Positions 1-64,000 of a stretch of DNA of 64,000 bases are shown here, piece by piece. The translations under genes and the position numbers were made by a program. Source of the DNA: Burkholderiaceae bacterium (GTDB lineage: Bacteria; Pseudomonadota; Gammaproteobacteria; Burkholderiales; Burkholderiaceae). The DNA is taken from the NCBI GenBank assembly GCA_947450605.1, contig CANFWB010000002.1, forward strand, positions 21,564 to 85,563, written 5' to 3'. Under the pieces are notes generated by a model. It did not search any database. It had not been told where the DNA came from and saw nothing but the letters and a program-made list of their open reading frames with translations. The stretch's first letter is position 1, and each line of letters begins with the position of its first letter.

Positions 1-1182
1 ATTTCAAAAGAATCAACTGAAGTCTGGGTATTTCATATTCATCATGGCCTACAAAAGCCTGCCGATCAGTGGCTCGAGTTTTGTGAGAAGCTTGCTAAAA
101 AATATCACACTCAGTTTGATTTTCGCCTTCTACACTTTGCCGATCAATCTCAAGGAAATATTGAGGCAAGAGCAAGGGCAGAGCGCTACGATGCCTTGAC
201 CGAACTATGCATTGAGCATGGCGTTGAGGTCTTGCTGTTGGCGCACCATCAGAATGACCAGGCCGAAACTATCCTGCTACAACTTCTGCGGGGTTCTGGT
301 GTGGCTGGTCTTGCGGGTATGCCAGAGCAACGCATCAATACGGCTGATGGTCGTTCAATTACGCTGTGGCGCCCATTGTTAAATCAAAGTAGGGCGGATC
401 TTGAGGCATATGCCAAGAAATTTAAGCTCAAGTGGGTAGAAGACCCCAGCAATCAAAACACGCGCTATCGGCGCAATGCCATTCGCAAAGAGATTATCCC
501 TAGATTGGAAAAGATTCAGCCCGGAGCCATATCCAATTTAGCCCGTAGCGCGGACTTGCTCGCTCAATCGCAATTGCTTCTTGATCGTTTGGCAATGTTA
601 GATGGTAAAGACATTATTCTGGGCCCCACCTTAAAACTAAAGCCATTGTTGGCGCTGGCCAAGTTGGATAAACCTGCAGCCAATAATTTAATGCGATATT
701 GGTTGAGGATGAGTAACTTAGCAATGCCCTCCCAAGAGCGACTGGAGTCTTGGTGGAAGGATCTGATATCGGTAAAGCAAGATTCGAGTTTGGAATGGCA
801 ACATGACGAGGTCAGTATTCGTCTCTGGCGTGGTGTCTTGCAAGTGGCCAATCCTGCATCTGGCAATTGGGTTTTTAGGAGCATCCCTGCTCGTAGCAAG
901 TTGCTCGGATTGCCAGAAGCCATGGTAAGTGAAGCCCAGCAGCGTGGCTCAGTCGAGTATAGGCAGCGTCAAGGGGCAGAAAAGATTCAAATCAAACCCA
1001 ATACACCCCGCAAAACTCTAAAGAACCTGTTTCAGGAGTCTGATGTGCCGCCCTGGGAGCGACAGGCACCACTGCTCTATATCAACGACGAGCTTATCGC
1101 GGTGGCAGGCGTAGGGCTGAGTTATCCGCATTTGGTGCCCATTGGTAAGCGAGTCCTTCCCGAGTGGTCTGAGAAGCTATAG
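1..1182 (+). CDS. tilS: tRNA(Ile)-lysidine synthetase, 5' truncated by window edge
   Basis: Frame 1 is open from base 1 (ISKESTEVWVFHIHHGLQ...ARARAERYDALTELC...HHQNDQAETILLQLLRGSG), typical of TilS; the ORF-track start at 196 is an internal TTG. Confidence 0.93.
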   Translation: MSKESTEVWVFHIHHGLQKPADQWLEFCEKLAKKYHTQFDFRLLHFADQSQGNIEARARAERYDALTELCIEHGVEVLLLAHHQNDQAETILLQLLRGSGVAGLAGMPEQRINTADGRSITLWRPLLNQSRADLEAYAKKFKLKWVEDPSNQNTRYRRNAIRKEIIPRLEKIQPGAISNLARSADLLAQSQLLLDRLAMLDGKDIILGPTLKLKPLLALAKLDKPAANNLMRYWLRMSNLAMPSQERLESWWKDLISVKQDSSLEWQHDEVSIRLWRGVLQVANPASGNWVFRSIPARSKLLGLPEAMVSEAQQRGSVEYRQRQGAEKIQIKPNTPRKTLKNLFQESDVPPWERQAPLLYINDELIAVAGVGLSYPHLVPIGKRVLPEWSEKL

Positions 1183-1266
1183 TGCAGGGATAAAACCCTG
1201 TAAAATAAGCCCCTTTTAGACCCCAGGGAATTAGTTTCCCTGTTAATAGACAATACGACGGTTTTT

Positions 1267-2517
1267 ATGGCTCTTATCGTTCATAAGTATGGTGGCACCT
1301 CAATGGGCTCAGTTGAGCGCATTCAGAATGTTGCTAAACGCGTTGCCAAGTGGATGCGCGCTGGCCACCAGGTGGTAGTTGTGCCTTCGGCCATGTCCGG
1401 CGAGACCAATCGCTTGCTAGGTTTGGCAAAAGACATTAATCCTGATGCAAATCCCCGTGAGTTGGATCAAATTGCCTCAACAGGTGAGCAGGTGAGCTCT
1501 GGCCTCTTAGCCTTGGCATTGCTGCGCGAAGGTGTAGATGCTGTGAGTTACGCTGGTTGGCAGGTAACGGTTCATACGGACTCCTCCTTTACCAAGGCCC
1601 GTATCAAGAGTATTGACGATCAGAAAATTCTTGCTGATCTGAATGCGGGTCGTGCTGTAGTGGTTACTGGCTTTCAAGGCGTTGACCCAAACGGCAATAT
1701 CACTACCTTAGGTCGTGGTGGCTCTGATACCTCGGCTGTTGCAATGGCTGCAGCCCTAAAAGCTGATGAGTGCCTTATTTACACAGACGTTGATGGTGTT
1801 TATACGACCGATCCCCGTGTCTGCGAAGATGCGCGTCGTCTAGACAAGATTACCTTTGAAGAGATGTTAGAGATGGCAAGTCTAGGCTCGAAGGTTCTCC
1901 AGATTCGTTCGGTGGAGTTTGCTGGTAAGTACAAAGTTAAAACCCGTGTTCTGTCTTCGCTGACAGATCCATTGATGCCCCTTGATCTAGAGATGAAGTC
2001 GGGCACCTTGATTACATTTGAAGAGGACAGCACTATGGAAGCCGCAGTTATTTCCGGCATCGCCTTTGCGCGTGATGAGGCAAAAATTACCGTTCTGGGG
2101 GTTCCTGACCGCCCAGGTATCGCTTATCAAATTCTGGGTCCGATTGCGGATGCGAATATTGATGTCGATATCATTATTCAAAACCAGTCTTTTGAAGGTA
2201 AGACAGACTTTACTTTTACAGTCCCTCGTGCTGACTATCAAAAGGCATTGGACTTGCTCAAGAATAATGTCCAAGCCCACATCGAAGCTAAAGAAATTAC
2301 TGGTGATCCAAAGGTTTCCAAGGTATCCGTGGTTGGTGTTGGAATGCGCTCACATGTTGGGGTTGCCAGCAAGATGTTCCGCACCTTATCGGAGGAGGGT
2401 ATTAATATCCTCATGATCTCTACTAGCGAAATCAAGATTTCTGTTGTGATTGATGAAAAGTATATGGAGTTGGCTGTACGAGCCCTCCATAAGGCTTTTG
2501 AGCTCGATCAAAAGTAA
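1267..2517 (+). CDS. lysC: Aspartate kinase (ACT-domain lysC type)
   Basis: MALIVHKYGGTSMGS N-terminus, GRGGSDTSAVA motif and C-terminal ACT repeats. Confidence 0.97.
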   Translation: MALIVHKYGGTSMGSVERIQNVAKRVAKWMRAGHQVVVVPSAMSGETNRLLGLAKDINPDANPRELDQIASTGEQVSSGLLALALLREGVDAVSYAGWQVTVHTDSSFTKARIKSIDDQKILADLNAGRAVVVTGFQGVDPNGNITTLGRGGSDTSAVAMAAALKADECLIYTDVDGVYTTDPRVCEDARRLDKITFEEMLEMASLGSKVLQIRSVEFAGKYKVKTRVLSSLTDPLMPLDLEMKSGTLITFEEDSTMEAAVISGIAFARDEAKITVLGVPDRPGIAYQILGPIADANIDVDIIIQNQSFEGKTDFTFTVPRADYQKALDLLKNNVQAHIEAKEITGDPKVSKVSVVGVGMRSHVGVASKMFRTLSEEGINILMISTSEIKISVVIDEKYMELAVRALHKAFELDQK

Positions 2518-2606
2518 GAATTGCTGTCAAACGCTGTAAAACCGTAGTAAAACCCCACGGTCAACGGAATCCGTTAAACTGTGGGCGTTGTAATGGCATT
2601 AAGCAT

Positions 2607-2698
2607 GGAGACGTGGCCGAGCTGGTCGAAGGCACTCCCCTGCTAAGGGAGCATCGGGGCTAAAACTCTGATCGGAGGTTCGAATCCTCTCGTCTCCG
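2607..2698 (+). tRNA. tRNA-Ser(GCT)
   Basis: Acceptor stem GGAGACG/CGTCTCC, long variable arm, anticodon loop ctGCTaa, GGTTCGAATCC T-arm, encoded CCA following. Confidence 0.95.
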
Positions 2699-2746
2699 CC
2701 AAAATCCTTGTGATTTAATTTGCTTGAGCCCTTACGACATATAACT

Positions 2747-2770
2747 AAGCCCCTTAACCGGGGCTTTTTT
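2747..2770 (+). terminator. Rho-independent terminator after tRNA-Ser
   Basis: AAGCCCC-ttaacc-GGGGCTTTTTT hairpin plus T-tract. Confidence 0.8.
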
Positions 2771-2943
2771 ATTATCTATCGCAGATTTAACTCTCCACAT
2801 CTACGATCAATAGCCTGTTTTTTCGGCCATCACATAAGCCATTTAAAACATCGTTTTGATGGAATTCTCACAATTATGAAATTTTAATAATATTGTTCAC
2901 AACTTCACAACTTCTGTGATATAGTATTTTTACAGGAGGTGGA

Positions 2944-3123
2944 ATGAGAAAAGCGATACCAAAAACACATCAAGCTTTAGATTGGATAGGGAAGGGGATG
3001 ACTGCAGCTCAAGCTGCCAGGAAGATGGAGATATCAGAATCTAGCGTCTATGCCGCTCTTAGAAAAACAAGGGCAAAAGATTTAGGTTGTTGTCCAACGT
3101 GTGGTCACAAAATAAGGAAATAA
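2944..3123 (+). CDS. Small (59 aa) HTH plus zinc-ribbon-like protein, absent from the supplied ORF track
   Basis: Translation MRKAIPKTHQALDWIGKGMTAAQAARKMEISESSVYAALRKTRAKDLGCCPTCGHKIRK*; strong SD (aggaggtgg) just upstream; HTH-like MTAAQAARKMEISESSVYAAL and CCPTCGH. Confidence 0.7.
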   Translation: MRKAIPKTHQALDWIGKGMTAAQAARKMEISESSVYAALRKTRAKDLGCCPTCGHKIRK

Positions 3124-3124
3124 G

Positions 3125-3421
3125 ATGAAAAAAACTCTGCTAGCAATTGCCTCAATTTCCGTAGCTGCATTCGCCTATGCAAATACCTCATCAGACTCTT
3201 CGGAGTTGGTGAGTCAGCAATGCAAAATTTCAGCTGAAGCAGTTTCCACATTAAAGGGCTTGCGATATGGCAATACCTCCATCCGAAAGGATGTGGCAGG
3301 ATTGATTAATTCAAATTTAAAAGTACAAGAGAACAAAGACGACGCTCAAGTGACCTTAAACCGTATGGTTGATGATCAGGTCAATACTGTTTCTGGTTTA
3401 GAGGCAAAGTATTGCTCTTAA
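3125..3421 (+). CDS. Small secreted protein of unknown function
   Basis: N-terminal signal peptide (MKKTLLAIASISVAAFAYA), starts 1 nt after the upstream small ORF. Confidence 0.7.
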   Translation: MKKTLLAIASISVAAFAYANTSSDSSELVSQQCKISAEAVSTLKGLRYGNTSIRKDVAGLINSNLKVQENKDDAQVTLNRMVDDQVNTVSGLEAKYCS

Positions 3422-3456
3422 ATTGATGAAGTGAGATTAAGGTTGTGGGTAAATTA

Positions 3457-3486
3457 TCAAGAGGAGTCAATGATGGCTCCTCTTGA
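3457..3486. terminator. Long hairpin between convergent genes, no T-tract
   Basis: TCAAGAGGAG-tcaatgatgg-CTCCTCTTGA, perfect 10-bp arms, between the ends of 3125-3421(+) and 3492-4583(-). Confidence 0.5.
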
Positions 3487-3491
3487 GCGTG

Positions 3492-4583
3492 CTATTGAAG
3501 TTTTAGTAAGAAGTCTTTAATGGCTTTATTTTGAAACTCATTTTCTTCTGTAGTTGCGCCAGCGCCTGAAAGATGCCCCATGGGAAGGCGATCATTGATG
3601 GCCAGATACTTGGCTCCGGGAATTAATTTTGCAGACAGTTTTGCATCCGACTCGGGGTTTAATAAGTCACCGGTACCAGCAAGAATGAGAGTTCTTGCCT
3701 TGATGGATTTCAGGGCGGCGCTAGTGTCGCCACTAAAACCTTGGGTTTGCCCTACATCATGACGGTCATAGGCGTAAGACTGCCAGATCCAATCATTAGC
3801 ATCCATTCTCTTCCATCCAGCATCTTGTACTTTTTTAAGATACTCAATCTCGGCTTCGGACGTCGCGTTAAGTCGCTCTTGATATGCTGGTGTTCTCACA
3901 ATGACACCACTGAGCCAGCCGGACCATAGGCGCATTCCTTGTTCAACAGGCTTGTCATATTTTCCACCTTGGTAACCAGGGTCTGTCATGATGCTCTGGC
4001 GCAACATCTCAAGAACACCAGTTGTCCATGCATTGGTTTTTGCAAGCGGAATGATGGGGATAATTGCTTGCATTGAGTTTGGGTAGGAGACTGCCCATTG
4101 CAAAGCTTGCATGCCGCCCATGGATGCCCCAACCACGGCAACTAGTTTCCTGATCCCGAAGTGATCCGTAATAAGGCGATATTGGCTGTTCACCATATCG
4201 CGCATATTAAATTGGGGAAACTGAATATTGGGCTGCAATTTGCTATTCGATGGAGAGGTGGTCAAGCCATTGCCGATAGCATCAGTACAAATAACAAAAT
4301 ATTTATTCGTATCGAGCGCCTTGCCTGGCCCAATGAGGTAATCAATCCGATGGTGATTTCCGCCAATTGCAGTAACCATGAGTATGGCATTGCTTTTGTC
4401 AGCATTTAAGGCGCCTTGTGTTGTGTAAGAGAGCTCAAAATCTTTGATCACCGATCCATTTTCAAGGGCAAAATTACCCTCTGCATACATTTGATGTGGC
4501 GGATCAGTGGGCTTATGCGCCAATGAGTTGCCCGTTAGCAATGCGAGGGTCAGCAGTAGCCCGTTCATAATGGTGCGATGCAT
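3492..4583 (-). CDS. Exported MetX-like alpha/beta hydrolase
   Basis: Signal peptide; GASMGG nucleophile elbow; GTGDLLNPES and GHLSGAG segments for Asp/His. Confidence 0.8.
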   Translation of the reverse strand: MHRTIMNGLLLTLALLTGNSLAHKPTDPPHQMYAEGNFALENGSVIKDFELSYTTQGALNADKSNAILMVTAIGGNHHRIDYLIGPGKALDTNKYFVICTDAIGNGLTTSPSNSKLQPNIQFPQFNMRDMVNSQYRLITDHFGIRKLVAVVGASMGGMQALQWAVSYPNSMQAIIPIIPLAKTNAWTTGVLEMLRQSIMTDPGYQGGKYDKPVEQGMRLWSGWLSGVIVRTPAYQERLNATSEAEIEYLKKVQDAGWKRMDANDWIWQSYAYDRHDVGQTQGFSGDTSAALKSIKARTLILAGTGDLLNPESDAKLSAKLIPGAKYLAINDRLPMGHLSGAGATTEENEFQNKAIKDFLLKLQ

Positions 4584-4633
4584 TATTGTCTCCTTTTTAT
4601 TATTCGATACTTATAACAGGAATTTTTCAGTTG

Positions 4634-5071
4634 ACCCATTCATTTGAATGTCCAGATTGCGGCAATTCCAGGGGGATGCTTGGAGAGTGTCGCCAGTGCG
4701 GCACCGAAGTACTCCCATTGCCTCACAGTGATACGGTGGTATTGAATTTAAAGTTCGACAGCCCCAGTGCGGAAGAAGCTTTGGATCGACTGACGATTGG
4801 GCTGCGCCGAGCATCAGAAATCGGCATTAAGGCGATGATCTTGATCCATGGCTATGGAGCTAGCGGCGAGGGTGGAAAAATTAAATGGGCTGTACATGAC
4901 GCCCTTGAAAATAATTATTTCTCAGACCGGGTTGATGAATACCACTTTGGCGAGCTGACGGCTTTTGGAAGTGATGCCTATCACGCCCTTTTAAGAAGAA
5001 GGCCTGGTCTGAAGGCCTATCTCAAGCACTTTAAGGAGGGTAATGCAGGAATGACGGTATTAATACTGTGA
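4634..5071 (+). CDS. Zinc-ribbon plus Smr-like domain protein
   Basis: CPDCG...CRQCG zinc knuckles and IHGYGASGEGGKI Smr-like motif; TTG start around 4634 is more plausible than 4586. Confidence 0.65.
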   Translation, partial: THSFECPDCGNSRGMLGECRQCGTEVLPLPHSDTVVLNLKFDSPSAEEALDRLTIGLRRASEIGIKAMILIHGYGASGEGGKIKWAVHDALENNYFSDRVDEYHFGELTAFGSDAYHALLRRRPGLKAYLKHFKEGNAGMTVLIL

Positions 5072-5135
5072 TCTTGCAGCAGAATTGCTTAGAATGGTCA
5101 TGAGGAAATCAATTTCGCAATAGCAAGGAATCATC

Positions 5136-5471
5136 ATGACGGCCAAAAAATCGACCAGCACACACGAAGAAGTCCAGATTAATTCTGAGCAGCTCATTGG
5201 TGATTTCAAGGCGTTGATGGCTGATGCAGAAGCTCTCATCACTGCAACAGCCGGTCATGAGGATGGGCCTCTCAGCACTATTCGCTCTAAGGCGCTTGAT
5301 ACGCTTAGCAATGCTAAAGAAAGCCTCTCATCTATTGAGGGCACTTTGACTGAAAAGGCTAAAGTGGTTGCAGAGGGCGCTGACGAATTTGTGCACCGCA
5401 ATCCTTGGGAGGCAGTAGGAGTTGCTGCTGGGCTGGGTTTACTCCTTGGCCTTTTCATTCGTCGTCGCTAG
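5136..5471 (+). CDS. DUF883 (ElaB/YqjD)-family membrane-anchored protein
   Basis: Helical body with C-terminal HRNPWEAVGVAAGLGLLLGLFIRRR anchor. Confidence 0.88.
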   Translation: MTAKKSTSTHEEVQINSEQLIGDFKALMADAEALITATAGHEDGPLSTIRSKALDTLSNAKESLSSIEGTLTEKAKVVAEGADEFVHRNPWEAVGVAAGLGLLLGLFIRRR

Positions 5472-5477
5472 GCGCCC

Positions 5478-5849
5478 ATGTCACAAGAAAATCTTTTGTC
5501 TTCCCTAAAGAATCTGGTCTCTACTGGTGCCTCCATTGTGCAGACGCGCTTAGAGTTGATTTCAACTGATGTACAAATTGCACGGTCTAAGTTTCTGAGT
5601 CTTCTCATAATGGTGATCTTCACCTTATTTTTCTTATTCTTCGGCTTGGTAATGTTGGCCTTACTGATTGTGATTTATAGCTGGGAGAGTGACCGTATGT
5701 TGGCTCTGAGCTTGCTCACTAGTAGCTTCTTGGTCGTTGGCTTCATTCTGGCGCTAGTGGTTTTACGCTCCCTAAAGACCATGCCGAAATTATTCGAAGC
5801 AACTATCGCTGAGTTGGCTAAAGATCGCCAGGAGCTGGCGAAGCGATGA
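5478..5849 (+). CDS. YqjE/phage-holin-family membrane protein
   Basis: Two TM helices, next to the DUF883 gene. Confidence 0.75.
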   Translation: MSQENLLSSLKNLVSTGASIVQTRLELISTDVQIARSKFLSLLIMVIFTLFFLFFGLVMLALLIVIYSWESDRMLALSLLTSSFLVVGFILALVVLRSLKTMPKLFEATIAELAKDRQELAKR

Positions 5850-6127
5850 GTCTCAAGCTAGCTGATCTACAGGCCAGACAAAGGCTATTGCAAGAGCGTG
5901 CAGCACAAGAGCGTGCTGATTTTGCTCTGCATTTTCAGCCTCTTGAAAAGCCGCTATCTTGGGCCGATAAAGGCATTGACGCTTTTAATTTTGTGAAGAG
6001 CAGTCCGATCTTGTGGACTAGTGCATTCGCTGTGCTGGCCCACTACAAACCTAAATTAGCCAGTAAAGTGCTGGCAGTGGGTTGGGGCACTATGAAGATG
6101 CTCAAAAGTGCAAAGAATCTGCTGTAA
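5846..6127 (+). CDS. YqjK-like small protein
   Basis: Third gene of the DUF883/YqjE-like cluster, 4-nt overlap with the upstream stop. Confidence 0.55.
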   Translation: MSLKLADLQARQRLLQERAAQERADFALHFQPLEKPLSWADKGIDAFNFVKSSPILWTSAFAVLAHYKPKLASKVLAVGWGTMKMLKSAKNLL

Positions 6128-6136
6128 CAGATCTGC

Positions 6137-6655
6137 CTAGGCTATTAAGACTGTTTTATTGGCAATTCCTTTTTGACCGAGGATCTCGCCCCCATTCAAG
6201 CCGTTAATCTCTAGCAACGTTAATGCCCCAGCAACTTGAAAACCCGCTTTTTTAAGTAGCTGGTTGGCTGCAATGATAGTACCGCCTGTGGCTAAAACAT
6301 CATCGACTATCAATACTCGCGCCCCTTGAGGTAGTGTGGATTGCTGTATCTCGAGAGAGTCTGAGCCGTACTCTAGGCCATAGGATTCACGATGGCTTGC
6401 CAGGGGTAGCTTATTGGGTTTTCGGGCTAATGCGAGGCCTTTATGTGCCTGATGTGCCAGAGCTGTGCCAAAGATAAACCCACGTGATTCGATGCCTAAA
6501 ATATGGCTATAGTCGAACTGCTGGGCCAGGGCCTCAAGTTGTAAGATAGCCTCTTTAAAAGCGGCGGGATTGGCCAAAAGAGGCGAGATATCCCTAAAGA
6601 GGATTCCTGCCTTAGGAAAGTCTGGTACTCCGGGTAGATAATCTAATAAATTCAT
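6137..6655 (-). CDS. apt: Adenine phosphoribosyltransferase
   Basis: PDFPKAGILFRDISPLL and VLIVDDVLATGGT PRPP-binding motif; ATG at 6655 preferred over ORF-track 6676. Confidence 0.93.
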   Translation of the reverse strand: MNLLDYLPGVPDFPKAGILFRDISPLLANPAAFKEAILQLEALAQQFDYSHILGIESRGFIFGTALAHQAHKGLALARKPNKLPLASHRESYGLEYGSDSLEIQQSTLPQGARVLIVDDVLATGGTIIAANQLLKKAGFQVAGALTLLEINGLNGGEILGQKGIANKTVLIA

Positions 6656-6666
6656 TATTGGCACAC

Positions 6667-7230
6667 ATGAAAACACAAGTACTGATTATTACCGCATTAG
6701 AGTCTGAGCTGGATAAAAGCAGGTTACCAGCTGGAATCGATATCGTGTATTCGGGAGTTGGCAAGATCAACGCGACGGCAGCCTGCATTCAGGCGATTCA
6801 CGAATTTGAGCCTCAACGGATTGTGAACTTTGGCACTGTCGGAAAAATTAATCCTGCTCTGCAGGGTTTATTGGGAATTGGCAAAGTTATCCAGCGGGAC
6901 ATGATGACGGCACCCTTAGCGCCTAGAGGGCAAACCCCTTTTTGCCCTAAACCTTCAGAGTACCTCTCCTTGGGTGGAGAACATATCTGCGGGACTGGTG
7001 ATAGCTTTGTCACTGCGCATGATCCCTGGCTAGCCTCTCAAGGCATTGACGTAGTGGATATGGAGTTATTTGCGATCGCCAATATTGCCTATCAGTTCAA
7101 TATTCCGTGGCAATCATTTAAATACGTAACTGATGATGCTAATGCAGACTCTGGAAATGAGTGGAAGCATCGTGTCAATCATGGTCAAGAGCTCTACCTG
7201 GAAAAACTCAAAGAGTTAATGAGCGCCTAA
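6667..7230 (+). CDS. 5'-methylthioadenosine/S-adenosylhomocysteine-type nucleosidase
   Basis: ALESELDK N-terminus, VDMELFAIA and VTDDAN motifs of the PNP/UDP nucleosidase family. Confidence 0.82.
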   Translation: MKTQVLIITALESELDKSRLPAGIDIVYSGVGKINATAACIQAIHEFEPQRIVNFGTVGKINPALQGLLGIGKVIQRDMMTAPLAPRGQTPFCPKPSEYLSLGGEHICGTGDSFVTAHDPWLASQGIDVVDMELFAIANIAYQFNIPWQSFKYVTDDANADSGNEWKHRVNHGQELYLEKLKELMSA

Positions 7231-7251
7231 ATACGGCCTATTGATTACACG

Positions 7252-8925
7252 ATGCATATAAATCCTCGGAAACCATGGCTAAAGCACTATCTTGAGGGGG
7301 TGCCTCATGAGATAGACCTAGCCGGTCATTCATCCATCGTGGAGTTACTAGAAGCGTCTTTTGAGAAATACCCCAATTGCATTGCGATCGAGTCCATGGG
7401 GCATTCAATGAGCTATCGTCAGCTCGACGTTCTCTCGCGGGACTTTGCGGCCTATCTTCAAACTTTAGGGCTTGAAGCTGGAGCGCGCATAGCCATCATG
7501 TTTCCCAATATTCCGCAATATGTCATTGCAATGCTAGGCACGCTTCGTGCTGGCTTCACAGTAGTTAATATTAATCCGCTATATACGGCCCGTGAGTTAG
7601 AACATCAATTACGCGATAGCGGTGCATCTGTATTGGCTTTATTGGAAAACTTTGCTCATGTATATCAAGAGATCGAAAATCAAGCGCTTGTAAAAAAGGT
7701 GATTGTCAGTAGTTTGGGTGAGGCTTTGGGCCCCAAGGGCGTCATCGTCAACCTAGTTGCCCGTCACATTAAAAAACTCGTACCGCAGTGGAAGTTCTCA
7801 TGCGTTAAATTTAATCAGGCTCTCAAAATTGGCTCAGGTCATGGCTTTAGTAGGCCACATATAGACTTAGAAGATGTTGCCTTTTTGCAGTATACGGGCG
7901 GCACTACAGGCGTCTCGAAAGGTGCTGTTCTATTGCACCGGAATATATTGGCCAATATCATTCAAATAGAGTCTTGGCTGGAGCCCGCCCTACAACATCG
8001 CTGTTTAAAGCAACTCGTTTTTCTATGTGCTTTACCAATGACGCATATATTTGCGTTAACAGCATGCGCATTGCTCGGGATGCGTAAAGGCGCCAAGTTA
8101 ATTCTGGTTGCCAATCCACGCGATATTACTAGTTTGATACAGTTATTAATGCGACATCCTGATATCAATATCTTTCCCGGTGTGAATACTTTATTTCATG
8201 CGCTCATACACAGGCCTGAATTCAAGGCGGTCAAACTACCCAATCTTTTGGTCACTATTGGTGGGGGCATGGCAGTTCAAAAGAAGACTGCCGATCTCTG
8301 GCATAAGCTAACAGGCGTGCCGATTGCCCAGGGTTACGGTCTTTCAGAGACTTCGCCAGTGGTTTGCGTTAACACCCCATTTATAAAAGAATTCACGGGC
8401 TCTATTGGTATGCCAGTATCTAGCACTGATGTAGTGATATTGGATGATGATGGCTCTGAAGTTCCATTTGGTACGCCTGGAGAAATTTGCATTAAGGGCC
8501 CACAGGTCATGAGGGGCTATTGGGGTAGATCAGGGGAGGCTGGGCAATTTATCACTCCAGATGGGTATTTAAAGTCTGGCGATATTGGCATCATGAGCTC
8601 TGAAGGCTACGTGCAAATTGTGGACCGCAAGAAAGACATGATTGTGGTTGCTGGCTTTAAGGTATTTCCCAATGAGGTTGAGGAGGTGATCTCATCAATA
8701 GCCGGGGTGAGAGAGTGCGCCGTGATTGGACTGCCGCACCGTAAGTTGGGGGAGATCGTGAAAGCCTATATTGTCAAAGACAAAACTGACTTAACAGAAG
8801 GGCAGGTCATTCAGTTTTGCAAAGAACAGTTGACTAGTTACAAGCGCCCTAGAAAAATTGTCTTTATCGATGAAATGCCGAAATCAAATGTTGGCAAAAT
8901 TCTGCGCCGCCATTTGCGCGATTAA
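7252..8925 (+). CDS. Long-chain fatty acid-CoA ligase (FadD-like)
   Basis: AMP-binding motif YTGGTTGVSKGA, GYGLSETSPV, C-terminal PKSNVGKILRR. Confidence 0.93.
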   Translation: MHINPRKPWLKHYLEGVPHEIDLAGHSSIVELLEASFEKYPNCIAIESMGHSMSYRQLDVLSRDFAAYLQTLGLEAGARIAIMFPNIPQYVIAMLGTLRAGFTVVNINPLYTARELEHQLRDSGASVLALLENFAHVYQEIENQALVKKVIVSSLGEALGPKGVIVNLVARHIKKLVPQWKFSCVKFNQALKIGSGHGFSRPHIDLEDVAFLQYTGGTTGVSKGAVLLHRNILANIIQIESWLEPALQHRCLKQLVFLCALPMTHIFALTACALLGMRKGAKLILVANPRDITSLIQLLMRHPDINIFPGVNTLFHALIHRPEFKAVKLPNLLVTIGGGMAVQKKTADLWHKLTGVPIAQGYGLSETSPVVCVNTPFIKEFTGSIGMPVSSTDVVILDDDGSEVPFGTPGEICIKGPQVMRGYWGRSGEAGQFITPDGYLKSGDIGIMSSEGYVQIVDRKKDMIVVAGFKVFPNEVEEVISSIAGVRECAVIGLPHRKLGEIVKAYIVKDKTDLTEGQVIQFCKEQLTSYKRPRKIVFIDEMPKSNVGKILRRHLRD

Positions 8926-8932
8926 TAAATAA

Positions 8933-9880
8933 CTATAGACCGCCGCCAAAGCGATATTGCCAAGAAATGCCATAGAGGTCGTAGCTATTATTGGTTCGTG
9001 AATAAGCGCCGGTACTCGCTGAAAGTCTAATAGAGTTATTTTTATTTACGGGGTATGACATCGTGCTGCCAAAGCGCCAGTTTTCTTGATTTCCGCTAAT
9101 GGGGTTGCCGTTTAAGTAAGACTGCCCACCCGTGAAATACGTGGCATCCACCGAGATCCATGCCGTATTCTGAAAATAATAAATTGCATGAGTTTGGGTT
9201 GAGTAAACCGGGTTTTGAGATAAGGAGTTGCCACCCATGAAGTTGGTGTTGCTGGTATAAAAAATACCCGAACCAGCCAATTCAAATCTCCAGGGGCCAA
9301 GAGCCTTGGATATCCCAAGCCCTGGTTGTATAAACCAACGGTTTGCGCCTACATTGATTAATTGATTGTCATCATATTTCCCCCAAGGTACCGATGCAGC
9401 AAGGCTCGCTCCAATGATGAGATCTTGTTGGTAGTCCTTAAATTGATCTAGAGTTAATGCAGGAGCACCGTAAAGATTGACTGAGGCTTTAATTAGGGGG
9501 TCAGACAATCCCTCGGTGCTGGCATTGACTGTCCGTCCGCCAACAGTGCTTGATCCAGTTAATTGTCCGTAGGGGAGAACAAGTGTCAGTTTTCCAGATT
9601 GGCCGCCCACGTCAAAGATATGAGTCAGGCTCATGACTTCGCTGGTGAGGGTGTAATTTCCACTCTTGGCCTGGACAACACCTGCGCTAAGGAAGTTAAC
9701 GCCAATGGGCGCATTGGAATAGGCGCGCGCCTCAATTTCTTGTGCGTACGATAGCGTCGGAAATGCAGTGCCCGATCCAAGCAATATCCCAAAGGCTATT
9801 GCAATAGCCCTATGTAAAAAACGTGCGGATAGCCTTGGGCGCCCCAAAACTTTACTTGCTGGATGGAGGTTTATTGCCAA
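8933..9880 (-). CDS. Outer-membrane beta-barrel, MetA-pathway-of-phenol-degradation-like transporter
   Basis: Signal peptide, repeating beta-strand composition, C-terminal YGISWQYRFGGGL. Confidence 0.75.
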   Translation of the reverse strand: MAINLHPASKVLGRPRLSARFLHRAIAIAFGILLGSGTAFPTLSYAQEIEARAYSNAPIGVNFLSAGVVQAKSGNYTLTSEVMSLTHIFDVGGQSGKLTLVLPYGQLTGSSTVGGRTVNASTEGLSDPLIKASVNLYGAPALTLDQFKDYQQDLIIGASLAASVPWGKYDDNQLINVGANRWFIQPGLGISKALGPWRFELAGSGIFYTSNTNFMGGNSLSQNPVYSTQTHAIYYFQNTAWISVDATYFTGGQSYLNGNPISGNQENWRFGSTMSYPVNKNNSIRLSASTGAYSRTNNSYDLYGISWQYRFGGGL

Positions 9881-10382
9881 ATAGAATCTCTAGTGTGGCT
9901 GTGCTGCCAATCGCCAATCTAAATCCAACTAGCAATAAATAGGGCCAGACAATTAACCAGTAGACGATCGACATGGCCACTACATGTAGTGGATTCGATC
10001 TACCAAAGTCGGCCATGGAAGAGATGAAGTCCTTGCCATGAATTAAGCCATGAATACCAGCCTCGAAGTAATTTAGCCCCAGAACAATCACTAGGTAAAT
10101 CAGAGATTCAAGTATGAGGGAATTAACAATCCCATTATTTTTATTAACCTTAATAGGCAAGATGGCTTGCCCGATCATCATAAATTTAGAGCATAGAGCG
10201 GCCTTGATTAAGGCAAAGCCAAAGATGGATAAAGGAATGGGTCTTTCATCTAAGGAGGTGGCGCCCAGAAACGCTAATGCGCAAAACCAAATCCCAAAAT
10301 ACATAGAGAGTTGTAATGCCTTGGCGATCTCTTCTTTAGCTTTTGTTTTGAAGGTATTGGGCTTGATATTGGTGGTGTTCAT
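9852..10382 (-). CDS. Small integral membrane protein, unknown
   Basis: About four hydrophobic segments; overlaps the downstream gene by 29 nt. Confidence 0.7.
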   Translation of the reverse strand: MNTTNIKPNTFKTKAKEEIAKALQLSMYFGIWFCALAFLGATSLDERPIPLSIFGFALIKAALCSKFMMIGQAILPIKVNKNNGIVNSLILESLIYLVIVLGLNYFEAGIHGLIHGKDFISSMADFGRSNPLHVVAMSIVYWLIVWPYLLLVGFRLAIGSTATLEILFGNKPPSSK

Positions 10383-10390
10383 TCTTTGGC

Positions 10391-11299
10391 TTACTGGGCA
10401 ATAAGACTGGCTTCCCAGGCTTGAATTTCTGACAGACCAAGTATTTCACTGTACTGAGCGGGGCTCAACAGATGATTAGTGTAGTCGCCGAGCTTTTCAT
10501 TTGACTGCAGATGCTTTAATGCCAACTGCATTGCATGGCCAAATATACCTCGAGCAAGAGTTGGGTGAATTGCGATATCGATCCCATGAGACTTGAGATC
10601 GGAGGCCTTTAATTGCGAAATGGGTCCTCCTACATCAACATTAAACAGGCATGGCGCTTTGACTTCTTGCTTCACTTTTTGAATCATGGCTAGGGCATCT
10701 GGATTTGCCTTTAGCTCCACAAAGACTGCATCTGCGCCAGCAGCAACAAATGCCTTTGCTCTTGTAATAGCTTCATCGAGCCCAAGGGAGCTCGCACTGT
10801 CAGTGCGAGCAATTAATACCATCTCATGGTCAGCCCTGGCGGCAACAGCTGCTTTTATATGGCTTACAGCTTCTGCGAAGTTTAGAACTGATCTAGCCCC
10901 AGAAAATTGAGCACACTGTTTTGGGAAGGTTTGATCTTCAATGTGGATTGCGGCTACTCCAGCGGCTTCAAACTCGGTAATAGTGCGCTTAATATTCAAT
11001 ACACCGCCATATCCCGTATCTGCATCACAGATGAGTGGGATGTTGATGCATGCTGCAATCCGCCTTGCATGATCGGACATCAATGTTAAATCTACTTGAC
11101 CAATATCCGGTGTTCCGAGCAATGATGCTGAAACGCCATTGCCAGTCATATAGGCAGCCTCAAAACCTGCATTTTGGACCATTCTTGCGCCGTAGCCATC
11201 GTAAATTCCAGGGGCAATTAGTGCCTTATCTTGCTGGAGTAGTTTGCGAAGTTGCTGTCGTTTTAGTGTTGCCGTAAGTATTGCCATTAAAACTTCCAA
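10391..11299 (-). CDS. Isocitrate lyase/PEP mutase superfamily lyase (methylisocitrate/dimethylmalate lyase-like)
   Basis: ICDADTGYG metal site, IHIEDQTFPKQC loop with conserved Cys, IARTDS. Confidence 0.88.
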   Translation of the reverse strand: MEVLMAILTATLKRQQLRKLLQQDKALIAPGIYDGYGARMVQNAGFEAAYMTGNGVSASLLGTPDIGQVDLTLMSDHARRIAACINIPLICDADTGYGGVLNIKRTITEFEAAGVAAIHIEDQTFPKQCAQFSGARSVLNFAEAVSHIKAAVAARADHEMVLIARTDSASSLGLDEAITRAKAFVAAGADAVFVELKANPDALAMIQKVKQEVKAPCLFNVDVGGPISQLKASDLKSHGIDIAIHPTLARGIFGHAMQLALKHLQSNEKLGDYTNHLLSPAQYSEILGLSEIQAWEASLIAQ

Positions 11300-11802
11300 T
11301 CGGGATGTTCTTTTAAGAAGGGGATGAGACCGCCAAATTCTATGAGTCGAATCATTTCTTGAGGTAGTGGCGGCGCCTCTAATGTTGAATGATTGCTACG
11401 GGTAATTTTGCCCATTGAAAAATCAACAGTCAGTATTTCACCGTCAATCAGGGTGGAGGTATCGCACTCCAGCACTGGCATACCATTATTAATTGCATTT
11501 CTAAAAAACTGGCGTCCAAAAGACTTGGCGATAATGCCGCGAATATTCATGATTTGCATGATGTGAACAGCTTGCTCGCGTGAGGAGTTAATGCCAAAAC
11601 TATCTCCAGCAATCAATATGCCTCCATTTGCAGCGGCAATTTTTGATGCAAATCCTAAAGTTAGCCCATCAAATGCAAGCTTTGCTATTGCCTCAGCCGA
11701 TTGGTTGGGTAAGTATTTTCCAGAGCAATGCAAGTCTGTATTAACGTGGTCACCCAATACGAAGGCTTGACCTTGGACACAAGAAAGATTCATTTTGCTC
11801 AT
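11287..11802 (-). CDS. Aconitase-family small subunit (LeuD/DmdB-like)
   Basis: GDHVNTD..., GDSFGINSSREQAV swivel-domain motif. Confidence 0.88.
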   Translation of the reverse strand: MSKMNLSCVQGQAFVLGDHVNTDLHCSGKYLPNQSAEAIAKLAFDGLTLGFASKIAAANGGILIAGDSFGINSSREQAVHIMQIMNIRGIIAKSFGRQFFRNAINNGMPVLECDTSTLIDGEILTVDFSMGKITRSNHSTLEAPPLPQEMIRLIEFGGLIPFLKEHPDWKF

Positions 11803-13082
11803 GAATTTAATCTCCAGTCTCCACCAATGACTGTGCGAGGGTCAGTAATAAAGCCGGTTAGTGCTGAGGCTGCAACTGTAGCCGCTGAGCCGAGCCAGAT
11901 ATCTGAATCTGGATTAGATAATCTCCCTTTGAAATTTCGGTTGGCCGTGGAGATGATGGTATCTCCATCTCCGGGTACAAGGTGATTGGTAATGCCAACG
12001 CAAGTGCCACAGCCCGCGGATTCAAATGATGCGCCGGCCAAGGTCAGGATTTCAATGAGACCCTCACGTAATGCAGCAAGATAAATTTTTCTTGAGGCAG
12101 GCGTCACAATCATTCTGACTCCTGCGGCCAGTTTTTGACCTTTCAGTATTGCTGCAGCCTGCCTAATATCATCTAGGCGCCCATTAGTGCATGTACCAAT
12201 CAGAGCAAATTGAATGGGCTGCTTAATCACCTCATGGGCCGCAACAATATCATCCACCTGATGCTTTCTGGCGACTTGGGGCGCCAGAGTATTGGTATCA
12301 ATTTCGATGCATTGTGCATAAATAGCATTGGCATCTGAGAATACGGGTTTGGGTGTCTGGGCTCCATGCGCATTTAACCATTCGATTGTTTTTTCATCGG
12401 CCTCAAGAATGGCTGCTTTGGCGCCCAATTCGGCTGCGTGATTGCATAGCGTCATGCGATCATCAATATTCATGGCCGATACACCTTGACCAACATATTC
12501 AATCGCTTTGTAATTTAGACCTTCTGCACCGAATTGACCCAGCATAAACAGGGTAAGATCCTTAGCCCAGACGCCGGGTTGAAGCTGACCCGTGAGGCTT
12601 ACTTGAACGGTTTCGGGAACACGAAACCACAGCTTACCTGTTGTCATTACTGCGGAGACATCAGTACCTTCAATGCCTGTACCAAAAGCATTAAATGCAC
12701 CGTAGGTTGTTGAGTGTGTGTCGGTGCCGACAATTAAGTTACCTGCAGTCAAGTGTCCGCCTTCAGGTAACACTTGATGGCAAATACCATCGCCAATGTC
12801 ATACAGTTGCGTACCTTCTTGCTTGGCAAAGGAGCGCATCTCCGTATGAATTTGTGCGGCCTCCAGATTGGGTGGCGGGGAGTAGTGATCCAGAACCAAG
12901 GCAGTTTTATTGGCAAACGCAAGTTGCTTGTTGCCAATGCGATTAATCATCTTGATGGTGTTGCTCGCTCTAGTATCGGTAACCATTGCGTAGTCCACAT
13001 CACATACCACCACATCACCAGCTTTTACCGACTCACGTTGTGCGTGAGCAGCCAGGATTTTTTCACTAATTGTTGATCCCAT
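11799..13082 (-). CDS. Aconitase-family large subunit (LeuC/DmdA-like)
   Basis: GTDTHSTTYGAFNAFGTGIEGTDV, GTCTNGRLDD, GCGTCVG [4Fe-4S] cysteines, SNPDS. Confidence 0.9.
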   Translation of the reverse strand: MGSTISEKILAAHAQRESVKAGDVVVCDVDYAMVTDTRASNTIKMINRIGNKQLAFANKTALVLDHYSPPPNLEAAQIHTEMRSFAKQEGTQLYDIGDGICHQVLPEGGHLTAGNLIVGTDTHSTTYGAFNAFGTGIEGTDVSAVMTTGKLWFRVPETVQVSLTGQLQPGVWAKDLTLFMLGQFGAEGLNYKAIEYVGQGVSAMNIDDRMTLCNHAAELGAKAAILEADEKTIEWLNAHGAQTPKPVFSDANAIYAQCIEIDTNTLAPQVARKHQVDDIVAAHEVIKQPIQFALIGTCTNGRLDDIRQAAAILKGQKLAAGVRMIVTPASRKIYLAALREGLIEILTLAGASFESAGCGTCVGITNHLVPGDGDTIISTANRNFKGRLSNPDSDIWLGSAATVAASALTGFITDPRTVIGGDWRLNS

Positions 13083-13084
13083 GA

Positions 13085-14089
13085 TTATTGGGTCGCAAGG
13101 TTAATACTTTTAATAATCTTGCCCCAGAGTCCGTACTCTGACTTCACAGTGTTTGCGAGCTCTTGTGGTGTCGATGGTGCGGGCTCAAGGTCAACCCTTC
13201 TTAATCGCTCGGCTGTTTCTGGGTCCTTCAGGGTGGCTACCACTGCAGCATTAATTTTGGCGACAAGTTCTGGGTTCATTTTGGGTGGGGCAATAAAGGC
13301 ATACCAATTTAGCGCTTGGTATCCCGGGTAACCTTGTTCTGCAATTGTGGGGACGTTGGGTAGCCCAGGAAGACGCTTCAGACTAGTTACTGCCAGCGGT
13401 CGAACTTTTCCACCTTCAATTAAAGGGACTGCAGTAGGCGTGCTCGCAAAGATGGCTGTAATGTTGCCGCCAAGGAGATCGGTCATTGCCGGCCCACCAC
13501 CTTTGTAGTTGATATGTTCGCCTTTCATGCCTGAACGAGCCTTCAGTAACTCACCTGCTAAATGCCCAGTACTGCCATTTCCTGAAGAGCCAAACGTAAC
13601 AAAACCATCTTTTGTCTTTCCGGCAGCAACAAAGTCGGCCAGATTCTTAATTGGAGAATCGGCTTTAACAACCAAAATATTGGAGAAGGTTACCCCTTGG
13701 GAGATGAGGCTAAAGTCCGTCAATGGGTTGAATGAGGTGCCATTTGGCATATGAGGATTAATTGCCATTGATCCTACCGTGGTCAGCATCAATGTATAGC
13801 CGTCTGGCTCAGCCTTGAGCAGTTGCTCGCTAGCTAAGTTGCCACCAGCCCCAGGTCTGTTATCAATCACAATCGGTTGACCAATTTTCTCACCCAGCTT
13901 GGGCCCCATAATTCTTGCTGCACTGTCTGCTCCACCACCGGGGGCAAATCCCACAATGAGGCGGATGGGCTTATTTGGGTAGCTTGCCACCTGGGAGAGC
14001 CCAATACTCGGGGCTAACAGCAGGGTCGCGAAAAGCGGACTAACTAGCTGAAGAATCTGGCGACGCAGGATTAAGGTGTTTTGTCTCAT
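13085..14089 (-). CDS. Bug/TctC-family tripartite tricarboxylate receptor
   Basis: YPNKPIRLIVGFAPGGGADSAAR, NRPGAGGNLASE, PDGYTL motifs. Confidence 0.95.
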   Translation of the reverse strand: MRQNTLILRRQILQLVSPLFATLLLAPSIGLSQVASYPNKPIRLIVGFAPGGGADSAARIMGPKLGEKIGQPIVIDNRPGAGGNLASEQLLKAEPDGYTLMLTTVGSMAINPHMPNGTSFNPLTDFSLISQGVTFSNILVVKADSPIKNLADFVAAGKTKDGFVTFGSSGNGSTGHLAGELLKARSGMKGEHINYKGGGPAMTDLLGGNITAIFASTPTAVPLIEGGKVRPLAVTSLKRLPGLPNVPTIAEQGYPGYQALNWYAFIAPPKMNPELVAKINAAVVATLKDPETAERLRRVDLEPAPSTPQELANTVKSEYGLWGKIIKSINLATQ

Positions 14090-14220
14090 ATGATTTTTAA
14101 TGATTTTATTCTTACAATCTTAACTGAAATGAACGGGCTGCGGGGTGGTTAAGGCTTTGAAGATCATGCTATAAATAATCCATAATGGCTTGATATTAAT
14201 AATAAAAGTTGGAGATACGG

Positions 14221-15198
14221 ATGTCTATCAATAAGGCTAGGGCACTTGCTGCGGCAGTTTCCCTCTTGTGTGCATCATTTAGCATAAGTGTCAATGCTCA
14301 AAGTTGGCCTCAAAAACCGATTAAATTTATCGTTCCATTTGCAGCTGGAGGTGCCAACGATTTAATGGCTAGAGCTGCAGCTGAAGGTGCATCTAAGGTT
14401 TTAGGTCAGGCGATTGTGGTTGAAAATAAACCGGGTGCTGGCGGCTCGCTCGGCACAGTATTTGTGAGTAAAAGCGCTCCAGATGGCTATACATTTTTGA
14501 TCAGTGCGGCTGGGGTTGTGTCTAATAACATGATCAAAAAAACTACGAACTATAAGGACAGTGATTTGGTGCCTGTTGTCATGATTGGCTTGGCGCCCTC
14601 AGTCATTGTGGTGTCTTCCGAATCCAATTATAAAAATTTAAGAAATTTTGTAGATGCCTCAAAAGAGGGTGCCGGCCTGCATTTTGCAACTGCTGGAACC
14701 GGTAGCACTCCGCATTTTGTTGCAGAGCTATTAAATACGCGTTATGGGGCAAAACTGATTCCCGTGCCCTATAAGAGCGGCTCCGAAGGCGCGGCGGCAG
14801 TGATGGGGGGCCAAGTAGCCGGAACCTCTGAGGCCAGTATCGTTGCTTTGCCTCACATCAAGCAAGGTGGCAAATTTAAAGCCTTGGCAACTACTTGGAC
14901 AAAGCGAATTTCTGCTTATCCGGAACTGTCAACTGCAACTGAGCAAGGTTTTCCTGATCTACAAATTGCTCACTGGGCCGGCCTTCATGCGCCGGTAGGC
15001 GTCTCTCCTGAAATTATGGATCGACTAGCGGCTGCCGTTGATGTGGCCATGAAATCACCTCAAGTTGCTGATCGATTAAAAGGTCAAGGAATTGAGCCGA
15101 TAGGCGGTACGCGCGCCTCTTTTAATGAATTTGTGGATGCAGAGCGGGCACGCTTAGGTGCTATCGTTAAGGCTGCCCACATGAAGGATGATCAATGA
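14221..15198 (+). CDS. Bug/TctC-family receptor
   Basis: WPQKPIKFIVPFAAGGANDLMAR, NKPGAGGSLGT, PDGYTF; ATG at 14221 preferred. Confidence 0.95.
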   Translation: MSINKARALAAAVSLLCASFSISVNAQSWPQKPIKFIVPFAAGGANDLMARAAAEGASKVLGQAIVVENKPGAGGSLGTVFVSKSAPDGYTFLISAAGVVSNNMIKKTTNYKDSDLVPVVMIGLAPSVIVVSSESNYKNLRNFVDASKEGAGLHFATAGTGSTPHFVAELLNTRYGAKLIPVPYKSGSEGAAAVMGGQVAGTSEASIVALPHIKQGGKFKALATTWTKRISAYPELSTATEQGFPDLQIAHWAGLHAPVGVSPEIMDRLAAAVDVAMKSPQVADRLKGQGIEPIGGTRASFNEFVDAERARLGAIVKAAHMKDDQ

Positions 15199-16070
15199 AA
15201 TTAGATGAGGGTCTGGGCTTAATACTGCGTCAAAAGATTGAGGCTAAATCTGGGCTACTGGTTGCTGGGGCAGCAAATGCTTTAGCTGCACGCATCATTT
15301 ATCAGCTTGGGTTTGAGGCCGTTTATCTTAGCGGGGCTGGACTGACTAATACCTTCTACGGCATCCCTGACTTGGGCTTCGTGGGTCTTAGTGATCTAGT
15401 TCAACATACTTCTGCCATGCGTGATGCAATGCCATTGCCGATTATTGTTGATGCTGATACTGGCTTTGGAAATGCTTTAAATGTTCGACATACCGTGCGC
15501 TCCCTTGAGCGGGCTGGTGCCAATGCCATACAACTTGAAGATCAAGTGATGCCAAAGAAATGCGGACATTTTTCTGATAAATCCGTAGTGGATTCTGGCG
15601 AGATGGTGAGTAAGATTCGGGCGGCAGTGGATGCAAGAGATAGCGGCAATTTTTTAATCATTGCTCGGACAGATTCTCGAGCAATCCATGGTCTCGATCA
15701 CGCTATTGATAGGGCCCGTTTATATGCAGAAAATGGCGCTGATATTACTTTTGTTGAGGCCCCTGAGAGCATTGATGAGCTCAGGCGTATTCCAACTGAA
15801 ATTTCTTGCCCACAAGTTGTGAATGTGGTCATTGGTGGCAAAACCCCGAGTCTTTCGCAAAAAGAGTTTGCTCACATGGGCTTTGGCTTGGTGCTGTATG
15901 CCAATGCCGCCTTACAAGGTGCAATGCGTGGGATGACAAATGCCTTATCGCACTTAAAAGAAAATGGAGAATTGAAAGAGGATCTGAGGTTGGTAGCCTC
16001 TTTCGAAGAGCGCCAGGAATTTGTACAAAAACCTTATTTTGATGAGCTTGAAAAGCGATACAAAAAATAA
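15195..16070 (+). CDS. Isocitrate lyase/PEP mutase superfamily lyase
   Basis: IVDADTGFGN, QLEDQVMPKKCGHF (canonical KKCGH), IARTDSRA; 4-nt overlap with the upstream Bug gene. Confidence 0.9.
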   Translation: MKLDEGLGLILRQKIEAKSGLLVAGAANALAARIIYQLGFEAVYLSGAGLTNTFYGIPDLGFVGLSDLVQHTSAMRDAMPLPIIVDADTGFGNALNVRHTVRSLERAGANAIQLEDQVMPKKCGHFSDKSVVDSGEMVSKIRAAVDARDSGNFLIIARTDSRAIHGLDHAIDRARLYAENGADITFVEAPESIDELRRIPTEISCPQVVNVVIGGKTPSLSQKEFAHMGFGLVLYANAALQGAMRGMTNALSHLKENGELKEDLRLVASFEERQEFVQKPYFDELEKRYKK

Positions 16071-16114
16071 CCCGTAAATTTGCCCTCTATCTTGGTACCT
16101 ATTTTGGAGTTCAC

Positions 16115-17182
16115 ATGATATTTTCTCTGCGTAATGTATTGCCTAATCGCATTCTAATATCTGCCTTTCTATTTCTTTTGGCAGGATTATGCAGCGCTGA
16201 AAACTATTCACCAAAGCATTCAGTATGGACTGCTAGGAACTTTCAATTCCATACTGGTGAAGTGCTCCCGGAGATGAAGATTGGCTACATCACCATCGGT
16301 GAGCCCTCAGGTATTCCGGTATTAATATTGCATGGCACGGCTGGTACCGCTAAAGGCATGCTCTCTAAAAATTTTGGCGATCAACTCTTTGGTCCTGGTC
16401 AGGTATTGGATTCTAGTAAATACTTTGTGATCATTCCGGATGCCATTGGTGTGGGTAATTCGAGCAAACCATCTGATGGCTTAAAAACGAAGTTTCCCCA
16501 CTACAACTACGATGACATGGTGGATGCGCAATATAGGCTCGTCTCGGAAGGTCTTGGGATAAAACACCTTCGTCTCGTGCTTGGCAACTCTATGGGGGGA
16601 ATGCAAACCTGGCTATGGGGTGTCAAATATCCTGACTTTATGGATTTACTGGTTCCGATGGCCGCATCCCCAGTAGCCATGTCAGGTCGCAATTGGATGA
16701 TGCGTCGTCTGATTATTGATTCTGTTCGTAATGATCCAGAATGGAAGGGTGGAAATTACACCAAGCAGCCAAAAAGCATTCAATTTGCCACGGTATATTT
16801 TAATGTGGGTATGAGTGGCGGAAATCAGGGCTTGTATAAGCTGGCACCAACGAGGGAGAGGGCTGACCAATTATTAAACCAGAGATTAAGTTCACCTTTT
16901 GTGGTGGATGCCAATGACAATCTCTATCAGTGGGAATCATCCGGCGATTATGATCCTTCACTACATTTGGAAAATATCAAAGCTAGAGTATTGGCGATTA
17001 ATTCCGCAGATGATGAGCGGAATCCTCCTGAGCTGGGGTTTATGGAGAAAGCGCTTCCTCGCATAAAAAATGCAAAACTCTTTTTGATACCAGCTTCACC
17101 TGAGACCATTGGGCATAGCACAACTGGTCAAGCGAAGTGGTGGGCTAATGAATTGGACAGCACACTGCAAAGTATGCAGTAG
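16115..17182 (+). CDS. Exported MetX-like alpha/beta hydrolase
   Basis: Signal peptide (ILISAFLFLLAGLCSAE), GNSMGG, NSADDERNP, IGHSTTG. Confidence 0.82.
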   Translation: MIFSLRNVLPNRILISAFLFLLAGLCSAENYSPKHSVWTARNFQFHTGEVLPEMKIGYITIGEPSGIPVLILHGTAGTAKGMLSKNFGDQLFGPGQVLDSSKYFVIIPDAIGVGNSSKPSDGLKTKFPHYNYDDMVDAQYRLVSEGLGIKHLRLVLGNSMGGMQTWLWGVKYPDFMDLLVPMAASPVAMSGRNWMMRRLIIDSVRNDPEWKGGNYTKQPKSIQFATVYFNVGMSGGNQGLYKLAPTRERADQLLNQRLSSPFVVDANDNLYQWESSGDYDPSLHLENIKARVLAINSADDERNPPELGFMEKALPRIKNAKLFLIPASPETIGHSTTGQAKWWANELDSTLQSMQ

Positions 17183-17203
17183 CTGCGTGTCCGTATTGAT
17201 TGT

Positions 17204-18514
17204 TTAGTCGTTCGAGGGGCAAGAGGAACAGGCGCTTTGTTCTACCGGCGCAGGCTCTTGGGTATAACGCGCTATAAAGGCATGTTTACTCTTTAACGGT
17301 AGCTTAATCCAAACAAAGTGACCAGAGCCTGGGGCGACATCAATCAATTCATTTTTCATATTCCACATTTGCTCTAAAACCAAATCTTGATTGCCCTGTG
17401 GCTCAATTATTTCTAGCTTATCCCCAACCGAGAAGCGATTCTTGACATCCACTTTTACGCGACCAGTTTCTTCGTCAATCTCCAGGGTCTCACCCACATA
17501 GAGACTTCTTCCAGACAGGGAGTGCCCTCTCATATAGAGTTGGTACTCTTTATCGTGGTGACGTTCATAAAAGCCATCGGTATAGCCGCGATTAGCTAGG
17601 CCCTCAAGGTTTCCAATGAGTGACATATTCATTGGACGACCGGCTACGGCATCATCAATTGCAGTTCGGTATGACTGGCAGGTTCTAGAAACGTAATAGG
17701 GTGACTTAGTGCGACCTTCAATCTTGAAAGAATCCACGCCCATGGCGGTCAGTCTTTCAATATGTTCAATAGCGCGCAAATCTTTCGAGTTCATGATGTA
17801 TGTGCCATGTTCATCTTCTTCCATGGGCATTAAATCATCAGGCCTTCTTGCTTCTTGCAGTAGCACGACATCACCGCTGGTATTTTGTTGGCCTGGCTTG
17901 ACTTTGTAATCCCATCGACAGGCATTGGTGCACGCCCCTTGGTTTGAATCTCGATGAGACATGTAACCAGACAAAAGGCAGCGACCTGAATAGGCAATAC
18001 ATAAAGCGCCATGTACAAAGACTTCTAATTCCATTTCTGGGCAGTCTTGACGAACCTCTTCGATTTCATCAAAGGAGAGCTCACGCGACAAAATGACTCG
18101 ACTAATTCCAACGGAGCGCCAAAATTTAGCAGAGGCACCATTGACAGTGTTCGCTTGAACCGATAAATGAATTGGCATGTCTGGCCAAGCTTCTCTAGCC
18201 ATCATGATGAGGCCAGGATCGGACATGATGATCGCATCAGGCTTCAATGCAATGACTGGATCCATATCCTTAATGTAGGTGCGTGTTTTGCCACCATGGG
18301 GTAATAAATTGGATACGAGATAAAACTTCTTGCCCATAGTGTGGGCAGTATCAATCCCTTCTTTGAGGGTCTCAATTTTGCCGAAGTCGTTATTGCGCAC
18401 GCGTAATGAGTAGCGAGGTTGGCCGGCGTAAATGGCATCAGCGCCAAAGTCAAAGGCGGTGCGCAGCATTGAAAGGCTACCGGCTGGGGCTAGAAGTTCT
18501 GGAATCTTGGTCAT
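17204..18514 (-). CDS. Peptidase U32-family tRNA hydroxylation protein (TrhP/YegQ)
   Basis: ELLAPAGSLSMLRTAFDFGADAIYAG, SYSGRCLLSGYMSHRDSNQGACTNACRW. Confidence 0.92.
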   Translation of the reverse strand: MTKIPELLAPAGSLSMLRTAFDFGADAIYAGQPRYSLRVRNNDFGKIETLKEGIDTAHTMGKKFYLVSNLLPHGGKTRTYIKDMDPVIALKPDAIIMSDPGLIMMAREAWPDMPIHLSVQANTVNGASAKFWRSVGISRVILSRELSFDEIEEVRQDCPEMELEVFVHGALCIAYSGRCLLSGYMSHRDSNQGACTNACRWDYKVKPGQQNTSGDVVLLQEARRPDDLMPMEEDEHGTYIMNSKDLRAIEHIERLTAMGVDSFKIEGRTKSPYYVSRTCQSYRTAIDDAVAGRPMNMSLIGNLEGLANRGYTDGFYERHHDKEYQLYMRGHSLSGRSLYVGETLEIDEETGRVKVDVKNRFSVGDKLEIIEPQGNQDLVLEQMWNMKNELIDVAPGSGHFVWIKLPLKSKHAFIARYTQEPAPVEQSACSSCPSND

Positions 18515-18614
18515 CCCGCTATTTTAAGGCCTGCTGGGGTGATTTGCTTATAACCAAGCAAGCCCCCACCAAAACCCTTTTTTAGGCCAGACGGGGGCAT
18601 TTTTTTTGGCTTAA

Positions 18615-19484
18615 TTACTCATCCGCAATGGTGTTGCGCAATATTCCAATGGATTCAATTTCGATTTCACAAATATCCCCGGGTTTCATAAAAACGGGGG
18701 GTGTTCGTGCATATCCTACGCCAGCAGGTGTGCCGGTAATGACAACATCACCTGGTTCAAGTGTCATGCACTCGGATATCAGCACAATGGTCTCAGCAAC
18801 GTTCCATAGAAAGTCTTTGGTATTGGCGTTTTGCATGACTTGACCATTCAAACGAGATTGAATGTTTAGACCATCGCATCCAAGGGGCAGCTCATCTGGC
18901 GTAACCAGCCAAGGCCCAAATGCACCAGTTTGATCAAAGTTTTTACCAATGGTCCATTGATTTGTTTTGCGTTGGTAATCACGAATGCTGCCATCATTAA
19001 AGATGCTATACCCAGCAACGCAATCCAAGGCATTCTCCAGTGTGCAGTGCCGCGCTGTTTTGCCGACTACAAACGCCAGCTCAGCTTCGTAATCCAATTT
19101 ATCTGAAACCTTGGGTCGCACAATCGGACTTAAGTGTGCCGTTAATGAGCTTGGCCCGCGCATAAAAAAACTCGGATATTCTGGTCTTGCATTACCACCT
19201 TCTTTAGCATGGTCAGCATAGTTAAGGCCCATGCAGACGATTTTTCCAGGTCTTTCAATTGGTGACTTAAAGGTGATCGCGCTAATATTTTCTTGAATTG
19301 AATTTGAATTTTCAATCGCTGTTTTTGCACGATCCAAATATTTTTTGGATTGAATAATTTCTTGCAAGCTATGGGGGATTGATGGATCCGTTGCAGATAG
19401 ATTGATAAAGGTATCCGAGTTGCCTTTCAAGAGGGCGCCTACGCCCTCATATCCATTTGAACCCTTAAAGCTAAATAGTCTCAT
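18615..19484 (-). CDS. Fumarylacetoacetate hydrolase-family protein
   Basis: GLNYADHAKEG, DYEAELAFVVGKTAR, GDVVITGTPAGVGYAR. Confidence 0.9.
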   Translation of the reverse strand: MRLFSFKGSNGYEGVGALLKGNSDTFINLSATDPSIPHSLQEIIQSKKYLDRAKTAIENSNSIQENISAITFKSPIERPGKIVCMGLNYADHAKEGGNARPEYPSFFMRGPSSLTAHLSPIVRPKVSDKLDYEAELAFVVGKTARHCTLENALDCVAGYSIFNDGSIRDYQRKTNQWTIGKNFDQTGAFGPWLVTPDELPLGCDGLNIQSRLNGQVMQNANTKDFLWNVAETIVLISECMTLEPGDVVITGTPAGVGYARTPPVFMKPGDICEIEIESIGILRNTIADE

Positions 19485-19662
19485 CTTGAAATCTCCAATT
19501 GAATGGGTTTATTTGTATTTGTTTTCGCAGTATAGGCCAGTCTTCAAGGTCAATCTAGTTCGCTAAGGAGCTATTTCATAGATCCCGCAGCCAGCTAAAG
19601 TGTGATAACTTTCCACTAGTCACCCATGAGTACCAACCATAATAAGAAAGCCTAAAAATACA

Positions 19663-21321
19663 ATGGAGATGCCAAGTAAGGTTCTAAATGGCGGCCAGAT
19701 ACTGGCAAATGCGTTAGTAAGACAGGGAGTGGATATTGCCTTTGGTGTTCCTGGTGAGAGCTTTCTCCCGTTGCTAAATGGCCTCGTAGAGCATCCTCAA
19801 TTTCAATTTATTACCTGTCGACAAGAGGGTGGTGCTGCGTATATGGCCGAAGCCTATGGAAAATTGACAGGTCGCCCTGGTATATTGATGGTTACCCGTG
19901 GTCCAGGCGCCGCAAATGCCATGATTGGTATGCATACCGCCTATCAAGACTCGACGCCGTTGGTTTTGTTGGTTGGTCAGGTTGGCACTGACATGGTTGA
20001 GCGGGAAGCGTTTCAGGAGATAGACTACCGCCGCATGTATTCAGAGTGCGCAAAATGGGTTGGCAGTATTGACCGCATTGATCGGATTGATGAATTTGTC
20101 TCTCATGCATTCCATGTGGCTCAGGCTGGCCGTAAAGGTCCTGTTGTGTTGGCCTTGCCGGAGGACGTGCTGTATATGATTGGTCAGGAAAACCCTGTAA
20201 AACCGGCCCATATTGTTCAGCCAGGTTTAGATCTCAATAGCTTTAATCAGGCCATGAAGATATTTTCATCGGCCAAAAAACCGATGATCATTGCTGGTGG
20301 TGGCAATTGGAATAGTACTGCTTGTTTGGATTTACAAAGCTGGGCCAATGCACAGGGTGTACCAATTGCGACGAGCTTTCGCTCTCAAGATATCGTTGAC
20401 AATCTCAACCCTTCATTTGCGGGTGATTTAGGGATTGGTGCTAATCCTGCCTTAGTCAAGCGCATCCAGGAGGCCGATGTATTGTTGGTGATCGGAGAGC
20501 GCTTAGGCGAAATGACAACTGCTGGTTACAGTCTCCTGACTGTCCCCCAGGCTAAAAATACATTGATTCATGTGCTTTCGGGTCCAGAAGAGTTGGGTCG
20601 TGTATATCGACCTGACTTTGCTCTGAATTGCAGTCCAGAAAATTTCTGCTCTGCTTTAAGGTCTGTGAAGATGCATGCAGAGTATGACAGCGCCTCCGCA
20701 AAGGCTGCCCACGATGAGTACTTGGCATTCTCTAGTCCAGTAACGGTTTTGGGTGACTTGCAGTTGGCGCAGATCATGGATTCATTGCCAACTGCTATAC
20801 CGCGCGATTCAATCATCACCAATGGGGCTGGGAATTTTGCAACCTGGGTACATCGTTTTTATCCCTACGGAGCTTATAAAACCCAATTAGCACCAGCCAA
20901 TGGTTCAATGGGGTATGGATTGCCCGCAGCTGTTGCTGCAAAGATTGTCAGTCCGCAAAAAGTGGTGATCGCAGTCTGTGGCGATGGTGACTTTATGATG
21001 AACTGCCAGGAACTAGCAACTGCAGCGCGCTATGACGCCTTCCCAATTGTGTTTGTTGTGAATAACAGCATGCTTGGGACCATTCGCATGCATCAGGAGA
21101 GAGAGTTTAAGTCTCGTGTCATTGCGACTGGCTTAACAAACCCAGATTTTGTGAGGTTTGCGGAGAGTTTTGGAATGCCCGGGTTTAGGGTAAGTAAAAC
21201 TGAAGAATTTGCACCCGCACTTGCAAAGGCGCTCACTAGCAATAAAGGAGCTTTGATAGAGTTAGTCTTGGATCAGGAAGTCATCTCGCCAACTAAAACA
21301 CTTTCTCAATTAGGTAGGTAA
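19663..21321 (+). CDS. Thiamine pyrophosphate-dependent enzyme (acetolactate synthase/decarboxylase superfamily)
   Basis: CRQEGGAAYMAEAYGKLTG catalytic Glu region; GDGDFMMNCQELATA...NNS TPP motif. Confidence 0.9.
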   Translation: MEMPSKVLNGGQILANALVRQGVDIAFGVPGESFLPLLNGLVEHPQFQFITCRQEGGAAYMAEAYGKLTGRPGILMVTRGPGAANAMIGMHTAYQDSTPLVLLVGQVGTDMVEREAFQEIDYRRMYSECAKWVGSIDRIDRIDEFVSHAFHVAQAGRKGPVVLALPEDVLYMIGQENPVKPAHIVQPGLDLNSFNQAMKIFSSAKKPMIIAGGGNWNSTACLDLQSWANAQGVPIATSFRSQDIVDNLNPSFAGDLGIGANPALVKRIQEADVLLVIGERLGEMTTAGYSLLTVPQAKNTLIHVLSGPEELGRVYRPDFALNCSPENFCSALRSVKMHAEYDSASAKAAHDEYLAFSSPVTVLGDLQLAQIMDSLPTAIPRDSIITNGAGNFATWVHRFYPYGAYKTQLAPANGSMGYGLPAAVAAKIVSPQKVVIAVCGDGDFMMNCQELATAARYDAFPIVFVVNNSMLGTIRMHQEREFKSRVIATGLTNPDFVRFAESFGMPGFRVSKTEEFAPALAKALTSNKGALIELVLDQEVISPTKTLSQLGR

Positions 21322-21323
21322 AA

Positions 21324-21344
21324 AAGAGGAGCATTGCTCCTCTT
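21324..21344 (-). terminator. Rho-independent terminator for the minus-strand Bug gene
   Basis: AAGAGGAGC-att-GCTCCTCTT; read on minus, followed by a T6 tract. Confidence 0.75.
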
Positions 21345-21366
21345 ATAGCCGGTGGATTCTAGGTGA

Positions 21367-22398
21367 TTAATCGACCTTTGCCCCAGAATCTTTAACAACC
21401 TTCGTCCATTTGGCAATTTCATTTTTAATGTAATTCGAGAATTGAGCTGGTGTGTTACCTACAGGTTGCGCACCCATTGCTAAATACTTTTCTTTTACTG
21501 ACGGACTGTTAATGGCAGCCATTAATGTGGCGCTATCTTTATTCAGAACGTCTGCAGGCATATTGGCAGGGCCGACTACCCCGAACCAAGATGTCGCCTC
21601 GTAACTGGGTAAGTTTGCAGCTTCAGCAATGGTTGGTAGATCCGGAAATGCAGGTGAGCGTTTGGCGCTGGTAACTGCCAAGGCTTTTAAGCGACCAGCT
21701 CGAATATAGTTAATGGAGGAGGGGAGGTTGTCAAACATGATGTCAACGTTTCCGGCCATGAGATCAGTCACTGCTGGCGGACTTCCCCTGTAAGGCAAGT
21801 GAACCATATAGGTTTTGGTCATTGATTTAAATAATTCACCAGCCATATGGATCGAAGTGCCATTGCCGCTTGAAGCCATATTAATTTTTCCTGGATTGGC
21901 TCTTGCGTATGCAATTAAATCATTCACGCTATTGATATTATTTTTAGCTGCAAATTCAGGATTCACAACTAGGACATTGGGTAATTCCGCCACCAATGAA
22001 ATGGGTGTGAAATCTTTAATCGGATCAAATGGTAGTTTTCCGCCACCTTGGGTGTAGAGGGGCTGGTTAATACCGTGTGTACCAACAGATGCCATGAGCC
22101 AGGTATAGCCATCAGGAGCTGATTTAGAGACTATTTCTGCTCCAATATTACCTCCTGCGCCTGGCTTATTGTCAATAATGACATTCCACTTGACCGTACT
22201 TAAGAGTTCATTTTGCAGTGGTCTGGCAATGTTATCGGTTGCGCCACCAGCTGGAAAAGGGATGATAAAACGTATTGGCTTATTTGGATAATCCGACTGA
22301 GCGAGGGATATATGGCTTGTAGCCATGAAAAGGGCTATGAGTGCCGTAAAGAATAGAGTAATGCGTACAAACATGTTTAAAGGCTTGCCTTGAATCAT
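21367..22398 (-). CDS. Bug/TctC-family receptor
   Basis: [44 protein letters not shown] at 22398 ([10 protein letters not shown]) more plausible than 22473. Confidence 0.95.
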
Positions 22399-22627
22399 TG
22401 CTATCTCCTGTTTACTAAATTCATTCTGATGATGATTTTTAATACAGCACTTTAAGCATAACAGACCAATCAAGGGCCGGGCTCCGAAAGATTGAAAGTG
22501 GGGTGTAGCGCTAAATCAAGGTGAATGAAGAGTATCCTACGGGGTCTGTGGTGAGCATTGTAAAAATGCACGGGATTCCCCCTTTTGACCTTCCGCCCTT
22601 AATTGAAGGCATCAACGAAAGAATGCA

Positions 22628-23212
22628 ATGACAAAACTGACATCCAAACCCATCCTAAAAAAAGCTAGCGGTATTTTGGCCCAAGAATTTGCAACTCCCA
22701 AGGATATTGCCTGGGCTTGGGTCACTTTATTATTGTCGCAAGAGGAGCAGAAACGCGATAGCGAGGAAAAGCGCTATAGCCGTATTGCAGAATTCGAAGC
22801 CTGGATCTTGGAGTTAAGCTTAACTGCAGACCCTAAAAATCCTGAGAGCGGCACAGTTAGTCCTGATGCAGTAAAAAATTCTGCAAGAAATGTGTTTGAG
22901 TGGCCTCATGAATATATCTTCGAAGCTCCAGCAAGCCCAAAGCACCCGGACTCGAAAGTCACCTATAGCGATACGATTACCAAACCTATCTTGGATGCAG
23001 TCAAAGAGGCCGGCGGATCAGATGATCGTGCTGCATTAATGGCCATTCTTGAGGGGTATGCAAATGAAGGCAATGAGCCCTTTGGCAACGTTACTCCAGA
23101 GGGAATTGAGTGGAAAGGTAGCGCCTGGTCAGAGGGGGATAAATACAACCTTCTTACTATTAAGACTTTAAATAATCGCCTGGCTAACCTGCGAAAAAAA
23201 GGATTGATCTAG
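22628..23212 (+). CDS. Hypothetical protein (194 aa), no family recognised
   Basis: Uninterrupted ORF with plausible coding composition; no recognisable motif. Confidence 0.6.
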   Translation: MTKLTSKPILKKASGILAQEFATPKDIAWAWVTLLLSQEEQKRDSEEKRYSRIAEFEAWILELSLTADPKNPESGTVSPDAVKNSARNVFEWPHEYIFEAPASPKHPDSKVTYSDTITKPILDAVKEAGGSDDRAALMAILEGYANEGNEPFGNVTPEGIEWKGSAWSEGDKYNLLTIKTLNNRLANLRKKGLI

Positions 23213-23292
23213 CTCGATCATTCCAGCGTGGTCTTAAAACTCCTGCTAAACGAAGACCTGACTACTATAAGTTAGACAGTTTTTAATCTAGA

Positions 23293-23338
23293 ACTACACC
23301 ACCCCTTCTTTTATTGGGTTGGTGTAGTAGCCAATCAA
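23293..23338. terminator. Hairpin between convergent genes
   Basis: ACTACACCACCCC ... GGGTTGGTGTAGT arms with one mismatch; no T-tract. Confidence 0.4.
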
Positions 23339-23341
23339 TTC

Positions 23342-23731
23342 TTACAGCTTTTCAGCTATCGCCTCAATTTCTATTTTCAGTCCGAAGTGAAGTTGACTGG
23401 TGGGGACAACGGCTCTAGCCGGAAGTGAATTCCCGGCCCATTCTGCATAAATTGCATTAAATTCAGGCCAATTGGCTATGTCATCCACATAAACTCTCAC
23501 TTGTAGCAAGTTTTGTATAGCGCCACCAGCGCCTTCTAGAGCACATTTCAGATTTTCTAAAACTTGAACTGTCTGTTCTTTGAAAGTAGCCTGGGTGAGT
23601 TTTTGTCCATCCCTTGTAATTGGTAGCTGTCCCGAGATAAAAATAAGTTGATTAGCGACAACAGCATGACTATAGTGCCCTCCCGGCTTCGAAAGGGTTG
23701 AGGGATTAAAGTATTCGACTTTTGATTTCAT
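23342..23731 (-). CDS. RidA/YjgF-family protein
   Basis: YSHAVVANQLIFISGQLPI, VRVYVDD, PARAVVPTSQL, IEIEAIA. Confidence 0.9.
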   Translation of the reverse strand: MKSKVEYFNPSTLSKPGGHYSHAVVANQLIFISGQLPITRDGQKLTQATFKEQTVQVLENLKCALEGAGGAIQNLLQVRVYVDDIANWPEFNAIYAEWAGNSLPARAVVPTSQLHFGLKIEIEAIAEKL

Positions 23732-23736
23732 ATGGA

Positions 23737-24741
23737 TTATTGAATTTGCAGGTTGGCTTTTTTTACGATCTCTTTGTACCTATCGAGGTCTTCTCGTATT
23801 CTTGAGGTAAATTTTTGCGGAGGCATGCCACCAATATCGGCACCTTTGTCGGCAAAATTTTTCTTTACCTCAGGCTGTTCAATAGTCGCAAGCACTTCTT
23901 TATAAAGCTTTTGAATAATTGCATCGGAAACTCCTTTTGGCGCAAATAAGCCAACCCAATTTGATGCGTTCACAATGGGAATACCATCATCTTGAGTGGA
24001 AGACCAAGACTTGTTATAGCTAGACCTAGCATTGGTGGTGAGGGAAATAACTTTGACATTTCCAGAGAGAATGTGTGGCGCTACTGCTGGAATAGCTACA
24101 ACTCCAAGGGGAACCTCACCGGAGGCAACAGCTGCAACTGCTGGGGCTCCACCTTTATATGGTACGTGCAAAATCTTTACGCCGCTTTCTAGGGCGATCC
24201 ACTCGCCAGCTAGATGGTTAATGCTGCCATTTCCAGGGGTGGAGAACGAAAGTGAGTCCGGATTTTTTTTAGCCGCTGCAATCATTTCCTTATAGGTATT
24301 GAATGGAACCTTGCTATTTGCCACCAAAAGCATCGGGGTGTCGCTAATCATGGTGATTGGTGAAAAATCCCTTTCGAGGGAATAGGGAATATTAGGGAAA
24401 ATAGCGGGATTTACAGCAAACTCTCCAGTGTGGGCCATTAGCAGTGTGTAGCCGTCAGGCGCACTGTTGGCAGCTGCAGTGACGGCGATAAAACCATTGC
24501 CGCCTGGTTTGTTGTCTATAACAAAATTCCAACCCAGTCTTTCAGTCATCTTTTGAGTCAGCAGTCTTGCTGTGACATCAACAACTCCCCCAGGAGCGAA
24601 TGGCACGATGATTCGAATTGGCCTATTGGGATATTCCTGGCAAAAAGCGGTATTCAGACTACCAAAAAAAATTGCTACAAAACACAAAATCTTAAGCGTG
24701 AAATGTTTCATGTTGATCCTATTAGAGTGATTGGTTGGCAA
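23737..24741 (-). CDS. Bug/TctC-family receptor
   Basis: YPNRPIRIIVPFAPGGVVDVTAR, PDGYTLL. Confidence 0.95.
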   Translation of the reverse strand: MPTNHSNRINMKHFTLKILCFVAIFFGSLNTAFCQEYPNRPIRIIVPFAPGGVVDVTARLLTQKMTERLGWNFVIDNKPGGNGFIAVTAAANSAPDGYTLLMAHTGEFAVNPAIFPNIPYSLERDFSPITMISDTPMLLVANSKVPFNTYKEMIAAAKKNPDSLSFSTPGNGSINHLAGEWIALESGVKILHVPYKGGAPAVAAVASGEVPLGVVAIPAVAPHILSGNVKVISLTTNARSSYNKSWSSTQDDGIPIVNASNWVGLFAPKGVSDAIIQKLYKEVLATIEQPEVKKNFADKGADIGGMPPQKFTSRIREDLDRYKEIVKKANLQIQ

Positions 24742-25216
24742 CTTTTCTTTTTTCGCTTGCTAAGAAAACGGCTTTAATGATTTCTGGATAGGCGCCACAA
24801 CGGCATAAATTTCCAGATAGATAGTGCCGTACTTGATCTTCGCTGGGATTTGGGTGTTTATCTAACAATTGACCAATCATTAAAATAAATCCAGGCGTAC
24901 AAAATCCACACTGAAAGGCGCCCGCCTCAATGAAGGCTTCCTGTATAGGGTCCAGAACCCCATCTTTTTCAAGGCCTTCTATCGTTCGCACTGTTTTGCC
25001 ATCCAACATGGCAGCAAACTCTAAACATCCAGAATAAGCAACATCATCTATCAATACTGTACAGGCACCACATAAGCCCTGACCACAGCTTTCTCTAGCG
25101 CCACGAAAATTGAGTTGATTGAGTAATTCAATAATATTTTGATTATTACCAACCTCGGCGCTAACCTTGGTTCCATTGAGAATAAAATGGATCGCTGTTT
25201 TAGTGGGGCCCATCAA
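24722..25216 (-). CDS. Molybdenum hydroxylase [2Fe-2S] subunit
   Basis: CGQGLCGACTVLID, CGFCTPGFIL, LSGNLCRCGAYPEI cluster ligands. Confidence 0.95.
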   Translation of the reverse strand: MMGPTKTAIHFILNGTKVSAEVGNNQNIIELLNQLNFRGARESCGQGLCGACTVLIDDVAYSGCLEFAAMLDGKTVRTIEGLEKDGVLDPIQEAFIEAGAFQCGFCTPGFILMIGQLLDKHPNPSEDQVRHYLSGNLCRCGAYPEIIKAVFLASEKRKVANQSL

Positions 25217-25217
25217 T

Positions 25218-27506
25218 TTATTCCTTGTTTGGTAGGTTTATTTGCTGTTGCAATCCAGAAAGAATTGCTTCGGCGGTAATTGGGAGTTCACAAATACGAA
25301 CCCCAATTGCATCATCAATGGCATTGGCAATTGCTGGCGAAACTCCAAAGGTGGCGCTTTCGCCAACTCCCTTTGCGCCATAGGGCGCATTTTTTTGATA
25401 AGCCTGAACGATCTCGTTTTCAAAAATCAGGGGGAGATCATTGGTTCCTGGAATTTTGTAATCCGCAAAAGAGGCATTTGTCACCTGACCATGATCTAAA
25501 TTCATTTTTTCAAACAAAGTAAATCCCAATTGCATGATTGCGGCACCAGAAAGCTGAGTCTCAACGACCTTTGGATTGATTGCATTACCGCAGTCAACAA
25601 CATTAATCATCTTTGCTATTTTAATTTCACCAGACTCTGTATTGACTTCGAGTTCAACACCTGTTGCGCCAATCATCCAAAACGGTGTTGCATTTGTCGT
25701 TGACCCATCAGTTTTATCTGGCGGTGTATAAGTTGGTATATAACTGCCAAAGCCCACTAGAGTGCCGGCTTGCATGCCGTATCGTTTTATAAAAACTGCT
25801 TTCATGTCGCCATCGTAATTTGGGCCCAAACCCGCTTCGTTAGCCAGTGCCTGCTGCTTGTTTTTCAAATCTAGGGCCGCTAAGTGAACTGCATGCCCCA
25901 TATGAAAGGTGGATCTCGAGCCTAGGGTGGCCATATCGTATGGCGTGATATCGGTATCTGGGGTGGTTACTTTAATTTCTACGGCGGATACGCCCAAGAC
26001 CTCGGCTGCAATTTGTGCCATTGCGGTATCTGAGCCTTGGCCCATATCTACGGTTCCCATGGAAAGTATGTAACTTCCATCAGCGCCAAGAGTAATGATG
26101 GCGGTAGATGTAGTTGGCGCTACAACCGCTTTAAAGCCGATGCCAATGCCACGACCTCGTTTTACTATCCCTTCGCTTTGCTCAAGGGGGGTATCCCAAT
26201 GCATTCTGCTTGCAAGACGTTCTAATACAAGCTCAATTTCAGCGCCTTGCATCAATGTCCCAGTTGCTTGAGGGCGACCTTCTTTTAAAATGTTCTTGCG
26301 TCGAATAGTTAGTGGATCTAATTTGAGTTGGCGCGCAATGATGTCGATATGGCTTTCATAGGCCCAAACTAATTGTGGGATGCCAAAACCCCGGAGCGCT
26401 CCAGAAGGAGGTCTATTGGTATATAGGGCATATGAATCAATCTTAACGTTATCAATATCATATGGCCCCGCAGCAGTAAAGCCAGATTTTTGCGTAACTC
26501 GAGGCCCTATATCCGCATAGGCGCCGCCATTCCACCATACATCGCATTGCCTTGCAATAATTTTTCCATCCTTAGTCACTCCACTCTTAATTTTGAATGT
26601 AGTGGGGTGTTTGGTGATGGTGTAAAACTGCTCCTCCATGCTGAGCGAAACTTTCACCGGTCTTTTTGACAGCATAGCAAGCGCTACTACCAGTGCCTCT
26701 AATTTGATATAGAGCTTTGCTCCAAATCCGCCGCCTAAATGAGGGACCTTAACTTGGATTTGGTTCTCTCGAAAACCTAATAGGCGTGCAATTTCTAATT
26801 TGACGAACGATGGACTTTGCGATGCTGTGTAAATTGTAATTTGGTCATCAGTTGCTTGCGCCATGGAGACCATCGGCTCCAAAGGCGTGTGCATCACTTG
26901 CTGTGTTCGGAAGGTGTTTTCAATGACAAAATCAGCCTTGCTAAAACCCTCCTCAACATCTCCTCGCTTGAGGTGATAGTCAAGGGCAATATTGGTATTC
27001 TTTTTGCCAATAAGGTGTTTCAAATCTGGGAATGTTCCAGAGGGCTTTAAAACATCGTGAACAATTGCTTCCGAGGTCATTGCTTCGATTTCGTCATAAA
27101 CCGCTGGCAATTCCTCATAATCGACCTCAATGAATTGAGTGGCATATTCAGCTATATGGGGATCCTCTGATAGCACTACAGCAACAGGCTCACCTACATA
27201 GCGCACCTTTTCATGAGCAAGTATTGGTTGATCTAGAAATGCGGGACCAAAGTAGGGTTCGGGAATAATTTTAATAATGTCATCGATCGTGAAGACGGAG
27301 TGAACACCGGGAATTTTCTTTGCTGCTTCTGTATTGATGGATTTAATTAATCCATGAGCTACGGTACTTCTGAAAATTTTTCCATGGAGCATGCCCGGTA
27401 AGGTCAAATGATGTGTATAGATGGCTTGACCCGTCACCTTGGCCTTTGATTCCTTTCGCGGCAGTGATTTTCCAACTTGATTTGTGGGGGCTAAATTATT
27501 TGGCAT
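25218..27506 (-). CDS. Molybdenum hydroxylase molybdopterin-binding large subunit (xanthine dehydrogenase family)
   Basis: GGGFGAKLYIK, PPSGALRGFGIPQ, GVGESATFG near the C-terminus (GAKGVGES); start MPNNLAP at 27506 preferred over 27551. Confidence 0.95.
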   Translation of the reverse strand: MPNNLAPTNQVGKSLPRKESKAKVTGQAIYTHHLTLPGMLHGKIFRSTVAHGLIKSINTEAAKKIPGVHSVFTIDDIIKIIPEPYFGPAFLDQPILAHEKVRYVGEPVAVVLSEDPHIAEYATQFIEVDYEELPAVYDEIEAMTSEAIVHDVLKPSGTFPDLKHLIGKKNTNIALDYHLKRGDVEEGFSKADFVIENTFRTQQVMHTPLEPMVSMAQATDDQITIYTASQSPSFVKLEIARLLGFRENQIQVKVPHLGGGFGAKLYIKLEALVVALAMLSKRPVKVSLSMEEQFYTITKHPTTFKIKSGVTKDGKIIARQCDVWWNGGAYADIGPRVTQKSGFTAAGPYDIDNVKIDSYALYTNRPPSGALRGFGIPQLVWAYESHIDIIARQLKLDPLTIRRKNILKEGRPQATGTLMQGAEIELVLERLASRMHWDTPLEQSEGIVKRGRGIGIGFKAVVAPTTSTAIITLGADGSYILSMGTVDMGQGSDTAMAQIAAEVLGVSAVEIKVTTPDTDITPYDMATLGSRSTFHMGHAVHLAALDLKNKQQALANEAGLGPNYDGDMKAVFIKRYGMQAGTLVGFGSYIPTYTPPDKTDGSTTNATPFWMIGATGVELEVNTESGEIKIAKMINVVDCGNAINPKVVETQLSGAAIMQLGFTLFEKMNLDHGQVTNASFADYKIPGTNDLPLIFENEIVQAYQKNAPYGAKGVGESATFGVSPAIANAIDDAIGVRICELPITAEAILSGLQQQINLPNKE

Positions 27507-28368
27507 GGTTGACACCGTTGTTATAGGCTTCAAGAAGGGCACGTTTGACATAAACCCTCGCTAATTGGCGTTTATAGTCAGCACTACCAAGATGATCTGA
27601 AGTGGGATCGATTTCAGCTGAGACTAGATCTGCAGCTGAGGTGAGCAATGCTGGTGTTAATTCTTTGGTGGACAATCTATTTTCAAGTTCAATCAATCTA
27701 ACGGGGGTATCAGAAATTGAGCCCATAAATATTCTAGACGTGTCAATGTGATCGTCTTTAATAGTGAGATTAACCGCCACGCCTAATGCCGGCCAATCAT
27801 CTGCCGATCTGGTAGTGCACTTAACGTAGGACGAATAAGGGCTGATATTGGCAGGAAGTGAAATTTCATATATCAGTTCATTGGCCTCAAGACAGGTTTC
27901 GTAGTAGCCCAAATATAAGTTATCCACCGGAATAGTGCGCTTGCCCTCTGGGCTGATGGTTTGCACGTTGGCAGATAGGCAGCACAAGATTGGTGGCAAG
28001 TCCATATGTGGATCGCCGTGGGATAAGGCACCGCCAATTGTTGCAGAGTTTCGAACCCGAACATTCGCTAATTTAATCATTGCGCGGCAAATTACAGGGG
28101 CGTGAGTAGCAAGCAATGCCGAGTTTTCCAAATCTGAGAGTTTGGTAAGTGCGCCGATTTTGAGTTCGCCATTGGGTGCAACTTTGATATACGCGCTGTC
28201 CTTGATGTTGCGCAGACTAACCACTTGGGTAGGTGTAAATATTTGACTTTTCATCATCTGCATTAATGCTGTGCCGCCTGCAATGGATTTAGAGTTTTCT
28301 GGGTCGAGGCTGAGCAATTCAATAGCTTCATCAAAACTAGTGGGCTTTAATAATTCAAATGGCAACAT
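27496..28368 (-). CDS. Molybdenum hydroxylase FAD-binding subunit
   Basis: SIAGGTALM, VRVRNSATIGGALSHGDPHMDLPP. Confidence 0.94.
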   Translation of the reverse strand: MLPFELLKPTSFDEAIELLSLDPENSKSIAGGTALMQMMKSQIFTPTQVVSLRNIKDSAYIKVAPNGELKIGALTKLSDLENSALLATHAPVICRAMIKLANVRVRNSATIGGALSHGDPHMDLPPILCCLSANVQTISPEGKRTIPVDNLYLGYYETCLEANELIYEISLPANISPYSSYVKCTTRSADDWPALGVAVNLTIKDDHIDTSRIFMGSISDTPVRLIELENRLSTKELTPALLTSAADLVSAEIDPTSDHLGSADYKRQLARVYVKRALLEAYNNGVNHAK

Positions 28369-28383
28369 ACAATCTACTCTTTC

Positions 28384-28827
28384 TTAATTAAGAAAAGCAT
28401 TTTTCAAATTATTGGCAAATTGATTTTCAAGTTCTTTTGCTTTTGATCTTAAAACGGGCTGACCAAGGCCGCCCAGTTTTCCAGTTAACACAATATCAAT
28501 AGAGTAATCAATCACCGTCTCACCATCTAATTCACTCAAATTTGCCGTTGAAACCGTAGTTAAGCGTCCCACCAGCCCAATAGGATTACCCTCGGTCTTA
28601 GCAGTAATTTTCTGCGGAGAATGTAATTCGGTTATTTCGACAGTAATGGCAAACTTCATCTTGATGTAGGCAATCTTTGTCTCTAAGATTGCGCTGTATT
28701 TATTTGGTCCGATCTCGGTTAGATTTGTGACTCCATCGATGCAGGATGCAAAAAAGACGGGGTTGCTGAGTTTTTCAAAGACCGCGGAGATGGATGCTGG
28801 TACTTGGATCTTCCCGATAATATTCAT
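28384..28827 (-). CDS. CoxG-like SRPBCC-family protein
   Basis: Pattern IPASISAVFEKLSNP...CIDGVTNLTEIGPNKY...GKLGGLGQPVLRSKAKELENQF, next to Mo-hydroxylase genes. Confidence 0.85.
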   Translation of the reverse strand: MNIIGKIQVPASISAVFEKLSNPVFFASCIDGVTNLTEIGPNKYSAILETKIAYIKMKFAITVEITELHSPQKITAKTEGNPIGLVGRLTTVSTANLSELDGETVIDYSIDIVLTGKLGGLGQPVLRSKAKELENQFANNLKNAFLN

Positions 28828-29660
28828 TGATACGCCTTTGCTATTAGCGCCTTAAGACTTGCATTAATCTCAGTTGGGCATTCTATTGGGGTTAAGTGTC
28901 TTGCTTTGGGGATAATTTCTAGAGAAGAGTTTTTGATGTTCTCATGCATATAGTGAGCCATTTCGACTGGGGTTGCATAATCTTCTTCACCTACAATAAT
29001 TGCCGTAGGTAAATTCAAATCTTGAAGTGAGCCCCTGACATCAAATGCCCCCAGCATAGTGCAGGTTTCCTGAAAACACTGGACATTATTCGCCAAGAAA
29101 GTTTCAACTAGTTGCGATACCTCCTCGGGGTGCTTGTCGATAAAGGATTCTGAAAACCATCGGGTTTTTTGGAAGTCTATTAATGCTGCAAGCCCTTCAT
29201 TAATAGCCTTAGCGGCTCTTTCTGCCCATTTCTGCGGCGCATCATTTCCATACCATGCGGTGGTATCTATCAAGCCCAAGCCTTTAGCCCGCTGTGGGTA
29301 GTTAATTGCAAATGCAAGTGATACTGAACCCCCCATGGATGCACCAACAATGACGGCATCATCCCATCCCAGATGGTTTAAAACATCCTCTAGGTCGCTT
29401 GCAAAAAGCTCAATACTGTATTTTGTGATTGATTTGCTTGAGTTGCCATGTCCACGACAGTCAACAGTTAGTACATTTGCGCATTCCACTAATGCAGGGA
29501 TATTTTTTCTCCAGAAAATACCATCCATGGCAAGACTGTGAATGAGTACCAGGCGTCTATTGGGCATTTCGCTTGAGTTATGCAGGGTAAATGAAATTGA
29601 CTCCCCATCCCTTGTCCTGACTGCCCCCTTAATGATTGATTTGCCGCTTATGTCTGACAT
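28824..29660 (-). CDS. Alpha/beta hydrolase (3-oxoadipate enol-lactonase-like)
   Basis: VLIHSLAMDGIFW, DCRGHGNS, VGASMGGSVSL, ARHLTPIECP; 4-nt overlap with CoxG-like gene. Confidence 0.88.
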   Translation of the reverse strand: MSDISGKSIIKGAVRTRDGESISFTLHNSSEMPNRRLVLIHSLAMDGIFWRKNIPALVECANVLTVDCRGHGNSSKSITKYSIELFASDLEDVLNHLGWDDAVIVGASMGGSVSLAFAINYPQRAKGLGLIDTTAWYGNDAPQKWAERAAKAINEGLAALIDFQKTRWFSESFIDKHPEEVSQLVETFLANNVQCFQETCTMLGAFDVRGSLQDLNLPTAIIVGEEDYATPVEMAHYMHENIKNSSLEIIPKARHLTPIECPTEINASLKALIAKAYQ

Positions 29661-29847
29661 TTATACCCTCACGATTTGCTGCCTGTATCCGTATATTTAA
29701 CCGTATTTTTTTTGCTAGCAGAGTCAATTTAAAGGCTAATTTATATGAGCGCCACTCAATTTAATTCATGCTCGATCTCAAAATAATCATTTGATAGTCT
29801 TTGATTCGAACTGAATAATCATCCATATTCTTAAGGAGGGGGTGGCG

Positions 29848-30213
29848 ATGACCGATATCTTTGTGGCACGTTCCGATGAGCTTGAGGAAGGTGGGCGAGT
29901 GTTTGTTTCTTGTGATGTTGGAGATATCGGGGTTTTAAGGGTGAAGGGAAAATTACATGCTTTCTTGAATGTCTGTCCTCATCAGGGCGGGCCAGTTTGC
30001 TCGGGGATGCTTATTCACAGGGTGGAAGAGATCATTGCCGAGGACAAAACCTTTCAAGGCATGCGTTTTAATGAAAACGATATTAATGTTGTCTGCCCTT
30101 GGCATGGGTGGGAGTTTAACGTCGAAACAGGCAGGTGTGCTGGCGATGGGAAATGGAGCCTAAGGAGATTTAAGGTAGCCGAGAAAAATGGAGATATTCA
30201 TGTCACTGTCTAA
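29848..30213 (+). CDS. Rieske [2Fe-2S] ferredoxin-like protein
   Basis: CPHQGGP and CPWHGWEF Rieske ligand motifs; ATG 29848 after strong SD. Confidence 0.92.
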   Translation: MTDIFVARSDELEEGGRVFVSCDVGDIGVLRVKGKLHAFLNVCPHQGGPVCSGMLIHRVEEIIAEDKTFQGMRFNENDINVVCPWHGWEFNVETGRCAGDGKWSLRRFKVAEKNGDIHVTV

Positions 30214-30553
30214 TATGTGCGAACCGGTGGCCGAAGTCCTTAATGTAGGTACCGTATCCCATCTTGTGGATGAGGTCAAGAACTCTGCAGGCGAGCTCGC
30301 AAAATCAATTCAAGAGCTACTTGCCTCCAATTTAGGTGGGGAATTGCAGAGCGCCGATTTCCATGAACTCATGGATGCCTTGCTTCAGTTTTACGGGTAT
30401 CAATTCGACCAAGGTGCCCCTACTACTGTCTTAGGTACCAGTAGCGTAGCAACCGCAACCGCTGTCTTGGTGACTGCTTCAGGGCTACTGAAATCTAGAA
30501 ATCTTGAAATATTTGAGCTGGGAATGTGGCAATCCTGGTCTGGAACTCGTTAA
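30188..30553 (+). CDS. Hypothetical protein (up to 121 aa) between Rieske and amidohydrolase genes
   Basis: Uninterrupted ORF overlapping the Rieske gene end (ATGs at 30188, 30200, 30215) and 6 nt before the next gene. Confidence 0.7.
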   Translation: MEIFMSLSNMCEPVAEVLNVGTVSHLVDEVKNSAGELAKSIQELLASNLGGELQSADFHELMDALLQFYGYQFDQGAPTTVLGTSSVATATAVLVTASGLLKSRNLEIFELGMWQSWSGTR

Positions 30554-30559
30554 AAAGGA

Positions 30560-31783
30560 TTGACCATGGAATTTCGCTCTAGCAGTCCCGAATTTAATTA
30601 CACCATTAATGGTTTCCATACTGGTGAGCATCTTGCAAACGCACGTAAGCAGGCCGATGAAAGAGGGCTCGACGATGTTCTCATTGTTGACGTAGATTGT
30701 CATCATTATGAAACAGACAATTTTGCCGAAATCTTAGAATATATTGAGGATCCCGTTATTAAACAGGTAGCCATCAATACCTTCGCCTATAAAGGTGCAT
30801 CTGCCGTATTGTTTGACCAGCCAGGATATCAAGATATAGGTGGCAGAGTGCCTCGATATCAAGAACGCAAAAAGGAAGTGATTAATGAGACCGGGCATCC
30901 ACGTGAGGTTGAGCAAACTCTACGCTGGATGAACGCAATGAGTGTTGATTATGCTTGTATTTTTCCAACGCCAATGCTTTTTATGGGGCTACACCCACAA
31001 CATGATGTAGAGGTCGCTCTGGCCCGAGCATATAACCGCTGGCTTACTGAAAAGGTTTTGCCCTCTAATCCCAGAATTAGATCAATGCTATATCTACCCT
31101 TTAATGATCCCGAAGCAACGTATCAAATGGTCAAAGAGTATGCAGGAAAGCCTGGCGTTATTGGCTTTATGGTTGTATCCACACGGTATAAGCCAGTCTA
31201 TGACAACGCATTTATGAAGACATATGCATTATTAGAAGAAATGAATATGCCGCTTTCATTCCATGCGTCTTACCACTGGAATGATCAGTTGATTTCGATG
31301 ACAAATCGTTTTATTACTGCTCATGCTCTTGGTTTTACTTTCTTCAATGCGGTACATTGCGCTAATTGGGTGGTAAATGGACTGCCAGAGCGCTTTCCAA
31401 AATTAAAAGTGATATGGATTGAGTCTGGATTGGCTTGGATTCCTTGGCTGATGCAGCGTCTTGATAACGACTATCGTATGCGCACATCTGAGGCCCCGGC
31501 ATTAAAGAAATTGCCGAGTGAATATATGCGGGAGATGTATTACACCACCCAGCCCATGGAAATGGTAAATAATCGAGAGGCCCTAGAGCTGACTTTTAAG
31601 ATGATTAACGCAGATACCCAGCTTCTATATTCATCGGATTATCCGCATTGGGATATGGACCTACCAAGCACTATTTGGGACTTGCCGTTTTTATCAGAAC
31701 AGTCAAAGAGAAACATCTTGGGGTTAAATGCCAAGAGAATATTTAATCTTGATGTGACAACAACGTTGTCAAAGAAAAGTTAA
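30560..31783 (+). CDS. Amidohydrolase-family (PF04909-type, ACMSD-like) metal-dependent hydrolase/decarboxylase
   Basis: VDVDCHHYE, LSFHASYHW, IWIESGLAWIPWLMQRLD, LYSSDYPHWDMD. Confidence 0.88.
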   Translation: MTMEFRSSSPEFNYTINGFHTGEHLANARKQADERGLDDVLIVDVDCHHYETDNFAEILEYIEDPVIKQVAINTFAYKGASAVLFDQPGYQDIGGRVPRYQERKKEVINETGHPREVEQTLRWMNAMSVDYACIFPTPMLFMGLHPQHDVEVALARAYNRWLTEKVLPSNPRIRSMLYLPFNDPEATYQMVKEYAGKPGVIGFMVVSTRYKPVYDNAFMKTYALLEEMNMPLSFHASYHWNDQLISMTNRFITAHALGFTFFNAVHCANWVVNGLPERFPKLKVIWIESGLAWIPWLMQRLDNDYRMRTSEAPALKKLPSEYMREMYYTTQPMEMVNNREALELTFKMINADTQLLYSSDYPHWDMDLPSTIWDLPFLSEQSKRNILGLNAKRIFNLDVTTTLSKKS

Positions 31784-31802
31784 TAGTCTAGGCCCATATC
31801 TC

Positions 31803-33278
31803 ATGTCAACACTTCAACAGTTTCAGATGTACATTGACGGTCACTTTGTCCCGTCAGTAACTGGCGCGCAGTTTGAGAGTCTTAATCCAGCAACTGGCAA
31901 ACCGTGGGCCTCAGTTCCGGAGGCTGGAATTGATGATGTAAATGCAGCAGTCAGCGCCGCAAGAAATGCTTTTGACACAGGGTCATGGGGAAAGTTGACC
32001 GGGACAGAAAGAGCGCGCTTACTAAGAAAGCTTGGAGATATTATTGCCAGGGATGCCGAATTATTAGCCAGTTGTGAATCCAAGGATAACGGCAAACTCT
32101 ATCGTGAAATGCTGGGACAGTGGAAATATATTCCTGAATGGTTTTATTACTATGCAGGAATGGCTGATAAGCTGCAGGGTGATACCATCCCATCGGATCG
32201 TAACAACTTCTTTATCTATACTCGCCGTGAACCCATAGGTGTTGTAGCTGCAATTACTGCATGGAATTCTCCTGGCCTCTTGCTGACTTTTAAGTTGGCG
32301 CCGGGATTAGCGGCAGGATGTACGTTTGTTGTTAAACCATCAGAACATGCCCCCGTATCCACTATTGAGTTAGCCAAAAGATTTGATGAGGCAGGATTTC
32401 CTCCTGGTGTGTTTAATGTGATTACCGGAGCAGGTCTCCCTGGTGCGGCTCTCGTAGATCATCCTGGGATTGATAAGGTTGCCTTTACTGGGGCGACCCA
32501 AACCGGTAAAAAAATAGCAGCATCAGCTGCTAGGAATTTAACGAGGGTGTCTCTGGAGTTAGGTGGTAAATCACCCAATATTGTTTTCGATGATGCCGAT
32601 CTAGATGTCGCAGCTAATGGAGCTATCGCCGGCATCTTTGGCGCAACAGGTCAAACTTGCATGGCGGGATCGCGGTTATTAGTGCATGAAAAAATTCACG
32701 ATGCATTAATGGATCGAATTCTTGCTAGAACTGCTCAGATCAAAATGGGTGACCCATTAGATGCTGATACTGAAATGGGCCCAGTTGCTAATGCCCCGCA
32801 GCTGGAAAAGGTGTTGGAATATATTGCAGTGGGTCTGCAGGATGGTGCCAATTTGGCCGCAGGTGGTAAGCAGGACGAGAAGTTAGGTCCTATGTTCGTC
32901 ATGCCGACGATATTTACTGGTGTGACTAATCAAATGCGGATTGCCCAAGAAGAGGTTTTTGGGCCAATATTGAGTGTGATTAAGTTTAAGGATGAAGACG
33001 AAGCTATTGCAATAGCTAATGACACACGATTTGGCTTGGCAGCAGCAGTCTGGACACAAAATATTCATCGTGCCCACCGAGTGGCGCATCAACTGAGGGC
33101 GGGTACCGTCTGGATTAATGCTTATCGTGTTGTATCTTTTCTCACGCCATTTGGCGGCTTTAAGGAAAGCGGCCTTGGTCGTGAGAATGGAATGGATAGC
33201 ATACGTGAATACACGGAAACTAAGTCAGTATATGTTGAGTTAACGGGCAAGCCTAGAGACCCATTTACTCTGGGTTGA
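31803..33278 (+). CDS. NAD(P)-dependent aldehyde dehydrogenase
   Basis: AITAWNSPGLL, VSLELGGKSPNIVFDDADLD, GQTCMAGSRL, PFGGFKESGLGRENG. Confidence 0.95.
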   Translation: MSTLQQFQMYIDGHFVPSVTGAQFESLNPATGKPWASVPEAGIDDVNAAVSAARNAFDTGSWGKLTGTERARLLRKLGDIIARDAELLASCESKDNGKLYREMLGQWKYIPEWFYYYAGMADKLQGDTIPSDRNNFFIYTRREPIGVVAAITAWNSPGLLLTFKLAPGLAAGCTFVVKPSEHAPVSTIELAKRFDEAGFPPGVFNVITGAGLPGAALVDHPGIDKVAFTGATQTGKKIAASAARNLTRVSLELGGKSPNIVFDDADLDVAANGAIAGIFGATGQTCMAGSRLLVHEKIHDALMDRILARTAQIKMGDPLDADTEMGPVANAPQLEKVLEYIAVGLQDGANLAAGGKQDEKLGPMFVMPTIFTGVTNQMRIAQEEVFGPILSVIKFKDEDEAIAIANDTRFGLAAAVWTQNIHRAHRVAHQLRAGTVWINAYRVVSFLTPFGGFKESGLGRENGMDSIREYTETKSVYVELTGKPRDPFTLG

Positions 33279-33284
33279 TATCAA

Positions 33285-34193
33285 ATGAGAATGGGGATCA
33301 ATTTTTCAAGAATCAGGGGTGCACCCATGACTGCGGGTGCCAAATCAATTTTTCTGATTCTATCGCCCATTATTTTTTTAGTGATGGGTTGGTATACCTA
33401 TCATCAACTGATACCCATGATGGATGAAAAGATTTATGGTGCCTTCTATGGCGGGATGACGGCCGCTTTGGCAACGGCATTAGGAGCCACACCAGTATTA
33501 TTTTCTCAGCAATATAGCCAGAAGACCTACACCATACTTCTTGGATTTGGTGCTGGAGTGATGTTGGCGGCCTGCTCATTTTCCTTAATTATCCCTGGTT
33601 TGCAGCTTGCTAGGACGGGAGGATTGGGCTCATTCAATTCGGCCGTAGTAGTTGGTAGTGGCATCGTACTGGGTGCTCTGTTAATGCTATTTATGGATCG
33701 CTACATTCCTCATGAGCATTTTGATAAGGGTCGTGAGGGGCCAGATTCTGCGGCATTTAAGAGGGTCTGGTTATTTGTAATTGCAATCACCTTACATAAT
33801 CTGCCTGAAGGCCTATCAATAGGGTTAGCCTTTGCTGGCGCTAATTTTATGTCTGCACAAGCTTTAGCAATGGGTATTTCAATACAGGATATTCCGGAGG
33901 GGATGGTAGTTGCTGTGGCATTGAGGGCTATCGGCTATAGCCGCGTTGGCTCATTTAGTTTGAGTGTGCTATCGGGCTTAGTCGAGCCATTTGCAGCATT
34001 GTTGGGTATCTTGCTGGTTGGTTTTAACCCTGCATTGCTGCCAATAGGGCTTGGTTTTGCTGCAGGAGCAATGCTGTTTGTCATTAGCCATGAAATTATT
34101 CCTGAATCTCACAGGGGTGGCCGTGAACGCTATGCAACTACTGGGCTTGTCGTAGGTTTTGTGTTGATGATGTTTCTTGATACAACAGTTTGA
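33285..34193 (+). CDS. ZIP-family metal transporter
   Basis: Eight-TM pattern with HNLPEGLSIG and SIQDIPEGMVVA motifs. Confidence 0.92.
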   Translation: MRMGINFSRIRGAPMTAGAKSIFLILSPIIFLVMGWYTYHQLIPMMDEKIYGAFYGGMTAALATALGATPVLFSQQYSQKTYTILLGFGAGVMLAACSFSLIIPGLQLARTGGLGSFNSAVVVGSGIVLGALLMLFMDRYIPHEHFDKGREGPDSAAFKRVWLFVIAITLHNLPEGLSIGLAFAGANFMSAQALAMGISIQDIPEGMVVAVALRAIGYSRVGSFSLSVLSGLVEPFAALLGILLVGFNPALLPIGLGFAAGAMLFVISHEIIPESHRGGRERYATTGLVVGFVLMMFLDTTV

Positions 34194-34199
34194 GGAGTC

Positions 34200-34304
34200 A
34201 TGATGACCATTCCAAAAATATCTCGCAAGGCTTGCAGAATTTCTGTTGGCTTGCTGATTAATATCACTGCGGTAGCTATTATTATCCAGTCTGCCCTGCA
34301 TTAA
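34200..34304 (+). CDS. Possible 34-aa single-TM microprotein
   Basis: MMTIPKISRKACRISVGLLINITAVAIIIQSALH*, SD-like gaggag 6 nt after the ZIP stop; below ORF-track size cut-off. Confidence 0.4.
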   Translation: MMTIPKISRKACRISVGLLINITAVAIIIQSALH

Positions 34305-35233
34305 AACGATGCCGTGCTAACTCCAGTGTGAGATCTTGCGCTAACCCCAATACTTTCTTTAAGCCATGACTTAAAGGCTTGTGTTTTCTTCGTTTCTGCC
34401 GCGCCTTTTGGGGAAACTAAATAGTAGTTATTGAGAGAGGGGGCTCTAATCGAGAGCGGCTCTACCAAATTTCCTTTGATAAGATCATCTTCGACAACGG
34501 TGGATCGGCCCAAGGCAACCCCCAATCCCGCAATTGCCGCATGAAGTGATGTCACTAAATAATCACAGTTAATTGCCGATTGAAATTCTATAGGTTCCTC
34601 TTGAGCAAAACTCATCCAGTTAGCCCATTCATCGTTTACTACAGGCGATATCGTTCTGATCACTGTGAACTTTGATAAATCAGAAGGATTTATCAGGCTT
34701 GAATTTCCAGCCAAAAGCTCTGGACTGCAAACGGGGAATACCTCTTCTTTGCCGAGTGATTCTGCGTCCAGGCCAATCCAGTTTCCATTTCCGTGCCAAA
34801 TGGCTACATCAAAGTGATGCATTAAGCTGGATTGTAGAATTTGCATTGTTTTGATGCGCAACTTTATTTCAGGATGCATTTTTTGAAATTCATGTAGACG
34901 AGGCAACAATTGCTTGATGGCAAACATGCCTAGGCACTCAATCGTTAAAACATCCTTATTGTTTTGATCTGCTAAGCGCTCAGTAGCGGTAGATAAATTG
35001 AGTATTGCCTCACGAGCAATGGTGAGGTATTCAGCTCCCGCCTTGGTCAGGGCAAGATTATTAGATTGACGAGTAAATAGCTTGTGATTAAGTAGTGACT
35101 CAAGATTTTTAATTTGGTGGCTAATAGCAGTTTGTGTGAGATGCAGCTCATGCGCTGCTTTAGTGAAGCTCAGTGTTCGTGCGGCAGCCTCAAAAGATAA
35201 GAGGCTGGTCATTGAAGGTAATCTTGTTCTCAT
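34301..35233 (-). CDS. LysR-family transcriptional regulator (GcvA-like)
   Basis: SLLSFEAAARTLSFTKAAHELHLTQTAISHQIKNLE HTH; ATG at 35233 preferred over 35347. Confidence 0.93.
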   Translation of the reverse strand: MRTRLPSMTSLLSFEAAARTLSFTKAAHELHLTQTAISHQIKNLESLLNHKLFTRQSNNLALTKAGAEYLTIAREAILNLSTATERLADQNNKDVLTIECLGMFAIKQLLPRLHEFQKMHPEIKLRIKTMQILQSSLMHHFDVAIWHGNGNWIGLDAESLGKEEVFPVCSPELLAGNSSLINPSDLSKFTVIRTISPVVNDEWANWMSFAQEEPIEFQSAINCDYLVTSLHAAIAGLGVALGRSTVVEDDLIKGNLVEPLSIRAPSLNNYYLVSPKGAAETKKTQAFKSWLKESIGVSARSHTGVSTASF

Positions 35234-35362
35234 TTGTGTATTGCTCGGTGTACCTGGGTTATCCAATGAAGATATTTCATTTTGTGATGCAATTAATTCA
35301 TACTTAAATCTGTTAATTTTTTGTTGCCCACATGGTTTAATTACCAAATGCTAGACGTAATA

Positions 35363-35376
35363 TTGATCTAGATCAA
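35363..35376. promoter_or_regulatory. Perfect FNR/Anr-type box
   Basis: TTGATCTAGATCAA, 14-bp perfect palindrome matching TTGAT-N4-ATCAA, in the LysR/Bug divergent intergenic region. Confidence 0.7.
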
Positions 35377-35393
35377 ATATACCTGGAGTTATT

Positions 35394-36422
35394 ATGTACC
35401 AAGCTCTTAAAGCTTTTCATTTTCCCTCTTCCAATTTAGCAAAAATCCTTTTTTGTTTTATAGTCCCAGCATTAACTTATGCTGCAGTTGCACAAGATAG
35501 GGGGCAGTACCCTAATCAGCCCGTCAAAATAATTGCCCCGTTTGCGCCCGGCGGTCCAACAGATGGCATAGCAAGAAAATTGGCGAATGGCTTGACACTT
35601 GTCACGGGCAAGACTTTCGTTGTTGAAAATAAACCTGGTGCCCAGGCCATTTTAGGAACTGTCTTCGTTAAGGATGCAAAGCCAGACGGATATACGCTAC
35701 TTTTGAATGAAACGACCGGAGTGTTTGCAATTAATCCTGCAATTACTAATCCACCTCCATTTGATTCAAATAAAGATTTCACTCCAATTAGTTTAATTGC
35801 CTCGGGCCCCATTTTTTTGCTGGTGAATAGTGCCTTACCAGTCAAGAATTTAAATGAGTTGATTGAGCTATCAAAAAAAAATCCTGGCGGACTTTCTTAT
35901 GGCTCCGCTGGAGGAATGGGGCAGTTCCCAACCCACGTTAGCCCTGAATTATTCAAGATGAAATATGGCTTTGTTGCAAGAAATATACCCTATCGTGGCG
36001 CTGGATTGGCTCTGATTGATCTTGCCGCTGGAAGGGTAGACTTTGCAATGTCAACAGGCTTAGTTGCAGCTCAGCCATTTTTAGATTCTGGCAAAGTCAG
36101 AGCAATCGCCGTCACTGGCAAGCAGCGTCTTGCTAATATGCCAACAGTCCCTACTTTTTTGGAGCTTGGCTACCCATTGCCAGAGCTAGATGAGGGCGTT
36201 ATGTTTGCCTTGTTTGGTCCTGCAAATTTACCCCCCGATATTGTTGAATATCTTTCAACTGCAACAGTAAAGGCATTTCATACTTCAGAAATGTCTGAGG
36301 GGTTAAAAACCCTTGGTTTATCTACTGCAAAAAATCCAGGGCCTAAGCCCCACGGCCAAATGATGAAAACTGAAATCACTACATGGACGCCGATTGCTAA
36401 AAAAATGAACCTCACTGAATGA
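35394..36422 (+). CDS. Bug/TctC-family receptor
   Basis: YPNQPVKIIAPFAPGGPTDGIAR, NKPGAQAILGT, PDGYTL. Confidence 0.95.
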   Translation: MYQALKAFHFPSSNLAKILFCFIVPALTYAAVAQDRGQYPNQPVKIIAPFAPGGPTDGIARKLANGLTLVTGKTFVVENKPGAQAILGTVFVKDAKPDGYTLLLNETTGVFAINPAITNPPPFDSNKDFTPISLIASGPIFLLVNSALPVKNLNELIELSKKNPGGLSYGSAGGMGQFPTHVSPELFKMKYGFVARNIPYRGAGLALIDLAAGRVDFAMSTGLVAAQPFLDSGKVRAIAVTGKQRLANMPTVPTFLELGYPLPELDEGVMFALFGPANLPPDIVEYLSTATVKAFHTSEMSEGLKTLGLSTAKNPGPKPHGQMMKTEITTWTPIAKKMNLTE

Positions 36423-36459
36423 TATTGATTAATTCTTTTGGAATTTCTGGATAAATCTG

Positions 36460-37203
36460 ATGAAACCAAATGCATGCTCCGAAATGGAATGGGCTACAAG
36501 GGTAGAGTTGGCTGCATGTTATCGATTGATGGCGCATTTTGGTGTTAGTGATCTCACCTATAACCATTTATCCGCAAGAGTCCCAGATGCAGCTCATCTT
36601 CTATTGGTAAAGCCTAGTAATTTTATGTTCGATGAAGTCACTGCTTCATCTTTGCTGAAGTTTGATTTTGAGGGCAATCCATATCAAGACAGTCCGCCCA
36701 GTAAAGGTGGAGCACACGTAATTCATGCTGGGGTATTGCAGGCTAGACCAGATTTAAATACCGTGTTTCATACGCACACTACAGCAAATGTAGGAGTGTC
36801 TGCTCAAAAACATGGACTGTTGATGATCAGTCAGCATGCCATGGGGTTTTACGATCGAATTGCCTACCATGATTTTGGGGGATTTGAATTTAACCTCGAT
36901 CAAAGGGCGCCTTTATTAGAAAGTCTTGGCAATAAAAACTACTTAATTTTAAGGAATCATGGTGTGCTGGTTTGCGGGAAAAATTTGCCACAAACTTTTG
37001 TTGATCATCATTATTTAGAAATGGCATGTCGCGCACAAATTGCTGCTCTATCTAGCGGTACAGAGGTTACTCTAATCGATGAAAAAGTCTGCAAGCGAGC
37101 GGCAGAGCAATACCAAACGATTGACCCAAAACAGGCGGGTGGAAAAGATTGGCCATCATGTCTTCGTTTATTAGAGCGCTTATACCCAACGTACAGAGAC
37201 TGA
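36460..37203 (+). CDS. Class II aldolase/adducin-family protein
   Basis: LTYNHLSARVPD, VFHTHTTANVGVSAQ, ILRNHGVLVCG. Confidence 0.92.
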   Translation: MKPNACSEMEWATRVELAACYRLMAHFGVSDLTYNHLSARVPDAAHLLLVKPSNFMFDEVTASSLLKFDFEGNPYQDSPPSKGGAHVIHAGVLQARPDLNTVFHTHTTANVGVSAQKHGLLMISQHAMGFYDRIAYHDFGGFEFNLDQRAPLLESLGNKNYLILRNHGVLVCGKNLPQTFVDHHYLEMACRAQIAALSSGTEVTLIDEKVCKRAAEQYQTIDPKQAGGKDWPSCLRLLERLYPTYRD

Positions 37204-37212
37204 ATTTTTAAT

Positions 37213-38988
37213 ATGATTGAAAAACTCGAGATTCCAGAGCCATGCGAAACGGTTCAAGGTTGGGGTAGTGATGTTGCTGCGGCAATGTTGAGGACTATTG
37301 GAGTCAAATACGTTGCATTGAACCCTGGCGCTAGTTATAGAGGTTTACATGACAGCTTGGTAAATTTTTTAGGCAACCGAAACCCCCAAATGCTTTTATG
37401 CCTTCATGAAGATCATGTTGTGTCCATTGCGCATGGATATGCAAAAGCTAGCGATGAAATGATGGCATGTGTTTTACACAGCAATGTGGGTTTATTCCAT
37501 GGATTGATGGGCATCTATAACGCATGGTGCGACCGAATGCCTATGTTGGTAATTGGAGCAACAGGCCCTGTTGCAACGGAGAAGAGAAGGCCTTGGATTG
37601 ACTGGATTCATACTTCAAAAGACCAGGCATCCGTGCTGCGAAATTTTTCCAAGTGGGATGATGAGCCACGCTCTGTATCGGGAATTGTCAACTCCTTTCT
37701 TAGGGGGGCACAAATTGCAAGAGCTCAACCAAGCGCCCCTGTGTATATTTGCCTAGATGCGGGCTTGCAAGAAGAAAAGCTCGATGAGCCAATAGAAATT
37801 CCCAGTATCGAGCGCTTCATTCCCGCCCAAAGCCCTAGCCCATCTTTAATTCAGATAAAAAGAGTGGTTGAGTTATTGTTAAAGGCTGAAAATCCGGTCA
37901 TTTTAATGGGGAGGGCATCTCGAGATCAGTTCGGCTGGGATCAACGTATCCGCCTAGCCGAGGCGCTTGGGGCTTCAGTATTAACTTCAATTCGGGAGCG
38001 TTCCGCCTTCCCAACTAACCATCCTTTGCACGCTGCACCACCTTTTTTTTGGTTAAACCCCAAAGCAAAAGAAGTTTTGGCTGGTTCAGATTGTATTTTA
38101 AGTTTGGATTGGCCGGATTTGAGTGGGACCCTAGAGCAAACCTTTGCTAACAATTCTGATTTCACGGGAAATATTATTCAAGTTTCAATGGATCATCAAT
38201 TGCATAATGGTTGGAGCATGGATTACTTTTCATTGTGCGCAGTTGATATTCCCATAAGCTCTGGCGTTAATGAATTTGTTGATAGTCTTCTCCCCGCTCT
38301 TGAAAAACAGATTGGCCCAAAAAAATTATGGGATGGAAGTAGTAGAAATTCCTTACCTAAAATTGGGTATAGCGATTCCATAGATCAAGAAATTTCACCG
38401 CGAGACATTGAGGTTGCGTTGTCTAATGTCCGAAGTAATCACCTTTTTTCTCTTGCTCACGTCACGATAGGGTGGGTAGGTGATGCGTACCAATTCTATG
38501 ATCCTCTTGATTTTTTAGGTCATGATGGCGGGGCTGGATTGGCCGCCGGTCCAGGCATTACAGTAGGAGCAGCGCTTGCATTAAAAGATACCAACAGAAT
38601 CGTCGTATCAGTCTTGGGTGATGGCGACTTTATACAGGGTGCTACAGCACTTTGGACTGCGGCGCATTACCATTTACCAGCCCTTTTTATTGTTTCCAAT
38701 AATAGATCCAACTTCAATGATGAAATTCATCAGGAGACGGTAGCAAAATCTAGAAATAGGCCTGTCAAGAATCGTTGGATTGGGCAGCGGATAGATGAGC
38801 CTACTGTAAATATTGCTCAACTTGCAAAAGCCCAAGGGGTTGATGCAGAAGGTCCAATTACATCCATTGCGTCTTTAGAAGCGGCATTACAGCGTGGAAT
38901 TACGGCGGTTCAAGAGGGCCGCCCTTATTTAATTGATGTACATGTCAAGCCTGGTTACTTAAGCGCCCCACTTTCAAGGGGGAGGTAA
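37213..38988 (+). CDS. Thiamine pyrophosphate-dependent enzyme (acetolactate synthase/benzoylformate decarboxylase superfamily)
   Basis: LHEDHVVSIAHGYAKAS; VLGDGDFIQGATALWTAAHYHLPALFIVSNNRSNFND. Confidence 0.9.
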   Translation: MIEKLEIPEPCETVQGWGSDVAAAMLRTIGVKYVALNPGASYRGLHDSLVNFLGNRNPQMLLCLHEDHVVSIAHGYAKASDEMMACVLHSNVGLFHGLMGIYNAWCDRMPMLVIGATGPVATEKRRPWIDWIHTSKDQASVLRNFSKWDDEPRSVSGIVNSFLRGAQIARAQPSAPVYICLDAGLQEEKLDEPIEIPSIERFIPAQSPSPSLIQIKRVVELLLKAENPVILMGRASRDQFGWDQRIRLAEALGASVLTSIRERSAFPTNHPLHAAPPFFWLNPKAKEVLAGSDCILSLDWPDLSGTLEQTFANNSDFTGNIIQVSMDHQLHNGWSMDYFSLCAVDIPISSGVNEFVDSLLPALEKQIGPKKLWDGSSRNSLPKIGYSDSIDQEISPRDIEVALSNVRSNHLFSLAHVTIGWVGDAYQFYDPLDFLGHDGGAGLAAGPGITVGAALALKDTNRIVVSVLGDGDFIQGATALWTAAHYHLPALFIVSNNRSNFNDEIHQETVAKSRNRPVKNRWIGQRIDEPTVNIAQLAKAQGVDAEGPITSIASLEAALQRGITAVQEGRPYLIDVHVKPGYLSAPLSRGR

Positions 38989-39012
38989 TGTGAAAAATAA
39001 GGCAAGATTCTT

Positions 39013-39987
39013 ATGAAGCATATATATTTTTTATTATTAGTTGCGCTTAGTAGCCTTGGATTTAGCGCGCATGCTCAGAACATTGCTAATTTTCCGGATC
39101 ATCCAGTTAAATTGATCATTCCCTATGGTCCTGGGGGTGCGGTTGATATAACCGCTAGAATTTTGGCGCAGGATCTCAGCAAATTATGGGGGCAGCAAGC
39201 CCTGGTTGATAATAAGCCTGGAGCTGCAGGCATGATTGCGGCAAATGCTGTTGCAAAAGCCGCTCCGGATGGTTACACATTGCTTATCACTGATGATGGT
39301 GTATTAATCAGCATGCCACAGTTCCAAAAAAATATGCCTTACAACACATTCACTGATTTAATGCCCATAGGAATGGTGTGCATGTTTCCTTATTTAATTG
39401 TTGCCAACCCTCAATCCAAGATTAAAAACTTATCGGAGTTAGTGAGTGCGGCAAAAGCAAATCCGAATAGCATTGACTATGCAACCAATGGTATTGGAAG
39501 TACTCACCATTTAACTTGGGAGGCATTTCAGAGGACCGCTAATATTAAGCTAAACCATATCCCCTATAAAGGAGCGGCACCTGCGTTGCAGGATGTGATG
39601 GCGGGTCAAGTATCTTTAATGTTTGTTGCTATTTCTACAGCATTGCCATTCATTAAGGATGGGAAACTGATTCCTATTGCAGTTGGTAGCCTTGAGCGTC
39701 TCGCTGTAATTCCTGATGTGCCAACTATCGCTGAATCGGGTTATCCAGGATTTGAGGCTATAGCATGGCAGGGCGTTTTGGCGCCAAAAGGTACATCACC
39801 GAAGTTAATTGAAAAAATTAGTGGCGACCTTAAAAAGGTAACCCAAGGTGCCGACTACAAAGAGGCGCTCATATTGCGCGGAACGGAATCTCGCACCAGC
39901 ACACCTGAGGCGATGGCTCAAAGATTGAAGATGGAAAATGAAAAGACCAGGGCCTTGGTTAAAAGTTTAAATATTTCATCCGAATAA
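39013..39987 (+). CDS. Bug/TctC-family receptor
   Basis: FPDHPVKLIIPYGPGGAVDITAR, NKPGAAGMIAAN, PDGYTLL. Confidence 0.95.
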   Translation: MKHIYFLLLVALSSLGFSAHAQNIANFPDHPVKLIIPYGPGGAVDITARILAQDLSKLWGQQALVDNKPGAAGMIAANAVAKAAPDGYTLLITDDGVLISMPQFQKNMPYNTFTDLMPIGMVCMFPYLIVANPQSKIKNLSELVSAAKANPNSIDYATNGIGSTHHLTWEAFQRTANIKLNHIPYKGAAPALQDVMAGQVSLMFVAISTALPFIKDGKLIPIAVGSLERLAVIPDVPTIAESGYPGFEAIAWQGVLAPKGTSPKLIEKISGDLKKVTQGADYKEALILRGTESRTSTPEAMAQRLKMENEKTRALVKSLNISSE

Positions 39988-39990
39988 TGA

Positions 39991-40971
39991 ATGGGAGTGT
40001 CCGCCATGCTGAACAAGAAGCTATTGGTTGCCGCCATAATATTTTTTATTTCATCCGCTGTTCATTCCCAGGTATTTCCAACTAAACCTGTAAAAATAAT
40101 TGTTCCTTATGGGCCTGGCGGTATCAGTGATATTGCCGCCAGAATGATCGGTAGTAAGCTCTCTGAGATCTGGAGGCAACCCGTCATTGTTGAAAATAAA
40201 GTGGGGGGCGGGGGTACCATCGGAACTGGATTTGTTTCACGATCTGATCCCGATGGGTACACATTGCTAGTAGCTACAGTAGCCGAATTTACAATTGCAC
40301 AACATCTCAACAAGCAGATAAATCTAAATTCTTTGCGTGATTTCACGCCGATATCTCTATTAACAGATACGCCAATGTTAATCGTTGCGAATATGAATGC
40401 GCCATTTAACAATCTCCGGCAGTTGGCCGAGTTTTCAAAACAATCGCCTGCGGGTGTGTCGTTTGCCACGCCGGGAGTGGGAACACTTAATCACTTAACG
40501 GGCGAGCGATTGGCGGCTGAAATGGGTATTAAATTAGTTCACATTCCATATAAAGGCGGTGCACAGGCTTCTCTTGCGGTAGTCAGCGGAGAGACTCCAT
40601 TGGGTATTTCTGGTGCTGCAGTTGTAATGTCGCATGTGGATTCAGGCAAGCTAAAAATACTAGCTGTTGCCTCTCAGACCCAAATTAAAGGGCATCCGGA
40701 TTGGCCCACTGTAATCGATGCTGGTCTTCCTGATTTTGTTGCGTCTAATTGGGTTGCTCTTGCGGCCCCACGTGGCACTCCTCAGAAGATAATTTTGAAA
40801 ATCCAGGCTGATGTCAGTGCCATACTTCAAATGGACGATGTAAGAGAGAAATTGATTAGGGCTGGCTCTGAGCCCATTGGCTCTTCGCCGGAAATATTGA
40901 TAGAAAGAATCAATAAAGACTCGATTAGATATAGTAAGGTTATTGAAATAACTAACTTAAAAGCTGATTAA
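39991..40971 (+). CDS. Bug/TctC-family receptor
   Basis: FPTKPVKIIVPYGPGGISDIAAR, NKVGGGGTIGT, PDGYTLL. Confidence 0.95.
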   Translation: MGVSAMLNKKLLVAAIIFFISSAVHSQVFPTKPVKIIVPYGPGGISDIAARMIGSKLSEIWRQPVIVENKVGGGGTIGTGFVSRSDPDGYTLLVATVAEFTIAQHLNKQINLNSLRDFTPISLLTDTPMLIVANMNAPFNNLRQLAEFSKQSPAGVSFATPGVGTLNHLTGERLAAEMGIKLVHIPYKGGAQASLAVVSGETPLGISGAAVVMSHVDSGKLKILAVASQTQIKGHPDWPTVIDAGLPDFVASNWVALAAPRGTPQKIILKIQADVSAILQMDDVREKLIRAGSEPIGSSPEILIERINKDSIRYSKVIEITNLKAD

Positions 40972-41146
40972 GGCATTCTAATTATCATTTTTTAAGTATA
41001 TATTTTGATTGCATTTCTGACCCAATAATCGCAAATGGAATGTTTTCTCCATTCCAGCCAAGAATTAGTAGGGATCCCCCTAGGCCCCAAAAAAGCTACC
41101 GATTTTTTCTGACCATTGCTTTAATGTTGTTCATTGCCTAAGAAGT

Positions 41147-41183
41147 AAAAAAGCCTCCGGAGCTACTAACTCTGAAGGCTTTT
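41147..41183 (-). terminator. Rho-independent terminator for tRNA-Asn (minus)
   Basis: AAAAGCCTCCGGAG ... CTCTGAAGGCTTTT inverted repeat; T-run on the minus strand. Confidence 0.75.
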
Positions 41184-41190
41184 ACTTATT

Positions 41191-41266
41191 TGGCTCCTCG
41201 ACCTGGGCTCGAACCAGGGACCTACGGATTAACAGTCCGGCGCTCTACCAACTGAGCTATCGAGGA
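41191..41266 (-). tRNA. tRNA-Asn(GTT)
   Basis: Minus strand TCCTCGATAGCTCAGTTGGTAGAGCGCCGGACTGTTAATCCGTAGGTCCCTGGTTCGAGCCCAGGTCGAGGAGCCA. Confidence 0.97.
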
Positions 41267-41276
41267 ATAAGCCGAT

Positions 41277-41282
41277 ATTATA
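41277..41282 (-). promoter_or_regulatory. -10 box (TATAAT) for tRNA-Asn
   Basis: Minus-strand CTTGCTATAATATCGGCTTATTCCTCG: perfect TATAAT about 10 nt upstream of the mature tRNA 5' end. Confidence 0.65.
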
Positions 41283-41287
41283 GCAAG

Positions 41288-42172
41288 ATGAAATCATCTA
41301 CTCCAAGTTCTGTACAGATCCCTAAAGTATTGACCATTGCCGGGTCCGATAGCGGTGGCGGTGCAGGCATTCAGGCGGACCTTAAAGTCATTGCAGCCCT
41401 TGGTGGATATGGGATGTCGGTCATTACGGCCATTACTGCCCAGAACACTTTGGGGGTCAGCAGAATTCAGGATATTGACCTCGATGTTGTGGAGGCACAG
41501 ATTGACGCCATATTTTTGGATATTGGGGTGGATATTGTCAAAATCGGCATGTTGGCCAGCCCAGAAATCGTCCGCACGGTCGCATCGGCCTTAAAGCGTC
41601 ACGGAGCTAACAGTATTGTGTTGGATCCAGTCTTAAGGGCGACCTCAGGAGCCAGTCTTGGTGGTGATGACACTGCTCAGGCCATGATTGCTGAATTATT
41701 TCCGATGGCCACTCTCGTGACCCCCAATTTGGAGGAGGCCTCCCTGCTACTGGGCCGCGAAATTGTTGGACCTGATGACTTCAAGGTGGCGGCTCAAGAA
41801 CTGCTCGACATGGGCCCGCAAGCTGTCTTGATTAAGGGCGGTCATCTGGATGCTACCCATACTCAGCTAACGGATTTTTTGATGTGGCGCACGATTGAAG
41901 ATGGTCTTGAGGTGACTCAATCAAAAGAATTCAAGCACTACCGCGTGAACACTGCTAATACTCATGGCACTGGCTGCTCATTATCCTCAGCGATTGCTAC
42001 TTATTTAGCTGACGGCCATGATCTTGCGCATGCGGTTGCTAAAGCAATTTCTTATGTGGAGGCAGGATTGGAGGCGGGGCGTTTCTTAAATATTGGTGAA
42101 GGCCCAGGGCCTTTGTGGCATATGCATGATTTTTATCCAACAGCGTTGCCAGAAGAAGAAGGCAAGTATTAA
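41288..42172 (+). CDS. thiD: Hydroxymethylpyrimidine/phosphomethylpyrimidine kinase
   Basis: LTIAGSDSGGGAGIQADLK, VLDPVLRATSGASL, NTHGTGCSLSSAIA. Confidence 0.96.
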   Translation: MKSSTPSSVQIPKVLTIAGSDSGGGAGIQADLKVIAALGGYGMSVITAITAQNTLGVSRIQDIDLDVVEAQIDAIFLDIGVDIVKIGMLASPEIVRTVASALKRHGANSIVLDPVLRATSGASLGGDDTAQAMIAELFPMATLVTPNLEEASLLLGREIVGPDDFKVAAQELLDMGPQAVLIKGGHLDATHTQLTDFLMWRTIEDGLEVTQSKEFKHYRVNTANTHGTGCSLSSAIATYLADGHDLAHAVAKAISYVEAGLEAGRFLNIGEGPGPLWHMHDFYPTALPEEEGKY

Positions 42173-43095
42173 GTTTTCATCAACTCTTGTAAACGCTTTA
42201 CCGCAGCCTTTGGATCGCTTGCCCCGCTAATAGCTCTTACAACGGCTACTGAGCCAACACCACTTTGAGCTACCGCATGAATACTGCTCTCATCAATACC
42301 GCCAATCGCAACCAAGGGGTAGTGACTCATGAGCTTGGCGTATTTGTAGAGACGCCCCAAGCCTTGCGGTACAGTAGCCATCTTTTTGAGGTTAGTCGGA
42401 AAGACTGCGCCCATGGCGATATAGCTAGGGCAAAAGCGATCTGCATAAACCATTTCCGCATAGCCGTGCGTACTTAAGCCTAGACGCAGACCTTCGGATC
42501 GAATGACATCTAAATCTGCCGTTGCTAAATCTTCCTGTCCCAGGTGAACACCATAGGCTTGAGCCTCAATCGCCTCTTGCCAAAAATCATTGATAAACAG
42601 CAAGGTCTTGCTGCCTTTGACGGCCTCGACCGATTCCACAATTTGTTTGCGAATCAGTTTTTTATCTTCAGACTTCAATCGGAGTTGTACAGTGGGAACC
42701 TCAGCGTCAACCATTCTTTTGACCCAGTCAGCATCTGGCATTACGGCATATAAGTCCAGGCGCTTGGGGCACTCTGCAAATGCATTAGGATTCATATTGC
42801 GAGTCCAGGGGAGTAAATCAAAATGCTCGGGTCTGGATGGCCACTTAAAAGGATCGAAGCCGCCATCTTGATGCACCATGCGTGCCCAGGCTTTTCCTAA
42901 AGTATGCGCATCTTTCTCAATAAATCCCATCGTGATAGCCGCAACCATGCCAGCCAATTCGTAATGGTCTGACGCATGCTCATTATCGATTTTGGGTGGG
43001 GGCGATGCCATGCTGTATTTCGGAATCGGAATGCATAAATCATCCTTGATATGGGCTGCAACAATTTGGTCGGCAAGATCGCGTACTAAGCTCAT
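42169..43095 (-). CDS. thiE: Thiamine phosphate synthase-like protein with about 110-aa N-terminal extension
   Basis: TenI/ThiE fold motifs VQLRLKS, LFINDFW, GVHLGQEDL, GLSTHG, MGAVFPT, AIGGI; inside the thi cluster. Confidence 0.88.
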   Translation of the reverse strand: MSLVRDLADQIVAAHIKDDLCIPIPKYSMASPPPKIDNEHASDHYELAGMVAAITMGFIEKDAHTLGKAWARMVHQDGGFDPFKWPSRPEHFDLLPWTRNMNPNAFAECPKRLDLYAVMPDADWVKRMVDAEVPTVQLRLKSEDKKLIRKQIVESVEAVKGSKTLLFINDFWQEAIEAQAYGVHLGQEDLATADLDVIRSEGLRLGLSTHGYAEMVYADRFCPSYIAMGAVFPTNLKKMATVPQGLGRLYKYAKLMSHYPLVAIGGIDESSIHAVAQSGVGSVAVVRAISGASDPKAAVKRLQELMKT

Positions 43096-43107
43096 GACTA
43101 TTTTTCT

Positions 43108-43935
43108 TTAGTTTTGGTGCCAAAAGGGTGTGCCGACCAGCGGTGTACTAGCCTGGGCAGACTGCTGTGCTTTCATGGCTCCAGAAAGATATGCTGTTCG
43201 ACCTGCATCTGTTGCCATCGCAAAGGCCTTAGCCATAGCAATTGGGTCGTCAGCCAAAGCAACTGCGGTATTTAGTAATACACCATCAAACCCCCATTCC
43301 ATTACGCTACAGGCGTGGGAAGGTAGGCCTAAGCCGGCATCAACTAAGAGTGGAACTTTTAAGCGATCGCGCAGCAACTTCAGGGCATATGGGTTAAGTG
43401 GCCCTTGACCTGTTCCAATCGGGGCTGCCCAAGGCATGACAGCTTGGCATCCAACATCAACCAAGCGCTGACACAAGATCAGGTCTTCAGTGCAATATGG
43501 CAGTACTTTAAAACCATCCTTGATTAAAGTTTCTGCTGTAGAGACCAGGCGCAATGTATCAGGCTGCAAGGTGTAGTCATCACCAATGAGTTCTAACTTA
43601 ATCCAGTTGGTTTCAAAAACTTCTCTAGCCATCTGTGCAGTTGCGATTACCTCTTGCGGGCTATGACAGCCGGCGGTATTGGGCAATACAGGCACGGCCA
43701 TTTTTTTGAGCAGATCCCAAAAGCCCGAGTGCGCTTGTGCGGTTGATGTACCTTGCCTGCGCAAGCTAACAGTAATCATGCCAGGGTTGGATTGCTTGAC
43801 GGCATTCTCTAAAACCTGAGGAGAGGGGTAGCGTGACGTTCCCAGCAATAAGCGGCTAGCAAAGGTCTCGCCATACAGCACCAAAGGGTCTGTAGTTTTT
43901 AAAGGGATTGTTAATGGAGCAGTCATTTCGATCAA
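43108..43935 (-). CDS. thiG: Thiazole synthase
   Basis: [42 protein letters not shown]. Confidence 0.95.
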
Positions 43936-43968
43936 TTGCTTGGATGTATTTCTGGGTTTGGCTTTAAA

Positions 43969-44166
43969 TCAACCACCAGTAACGGGTGCTATTACTTCCA
44001 TTTCATCGCCTTCACACAAAATGGTTTCAGCATGCCTAGTCTTTGGGACAAATTCATAGTTAATCGCAACGGCATAGGGTGGCTTGGCATCCATGAGAGC
44101 TAGCACATCATCAATATTGCTATTTTCAGGAACTTCCCTCGCAATTTGATTAACGATTACACGCAT
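43969..44166 (-). CDS. thiS: Sulfur carrier protein ThiS
   Basis: 65 aa ending EMEVIAPVTGG (C-terminal GG). Confidence 0.93.
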   Translation of the reverse strand: MRVIVNQIAREVPENSNIDDVLALMDAKPPYAVAINYEFVPKTRHAETILCEGDEMEVIAPVTGG

Positions 44167-45323
44167 GCGCTTACCTCCAAAGGGGCTGAAGTGGTTGCAG
44201 TATTAATCTGTAAGCCTAGATTCATTGCAGTGGCGCTGCTGCCAGTGCTTAGTATTTCTAAGGCGCAATCTAAAATTGCGGGTGAGATCATAAAGCCATG
44301 TCGATAGAGCCCGTTAATCATCATCAGGCTAGCCTCATTGACTTTCTGATCAAGGCAAATCTCCGGAAGATTATCTTTTAAGGTGGGTCGGCACTGCGTG
44401 GCCATTTCCAAAATGCGTGCCTCGGCAAAGCCGCTATGGATGGTGTAAATAGCGCTCAGTAATTCCATCGCAGAACGCACGCTCATTGGCGATAAGTCAT
44501 CTGATTCAATTTCCGTTGCACCCACAACATAAACATCGTCTTCCTTTGGTGCGATATAGATTGGGTAGCGGGGGTGGATTAAGCGAGTAGGGCGACGCAG
44601 TTTAACTTCGGGCGCATATAAACGAATGACTTCGCCACGAACGCCGCGCAAATCCTTGGAAGAATTACCTGTCCCTATCCACGCCTCTTTGGCGCCTAAA
44701 CCACGACAATCAATCACCCAGTCAAATCGATTCCGATCTTTGCGTAATTGGTCTGGCTCAACAGCTTCATGCCAATGACAAGGGACTTTCATTAAAGCGA
44801 GTTCAACGAGGAGTGCCTCAAGGAGCTGGCGATTATCTAGCTGACCTTCATTGGGAAGATACAGTCCTTGGGAAAACCGATCTGTAACGCTGGGCTCAAT
44901 TTCTGCAAGAGACTTGCCATCTAAATGGATTGGCTTAGGTAAGGCCGAATTACGCCCGCAATTACGCTCCAGATGGGAGGCAAAGCGTTCTGCATCAGTT
45001 GCATCTTGGCGGTGCCACAAAATTAAGGTGCCATCTTGTTGAAAATACACCGGCTTTGCCAATTCACTAATTAATTGCTGCCAACGCGGCAAGCTATGAA
45101 TGCCCATGCGCACCACGCTATCTTCGGTGATGGCAGATTCCGCAAGTGGTGCCAGCATAGCGGCAGCAACGCGAGCAGGGGATCCCAGTGCATCTGAACC
45201 ACCCTTTTCAAACAGTTCTACTTGGGCTCCTCGCTTGGCAAGCGCAACCGCTAGCAGCCGACCCATCAGGCCGGCGCCAACGATGGCATATTTACCATTT
45301 GCGAAAGAGCCGCTATTCTCCAT
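44157..45323 (-). CDS. thiO: FAD-dependent glycine oxidase-type oxidoreductase (ThiO-like)
   Basis: YAIVGAGLMGRLLAVALAKRGAQVELFEKG FAD motif; location between thiS and thiC. Confidence 0.9.
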   Translation of the reverse strand: MENSGSFANGKYAIVGAGLMGRLLAVALAKRGAQVELFEKGGSDALGSPARVAAAMLAPLAESAITEDSVVRMGIHSLPRWQQLISELAKPVYFQQDGTLILWHRQDATDAERFASHLERNCGRNSALPKPIHLDGKSLAEIEPSVTDRFSQGLYLPNEGQLDNRQLLEALLVELALMKVPCHWHEAVEPDQLRKDRNRFDWVIDCRGLGAKEAWIGTGNSSKDLRGVRGEVIRLYAPEVKLRRPTRLIHPRYPIYIAPKEDDVYVVGATEIESDDLSPMSVRSAMELLSAIYTIHSGFAEARILEMATQCRPTLKDNLPEICLDQKVNEASLMMINGLYRHGFMISPAILDCALEILSTGSSATAMNLGLQINTATTSAPLEVSACV

Positions 45324-45349
45324 TAAGACTCTGAGAGTTTACGTTTGGA

Positions 45350-47432
<2,083 letters not shown>

Positions 47433-47508
47433 ATCCTTAGGGCTAATTTAACCACGAATTCACCTTGAGCTGGATGATCAAAATCAAGTCAGTTGTTTAA
47501 GAGTCTAA

Positions 47509-48348
47509 TTAGTCAATTTTCATATGGCGCAAAATGAAATCTGCAGTCACAAACGCAGCATCACTGGTAAATTCATCAGCCAAAATACGAGCCGCAGCCT
47601 CTGAAAGCGGGATTTCAATAAAACCACTCACTTCCCCGTCATGGTTGGTGGGGATAAAGTTCTCAGCAAGCTCTAAATCGTAGACGTAGAGCTGCTCATC
47701 ATGAAAGCCCCTACCGGGTACTGGGCGGCGCATATGAATGCGACCTACAGGCTCAATTTGATCGGAAATCTGAGGTGGAACACCCGCTTCTTCCCAGAGT
47801 TCACGGCGAGCGTTCACCCGGGGCGTCTCATCAGCCCCAATACCGCCAGCAGCCAGGTTGTCGAGGCGACCAGGATCAGTTGCCTTGGTTTCGCTACGAC
47901 GTCCTAGCCAGAGATTGCCAGCCTTGGTGTGGCCGTTGATATGGGTTGCCATGCTACGAAAGCCAAAGGTTCGAAACGCAGAGCGCTCTAAACGGAAGTA
48001 TTCATGGCCATTTTGATCAATCCAGGCAAAATCCTCATTCCTCCAGCCGGGTATGAACCCACCTTGATGCATGCGATCGGCCAATTTAGCCAGGCTCTCA
48101 GACAGGCTTAAGGGTCTTGCATTGCGGATAGTCAGTCGATCATGATCCATTTCTACGTGAGAAATCGGATTTTTGAGCAAAGAATCTTGTAAATAGGGTG
48201 CGAAATCTGGGTTTAGGTATCCAATGACCTGTCCTGCTTGCATCCCACCCAAAAATTGAATAGGCAAAAAATCCCCGGGCGCAGATCTGGCTGCGTTTTG
48301 GAGCATTTCCTCTAGGGCGGCGATGGTGCTGGTGGTGAGCTTGTGCAT
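47509..48348 (-). CDS. NUDIX hydrolase with DUF4743-like N-terminus
   Basis: GGIGADETPRVNARRELWEEAGV NUDIX box. Confidence 0.88.
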   Translation of the reverse strand: MHKLTTSTIAALEEMLQNAARSAPGDFLPIQFLGGMQAGQVIGYLNPDFAPYLQDSLLKNPISHVEMDHDRLTIRNARPLSLSESLAKLADRMHQGGFIPGWRNEDFAWIDQNGHEYFRLERSAFRTFGFRSMATHINGHTKAGNLWLGRRSETKATDPGRLDNLAAGGIGADETPRVNARRELWEEAGVPPQISDQIEPVGRIHMRRPVPGRGFHDEQLYVYDLELAENFIPTNHDGEVSGFIEIPLSEAAARILADEFTSDAAFVTADFILRHMKID

Positions 48349-48520
48349 GGCTTGAGTGTAAGAGAAATTTAAAAAGAGAAAAAATCGATCTAAAAACCTA
48401 GAGGCAAATTTGAATTGTCAACTGATCTTTACTGAATTTTTTGACGGAGGCGGATGCTCATAATTTAAGCAAGCTAGGTCACTCTATACAAATCTACGAC
48501 TTACGAAAACTTTTGGGGAT

Positions 48521-48543
48521 TTATCCACACAAGCTGTGGATAA
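48521..48543. other. Inverted pair of perfect DnaA boxes / hairpin with T7 tract
   Basis: TTATCCACA-caagc-TGTGGATAA followed by GTTTTTTTAC. Confidence 0.6.
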
Positions 48544-48560
48544 GTTTTTTTACTTTTAAC

Positions 48561-48635
48561 TGGTCCCGCCGACAGGAATCGAACCTGTATCCCACGCTTA
48601 GGAGGCATGTGCACTATCCATTGTGCTACGGCGAG
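48561..48635 (-). tRNA. tRNA-Arg(CCT)
   Basis: Minus strand CTCGCCGTAGCACAATGGATAGTGCACATGCCTCCTAAGCGTGGGATACAGGTTCGATTCCTGTCGGCGGGACCA. Confidence 0.95.
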
Positions 48636-48895
48636 AAGGGCGAAGAAAAATAAACTCTAAAAAAGAATGCTAGTAAAACTCAATGAATAACAAAACAATG
48701 TTTGAAGTGAAATCATTATCAACGTAAGCGCAGACATTTGCTTTTTACCAGCCGCACATTGCCCAAACTTGATTTGTTATCGCAATCATCGTATCAGGCG
48801 CGAAGTATGCAGTAAAAATTAATCCCAGCATGAGTGCCACCAATAAATATATTAGCGTTTTTAACAGCGAGTTGTTCTGCTTCACATCAACCATC

Positions 48896-50128
48896 TCAGG
48901 CAGTCACAGCGCGATGAATTGTTTGCTCTTTAACGGGAAGGTTAACTAAAAATGCAAAGATGCCCAGGGCAATAGCGATATCCCAAACAATCAGATAGGA
49001 TCCAGTGCGGTCAAATAAGTAACCACCAAAATAGGCACCGCAGAAGCTGCCCAGTTGATGCGAGAAGAACACCAAACCAGAGAGCATGGTGAGGTATTTA
49101 ACACCAAATATTTGCGCAACAATCGCATTGGTTAGGGGGATGGTGGATAACCACAAGAAGCCCATGATTGCGGCAAAGGTGTAGGTAGTTACTGGGCTCA
49201 GGGGTAGCCAGATGAATCCCGCGATTGCGACGGATCTCAGAATATAGATTCCCGAAAGCAAATAGCGCTTAGGAAAGCGTTGACCGAGTATTCCGGCGCT
49301 ATAGGTACCAAAAATATTGAATAGCCCAATTAATGCGAGCGCAGTAGTGGCCACAACAGGGGCGCCAACATCGGGGTAGATCTTCGATAAATCTTTTAGG
49401 TAGGGTGCTAGGTGCACCGCAATAAACACCACCTGAAATCCACAAACAAAGTAACCCAAAGTCAGCAACCTAAAACTCGGATTACTCATAGCCTCTTTTA
49501 ATGCCTCAGCAATTGTTTGATTGCTACCTTGCTGTGCATTGGTCAGGCTAGGTTCCCGCAACATAAATGCAATCGGGATCATGAGGCTGGCCATCAGCGC
49601 CAACATGAGCAGCGCATCATTGGCGCCAAAGCTGGTGAGAAGGCTTTGCTCAACTGGAATCATCAGAAATTGTCCAAATGATCCAGCTGCTGCTGCAATG
49701 CCCATTGCCCAGACACGTTTTTCTGCAGCGACATTGCGACCCAATATTCCGTAAATGACGCTATAAGTAGTTGCGGTTTGCGCAAGTCCAATGAATAAAC
49801 CGCCGGCAAGTGAAAAGTTCAATGTATCAGTAGAGATCGCCATGCCTGCCAAACCCAGTGCGTAGAGTGCGCCACCAGCGACCATAATTTTGAATGCGCC
49901 ATAACGATCTGCTAGTGCACCTGTGATGGGTTGAACTGCACCCCAAATCAGATTTTGTAATGCAATTGTTAGGGCAAAGGTTTCACGCCCCCATCCATTA
50001 GCTGAGGTAATGGGAAGGTTAAAGAGACCGAATCCGTGGCGTATCCCCATAGAGAGTGTGACCATCAGACCGCCAAAAATCAGCACCTGCTGAAGTGATA
50101 ACTTTTGACTTGAAGTACTTGATGTCAT
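48896..50128 (-). CDS. MFS transporter
   Basis: 12-TM-like hydrophobic pattern, GALADRYGAFKIMVAGG; start at 50128 preferred over 50164. Confidence 0.9.
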   Translation of the reverse strand: MTSSTSSQKLSLQQVLIFGGLMVTLSMGIRHGFGLFNLPITSANGWGRETFALTIALQNLIWGAVQPITGALADRYGAFKIMVAGGALYALGLAGMAISTDTLNFSLAGGLFIGLAQTATTYSVIYGILGRNVAAEKRVWAMGIAAAAGSFGQFLMIPVEQSLLTSFGANDALLMLALMASLMIPIAFMLREPSLTNAQQGSNQTIAEALKEAMSNPSFRLLTLGYFVCGFQVVFIAVHLAPYLKDLSKIYPDVGAPVVATTALALIGLFNIFGTYSAGILGQRFPKRYLLSGIYILRSVAIAGFIWLPLSPVTTYTFAAIMGFLWLSTIPLTNAIVAQIFGVKYLTMLSGLVFFSHQLGSFCGAYFGGYLFDRTGSYLIVWDIAIALGIFAFLVNLPVKEQTIHRAVTA

Positions 50129-50132
50129 GGAG

Positions 50133-51356
50133 CTAGACGATGCCTTTTTCTTGCAATGCAGCAATTTCCTGGGGATCTAGTTTCAAGCGGTCCCGCAGAA
50201 TTTCATCGGTATGTTGGCCCAAGGTTGGAGGTGCAAGACGGACTTCTACAGGGGTTTCTGAGAGTCGCATAGGGCTTCCAACTAACTTCATGGTGCCTGC
50301 TGTTGGGTGAGGAACCTCAATTTGAACTCCACGCGCCTTTACTTGCTCGTTATCAAAGACTTCTTCGAAGTTATTAATCGGCCCACAAGGAACATTGGCA
50401 AGCTCTAAAAGCGCAATCCACTCCGCTTTCGTTTTTCGGCGTGTCATGACTTCTAGCAATGGAATTAATGATTTTCGATGTTCAACGCGCAAGGGATTAT
50501 TGATGAATAAGGGATTTTCAGCTAAATGAGCCTCTCCCCCAGCGGTAACAAAGTGCTTAAATTGACCATCATTACCAACTGCCACAATCATCCAGCCGTC
50601 TGAGGTAGGAAAGGTTTGATAGGGCACGATGATGGGTGAGGCATTTCCCCATCGGCGAGGAACCTGGTCTGAGCATAAATAGGCGCTCGAGACATTGGCC
50701 ATCACAGCAATTTGCGTATCCAAGAGCGCCATATCAATATATTGACCTTGCCCCGTTTGATCGCGATAAACAACTGCAGCCAAGATGGCTGTAGTGGCAT
50801 ACATGCCGGTAAAGATATCGGCAATAGCCACCCCCGCCTTTTGCGGGCTAGCCCCAGGAAAATCATCGGCCTCACCGGTGACACTCATAAAACCACCCAT
50901 GCCCTGGATGATGAAGTCATAGCCAGGGCGGTGAGCATAGGGCCCATTTTGACCAAAACCGGTAATGGAGCAATAAATCAGGTCAGATTTGACCTTTTTA
51001 AGGCTTTCGTAGTCTAAGCCGTACTTGGCTAAGTCTCCAACTTTATAGTTTTCAATGACAACATCCGACTCCTTGGCAAGCTGGCGAATAATTTCTTGGC
51101 CTTCAGGCTTGCTGATATCCACCGTTATAGAACGTTTATTGCGGTTAATGCAGATGAAATACGCTGTTTCTGCTGTTTCATTACCTTGGGCATCTCGCGC
51201 AAAAGGGGGCCCCCAATGACGGGTGTCGTCCCCAAGGCCCGGTCGTTCAACTTTAACGACGTCTGCGCCCAGATCGGCAAGGTTTTGTGCACACCACGGG
51301 CCGGCAAGCACACGGCTGAGGTCTAAAACGCGAATATGACTTAAGGCTCCCATCAT
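50133..51356 (-). CDS. CaiB/BaiF-family CoA transferase
   Basis: LDLSRVLAGPWCAQNLADLGADVVKVERPG, TGFGQNGPYAHRPGYDFI. Confidence 0.95.
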   Translation of the reverse strand: MMGALSHIRVLDLSRVLAGPWCAQNLADLGADVVKVERPGLGDDTRHWGPPFARDAQGNETAETAYFICINRNKRSITVDISKPEGQEIIRQLAKESDVVIENYKVGDLAKYGLDYESLKKVKSDLIYCSITGFGQNGPYAHRPGYDFIIQGMGGFMSVTGEADDFPGASPQKAGVAIADIFTGMYATTAILAAVVYRDQTGQGQYIDMALLDTQIAVMANVSSAYLCSDQVPRRWGNASPIIVPYQTFPTSDGWMIVAVGNDGQFKHFVTAGGEAHLAENPLFINNPLRVEHRKSLIPLLEVMTRRKTKAEWIALLELANVPCGPINNFEEVFDNEQVKARGVQIEVPHPTAGTMKLVGSPMRLSETPVEVRLAPPTLGQHTDEILRDRLKLDPQEIAALQEKGIV

Positions 51357-51431
51357 GCAATTTTGGCATGAATATGGGGGTAATTCAGGAAAATTCAGGT
51401 TTTACCTCAGACATGACTACAATTTGCGCGC

Positions 51432-53420
51432 ATGGCTACCCGTAAAACTTCCGAATACAGCGAATCATCAATTCAGGTCCTCAAAGGACTGGAACCCGTC
51501 CGTCAAAGGCCGGGGATGTATACCCGAACTGACAACCCTTTACACATCATTCAGGAGGTATTGGATAACGCCTCTGATGAAGCTTTGGGTGGATTTGGTA
51601 AGCAAATCATCGTGACTTTGCATGCCGATAGCAGCGTGAGCGTAGAGGATGACGGACGCGGTATTCCGGTGGGAATGCATCCAACTGAGAAGTTGCCGGT
51701 TGTGGAAATTGTTTTTACCCAGCTTCACGCAGGCGGTAAGTTTGAAAAAGGCACTGGTGGCGCCTATGCTTTTTCTGGTGGTTTGCATGGCGTTGGCGTC
51801 TCGGTAACCAATGCTTTATCCAAGCGCTTAGAAGTAACGGTATGGCGAGAGGGCCAGGTCTCCACTTTGGCCTTTGCTGATGGCAGGTTGATTGAAAAAC
51901 TCAAGTCCAGCACTGCGGGAAAAGAAGATAAATCACACGGTACACGCGTACGTGCGTGGCCAGATGGCAAATATTTTGATAGCCCTGGCATTCCGATGCC
52001 AGAATTAATACGCTTGCTGCGCTCTAAGGCAGTTTTATTGCCGGGCGTCAAAGTAACCCTGATTCAAGAAAAGTCTGGCGAAAGTCAGACCTGGCAATAT
52101 GCCCAAGGCTTACGCGGCTATTTGAATGAGGCTATGGCGCAAGCAGGGCACGGCGCTGAAGTAATTCCACCATTTGAGGGTGAGCAATATGCCACCGGTA
52201 ACGGAGAGGATGATTCATTCGCAGAAGGCGAAGGCGCCGCCTGGGTGGTCACCTGGACTGAGGATGGCGCGCCAGTACGCGAGAGTTACGTGAACCTGAT
52301 TCCGACTCCTGCGGGCGGCACACATGAAAGTGGTTTGCGTGAGGGCCTCTTTAATGCCGTCAAAGGCTTTATTGAGATGCACGCTTTGCAGCCTAAGGGT
52401 GTCAAGTTAATGCCTGAGGACGTCTTTGCGCGTGCCTCCTTTATTTTGTCTGCCAAAGTATTGGACCCCCAATTTCAGGGGCAGATTAAAGAACGCTTGA
52501 ACTCCAGGGATGCGGTACGTTTAGTTTCTGGATACGCTAAATCTGCATTAGAGCTCTGGCTCAATGAGCACGTCGATTACGGCCGAAAACTCGCTGACTT
52601 GGTAATCAAGCAAGCTCAAGCAAGAACGCGCGCCGGCCAAAAGGTAGAAAAGAAAAAATCTTCCGGTGTTGCAGTGTTGCCAGGCAAGTTGACTGATTGT
52701 GAAAGCGAAGATATTGGCTTGAATGAAATCTTCCTGGTGGAGGGCGATTCAGCCGGTGGATCAGCCAAGATGGGTCGCAACAAAGAATACCAAGCAATCC
52801 TGCCCTTACGCGGTAAGGTTCTCAACACTTGGGAGGCGGAGCGCGATCGTTTATTTGCTAATAACGAAGTGCATGACATTGCTGTGGCGATCGGCGTTGA
52901 TCCGCACGGTGCCAATGACAGTCCTGATTTATCGAATTTGCGTTACGGCAAAGTCTGCATCCTATCTGATGCGGACGTCGATGGCGCGCATATTCAGGTC
53001 TTGTTACTCACTTTGTTTTATAAGCACTTCCCTAAGTTAATTGAATTAGGTCATATCCATATTTCACGACCACCATTGTTCAGGGTGGATGCACCCGCTC
53101 GCGGTAAAAAGCCTGCACAAAAAATTTATGCCCTAGATGCAAATGAACTTCAAGCGATTGAAGATAAGTTGCGTAAAGATGGCGTAAAAGAATCGGCATG
53201 GCAAATTTCTCGATTTAAAGGCTTGGGCGAGATGAGTGCGGAGCAGTTGTGGGATACCACTTTAAATCCGGATACCCGCCGCTTATTACCAGTGACATTA
53301 GGTTCTTGGACTGAGGATGAAACGATTAAAACAATGGATATGTTGATGGGTAAATCCGAATCTGGGGCGCGTCGTGATTGGCTGGAAGAGCGCGGTAACG
53401 AAGTAGAGGCGGATATTTAA
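51432..53420 (+). CDS. parE: DNA topoisomerase IV subunit B
   Basis: GHKL ATPase ([18 protein letters not shown]), [10 protein letters not shown], 662 aa GyrB/ParE short form, followed by parC. Confidence 0.94.
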
Positions 53421-55867
53421 TGGTGACTAAAAAAACTCCCGGCGATATTGGTGCGGCCGATCAAGCGGATTTATTCTCTGCCGAGCCTGTTGAGATCAAT
53501 ATTGTTAAAGTCGATGACTCTATAGCACCAGAATTAGGTGGCCCTAAGGATCCACATGATCCAAAAATAGTCGAGCTCAATGAAGACGATAAAGATAGCC
53601 TAACCCTGGCAGTCTATGCGGAGCGTGCTTATCTAGATTACGCTATTAGCGTAGTAAAAGGTCGTGCATTGCCGGATGTCTCGGATGGACAAAAGCCAGT
53701 GCAACGTCGTATTTTGTTCTCTATGAGCGAAATGGGTTTGCGTGCTGATGCAAAACCCGTCAAGAGTGCTCGTGTAGTGGGTGATGTACTCGGTAAATTC
53801 CATCCTCACGGCGACCAATCCGCTTATGACGCATTAGTCCGTCTCGCACAGAGCTTCTCATTGCGTTACCCACTAATTGATGGGCAGGGGAATTTTGGGT
53901 CACGCGATGGTGATGGTGCTGCAGCAATGCGTTATACGGAAGCACGTTTAACCAAAATTGCTGGCTTGTTACTGAGTGAGATCGATGAAGGTACGGTAGA
54001 TTTTGCCCCTAACTACGATGGTTCATTTCAAGAGCCTAAGCTTTTACCAGCACGCTTGCCCTTTGTTCTGCTGAATGGTGCGTCTGGTATTGCGGTTGGT
54101 ATGGCCACTGAAATTCCCTCGCATAATCTACGTGAAGTCGCTAGTGCTGCTATAGCATTAATGAAGTCTCCTAAACTGAGCACTTCAGAGCTCCTCGAAA
54201 TCATCCCTGGCCCTGACTATCCAGGCGGCGGTCAAATTATTTCCTCTCCAGCAGAGATAGCGCAGATTTATGAGGCTGGTCGCGGCAGCCTTAAAGTGCG
54301 TGCCCGCTGGTCTATCGAGGAATTGGCTCGAGGTCAGTGGCAAATTGTTGTGAATGAATTACCTCCCTCGACTTCATCTCAGCGCGTGCTACAAGAGATT
54401 GAGGAGATCACTAATCCTAAAGTCAAAGTCGGCAAGAAGACATTGACTCCAGAGCAGAGTAATCTCAAATCCACTATCTTGAATGTGCTTGACGGTGTTC
54501 GTGATGAATCTAGTAAAGATGCGGCTGTACGTTTGGTATTTGAGCCTAAGAGTAAAAATATCGATGTCAATGAGTTTGCAAACTTATTGCTAGCCCATAC
54601 CTCACTAGAGTCCAATGCGCCAATGAACTTAGTGATGATTGGTACCGATGGTCGTCCCCGTCAAAAAGGTTTAAAGGAAATCATCTCTGAGTGGATTTCC
54701 TTCAGGGTGGGAACGGTTACACGCCGTACTCAGCACCGCTTAGGAAAGGTTAATGACCGGATGCATATTTTGGAGGGGCGCTTAATCGTTCTTCTTAATA
54801 TCGATAAGGTCATTAAAATCATTCGCAATAGTGATGAGCCAAAGGCTGACCTCATTAAAGAATTCAAACTTAGTGATCGTCAAGCAGAAGATATCCTGGA
54901 TATTCGCTTACGCCAGTTGGCTCGTCTAGAAGGTATCAAGATTGAGCAGGAGCTCAAAGAGCTCAAATCAGAGCGTGATGATCTCCAAGGTTTGCTGCAA
55001 AGTGACGCCGTATTGCGTAAACGCATCATCAAAGAAATTGAATCCGATATGAAGGATTTTGGTGATGATCGCCGTACCTTGATTCAGGAGGATAAGCGCG
55101 CTATTGCAGAAACCAAAGTATTGGATGAGCCGGTAACTGTGATCGTGTCTCAAAAAGGTTGGGTGCGCGTTCGTCAAGGCCATGAGCACGACGCAACCCA
55201 GTTTGGTTTCAAGGCGGGAGATGCTCTTTACAGTACCTTCGAATGTCGTACGGTCGATGTGATTCAAGGTTTTGGTAGTGACGGCCGTGTTTACACGGTT
55301 CCCGTAAGTGACTTACCGGGTGCCCGCGGGGATGGCTCGCCATTGACGAGCTTTGTGAACTTGGCCGCTGGCTCACAAATGGTGGCCTATTACGCTGGTC
55401 AGTCCGATGATTTGGTGTTGATTTCTACTAGATCGGGTAATGGCTTCTTGGCGAATGTGGCCGACATGACAACGCGTAATAAGGCAGGAAAATCCTTTGT
55501 TGGCATCGATAGTAAATTCCCAGGTGGCGATGCGCCTTTGGGGGCCGCTAAGGTAACAGCTGGTATGAAACAAGTAGCTTGTCTCTCTGAGGGATCCAAG
55601 TTATTGGTGTTCCCGCTAGATGAGCTCAAACGTTTGCCTACAGGTGGTAAGGGCGTCATCTTGATGGGCTTGGACGACAAGGAGAAGCTTGCTTCTGCAA
55701 TTGCGGTTGGGTCTGATGGCGCCACTTACTCTGGCGCAGGTCGTGCAGGTAAACCAACCGAGCTCAATCTGGATGCAAAAACCTTGAAGTCATTTGCAGG
55801 CAATCGCGCTCGCAAAGGACACTTTGTAGAGCCGCGACTCAAAGATGGCAAGTTAAAAGCGAATTAA
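53420..55867 (+). CDS. parC: DNA topoisomerase IV subunit A
   Basis: [50 protein letters not shown]; taATG overlap with parE stop. Confidence 0.95.
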
Positions 55868-55902
55868 GCCACTTGCTGCAAAGAGGTGTTGCAGTAAATA
55901 AG

Positions 55903-55935
55903 AAACCCGATCAGTAATTTGATCGGGTTTTTCTT
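55903..55935 (+). terminator. Rho-independent terminator of parEC
   Basis: AAACCCGATC-agtaattt-GATCGGGTTTTTCTTT. Confidence 0.85.
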
Positions 55936-55938
55936 TAT

Positions 55939-56898
55939 CTAGGCCTTCTTCGGAATGGGAGAGCCGTATTTGACGGCGATCACTTCCGCCAAAATCGATA
56001 CGGCGATTTCTGGTGGTGTCAGGGCGCCAATGAATAAGCCAACAGGACCATGTAGTCGCTCCACTTGTTCTCGTGTCACATCAAATTCTAGTAGGCGGTC
56101 TTTGCGCTTCTGGGTGTTGACCCTGCTACCTAAGGCGCCAACATAAAAAGCGGGAGACTTTAACGCCTCCATGAGGGCCATATCATCGAGTTTGGGATCG
56201 TGCGTTAGAGCAACAACTGCTGTATGAGAATCAACCCCAATTTCAAGTAGCACATCATCCGGCATCCCTTTGATGAACTGGATGTGCTCACGATCTATAC
56301 CTTCAGCATATTCTTCGCGCGGATCAATAACAATAACTTCAAAGTCAGATGCCAGCGCAAAGTCCGCCGTATAAAGCGATAGTTGTCCTGCACCAATGAT
56401 GACCATGCGCCAGCGTGGGCCATAAGTAGTTTTCATTAACTTGCTATCGAAAACAAATGCCTCGTTCCGATTACCAGACATCAACGTGGATTTGCCCGTA
56501 ATGAAATCAACTGTGCGAGAGGTAATTTGGTGATTGGAAACGGAAGCCAGAATTGATTCCAAAATAACTAACTCAGGTTTTGGCTCTACTAGCAACCTCA
56601 ATGTGCCGCCGCAAGGCAGACCAAAACGGGCCGCCTCCTGCTGGCTTACGCCATAGACCACCATTTCTGGTGTTGCTCGAGTCAGAATATCTGACTGTAC
56701 TCGACGGATAAGGTCATCTTCAACGCATCCACCGGATACAGATCCCGTTACTTGACCGTCACCTCGGATGGCTAGCCATGAACCAATAGGCCTTGGGGCT
56801 GAACCCCAAGTTTGGACAACGGTAGCAATGGCAACTTGATGGCCTAATTTGAGCCAATCTACCGCAGCCTTCAATACACTTAAGTCGGTACTATTCAT
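55939..56898 (-). CDS. XdhC/CoxF-family molybdenum enzyme maturation protein
   Basis: TWGSAPRPIGSWLAIRGDGQVTGSVSGGCVEDDL; PRLMVIIGAG-type Rossmann segment; ALGSRVNTQKR. Confidence 0.93.
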   Translation of the reverse strand: MNSTDLSVLKAAVDWLKLGHQVAIATVVQTWGSAPRPIGSWLAIRGDGQVTGSVSGGCVEDDLIRRVQSDILTRATPEMVVYGVSQQEAARFGLPCGGTLRLLVEPKPELVILESILASVSNHQITSRTVDFITGKSTLMSGNRNEAFVFDSKLMKTTYGPRWRMVIIGAGQLSLYTADFALASDFEVIVIDPREEYAEGIDREHIQFIKGMPDDVLLEIGVDSHTAVVALTHDPKLDDMALMEALKSPAFYVGALGSRVNTQKRKDRLLEFDVTREQVERLHGPVGLFIGALTPPEIAVSILAEVIAVKYGSPIPKKA

Positions 56899-56962
56899 CT
56901 TTTGTCTTCAATATTTTTCTATTTATTATTTTTTTACCACCAATGTAATTATTATCCCTCTT

Positions 56963-57613
56963 ATGACCAGTTCTGACCCATCTACTCAATCCTCAAAATT
57001 GCGCCTCGCTGTTTTACTGCTTGCTGCAGGCGAGGGAAGTAGGCTGGGCTCACATCCAAAGGCCTTGCTTCGCAGAGATGATCTCACCCTCTTGGAGCGC
57101 ATATCAAATGCTATTCAGCAATTTACCCCTGTTGAATGCCTTGTCGTAACAGGCTTTCATGCGGAAGCGATCGAGTCCGAGTTGCTGAAGATCAATAGGG
57201 CGTTGACTTACCCCATGACGGCTGTTCGGAATTCCGCTCCAGAAAAAGGCCAAGCTTCATCAGTGCGCCTAGGATTGGAGTCACTCCAAAGCGAATTTGA
57301 TGTTTTATTGGTTGCGCTATCCGACCAGCCTGAGATAGGCGCGCAAGAGATCCAAGAATTACTCGAAGCGCTTTCTAGGTGCGGGAATGACGAAGAGGTC
57401 ATCTTGCCGATGGTGAGCGGGCAACGCGGGAACCCAGTGTTATTTTCTAAAAAAGCTGTGCTAGATATCCTGTCTATACCGGAAATGGTTTGCCGTACCT
57501 ACATGGACGATCATCCCGAGAAGGTGCGGGCCATGTCGACAAACAATCGGGCATTTGTAGTAGATGTCGACACGCTAGCCGACATCCAAGAGTGCAAATT
57601 AAGCTTAAGCTAA
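56963..57613 (+). CDS. MobA-like nucleotidyltransferase (molybdenum cofactor cytidylyl/NTP transferase)
   Basis: LLLAAGEGSRLGSHPKALL, ALSDQPEIGAQEI, PMVSGQRGNPVLF; ATG at 56963 preferred over 56849. Confidence 0.88.
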   Translation: MTSSDPSTQSSKLRLAVLLLAAGEGSRLGSHPKALLRRDDLTLLERISNAIQQFTPVECLVVTGFHAEAIESELLKINRALTYPMTAVRNSAPEKGQASSVRLGLESLQSEFDVLLVALSDQPEIGAQEIQELLEALSRCGNDEEVILPMVSGQRGNPVLFSKKAVLDILSIPEMVCRTYMDDHPEKVRAMSTNNRAFVVDVDTLADIQECKLSLS

Positions 57614-57617
57614 GCTC

Positions 57618-58076
57618 CTAAATCTCGGCGATAAGTTCGATTTCGACACAGGCACCCAATGGGATCTGAGTTACGCCAAATGCACTTCGCGCATGTTTAC
57701 CAGCATCACCAAATACCTCAAAGAGAAGTTCTGAGCAGCCATTGACAACCAAGTGTTGCTCGGTAAATTCAGGTGTTGAGTTAACTAAGCCCATTACTTT
57801 CACGATGCGCTTTACTTTATCTAGTGAGCCTAGGTGATTTTGCAGGGTGGCAATTAAATCAATCGCGATCGACTTGGCGGCCGCCTTGCCTGTTTCTGTA
57901 TCCATATTTAAGCCAAGCTTGCCCACCCAAGGCTTACCATCTTGCTTGGCGATATGGCCTGATAGAAAAACGGTATTGCCACTGGTCGCAGCCATTACAT
58001 AAGCAGCAGCAGGGGGTCCAGGTGGTGGTAATTCAATTCCGAGAGTTTTAAGGCGATCGCTGATATGGTTTGTCAT
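57618..58076 (-). CDS. RidA/YjgF-family protein
   Basis: VFLSGHIAKQDGKPWVGKLG, HARSAFGVTQIPLGACVEIELIAEI. Confidence 0.9.
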   Translation of the reverse strand: MTNHISDRLKTLGIELPPPGPPAAAYVMAATSGNTVFLSGHIAKQDGKPWVGKLGLNMDTETGKAAAKSIAIDLIATLQNHLGSLDKVKRIVKVMGLVNSTPEFTEQHLVVNGCSELLFEVFGDAGKHARSAFGVTQIPLGACVEIELIAEI

Positions 58077-58132
58077 AGTGCTTTATTCAGAATAAAAAAG
58101 GAAAGGATTTGGTACGCGTAAATCTTACTTTA

Positions 58133-59308
58133 TTATTTCGAGAGTTGACGCATGGCATTTTCAAGGCCATTCATGGTGACTGGATACATGCGATCCTTCA
58201 TGAGCCCCTTCATAATGTCGATAGATTGTCGGTATTGCCAGACTGACTCTGGCTCAGGATTAAGCCAAGCAAAGTGGGGGAACTGATCAATAAGTCGATT
58301 CACCCATGTCGCGCCAGTCTCGCGGTTGTCATATTCCACCGAACCATTAGGACTTAAAATTTCATAAGGGGACATAGTAGCGTCCCCAATAAAAATAAGC
58401 TTGTAATCGGGTCCATACTTATTAATGATGTCTTGGGTCGCGGTTACTTGATCTCGTCTGCGGCGGTTGCTTTGCCATAGATGTTCATACACACAGTTAT
58501 GAAAGTAGTAATACTCAAGGTGCTTGAATTCCGTTTTGACGGCAGTGAATAATTCAGAAATGCGTTGAATGTGATCATCCATCGATCCGCCTACATCCAT
58601 CAGCAACAATACTTTGACTTGATTATGACGCTCTGGCCGCATTTGTATATCAAGCATGCCAGCATTGGCAGCGGTGGAATGGATGGTTTTATCAAGATCC
58701 AATTCAAGACTGGAGCCTTCTCTGGCAAAGCGACGTAGGCGCCGAAGCGCCATTTTGATATTGCGAGTTCCTAGACCAAGGTCGCTATCGTAGTCTTTAA
58801 ATTCTCGAGTCTCCCATACCTTGATCGCCGTTCTATTGCCTGCACTTTCCCCGCCAATCCGAATACCTTCTGGATGGTAGCCACTGTGACCAAATGGCGA
58901 TGAGCCGCCAGCCCCAATCCATTTATTACCGCCACCGTGCCATTCTTTTTGCTCCTTCATGAGTTCTTGCAAGCGCTTTTGCAATGCATTGGGACCACCT
59001 AATTTCTTGAGGGCCGCTTTTTCTTCCTCCGTTAAAACACGTTGTAACTTTTTCTCCAGCCAATCTAGCGGAATATCTGGTGCCAAGGCTATGATTTGCT
59101 CAACACCATTAAAGTAGGCGCCAAAAACCTGATCGAAGCGATCGAAGTGCTGCTCATCTTTTACAAGAGTCATGCGAGCCAATTGGTAGAACTCGTCAAT
59201 TGAGGGTTCAATGACGCCTTCCTTCAAAGCCTCGAGCAGGGTTAAAAACTCCCGTACTGAAACAGGAACTTTAGCCTCCTTTAAATTAAGGAAGAATTGA
59301 ATGAGCAT
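58133..59308 (-). CDS. VWA-domain protein (CoxE-like)
   Basis: VLLLMDVGGSMDDHIQRISELFTAVKTEFKHLEYYYFHN; paired with a MoxR ATPase. Confidence 0.9.
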   Translation of the reverse strand: MLIQFFLNLKEAKVPVSVREFLTLLEALKEGVIEPSIDEFYQLARMTLVKDEQHFDRFDQVFGAYFNGVEQIIALAPDIPLDWLEKKLQRVLTEEEKAALKKLGGPNALQKRLQELMKEQKEWHGGGNKWIGAGGSSPFGHSGYHPEGIRIGGESAGNRTAIKVWETREFKDYDSDLGLGTRNIKMALRRLRRFAREGSSLELDLDKTIHSTAANAGMLDIQMRPERHNQVKVLLLMDVGGSMDDHIQRISELFTAVKTEFKHLEYYYFHNCVYEHLWQSNRRRRDQVTATQDIINKYGPDYKLIFIGDATMSPYEILSPNGSVEYDNRETGATWVNRLIDQFPHFAWLNPEPESVWQYRQSIDIMKGLMKDRMYPVTMNGLENAMRQLSK

Positions 59309-59331
59309 GGGTTAGTAGAAGCGGTATGCAA

Positions 59332-60189
59332 TCAACGATGATTACGATTCATCATAACCAGGCGCTCAAATAGATGAATGTCCTGCTCATTTTTCAGTAG
59401 TGCACCATGTAAGGGTGGTATCGCAATTTTTTCTTCCTTGCTATAAAGCGCTTCTGCAGGAATTTCTTCGGCCAACAATAGTTTCAACCAGTCAATTAAT
59501 TCCGAGGTAGAGGGCTTCTTCTTTAATCCAGGTAAAGATCGGATTTGGTAAAAAGACTTGAGGGCGGCTTCTAGCAAATCTTGTTTGATGTTGGGGTGGT
59601 GAACATCCACAATGCTCTGCATTGTTCCTGCATCAGGAAAAGAGATGTAATGAAAGAAGCAGCGACGTAAAAAAGCGTCTGGTAATTCCTTTTCATTATT
59701 GGAGGTGATGATGACCAGGGGGCGATGTTTGGCTTTAATAAGCTCCCGTGTTTCATATACATAGAATTCCATACGATCAATTTCACGAAGAAGATCGTTT
59801 GGAAACTCAATATCCGCCTTATCAATTTCATCGATTAACAATACAACCGGCTCATCGGCCTCAAACGCCTGCCAAAGTACACCCTTAATAATGTAGTTGC
59901 GTATATCGTTTACTTTTTCGTCGCCTAACTGGGAGTCTCTGAGGCGGCTGACCGCATCATATTCATAGAGCCCTTGTTGTGCCTTAGTTGTGGACTTAAT
60001 GTGCCACTCCATTAAAGGCATATTGAGGGCTGCAGCAACCTCTTCAGCCAACATAGTTTTACCGGTTCCAGGCTCACCCTTGATCAATAAAGGCCGTTGG
60101 AGTTGTATAGCCGCATTGACCGCCAATTTCAGATCATCTGTGGCTACATAGCTTTGTGAGCCATCAAAACGGGATTTAGTCTTAGTCAT
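59332..60189 (-). CDS. MoxR-family AAA+ ATPase
   Basis: LIKGEPGTGKTMLAEEVA Walker A; VVLLIDEIDKADIEFPNDLLREID Walker B; ATG 60189 (MTKTKSRF) preferred. Confidence 0.93.
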   Translation of the reverse strand: MTKTKSRFDGSQSYVATDDLKLAVNAAIQLQRPLLIKGEPGTGKTMLAEEVAAALNMPLMEWHIKSTTKAQQGLYEYDAVSRLRDSQLGDEKVNDIRNYIIKGVLWQAFEADEPVVLLIDEIDKADIEFPNDLLREIDRMEFYVYETRELIKAKHRPLVIITSNNEKELPDAFLRRCFFHYISFPDAGTMQSIVDVHHPNIKQDLLEAALKSFYQIRSLPGLKKKPSTSELIDWLKLLLAEEIPAEALYSKEEKIAIPPLHGALLKNEQDIHLFERLVMMNRNHR

Positions 60190-60321
60190 TCTTGGTAGCA
60201 ATCAATTTGTCGTTCAACAGCGCTCAAGTATAGGTAAAAGGCGGGCTATTTTCAGTGTTTTTATCGATTTCAGACGCTGAAATGGAGGATCTCAGTCCGT
60301 CTCCGCTATACTCTCTTCAAA

Positions 60322-60335
60322 TTGATCTAAATCAA
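60322..60335. promoter_or_regulatory. FNR/Anr-type box upstream of cytochrome c pair
   Basis: TTGATCTAAATCAA matches TTGAT-N4-ATCAA exactly in both half-sites. Confidence 0.7.
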
Positions 60336-60355
60336 ACTCGTTAATGATGATTTCT

Positions 60356-60721
60356 ATGAAAAAACACCTCATTCTTTCCCAATTAGCTATCTGCGCAAGC
60401 TTAGCTCTTGTTGGCGTTTCAGCACAGGCTGCTGATGAAAAAGGCTCTGCTCAGGCTGGGCAGGGTAAGGTTTGGCTCTGCGTTGGCTGCCATTCCATTC
60501 CTGACTATCGTGCTGACTATCCCTTGGTCTACAAGGTACCAATGTTAGGCGGTCAAAACGCTGCTTACATCGCTAGTGCTTTATCTTCGTACAAGAAGGG
60601 CGAAAGAAAGCATCCAACAATGCGTTCAATTGCTGCCAGCTTGTCCGATCAAGACATGGCTGATATTGGCGAATACTATGCTGCGCAAACTGCCAGCTCA
60701 CCAATTAACCCATTGAAGTGA
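60356..60721 (+). CDS. Class I cytochrome c (c553-like)
   Basis: Signal peptide; CVGCH haem motif. Confidence 0.9.
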   Translation: MKKHLILSQLAICASLALVGVSAQAADEKGSAQAGQGKVWLCVGCHSIPDYRADYPLVYKVPMLGGQNAAYIASALSSYKKGERKHPTMRSIAASLSDQDMADIGEYYAAQTASSPINPLK

Positions 60722-60738
60722 TATTTAGAGGCATGTTT

Positions 60739-61083
60739 ATGAAATTCGCACTAATTACCGTCATTTTGTTATCCAGTGTTGGCGTAGCTCATGCTGCTAG
60801 CGCCGACAAAGGTCAAGCGCTTGTTGAGAAGGCTAATTGCGCTTCTTGTCACGGCGCAGGCTTAAATGCACCAATTCTGCCGGCTTACCCAAAGTTAGCT
60901 GGCCAATATTCCGATTATGTTTATTACGCATTACGCGCTTATAAAGTAGGCAATGCCAATCCTCAGTTTGGCCGCAATAACGCTGTGATGTCCTCTCAAG
61001 TACAAACTTTCTCTGATGCCGACATGCACGATATCGCTGCTTATGTTGCATCGTTGCCTGGAAATTTCGTAGTTAAGAAGTAA
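60739..61083 (+). CDS. Class I cytochrome c (c553-like)
   Basis: Signal peptide (MKFALITVILLSSVGVAHA); CASCH haem motif. Confidence 0.92.
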   Translation: MKFALITVILLSSVGVAHAASADKGQALVEKANCASCHGAGLNAPILPAYPKLAGQYSDYVYYALRAYKVGNANPQFGRNNAVMSSQVQTFSDADMHDIAAYVASLPGNFVVKK

Positions 61084-61107
61084 TTTGTCTGCGTTACAGT
61101 AATTAAT

Positions 61108-61138
61108 CAAAGGCTTAGGTTAATCACCTAAGCCTTTG
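61108..61138. terminator. Bidirectional terminator hairpin
   Basis: CAAAGGCTTAGGT-taatc-ACCTAAGCCTTTG perfect 13-bp stem between convergent genes. Confidence 0.8.
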
Positions 61139-61172
61139 TTATTTATGGAGTTATAGCGCTTTCAAGTGCCAA

Positions 61173-61811
61173 TTACTTGGTTGCTTCCAATCCGCGGGCC
61201 AGGTGTTTTCGCATCGCTGCTTCTGCAGCCGATGGATCTCTTTTGAGTATTGCCTGGAGAATTTCGCGATGCTCTAATAGCGAGCTAAGCAAGCGTCCAC
61301 TACGACTCAAAGAGTCGCGTCTTTGCAGTTTCAGAACCTTGCGCAGATCAATAATGACCCCATTCATCCACTTATTGCCGGCGATTTCTTGGATCATGTC
61401 ATGAAACTTCACATTGATTTCAAAGAATTGCTCAAGATCCCTATCTGCAGCTGCTTTTTCAAGGCGGTGATGCAGGTCATCCAAAAGTGTTAACTGTCCC
61501 TCGGTTGCCTTTATGGCCGTTTCTTTTGCCGCCTGACCCTCCAGCAGGGAGAGTACCGTAAAGATTTGCTCTAAATCACGCCTATCAACCTCGGTAACGT
61601 AAGCGCCCTTATTCATTTTGGTGGTAACTAGGCCCTCAGATGCTAAGACCTTAATAGCTTCGCGCATTGGTGTCCGACTAATACCAAAGGTCAAAGCCAG
61701 GCTTTGCTCGTCTAACCAGCTGCCTGGAGCTAGTTCATGAGAGAAGATCTGCGCACGGAGACGTTCGGCTACATCTTCATATAGTGGTCTATTAATTAGT
61801 TTTGTATTCAT
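61173..61811 (-). CDS. GntR-family (FadR/FCD-type) transcriptional regulator
   Basis: LYEDVAERLRAQIFSHELAPGSWLDEQSLALTFGISRTPMREAIKVLASEGLV; FCD-like C-terminal domain. Confidence 0.93.
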   Translation of the reverse strand: MNTKLINRPLYEDVAERLRAQIFSHELAPGSWLDEQSLALTFGISRTPMREAIKVLASEGLVTTKMNKGAYVTEVDRRDLEQIFTVLSLLEGQAAKETAIKATEGQLTLLDDLHHRLEKAAADRDLEQFFEINVKFHDMIQEIAGNKWMNGVIIDLRKVLKLQRRDSLSRSGRLLSSLLEHREILQAILKRDPSAAEAAMRKHLARGLEATK

Positions 61812-61816
61812 AATTA

Positions 61817-61835
61817 TGTATACAGTATGTAGACA
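61817..61835. promoter_or_regulatory. Candidate GntR (FadR-type) operator
   Basis: TGTATACAGTATGTAGACA, containing the palindrome TGTATACA, 6 nt upstream of the GntR start codon. Confidence 0.6.
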
Positions 61836-61907
61836 AATTCAAAAAAGTCAAGCAAAATAGCCCTACAAATTTAGCAACAATGTAATAAAGCCAACCGGGA
61901 GTGCTTT

Positions 61908-64000
61908 ATGAGTGCAAGTGAAAAAAAGTCTGCATCTGCTACATGGCCAAATGTCCCAGATAGCAATTTAGATGCATGGAAAAAATCAGCCCAAAAGTCA
62001 GCGCCCAATGGCGATGTAGATAAATTGGGTTGGCAGACACCTGATGGCATTCACCTGAAGGCCCTGTATACCGCCGAGGATATCGAGGGACTTCAGTACA
62101 CGCATTCATTGCCTGGTTTTGAGCCCTTTGTACGTGGACCACAAGCCACGATGTATTCGGTGCGCCCATGGACTATTCGCCAATACGCAGGGTTTTCTAC
62201 CGCAGAAGAATCTAATGCGTTTTATCGCAAGGCACTGGATGCAGGCGGTCAAGGCGTCTCAGTTGCGTTTGACTTAGCAACACATCGTGGTTATGACTCC
62301 GACCATCCGCGCGTTACAGGTGATGTTGGTAAAGCTGGCGTTGCAATTGATTCTGTTGAAGATATGAAAATATTGTTTGATGGCATTCCATTGGACAAGG
62401 TCTCTGTTTCGATGACGATGAATGGTGCGGTGCTGCCAGTATTGGCAGGCTATATTGTTGCTGGCGAAGAGCAGGGCGTTAAACAAGAATTGTTATCCGG
62501 AACCATTCAGAATGACATTCTGAAGGAGTTCATGGTGCGCAATACATATATTTACCCGCCAGAGCCGTCGATGCGCATCATCGGCGACATCATTGAATAC
62601 ACCGCTAAACATATGCCAAAATTTAACTCGATCTCGATTTCGGGTTATCACATGCAGGAAGCCGGCGCAAATCAGGTTCTTGAACTAGCATTCACTTTGG
62701 CTGACGGCAAGGAGTATGTCAAAACGGCCCTCGCTAAGGGCTTGGATGTAGATGGCTTTGCTGGTCGTCTTTCGTTCTTCTTCGCTATTGGCATGAACTT
62801 CTATTTAGAAGTGGCGAAGTTACGTGCTGCACGTCTTTTGTGGTGGCGCATCATGAAATCGTTCGAGCCAAAGAATCCAAAGTCGTTGATGTTGCGTACT
62901 CACTGTCAAACATCTGGCTGGTCTTTGACTGAACAAGATCCTTATAACAACGTAGTCCGCACTACGGTTGAAGCAATGGCGGCAGTATTCGGAGGAACCC
63001 AGTCTTTACACACCAATTCATTTGATGAGGCTATTGCTTTGCCGTCTGAATTCTCAAGTCGCATTGCCCGCAACACCCAGTTGATTCTGCAGGAAGAGAC
63101 TCACATCACTAGCGTGATTGATCCTTGGGCTGGCTCATACATGATGGAAAGTCTCACGCAAGAGATGGCTGATAAAGCATGGGAGATTATTCAAGAGGTC
63201 GATGCTATGGGTGGCATGACTAAGGCGGTTGAAAGTGGTTGGGCGAAGCTGAAGATTGAAGCTGCTGCTGCCGAGAAGCAGGCCAAGATTGATTCTGGTT
63301 CCGATGTCATTGTGGGCGTCAACAAATATAAGCTTGGTAAAGAGGATCTGGTTGATGTTTTGATGATCGATAACGACAAGGTTCGTGAAAGTCAGGTTGT
63401 ACGTTTGAATAACATCAAGGCAAAACGCGATACTAAGAGGGTGGAGGATGCACTAGAAGCATTAACTAAAGCCGCAGAAGACAATACTGGTAATTTGCTG
63501 GAGCTGGCTGTTCAAGCAATTCGCTTGCGCGCTACAGTTGGCGAGGTGTCTGATGCGTTAGAAAAAGTTTACGGGCGCCATCGCGCCGATACTCAAAAGG
63601 TGACAGGTGTGTATGCAGCTGCTTATGACTCAGCAGAAGGCTGGGAAAAATTGAAAGTCGAAATCGCTGATTTTGCAAAAGATTTCGGCCGTCGTCCACG
63701 TGTGATGATCGCAAAATTAGGTCAAGATGGACATGATCGCGGTGCCAAGGTTGTTGCTACTGCATTTGCAGATTTGGGCTTTGACGTAGATATTGGGCCC
63801 TTGTTTCAAACGCCAGAGGAGTGTGCTCGTCAGGCGATTGAGAATGATGTTCATGCCTTGGGTATCTCGACATTAGCTGCGGGACATAAGACTCTGGTAC
63901 CTGCCATCATTGCTGAACTGAAGAAGCAGGGCTCAGATGACATTATCGTATTCGTTGGCGGCGTAATCCCGCGTCAGGATTACGACTTCTTATATGAAGC
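61908..64000 (+). CDS. scpA: Methylmalonyl-CoA mutase, 3' truncated by window edge
   Basis: ATG at 61908 then open to the window end: [42 protein letters not shown]12 motif [13 protein letters not shown]; not in the ORF track because no stop is present. Confidence 0.95.

Follow-up and report, generated by a model that had tools for sequence, protein, structure and literature searches.

Six open reading frames lie on the minus strand between positions 8933 and 14089 of the window (the whole stretch of 64,000 nucleotides that was analysed), which comes from a freshwater Polynucleobacter, as originally predicted, and profile searches recovered the domains that had been named for them (TctC/Bug, Aconitase, Aconitase_C, ICL/PEP mutase and Phenol_MetA_deg, together with a helical protein of 176 amino acids). 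From the upstream end, the genes encode Bug1, a periplasmic TctC/Bug solute-binding protein (13085..14089; PF03401, 1.9e-71); AcnL, the large subunit of an aconitase-superfamily hydro-lyase of the IPMI_arch/hacA type (11799..13082; PF00330); AcnS, a small subunit of the LeuD/DmdB family (11287..11802; TIGR02087, 124.2 bits at a cut-off of 108.95); Lyase1, a C-C lyase of the ICL/PEP-mutase superfamily (10391..11299; PF13714, 8.5e-46); the 176-amino-acid membrane protein (9852..10382); and an outer-membrane channel protein of the Phenol_MetA_deg type (8933..9847; PF13557, 1.1e-13).

The near-contiguity of these genes was confirmed at three junctions, with a gap of 2 nt between bug1 and acnL, an overlap of 4 nt (ATGA) between acnL and acnS, and a gap of 8 nt between lyase1 and the 176-amino-acid gene. 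The proposed overlaps at 11299/11287 and 9880/9852, on the other hand, hinge on upstream TTG starts. Lyase1 probably begins at the ATG at 11287, which shares one base with the acnS stop-codon (TAATG), rather than at 11299, and the channel gene has an alternative TTG start at 9847, 4 nt past the stop of the 176-amino-acid gene, that matches the starts of its orthologues in genomes L009 and L011. Tight spacing on one strand makes read-through transcription of all six genes likely. Promoter and terminator scans gave no signal beyond chance level, and an RNA family search of positions 6000–20000 found none.

Such operon-like spacing can mislead, as the two trailing genes turned out to be old neighbours. 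The 176-amino-acid gene occurs in 98 of the 121 genus genomes, 93 of which lack AcnL; its product has no Pfam or NCBIfam match, and its structure was predicted with low confidence (pLDDT 62). In 14 loci that were inspected and lack the AcnL module, the channel gene comes after the 176-amino-acid gene, and modules found elsewhere are accompanied by neither. In isolate L010, the channel gene is broken into two fragments and the module enzymes are intact. We therefore judge both genes to be long-standing core neighbours of the genus and not parts of the module, whose conservation stops after Lyase1. Consequently, neither the outer-membrane entry step nor a pathway role for the 176-amino-acid protein was upheld, nor was the view of all six as a single self-contained unit.

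The remaining four genes, bug1-acnL-acnS-lyase1 (10391–14089), are a genuine conserved module that recurs in related bacteria. Orthologues of AcnL and Lyase1 were present in an identical set of 11 of the 121 sampled Polynucleobacter genomes and adjacent at all 12 Polynucleobacter loci; in an order-wide sample of 399 genomes, AcnL was found in 20, Lyase1 in 20 and both in 18. If the genomes are taken as independent, which they are not fully, the probability of such co-occurrence by chance is 8e-16 for the genus and 5e-27 for the order. Furthermore, correlations of 0.86–0.90 were obtained between the pairwise-distance sets of AcnL, AcnS and Lyase1. At one AcnL locus (L095) the 20 kb read contained no lyase, and another (L098) stops at a contig edge. 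The anticipated hydratase–lyase pairing was upheld as strongly conserved, and a search of the neighbourhoods in relatives showed that the gene order is kept for the core module. In other genera the surrounding genes vary, including muconate-cycloisomerase-like and sugar-acid-dehydratase-like enzymes, PdxA, MmgE/PrpD, Ldh_2, tartrate/isocitrate-type dehydrogenases and a molybdenum hydroxylase. The literature on dimethylmaleate hydratase, on citraconate/maleate hydratase and on this combination of genes yielded no description of the module, in a search that covered few subscription journals.

Comparison with six insert-free relatives (L155–L159 and L162), in which the flanking genes lie 16–40 bp apart, defined an insert at 10383..17203 between a U32 peptidase gene and the 176-amino-acid gene. 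It comprises the module and a divergent second half on the plus strand (14209–17182) that was absent from the earlier six-gene description. This half encodes Bug2, another TctC/Bug protein (14209..15198; PF03401, 1.3e-57), Lyase2, a second ICL/PEPM lyase with the standard KKCGH motif (15195..16070; PF13714, 3.6e-43), and, as the last gene of the insert, AB1, a secreted-type alpha/beta hydrolase assigned by domain and family models (MetX-like, NF005071; 16115..17182). Lyase2 and Lyase1 share 37% identity across 232 aligned columns and belong to separate clades. Bug2 is kept with Lyase2 in L009, L010 and L011, and also in two genomes without AcnL (G074 and G099); AB1 accompanies them in L009, G074 and G099. 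The module would have been inserted together with this second set, upstream of the older pair of membrane genes. At 46.5% GC the insert matches its flanks (45–46%), and composition therefore gives no evidence of a recent foreign origin.

AcnL and AcnS are, as judged from their sequences, a two-subunit hydro-lyase of the IPMI_arch/hacA/DmdA type within the aconitase superfamily. AcnL exceeded the cut-offs of NF001614 (499 versus 385 bits), TIGR01343 (469 versus 386) and TIGR02086 (452 versus 410), and the Fe-S cluster cysteines C298, C358 and C361 are kept in all 35 rows of its clade (support 100/100). In the phylogenetic placement, the check proposed at the outset, AcnL fell outside the LeuC group. 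A separate leuCDB is encoded on contig C6, with LeuC and LeuD above their cut-offs, and AcnL scored 211.6 against 560.25 with the biosynthetic LeuC model TIGR00170, the two falling into separate 100/100 clades. Relatives of AcnL are automatically annotated as 3-isopropylmalate dehydratase. The comparison with AcnD proved a wrong match (TIGR02333, 77.6 bits versus a cut-off of 1419.85), AcnD being a single large chain. The aconitase on contig C43 is AcnB. In AcnS, the substrate-binding motif SSRE is kept, as in its clade, and the substrate-recognition region reads HCSGKYLPNQ (11701..11730, minus strand), which differs from both YLVY of the Methanocaldococcus jannaschii IPMI and YLRT of the homoaconitase of the same organism. 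The clade pattern is (H/N)CSxKY followed mostly by LPGK or NMGK, with LPNQ, LPNH or LPNK in the closest relatives of the window. The homoaconitase loop, YLRT, governs substrate preference (PMC7308503); AcnS lacks its arginine. A HacAB identity was rejected on this KYLPN loop and on the score with NF040615 (375 versus 550).

Lyase1 retains the core metal-binding and catalytic residues of its superfamily (D65, D92, D94, E121, K127, C129 and R165). Its active-site motif, residues 127–131 (10907..10921, minus strand), is KQCAQ in place of KKCGH or KRCGH; K and C are present in all 27 rows of its clade, AQ in 18 and GH in 9. In isocitrate lyase the cysteine serves as catalytic acid (PMC7609661), and the replacement of GH by AQ may indicate a changed reaction. 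Among solved structures its closest relatives are methylisocitrate lyase and 2,3-dimethylmalate lyase (3fa3, 1.2e-42), and a fold search with the usable predicted structure (pLDDT 83) repeated the superfamily membership, with methylisocitrate lyases nearest. Nevertheless, Lyase1 is not PrpB, given its score with TIGR02317 (221 versus 354.4), its KQCAQ instead of KRCGH and its separate clade. The motif likewise spoke against a 2,3-dimethylmalate lyase or petal death protein, and the Lyase1 clade (support 100/99) excludes 3fa3 and 1zlp, both of which have long branches.

Bug1 has an N-terminus that resembles a signal peptide by eye, and terephthalate-binding proteins and BugD are among its relatives of solved structure. 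Orthologues (58–88% identity) lie upstream of AcnL in most relatives; the gene is decayed in L010 and absent from this position in two genomes. Bug1 is thus probably related to the module but replaceable. Some 60 Bug proteins but only three TctA are encoded in the genome, none of the latter on contig C2 that carries the window, and Bug1 was not assigned to a tripartite tricarboxylate transporter, which would have TctA/TctB next to its receptor. Its closest paralogue (51%) adjoins the other LeuCD-like pair of the genome, which sits with a PdxA.

On balance, we favour the reading that the four genes are an inserted catabolic hydratase and C-C lyase module for an external substituted maleate- or malate-type acid. 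Family membership, kept catalytic residues, linkage and insertion were shown, and both reactions and their order are what we infer. AcnL and AcnS would together make up a hydro-lyase with a [4Fe-4S] cluster. By hydrating an external substituted maleate-type acid, or by isomerizing a hydroxy acid, this enzyme would produce a 2-hydroxy dicarboxylate; Lyase1 would then cleave the product between C2 and C3, releasing a carboxylate and a 2-oxo acid, either pyruvate or glyoxylate, without involvement of CoA. The absence of PrpC, from which an external substrate had been deduced, was supported: the only citrate synthase gene found in the assembly (82% complete) adjoins leuC, leaving no separate PrpC. 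Tentatively, the most likely substrate class is that of maleates or malates with alkyl substituents, citraconate or dimethylmaleate for instance, rather than tricarboxylates, and the varying neighbours across genera suggest that the substrate may differ by lineage or exceed an alkylmaleate in size. Polynucleobacter can account for much of the plankton in fresh water, and small compounds from the photooxidation of humic matter are reported to be its main diet (PMC3308952). It is conceivable, as a bolder and rather doubtful extension, that the module constitutes a CoA-independent pathway, so far undescribed, for some dissolved organic acid, for example a humic photoproduct, in which a lyase that changed GH to AQ in its own lineage cleaves a substrate new to ICL/PEPM enzymes. 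With its clear gene boundary and a carrier isolate, P. sinensis MWH-HuW1 (L011), this compact and patchily distributed module makes one organic-acid route testable.

A tricarboxylate version, in which Bug1 would deliver an aconitate-, isocitrate- or methylisocitrate-like acid to AcnLS and Lyase1 in a scavenging form of AcnD/PrpB or aconitase/isocitrate lyase logic, would agree with the methylisocitrate lyases nearest to Lyase1 in solved and predicted fold and with the MmgE/PrpD and isocitrate/tartrate-type dehydrogenases near the module in other genera; we regard it as unlikely in view of the PrpB and AcnD scores below cut-off, the Lyase1 clade separate from PrpB and the missing homoaconitase arginine in AcnS. 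Less probable still is that AcnLS acts as a LeuCD-like isomerase feeding a dehydrogenase or decarboxylase of the LeuB or PdxA type encoded elsewhere, with Lyase1 cleaving a side product or another compound: in several other genera, isocitrate/isopropylmalate-type dehydrogenases or PdxA do lie close to the module, and the second LeuCD-like pair of the genome is found with PdxA, but the insert contains no such dehydrogenase and Lyase1 is almost always linked.

The distribution of the two membrane genes and the broken channel gene with intact enzymes in L010 make it very improbable that all six genes work as one operon with outer-membrane entry and membrane protein as functional parts, despite their spacing, common strand and likely read-through. 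Finally, the possibility that a biosynthetic leuCD was duplicated and has the lyase beside it by chance, as the automatic annotation of relatives might imply, can practically be dismissed, being refuted by the tree and by the separate leuCDB, and opposed by the AcnL/Lyase1 linkage statistics.

Among known systems, the anaerobic breakdown of nicotinate by Eubacterium barkeri uses DmdAB (dimethylmaleate hydratase) and Dml (2,3-dimethylmalate lyase), likewise a two-subunit LeuCD-like hydratase next to an ICL/PEPM lyase; AcnS scores above the cut-off of the LeuD/DmdB model TIGR02087, and Lyase1 resembles 3fa3. The analogy drawn in the original prediction thus seems reasonable as pathway logic, but the module differs in its KQCAQ motif, its Bug receptors and a Lyase1 clade apart from the solved dimethylmalate lyase, and no other genes of the E. 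barkeri-type nicotinate pathway were identified in the insert. AcnD/PrpB of the 2-methylcitrate pathway shares the logic of a hydratase followed by a C-C lyase and a PrpB-like fold; however, AcnD is one large protein whereas the module has two small subunits of another branch, Lyase1 stays under the PrpB cut-off, and a second citrate synthase was not found in the genome. The archaeal-type IPMI and homoaconitase of M. jannaschii (4kp1/4nqy, 2pkp and 3vba) are the best solved relatives, with the same two-subunit layout and the cluster cysteines kept, and the module is set apart from them by its loop, a clade-specific E138 and the pairing with a lyase. Burkholderiales have a further, distant subfamily of AcnL-like proteins that is likewise encoded beside an ICL/PEPM lyase, as on plasmid p1 of Burkholderia plantarii; such clusters similarly pair a two-subunit hydratase with the lyase, but their AcnL is about 40% identical, their lyase belongs to another clade, and an FAD oxidoreductase and a porin take the place of Bug.

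The six open reading frames and their named domains were present as in the original prediction, and the first four are closely coupled. The gene for the TctC/Bug solute-binding protein Bug1 (13085..14089, minus strand, as are the following five) is separated by a 2-nt gap from AcnL (11799..13082), the large subunit of an aconitase-superfamily hydro-lyase; AcnL shares an ATGA overlap with the small subunit AcnS (11287..11802), and AcnS joins the ICL/PEP-mutase (ICL/PEPM) lyase gene Lyase1 (10391..11299) through a TAATG if Lyase1 starts at the ATG at 11287. The overlap claimed for the last gene, an outer-membrane channel of the Phenol_MetA_deg type (8933..9847), needs a TTG start at 9880, the TTG at 9847 being a better fit to its orthologues. 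The metagenome-assembled genome (1.95 Mb, 82% complete) is assigned to Polynucleobacter on the basis of synteny and of 89-90% AcnL identity in named Polynucleobacter records.

The unit comprises four genes rather than the six originally proposed, the 176-aa membrane protein gene (9852..10382) and the channel gene being neighbours by history. AcnL orthologues were delimited at 63% identity or more, a sharp boundary with the next best relatives at 48% or less. AcnL and Lyase1 occurred in the same 11 of 121 sampled genus genomes, at the same 12 loci, and each in 20 of 399 sampled order genomes, 18 being common to both; the four exceptions include G333, whose AcnL is at the edge of a contig, as well as G330 and G473, which are ∼83-84% complete. 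Under independence, such overlaps have probabilities of ∼8e-16 (genus) and ∼5e-27 (order), the true values being less extreme because the genomes are related. At loci without direct adjacency, the lyase gene follows a few genes downstream, past an MR_MLE enzyme and a Bug gene (f46) or past a molybdenum hydroxylase and Bug genes (f13), and the distances of AcnL, AcnS and Lyase1 correlate at 0.86-0.90 over 27 loci.

The molybdenum hydroxylase of the f13 relatives is situated inside the AcnL module. In the window, 8 kb from the insert and with a Bug gene close by, genes of 164, 777 and 290 aa (24722-29660) resemble a molybdenum-hydroxylase set by size and order only. At locus L080 (12128-14323, G052), the gene in divergent orientation to the AcnL module encodes a 731-aa protein whose N-terminus looks Tat-like; judged by eye, it is possibly a molybdenum enzyme of the isoquinoline-oxidoreductase type.

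The 176-aa gene was found in 98 of 121 genus genomes, 93 of them without AcnL, and was absent from six of the 11 that carry AcnL. The usual order at inspected AcnL-free loci is U32 peptidase, 176-aa gene, channel gene and, on the opposite strand, fadD; the peptidase and 176-aa genes are 16-40 bp apart in six relatives with a clean read, against 6.8 kb, holding seven genes, in the window. Within this insert, Bug2 (14209..15198), Lyase2 (15195..16070) and the alpha/beta hydrolase AB1 (16115..17182) lie on the plus strand and the four-gene unit on the other. The two halves can exist apart, since G074 and G099 have Bug2-Lyase2-AB1 nearby without the AcnL half. The lyase of this set (14209-17182) has the standard KKCGH. 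At locus L010 of the isolate Polynucleobacter sp. UK-Mo-2m-Kol15, the channel gene is in two fragments (Bug1 and channel lesions, 7700-7999 and 11466-12167), with AcnL, AcnS and Lyase1 intact.

In that isolate Bug1 is a 99-aa remnant beside the intact enzymes, and in G025 and G003 it is missing directly upstream; judged from these loci, Bug1 would thus be helpful but not essential, or replaceable. The window's genome yielded 61 Bug1-family matches (∼60 Bug proteins) versus three TctA, none of the latter on the window's contig, a large excess of orphan receptors over TctA membrane components for 1.95 Mb.

A role of AcnLS in leucine biosynthesis was rejected, as contig C6 of the same genome carries a leuC-leuD-leuB run of its own, with LeuC and LeuD above their model cut-offs, and AcnL falls outside the LeuC clade: E. 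coli LeuC and both long LeuC proteins of the genome form one 100/100 clade, and AcnL belongs to a different 100/100 clade of 35 rows. Deep branches of this tree were weak and several rows long, and the outer-group order was left unused. A third LeuCD-like pair (contig C1; L117, 7993-13162) accompanies PdxA, an alpha/beta hydrolase and the Bug protein closest to Bug1 in this genome (51%). All 35 AcnL rows retain the three cluster cysteines together with the other residues checked, and Glu138 is specific to the clade. In AcnS the SSRE motif is retained, and the recognition loop reads HCSGKYLPNQ. Most members of the clade show (H/N)CSxKY-LPGK or NMGK here, versus YLVY in the IPMI of Methanocaldococcus jannaschii and YLRT in the homoaconitase of that species. 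Substrate preference in the family is set by this loop (PMC7308503). The missing homoaconitase Arg would count weakly against a distal carboxylate, softly so because most relatives, unlike the window, have a Lys after this position.

For each named NCBIfam relative, Lyase1 fell short of the cut-off, and its clade is separate from PrpB, the solved 2,3-dimethylmalate lyase, petal death protein and Lyase2. Its metal-binding and catalytic residues are kept, among them the Lys and also the Cys, the residue acting as catalytic acid in isocitrate lyase (PMC7609661); this conservation favours C-C lyase chemistry. KxCAQ occurs in 18 of 27 orthologues, the window's included, and the standard KxCGH in nine, forming one sub-clade; among the other ICL/PEPM rows in the comparison, CGH is present in all except one, so AQ would most simply represent a single derived change.

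In the route judged most likely, Bug1 would capture the acid outside the inner membrane, AcnLS would hydrate a substituted maleate-type acid or isomerise a hydroxy acid, and Lyase1 would cleave the 2-hydroxy dicarboxylate to a 2-oxo acid and a carboxylate. Candidate substrates are alkyl-substituted maleates or malates first, and tricarboxylates second. No published account of the module was found in the literature searched. It is alike in logic to DmdAB plus Dml and to AcnD/PrpB, but membership tests identified it as neither AcnD nor PrpB, and likewise placed it outside LeuCD and HacAB. Other Burkholderiales also pair LeuCD-like with ICL/PEPM genes, in a second, distant arrangement (e.g. Burkholderia plantarii plasmid p1), which points to hydratase-lyase modules as a wider, poorly described theme.
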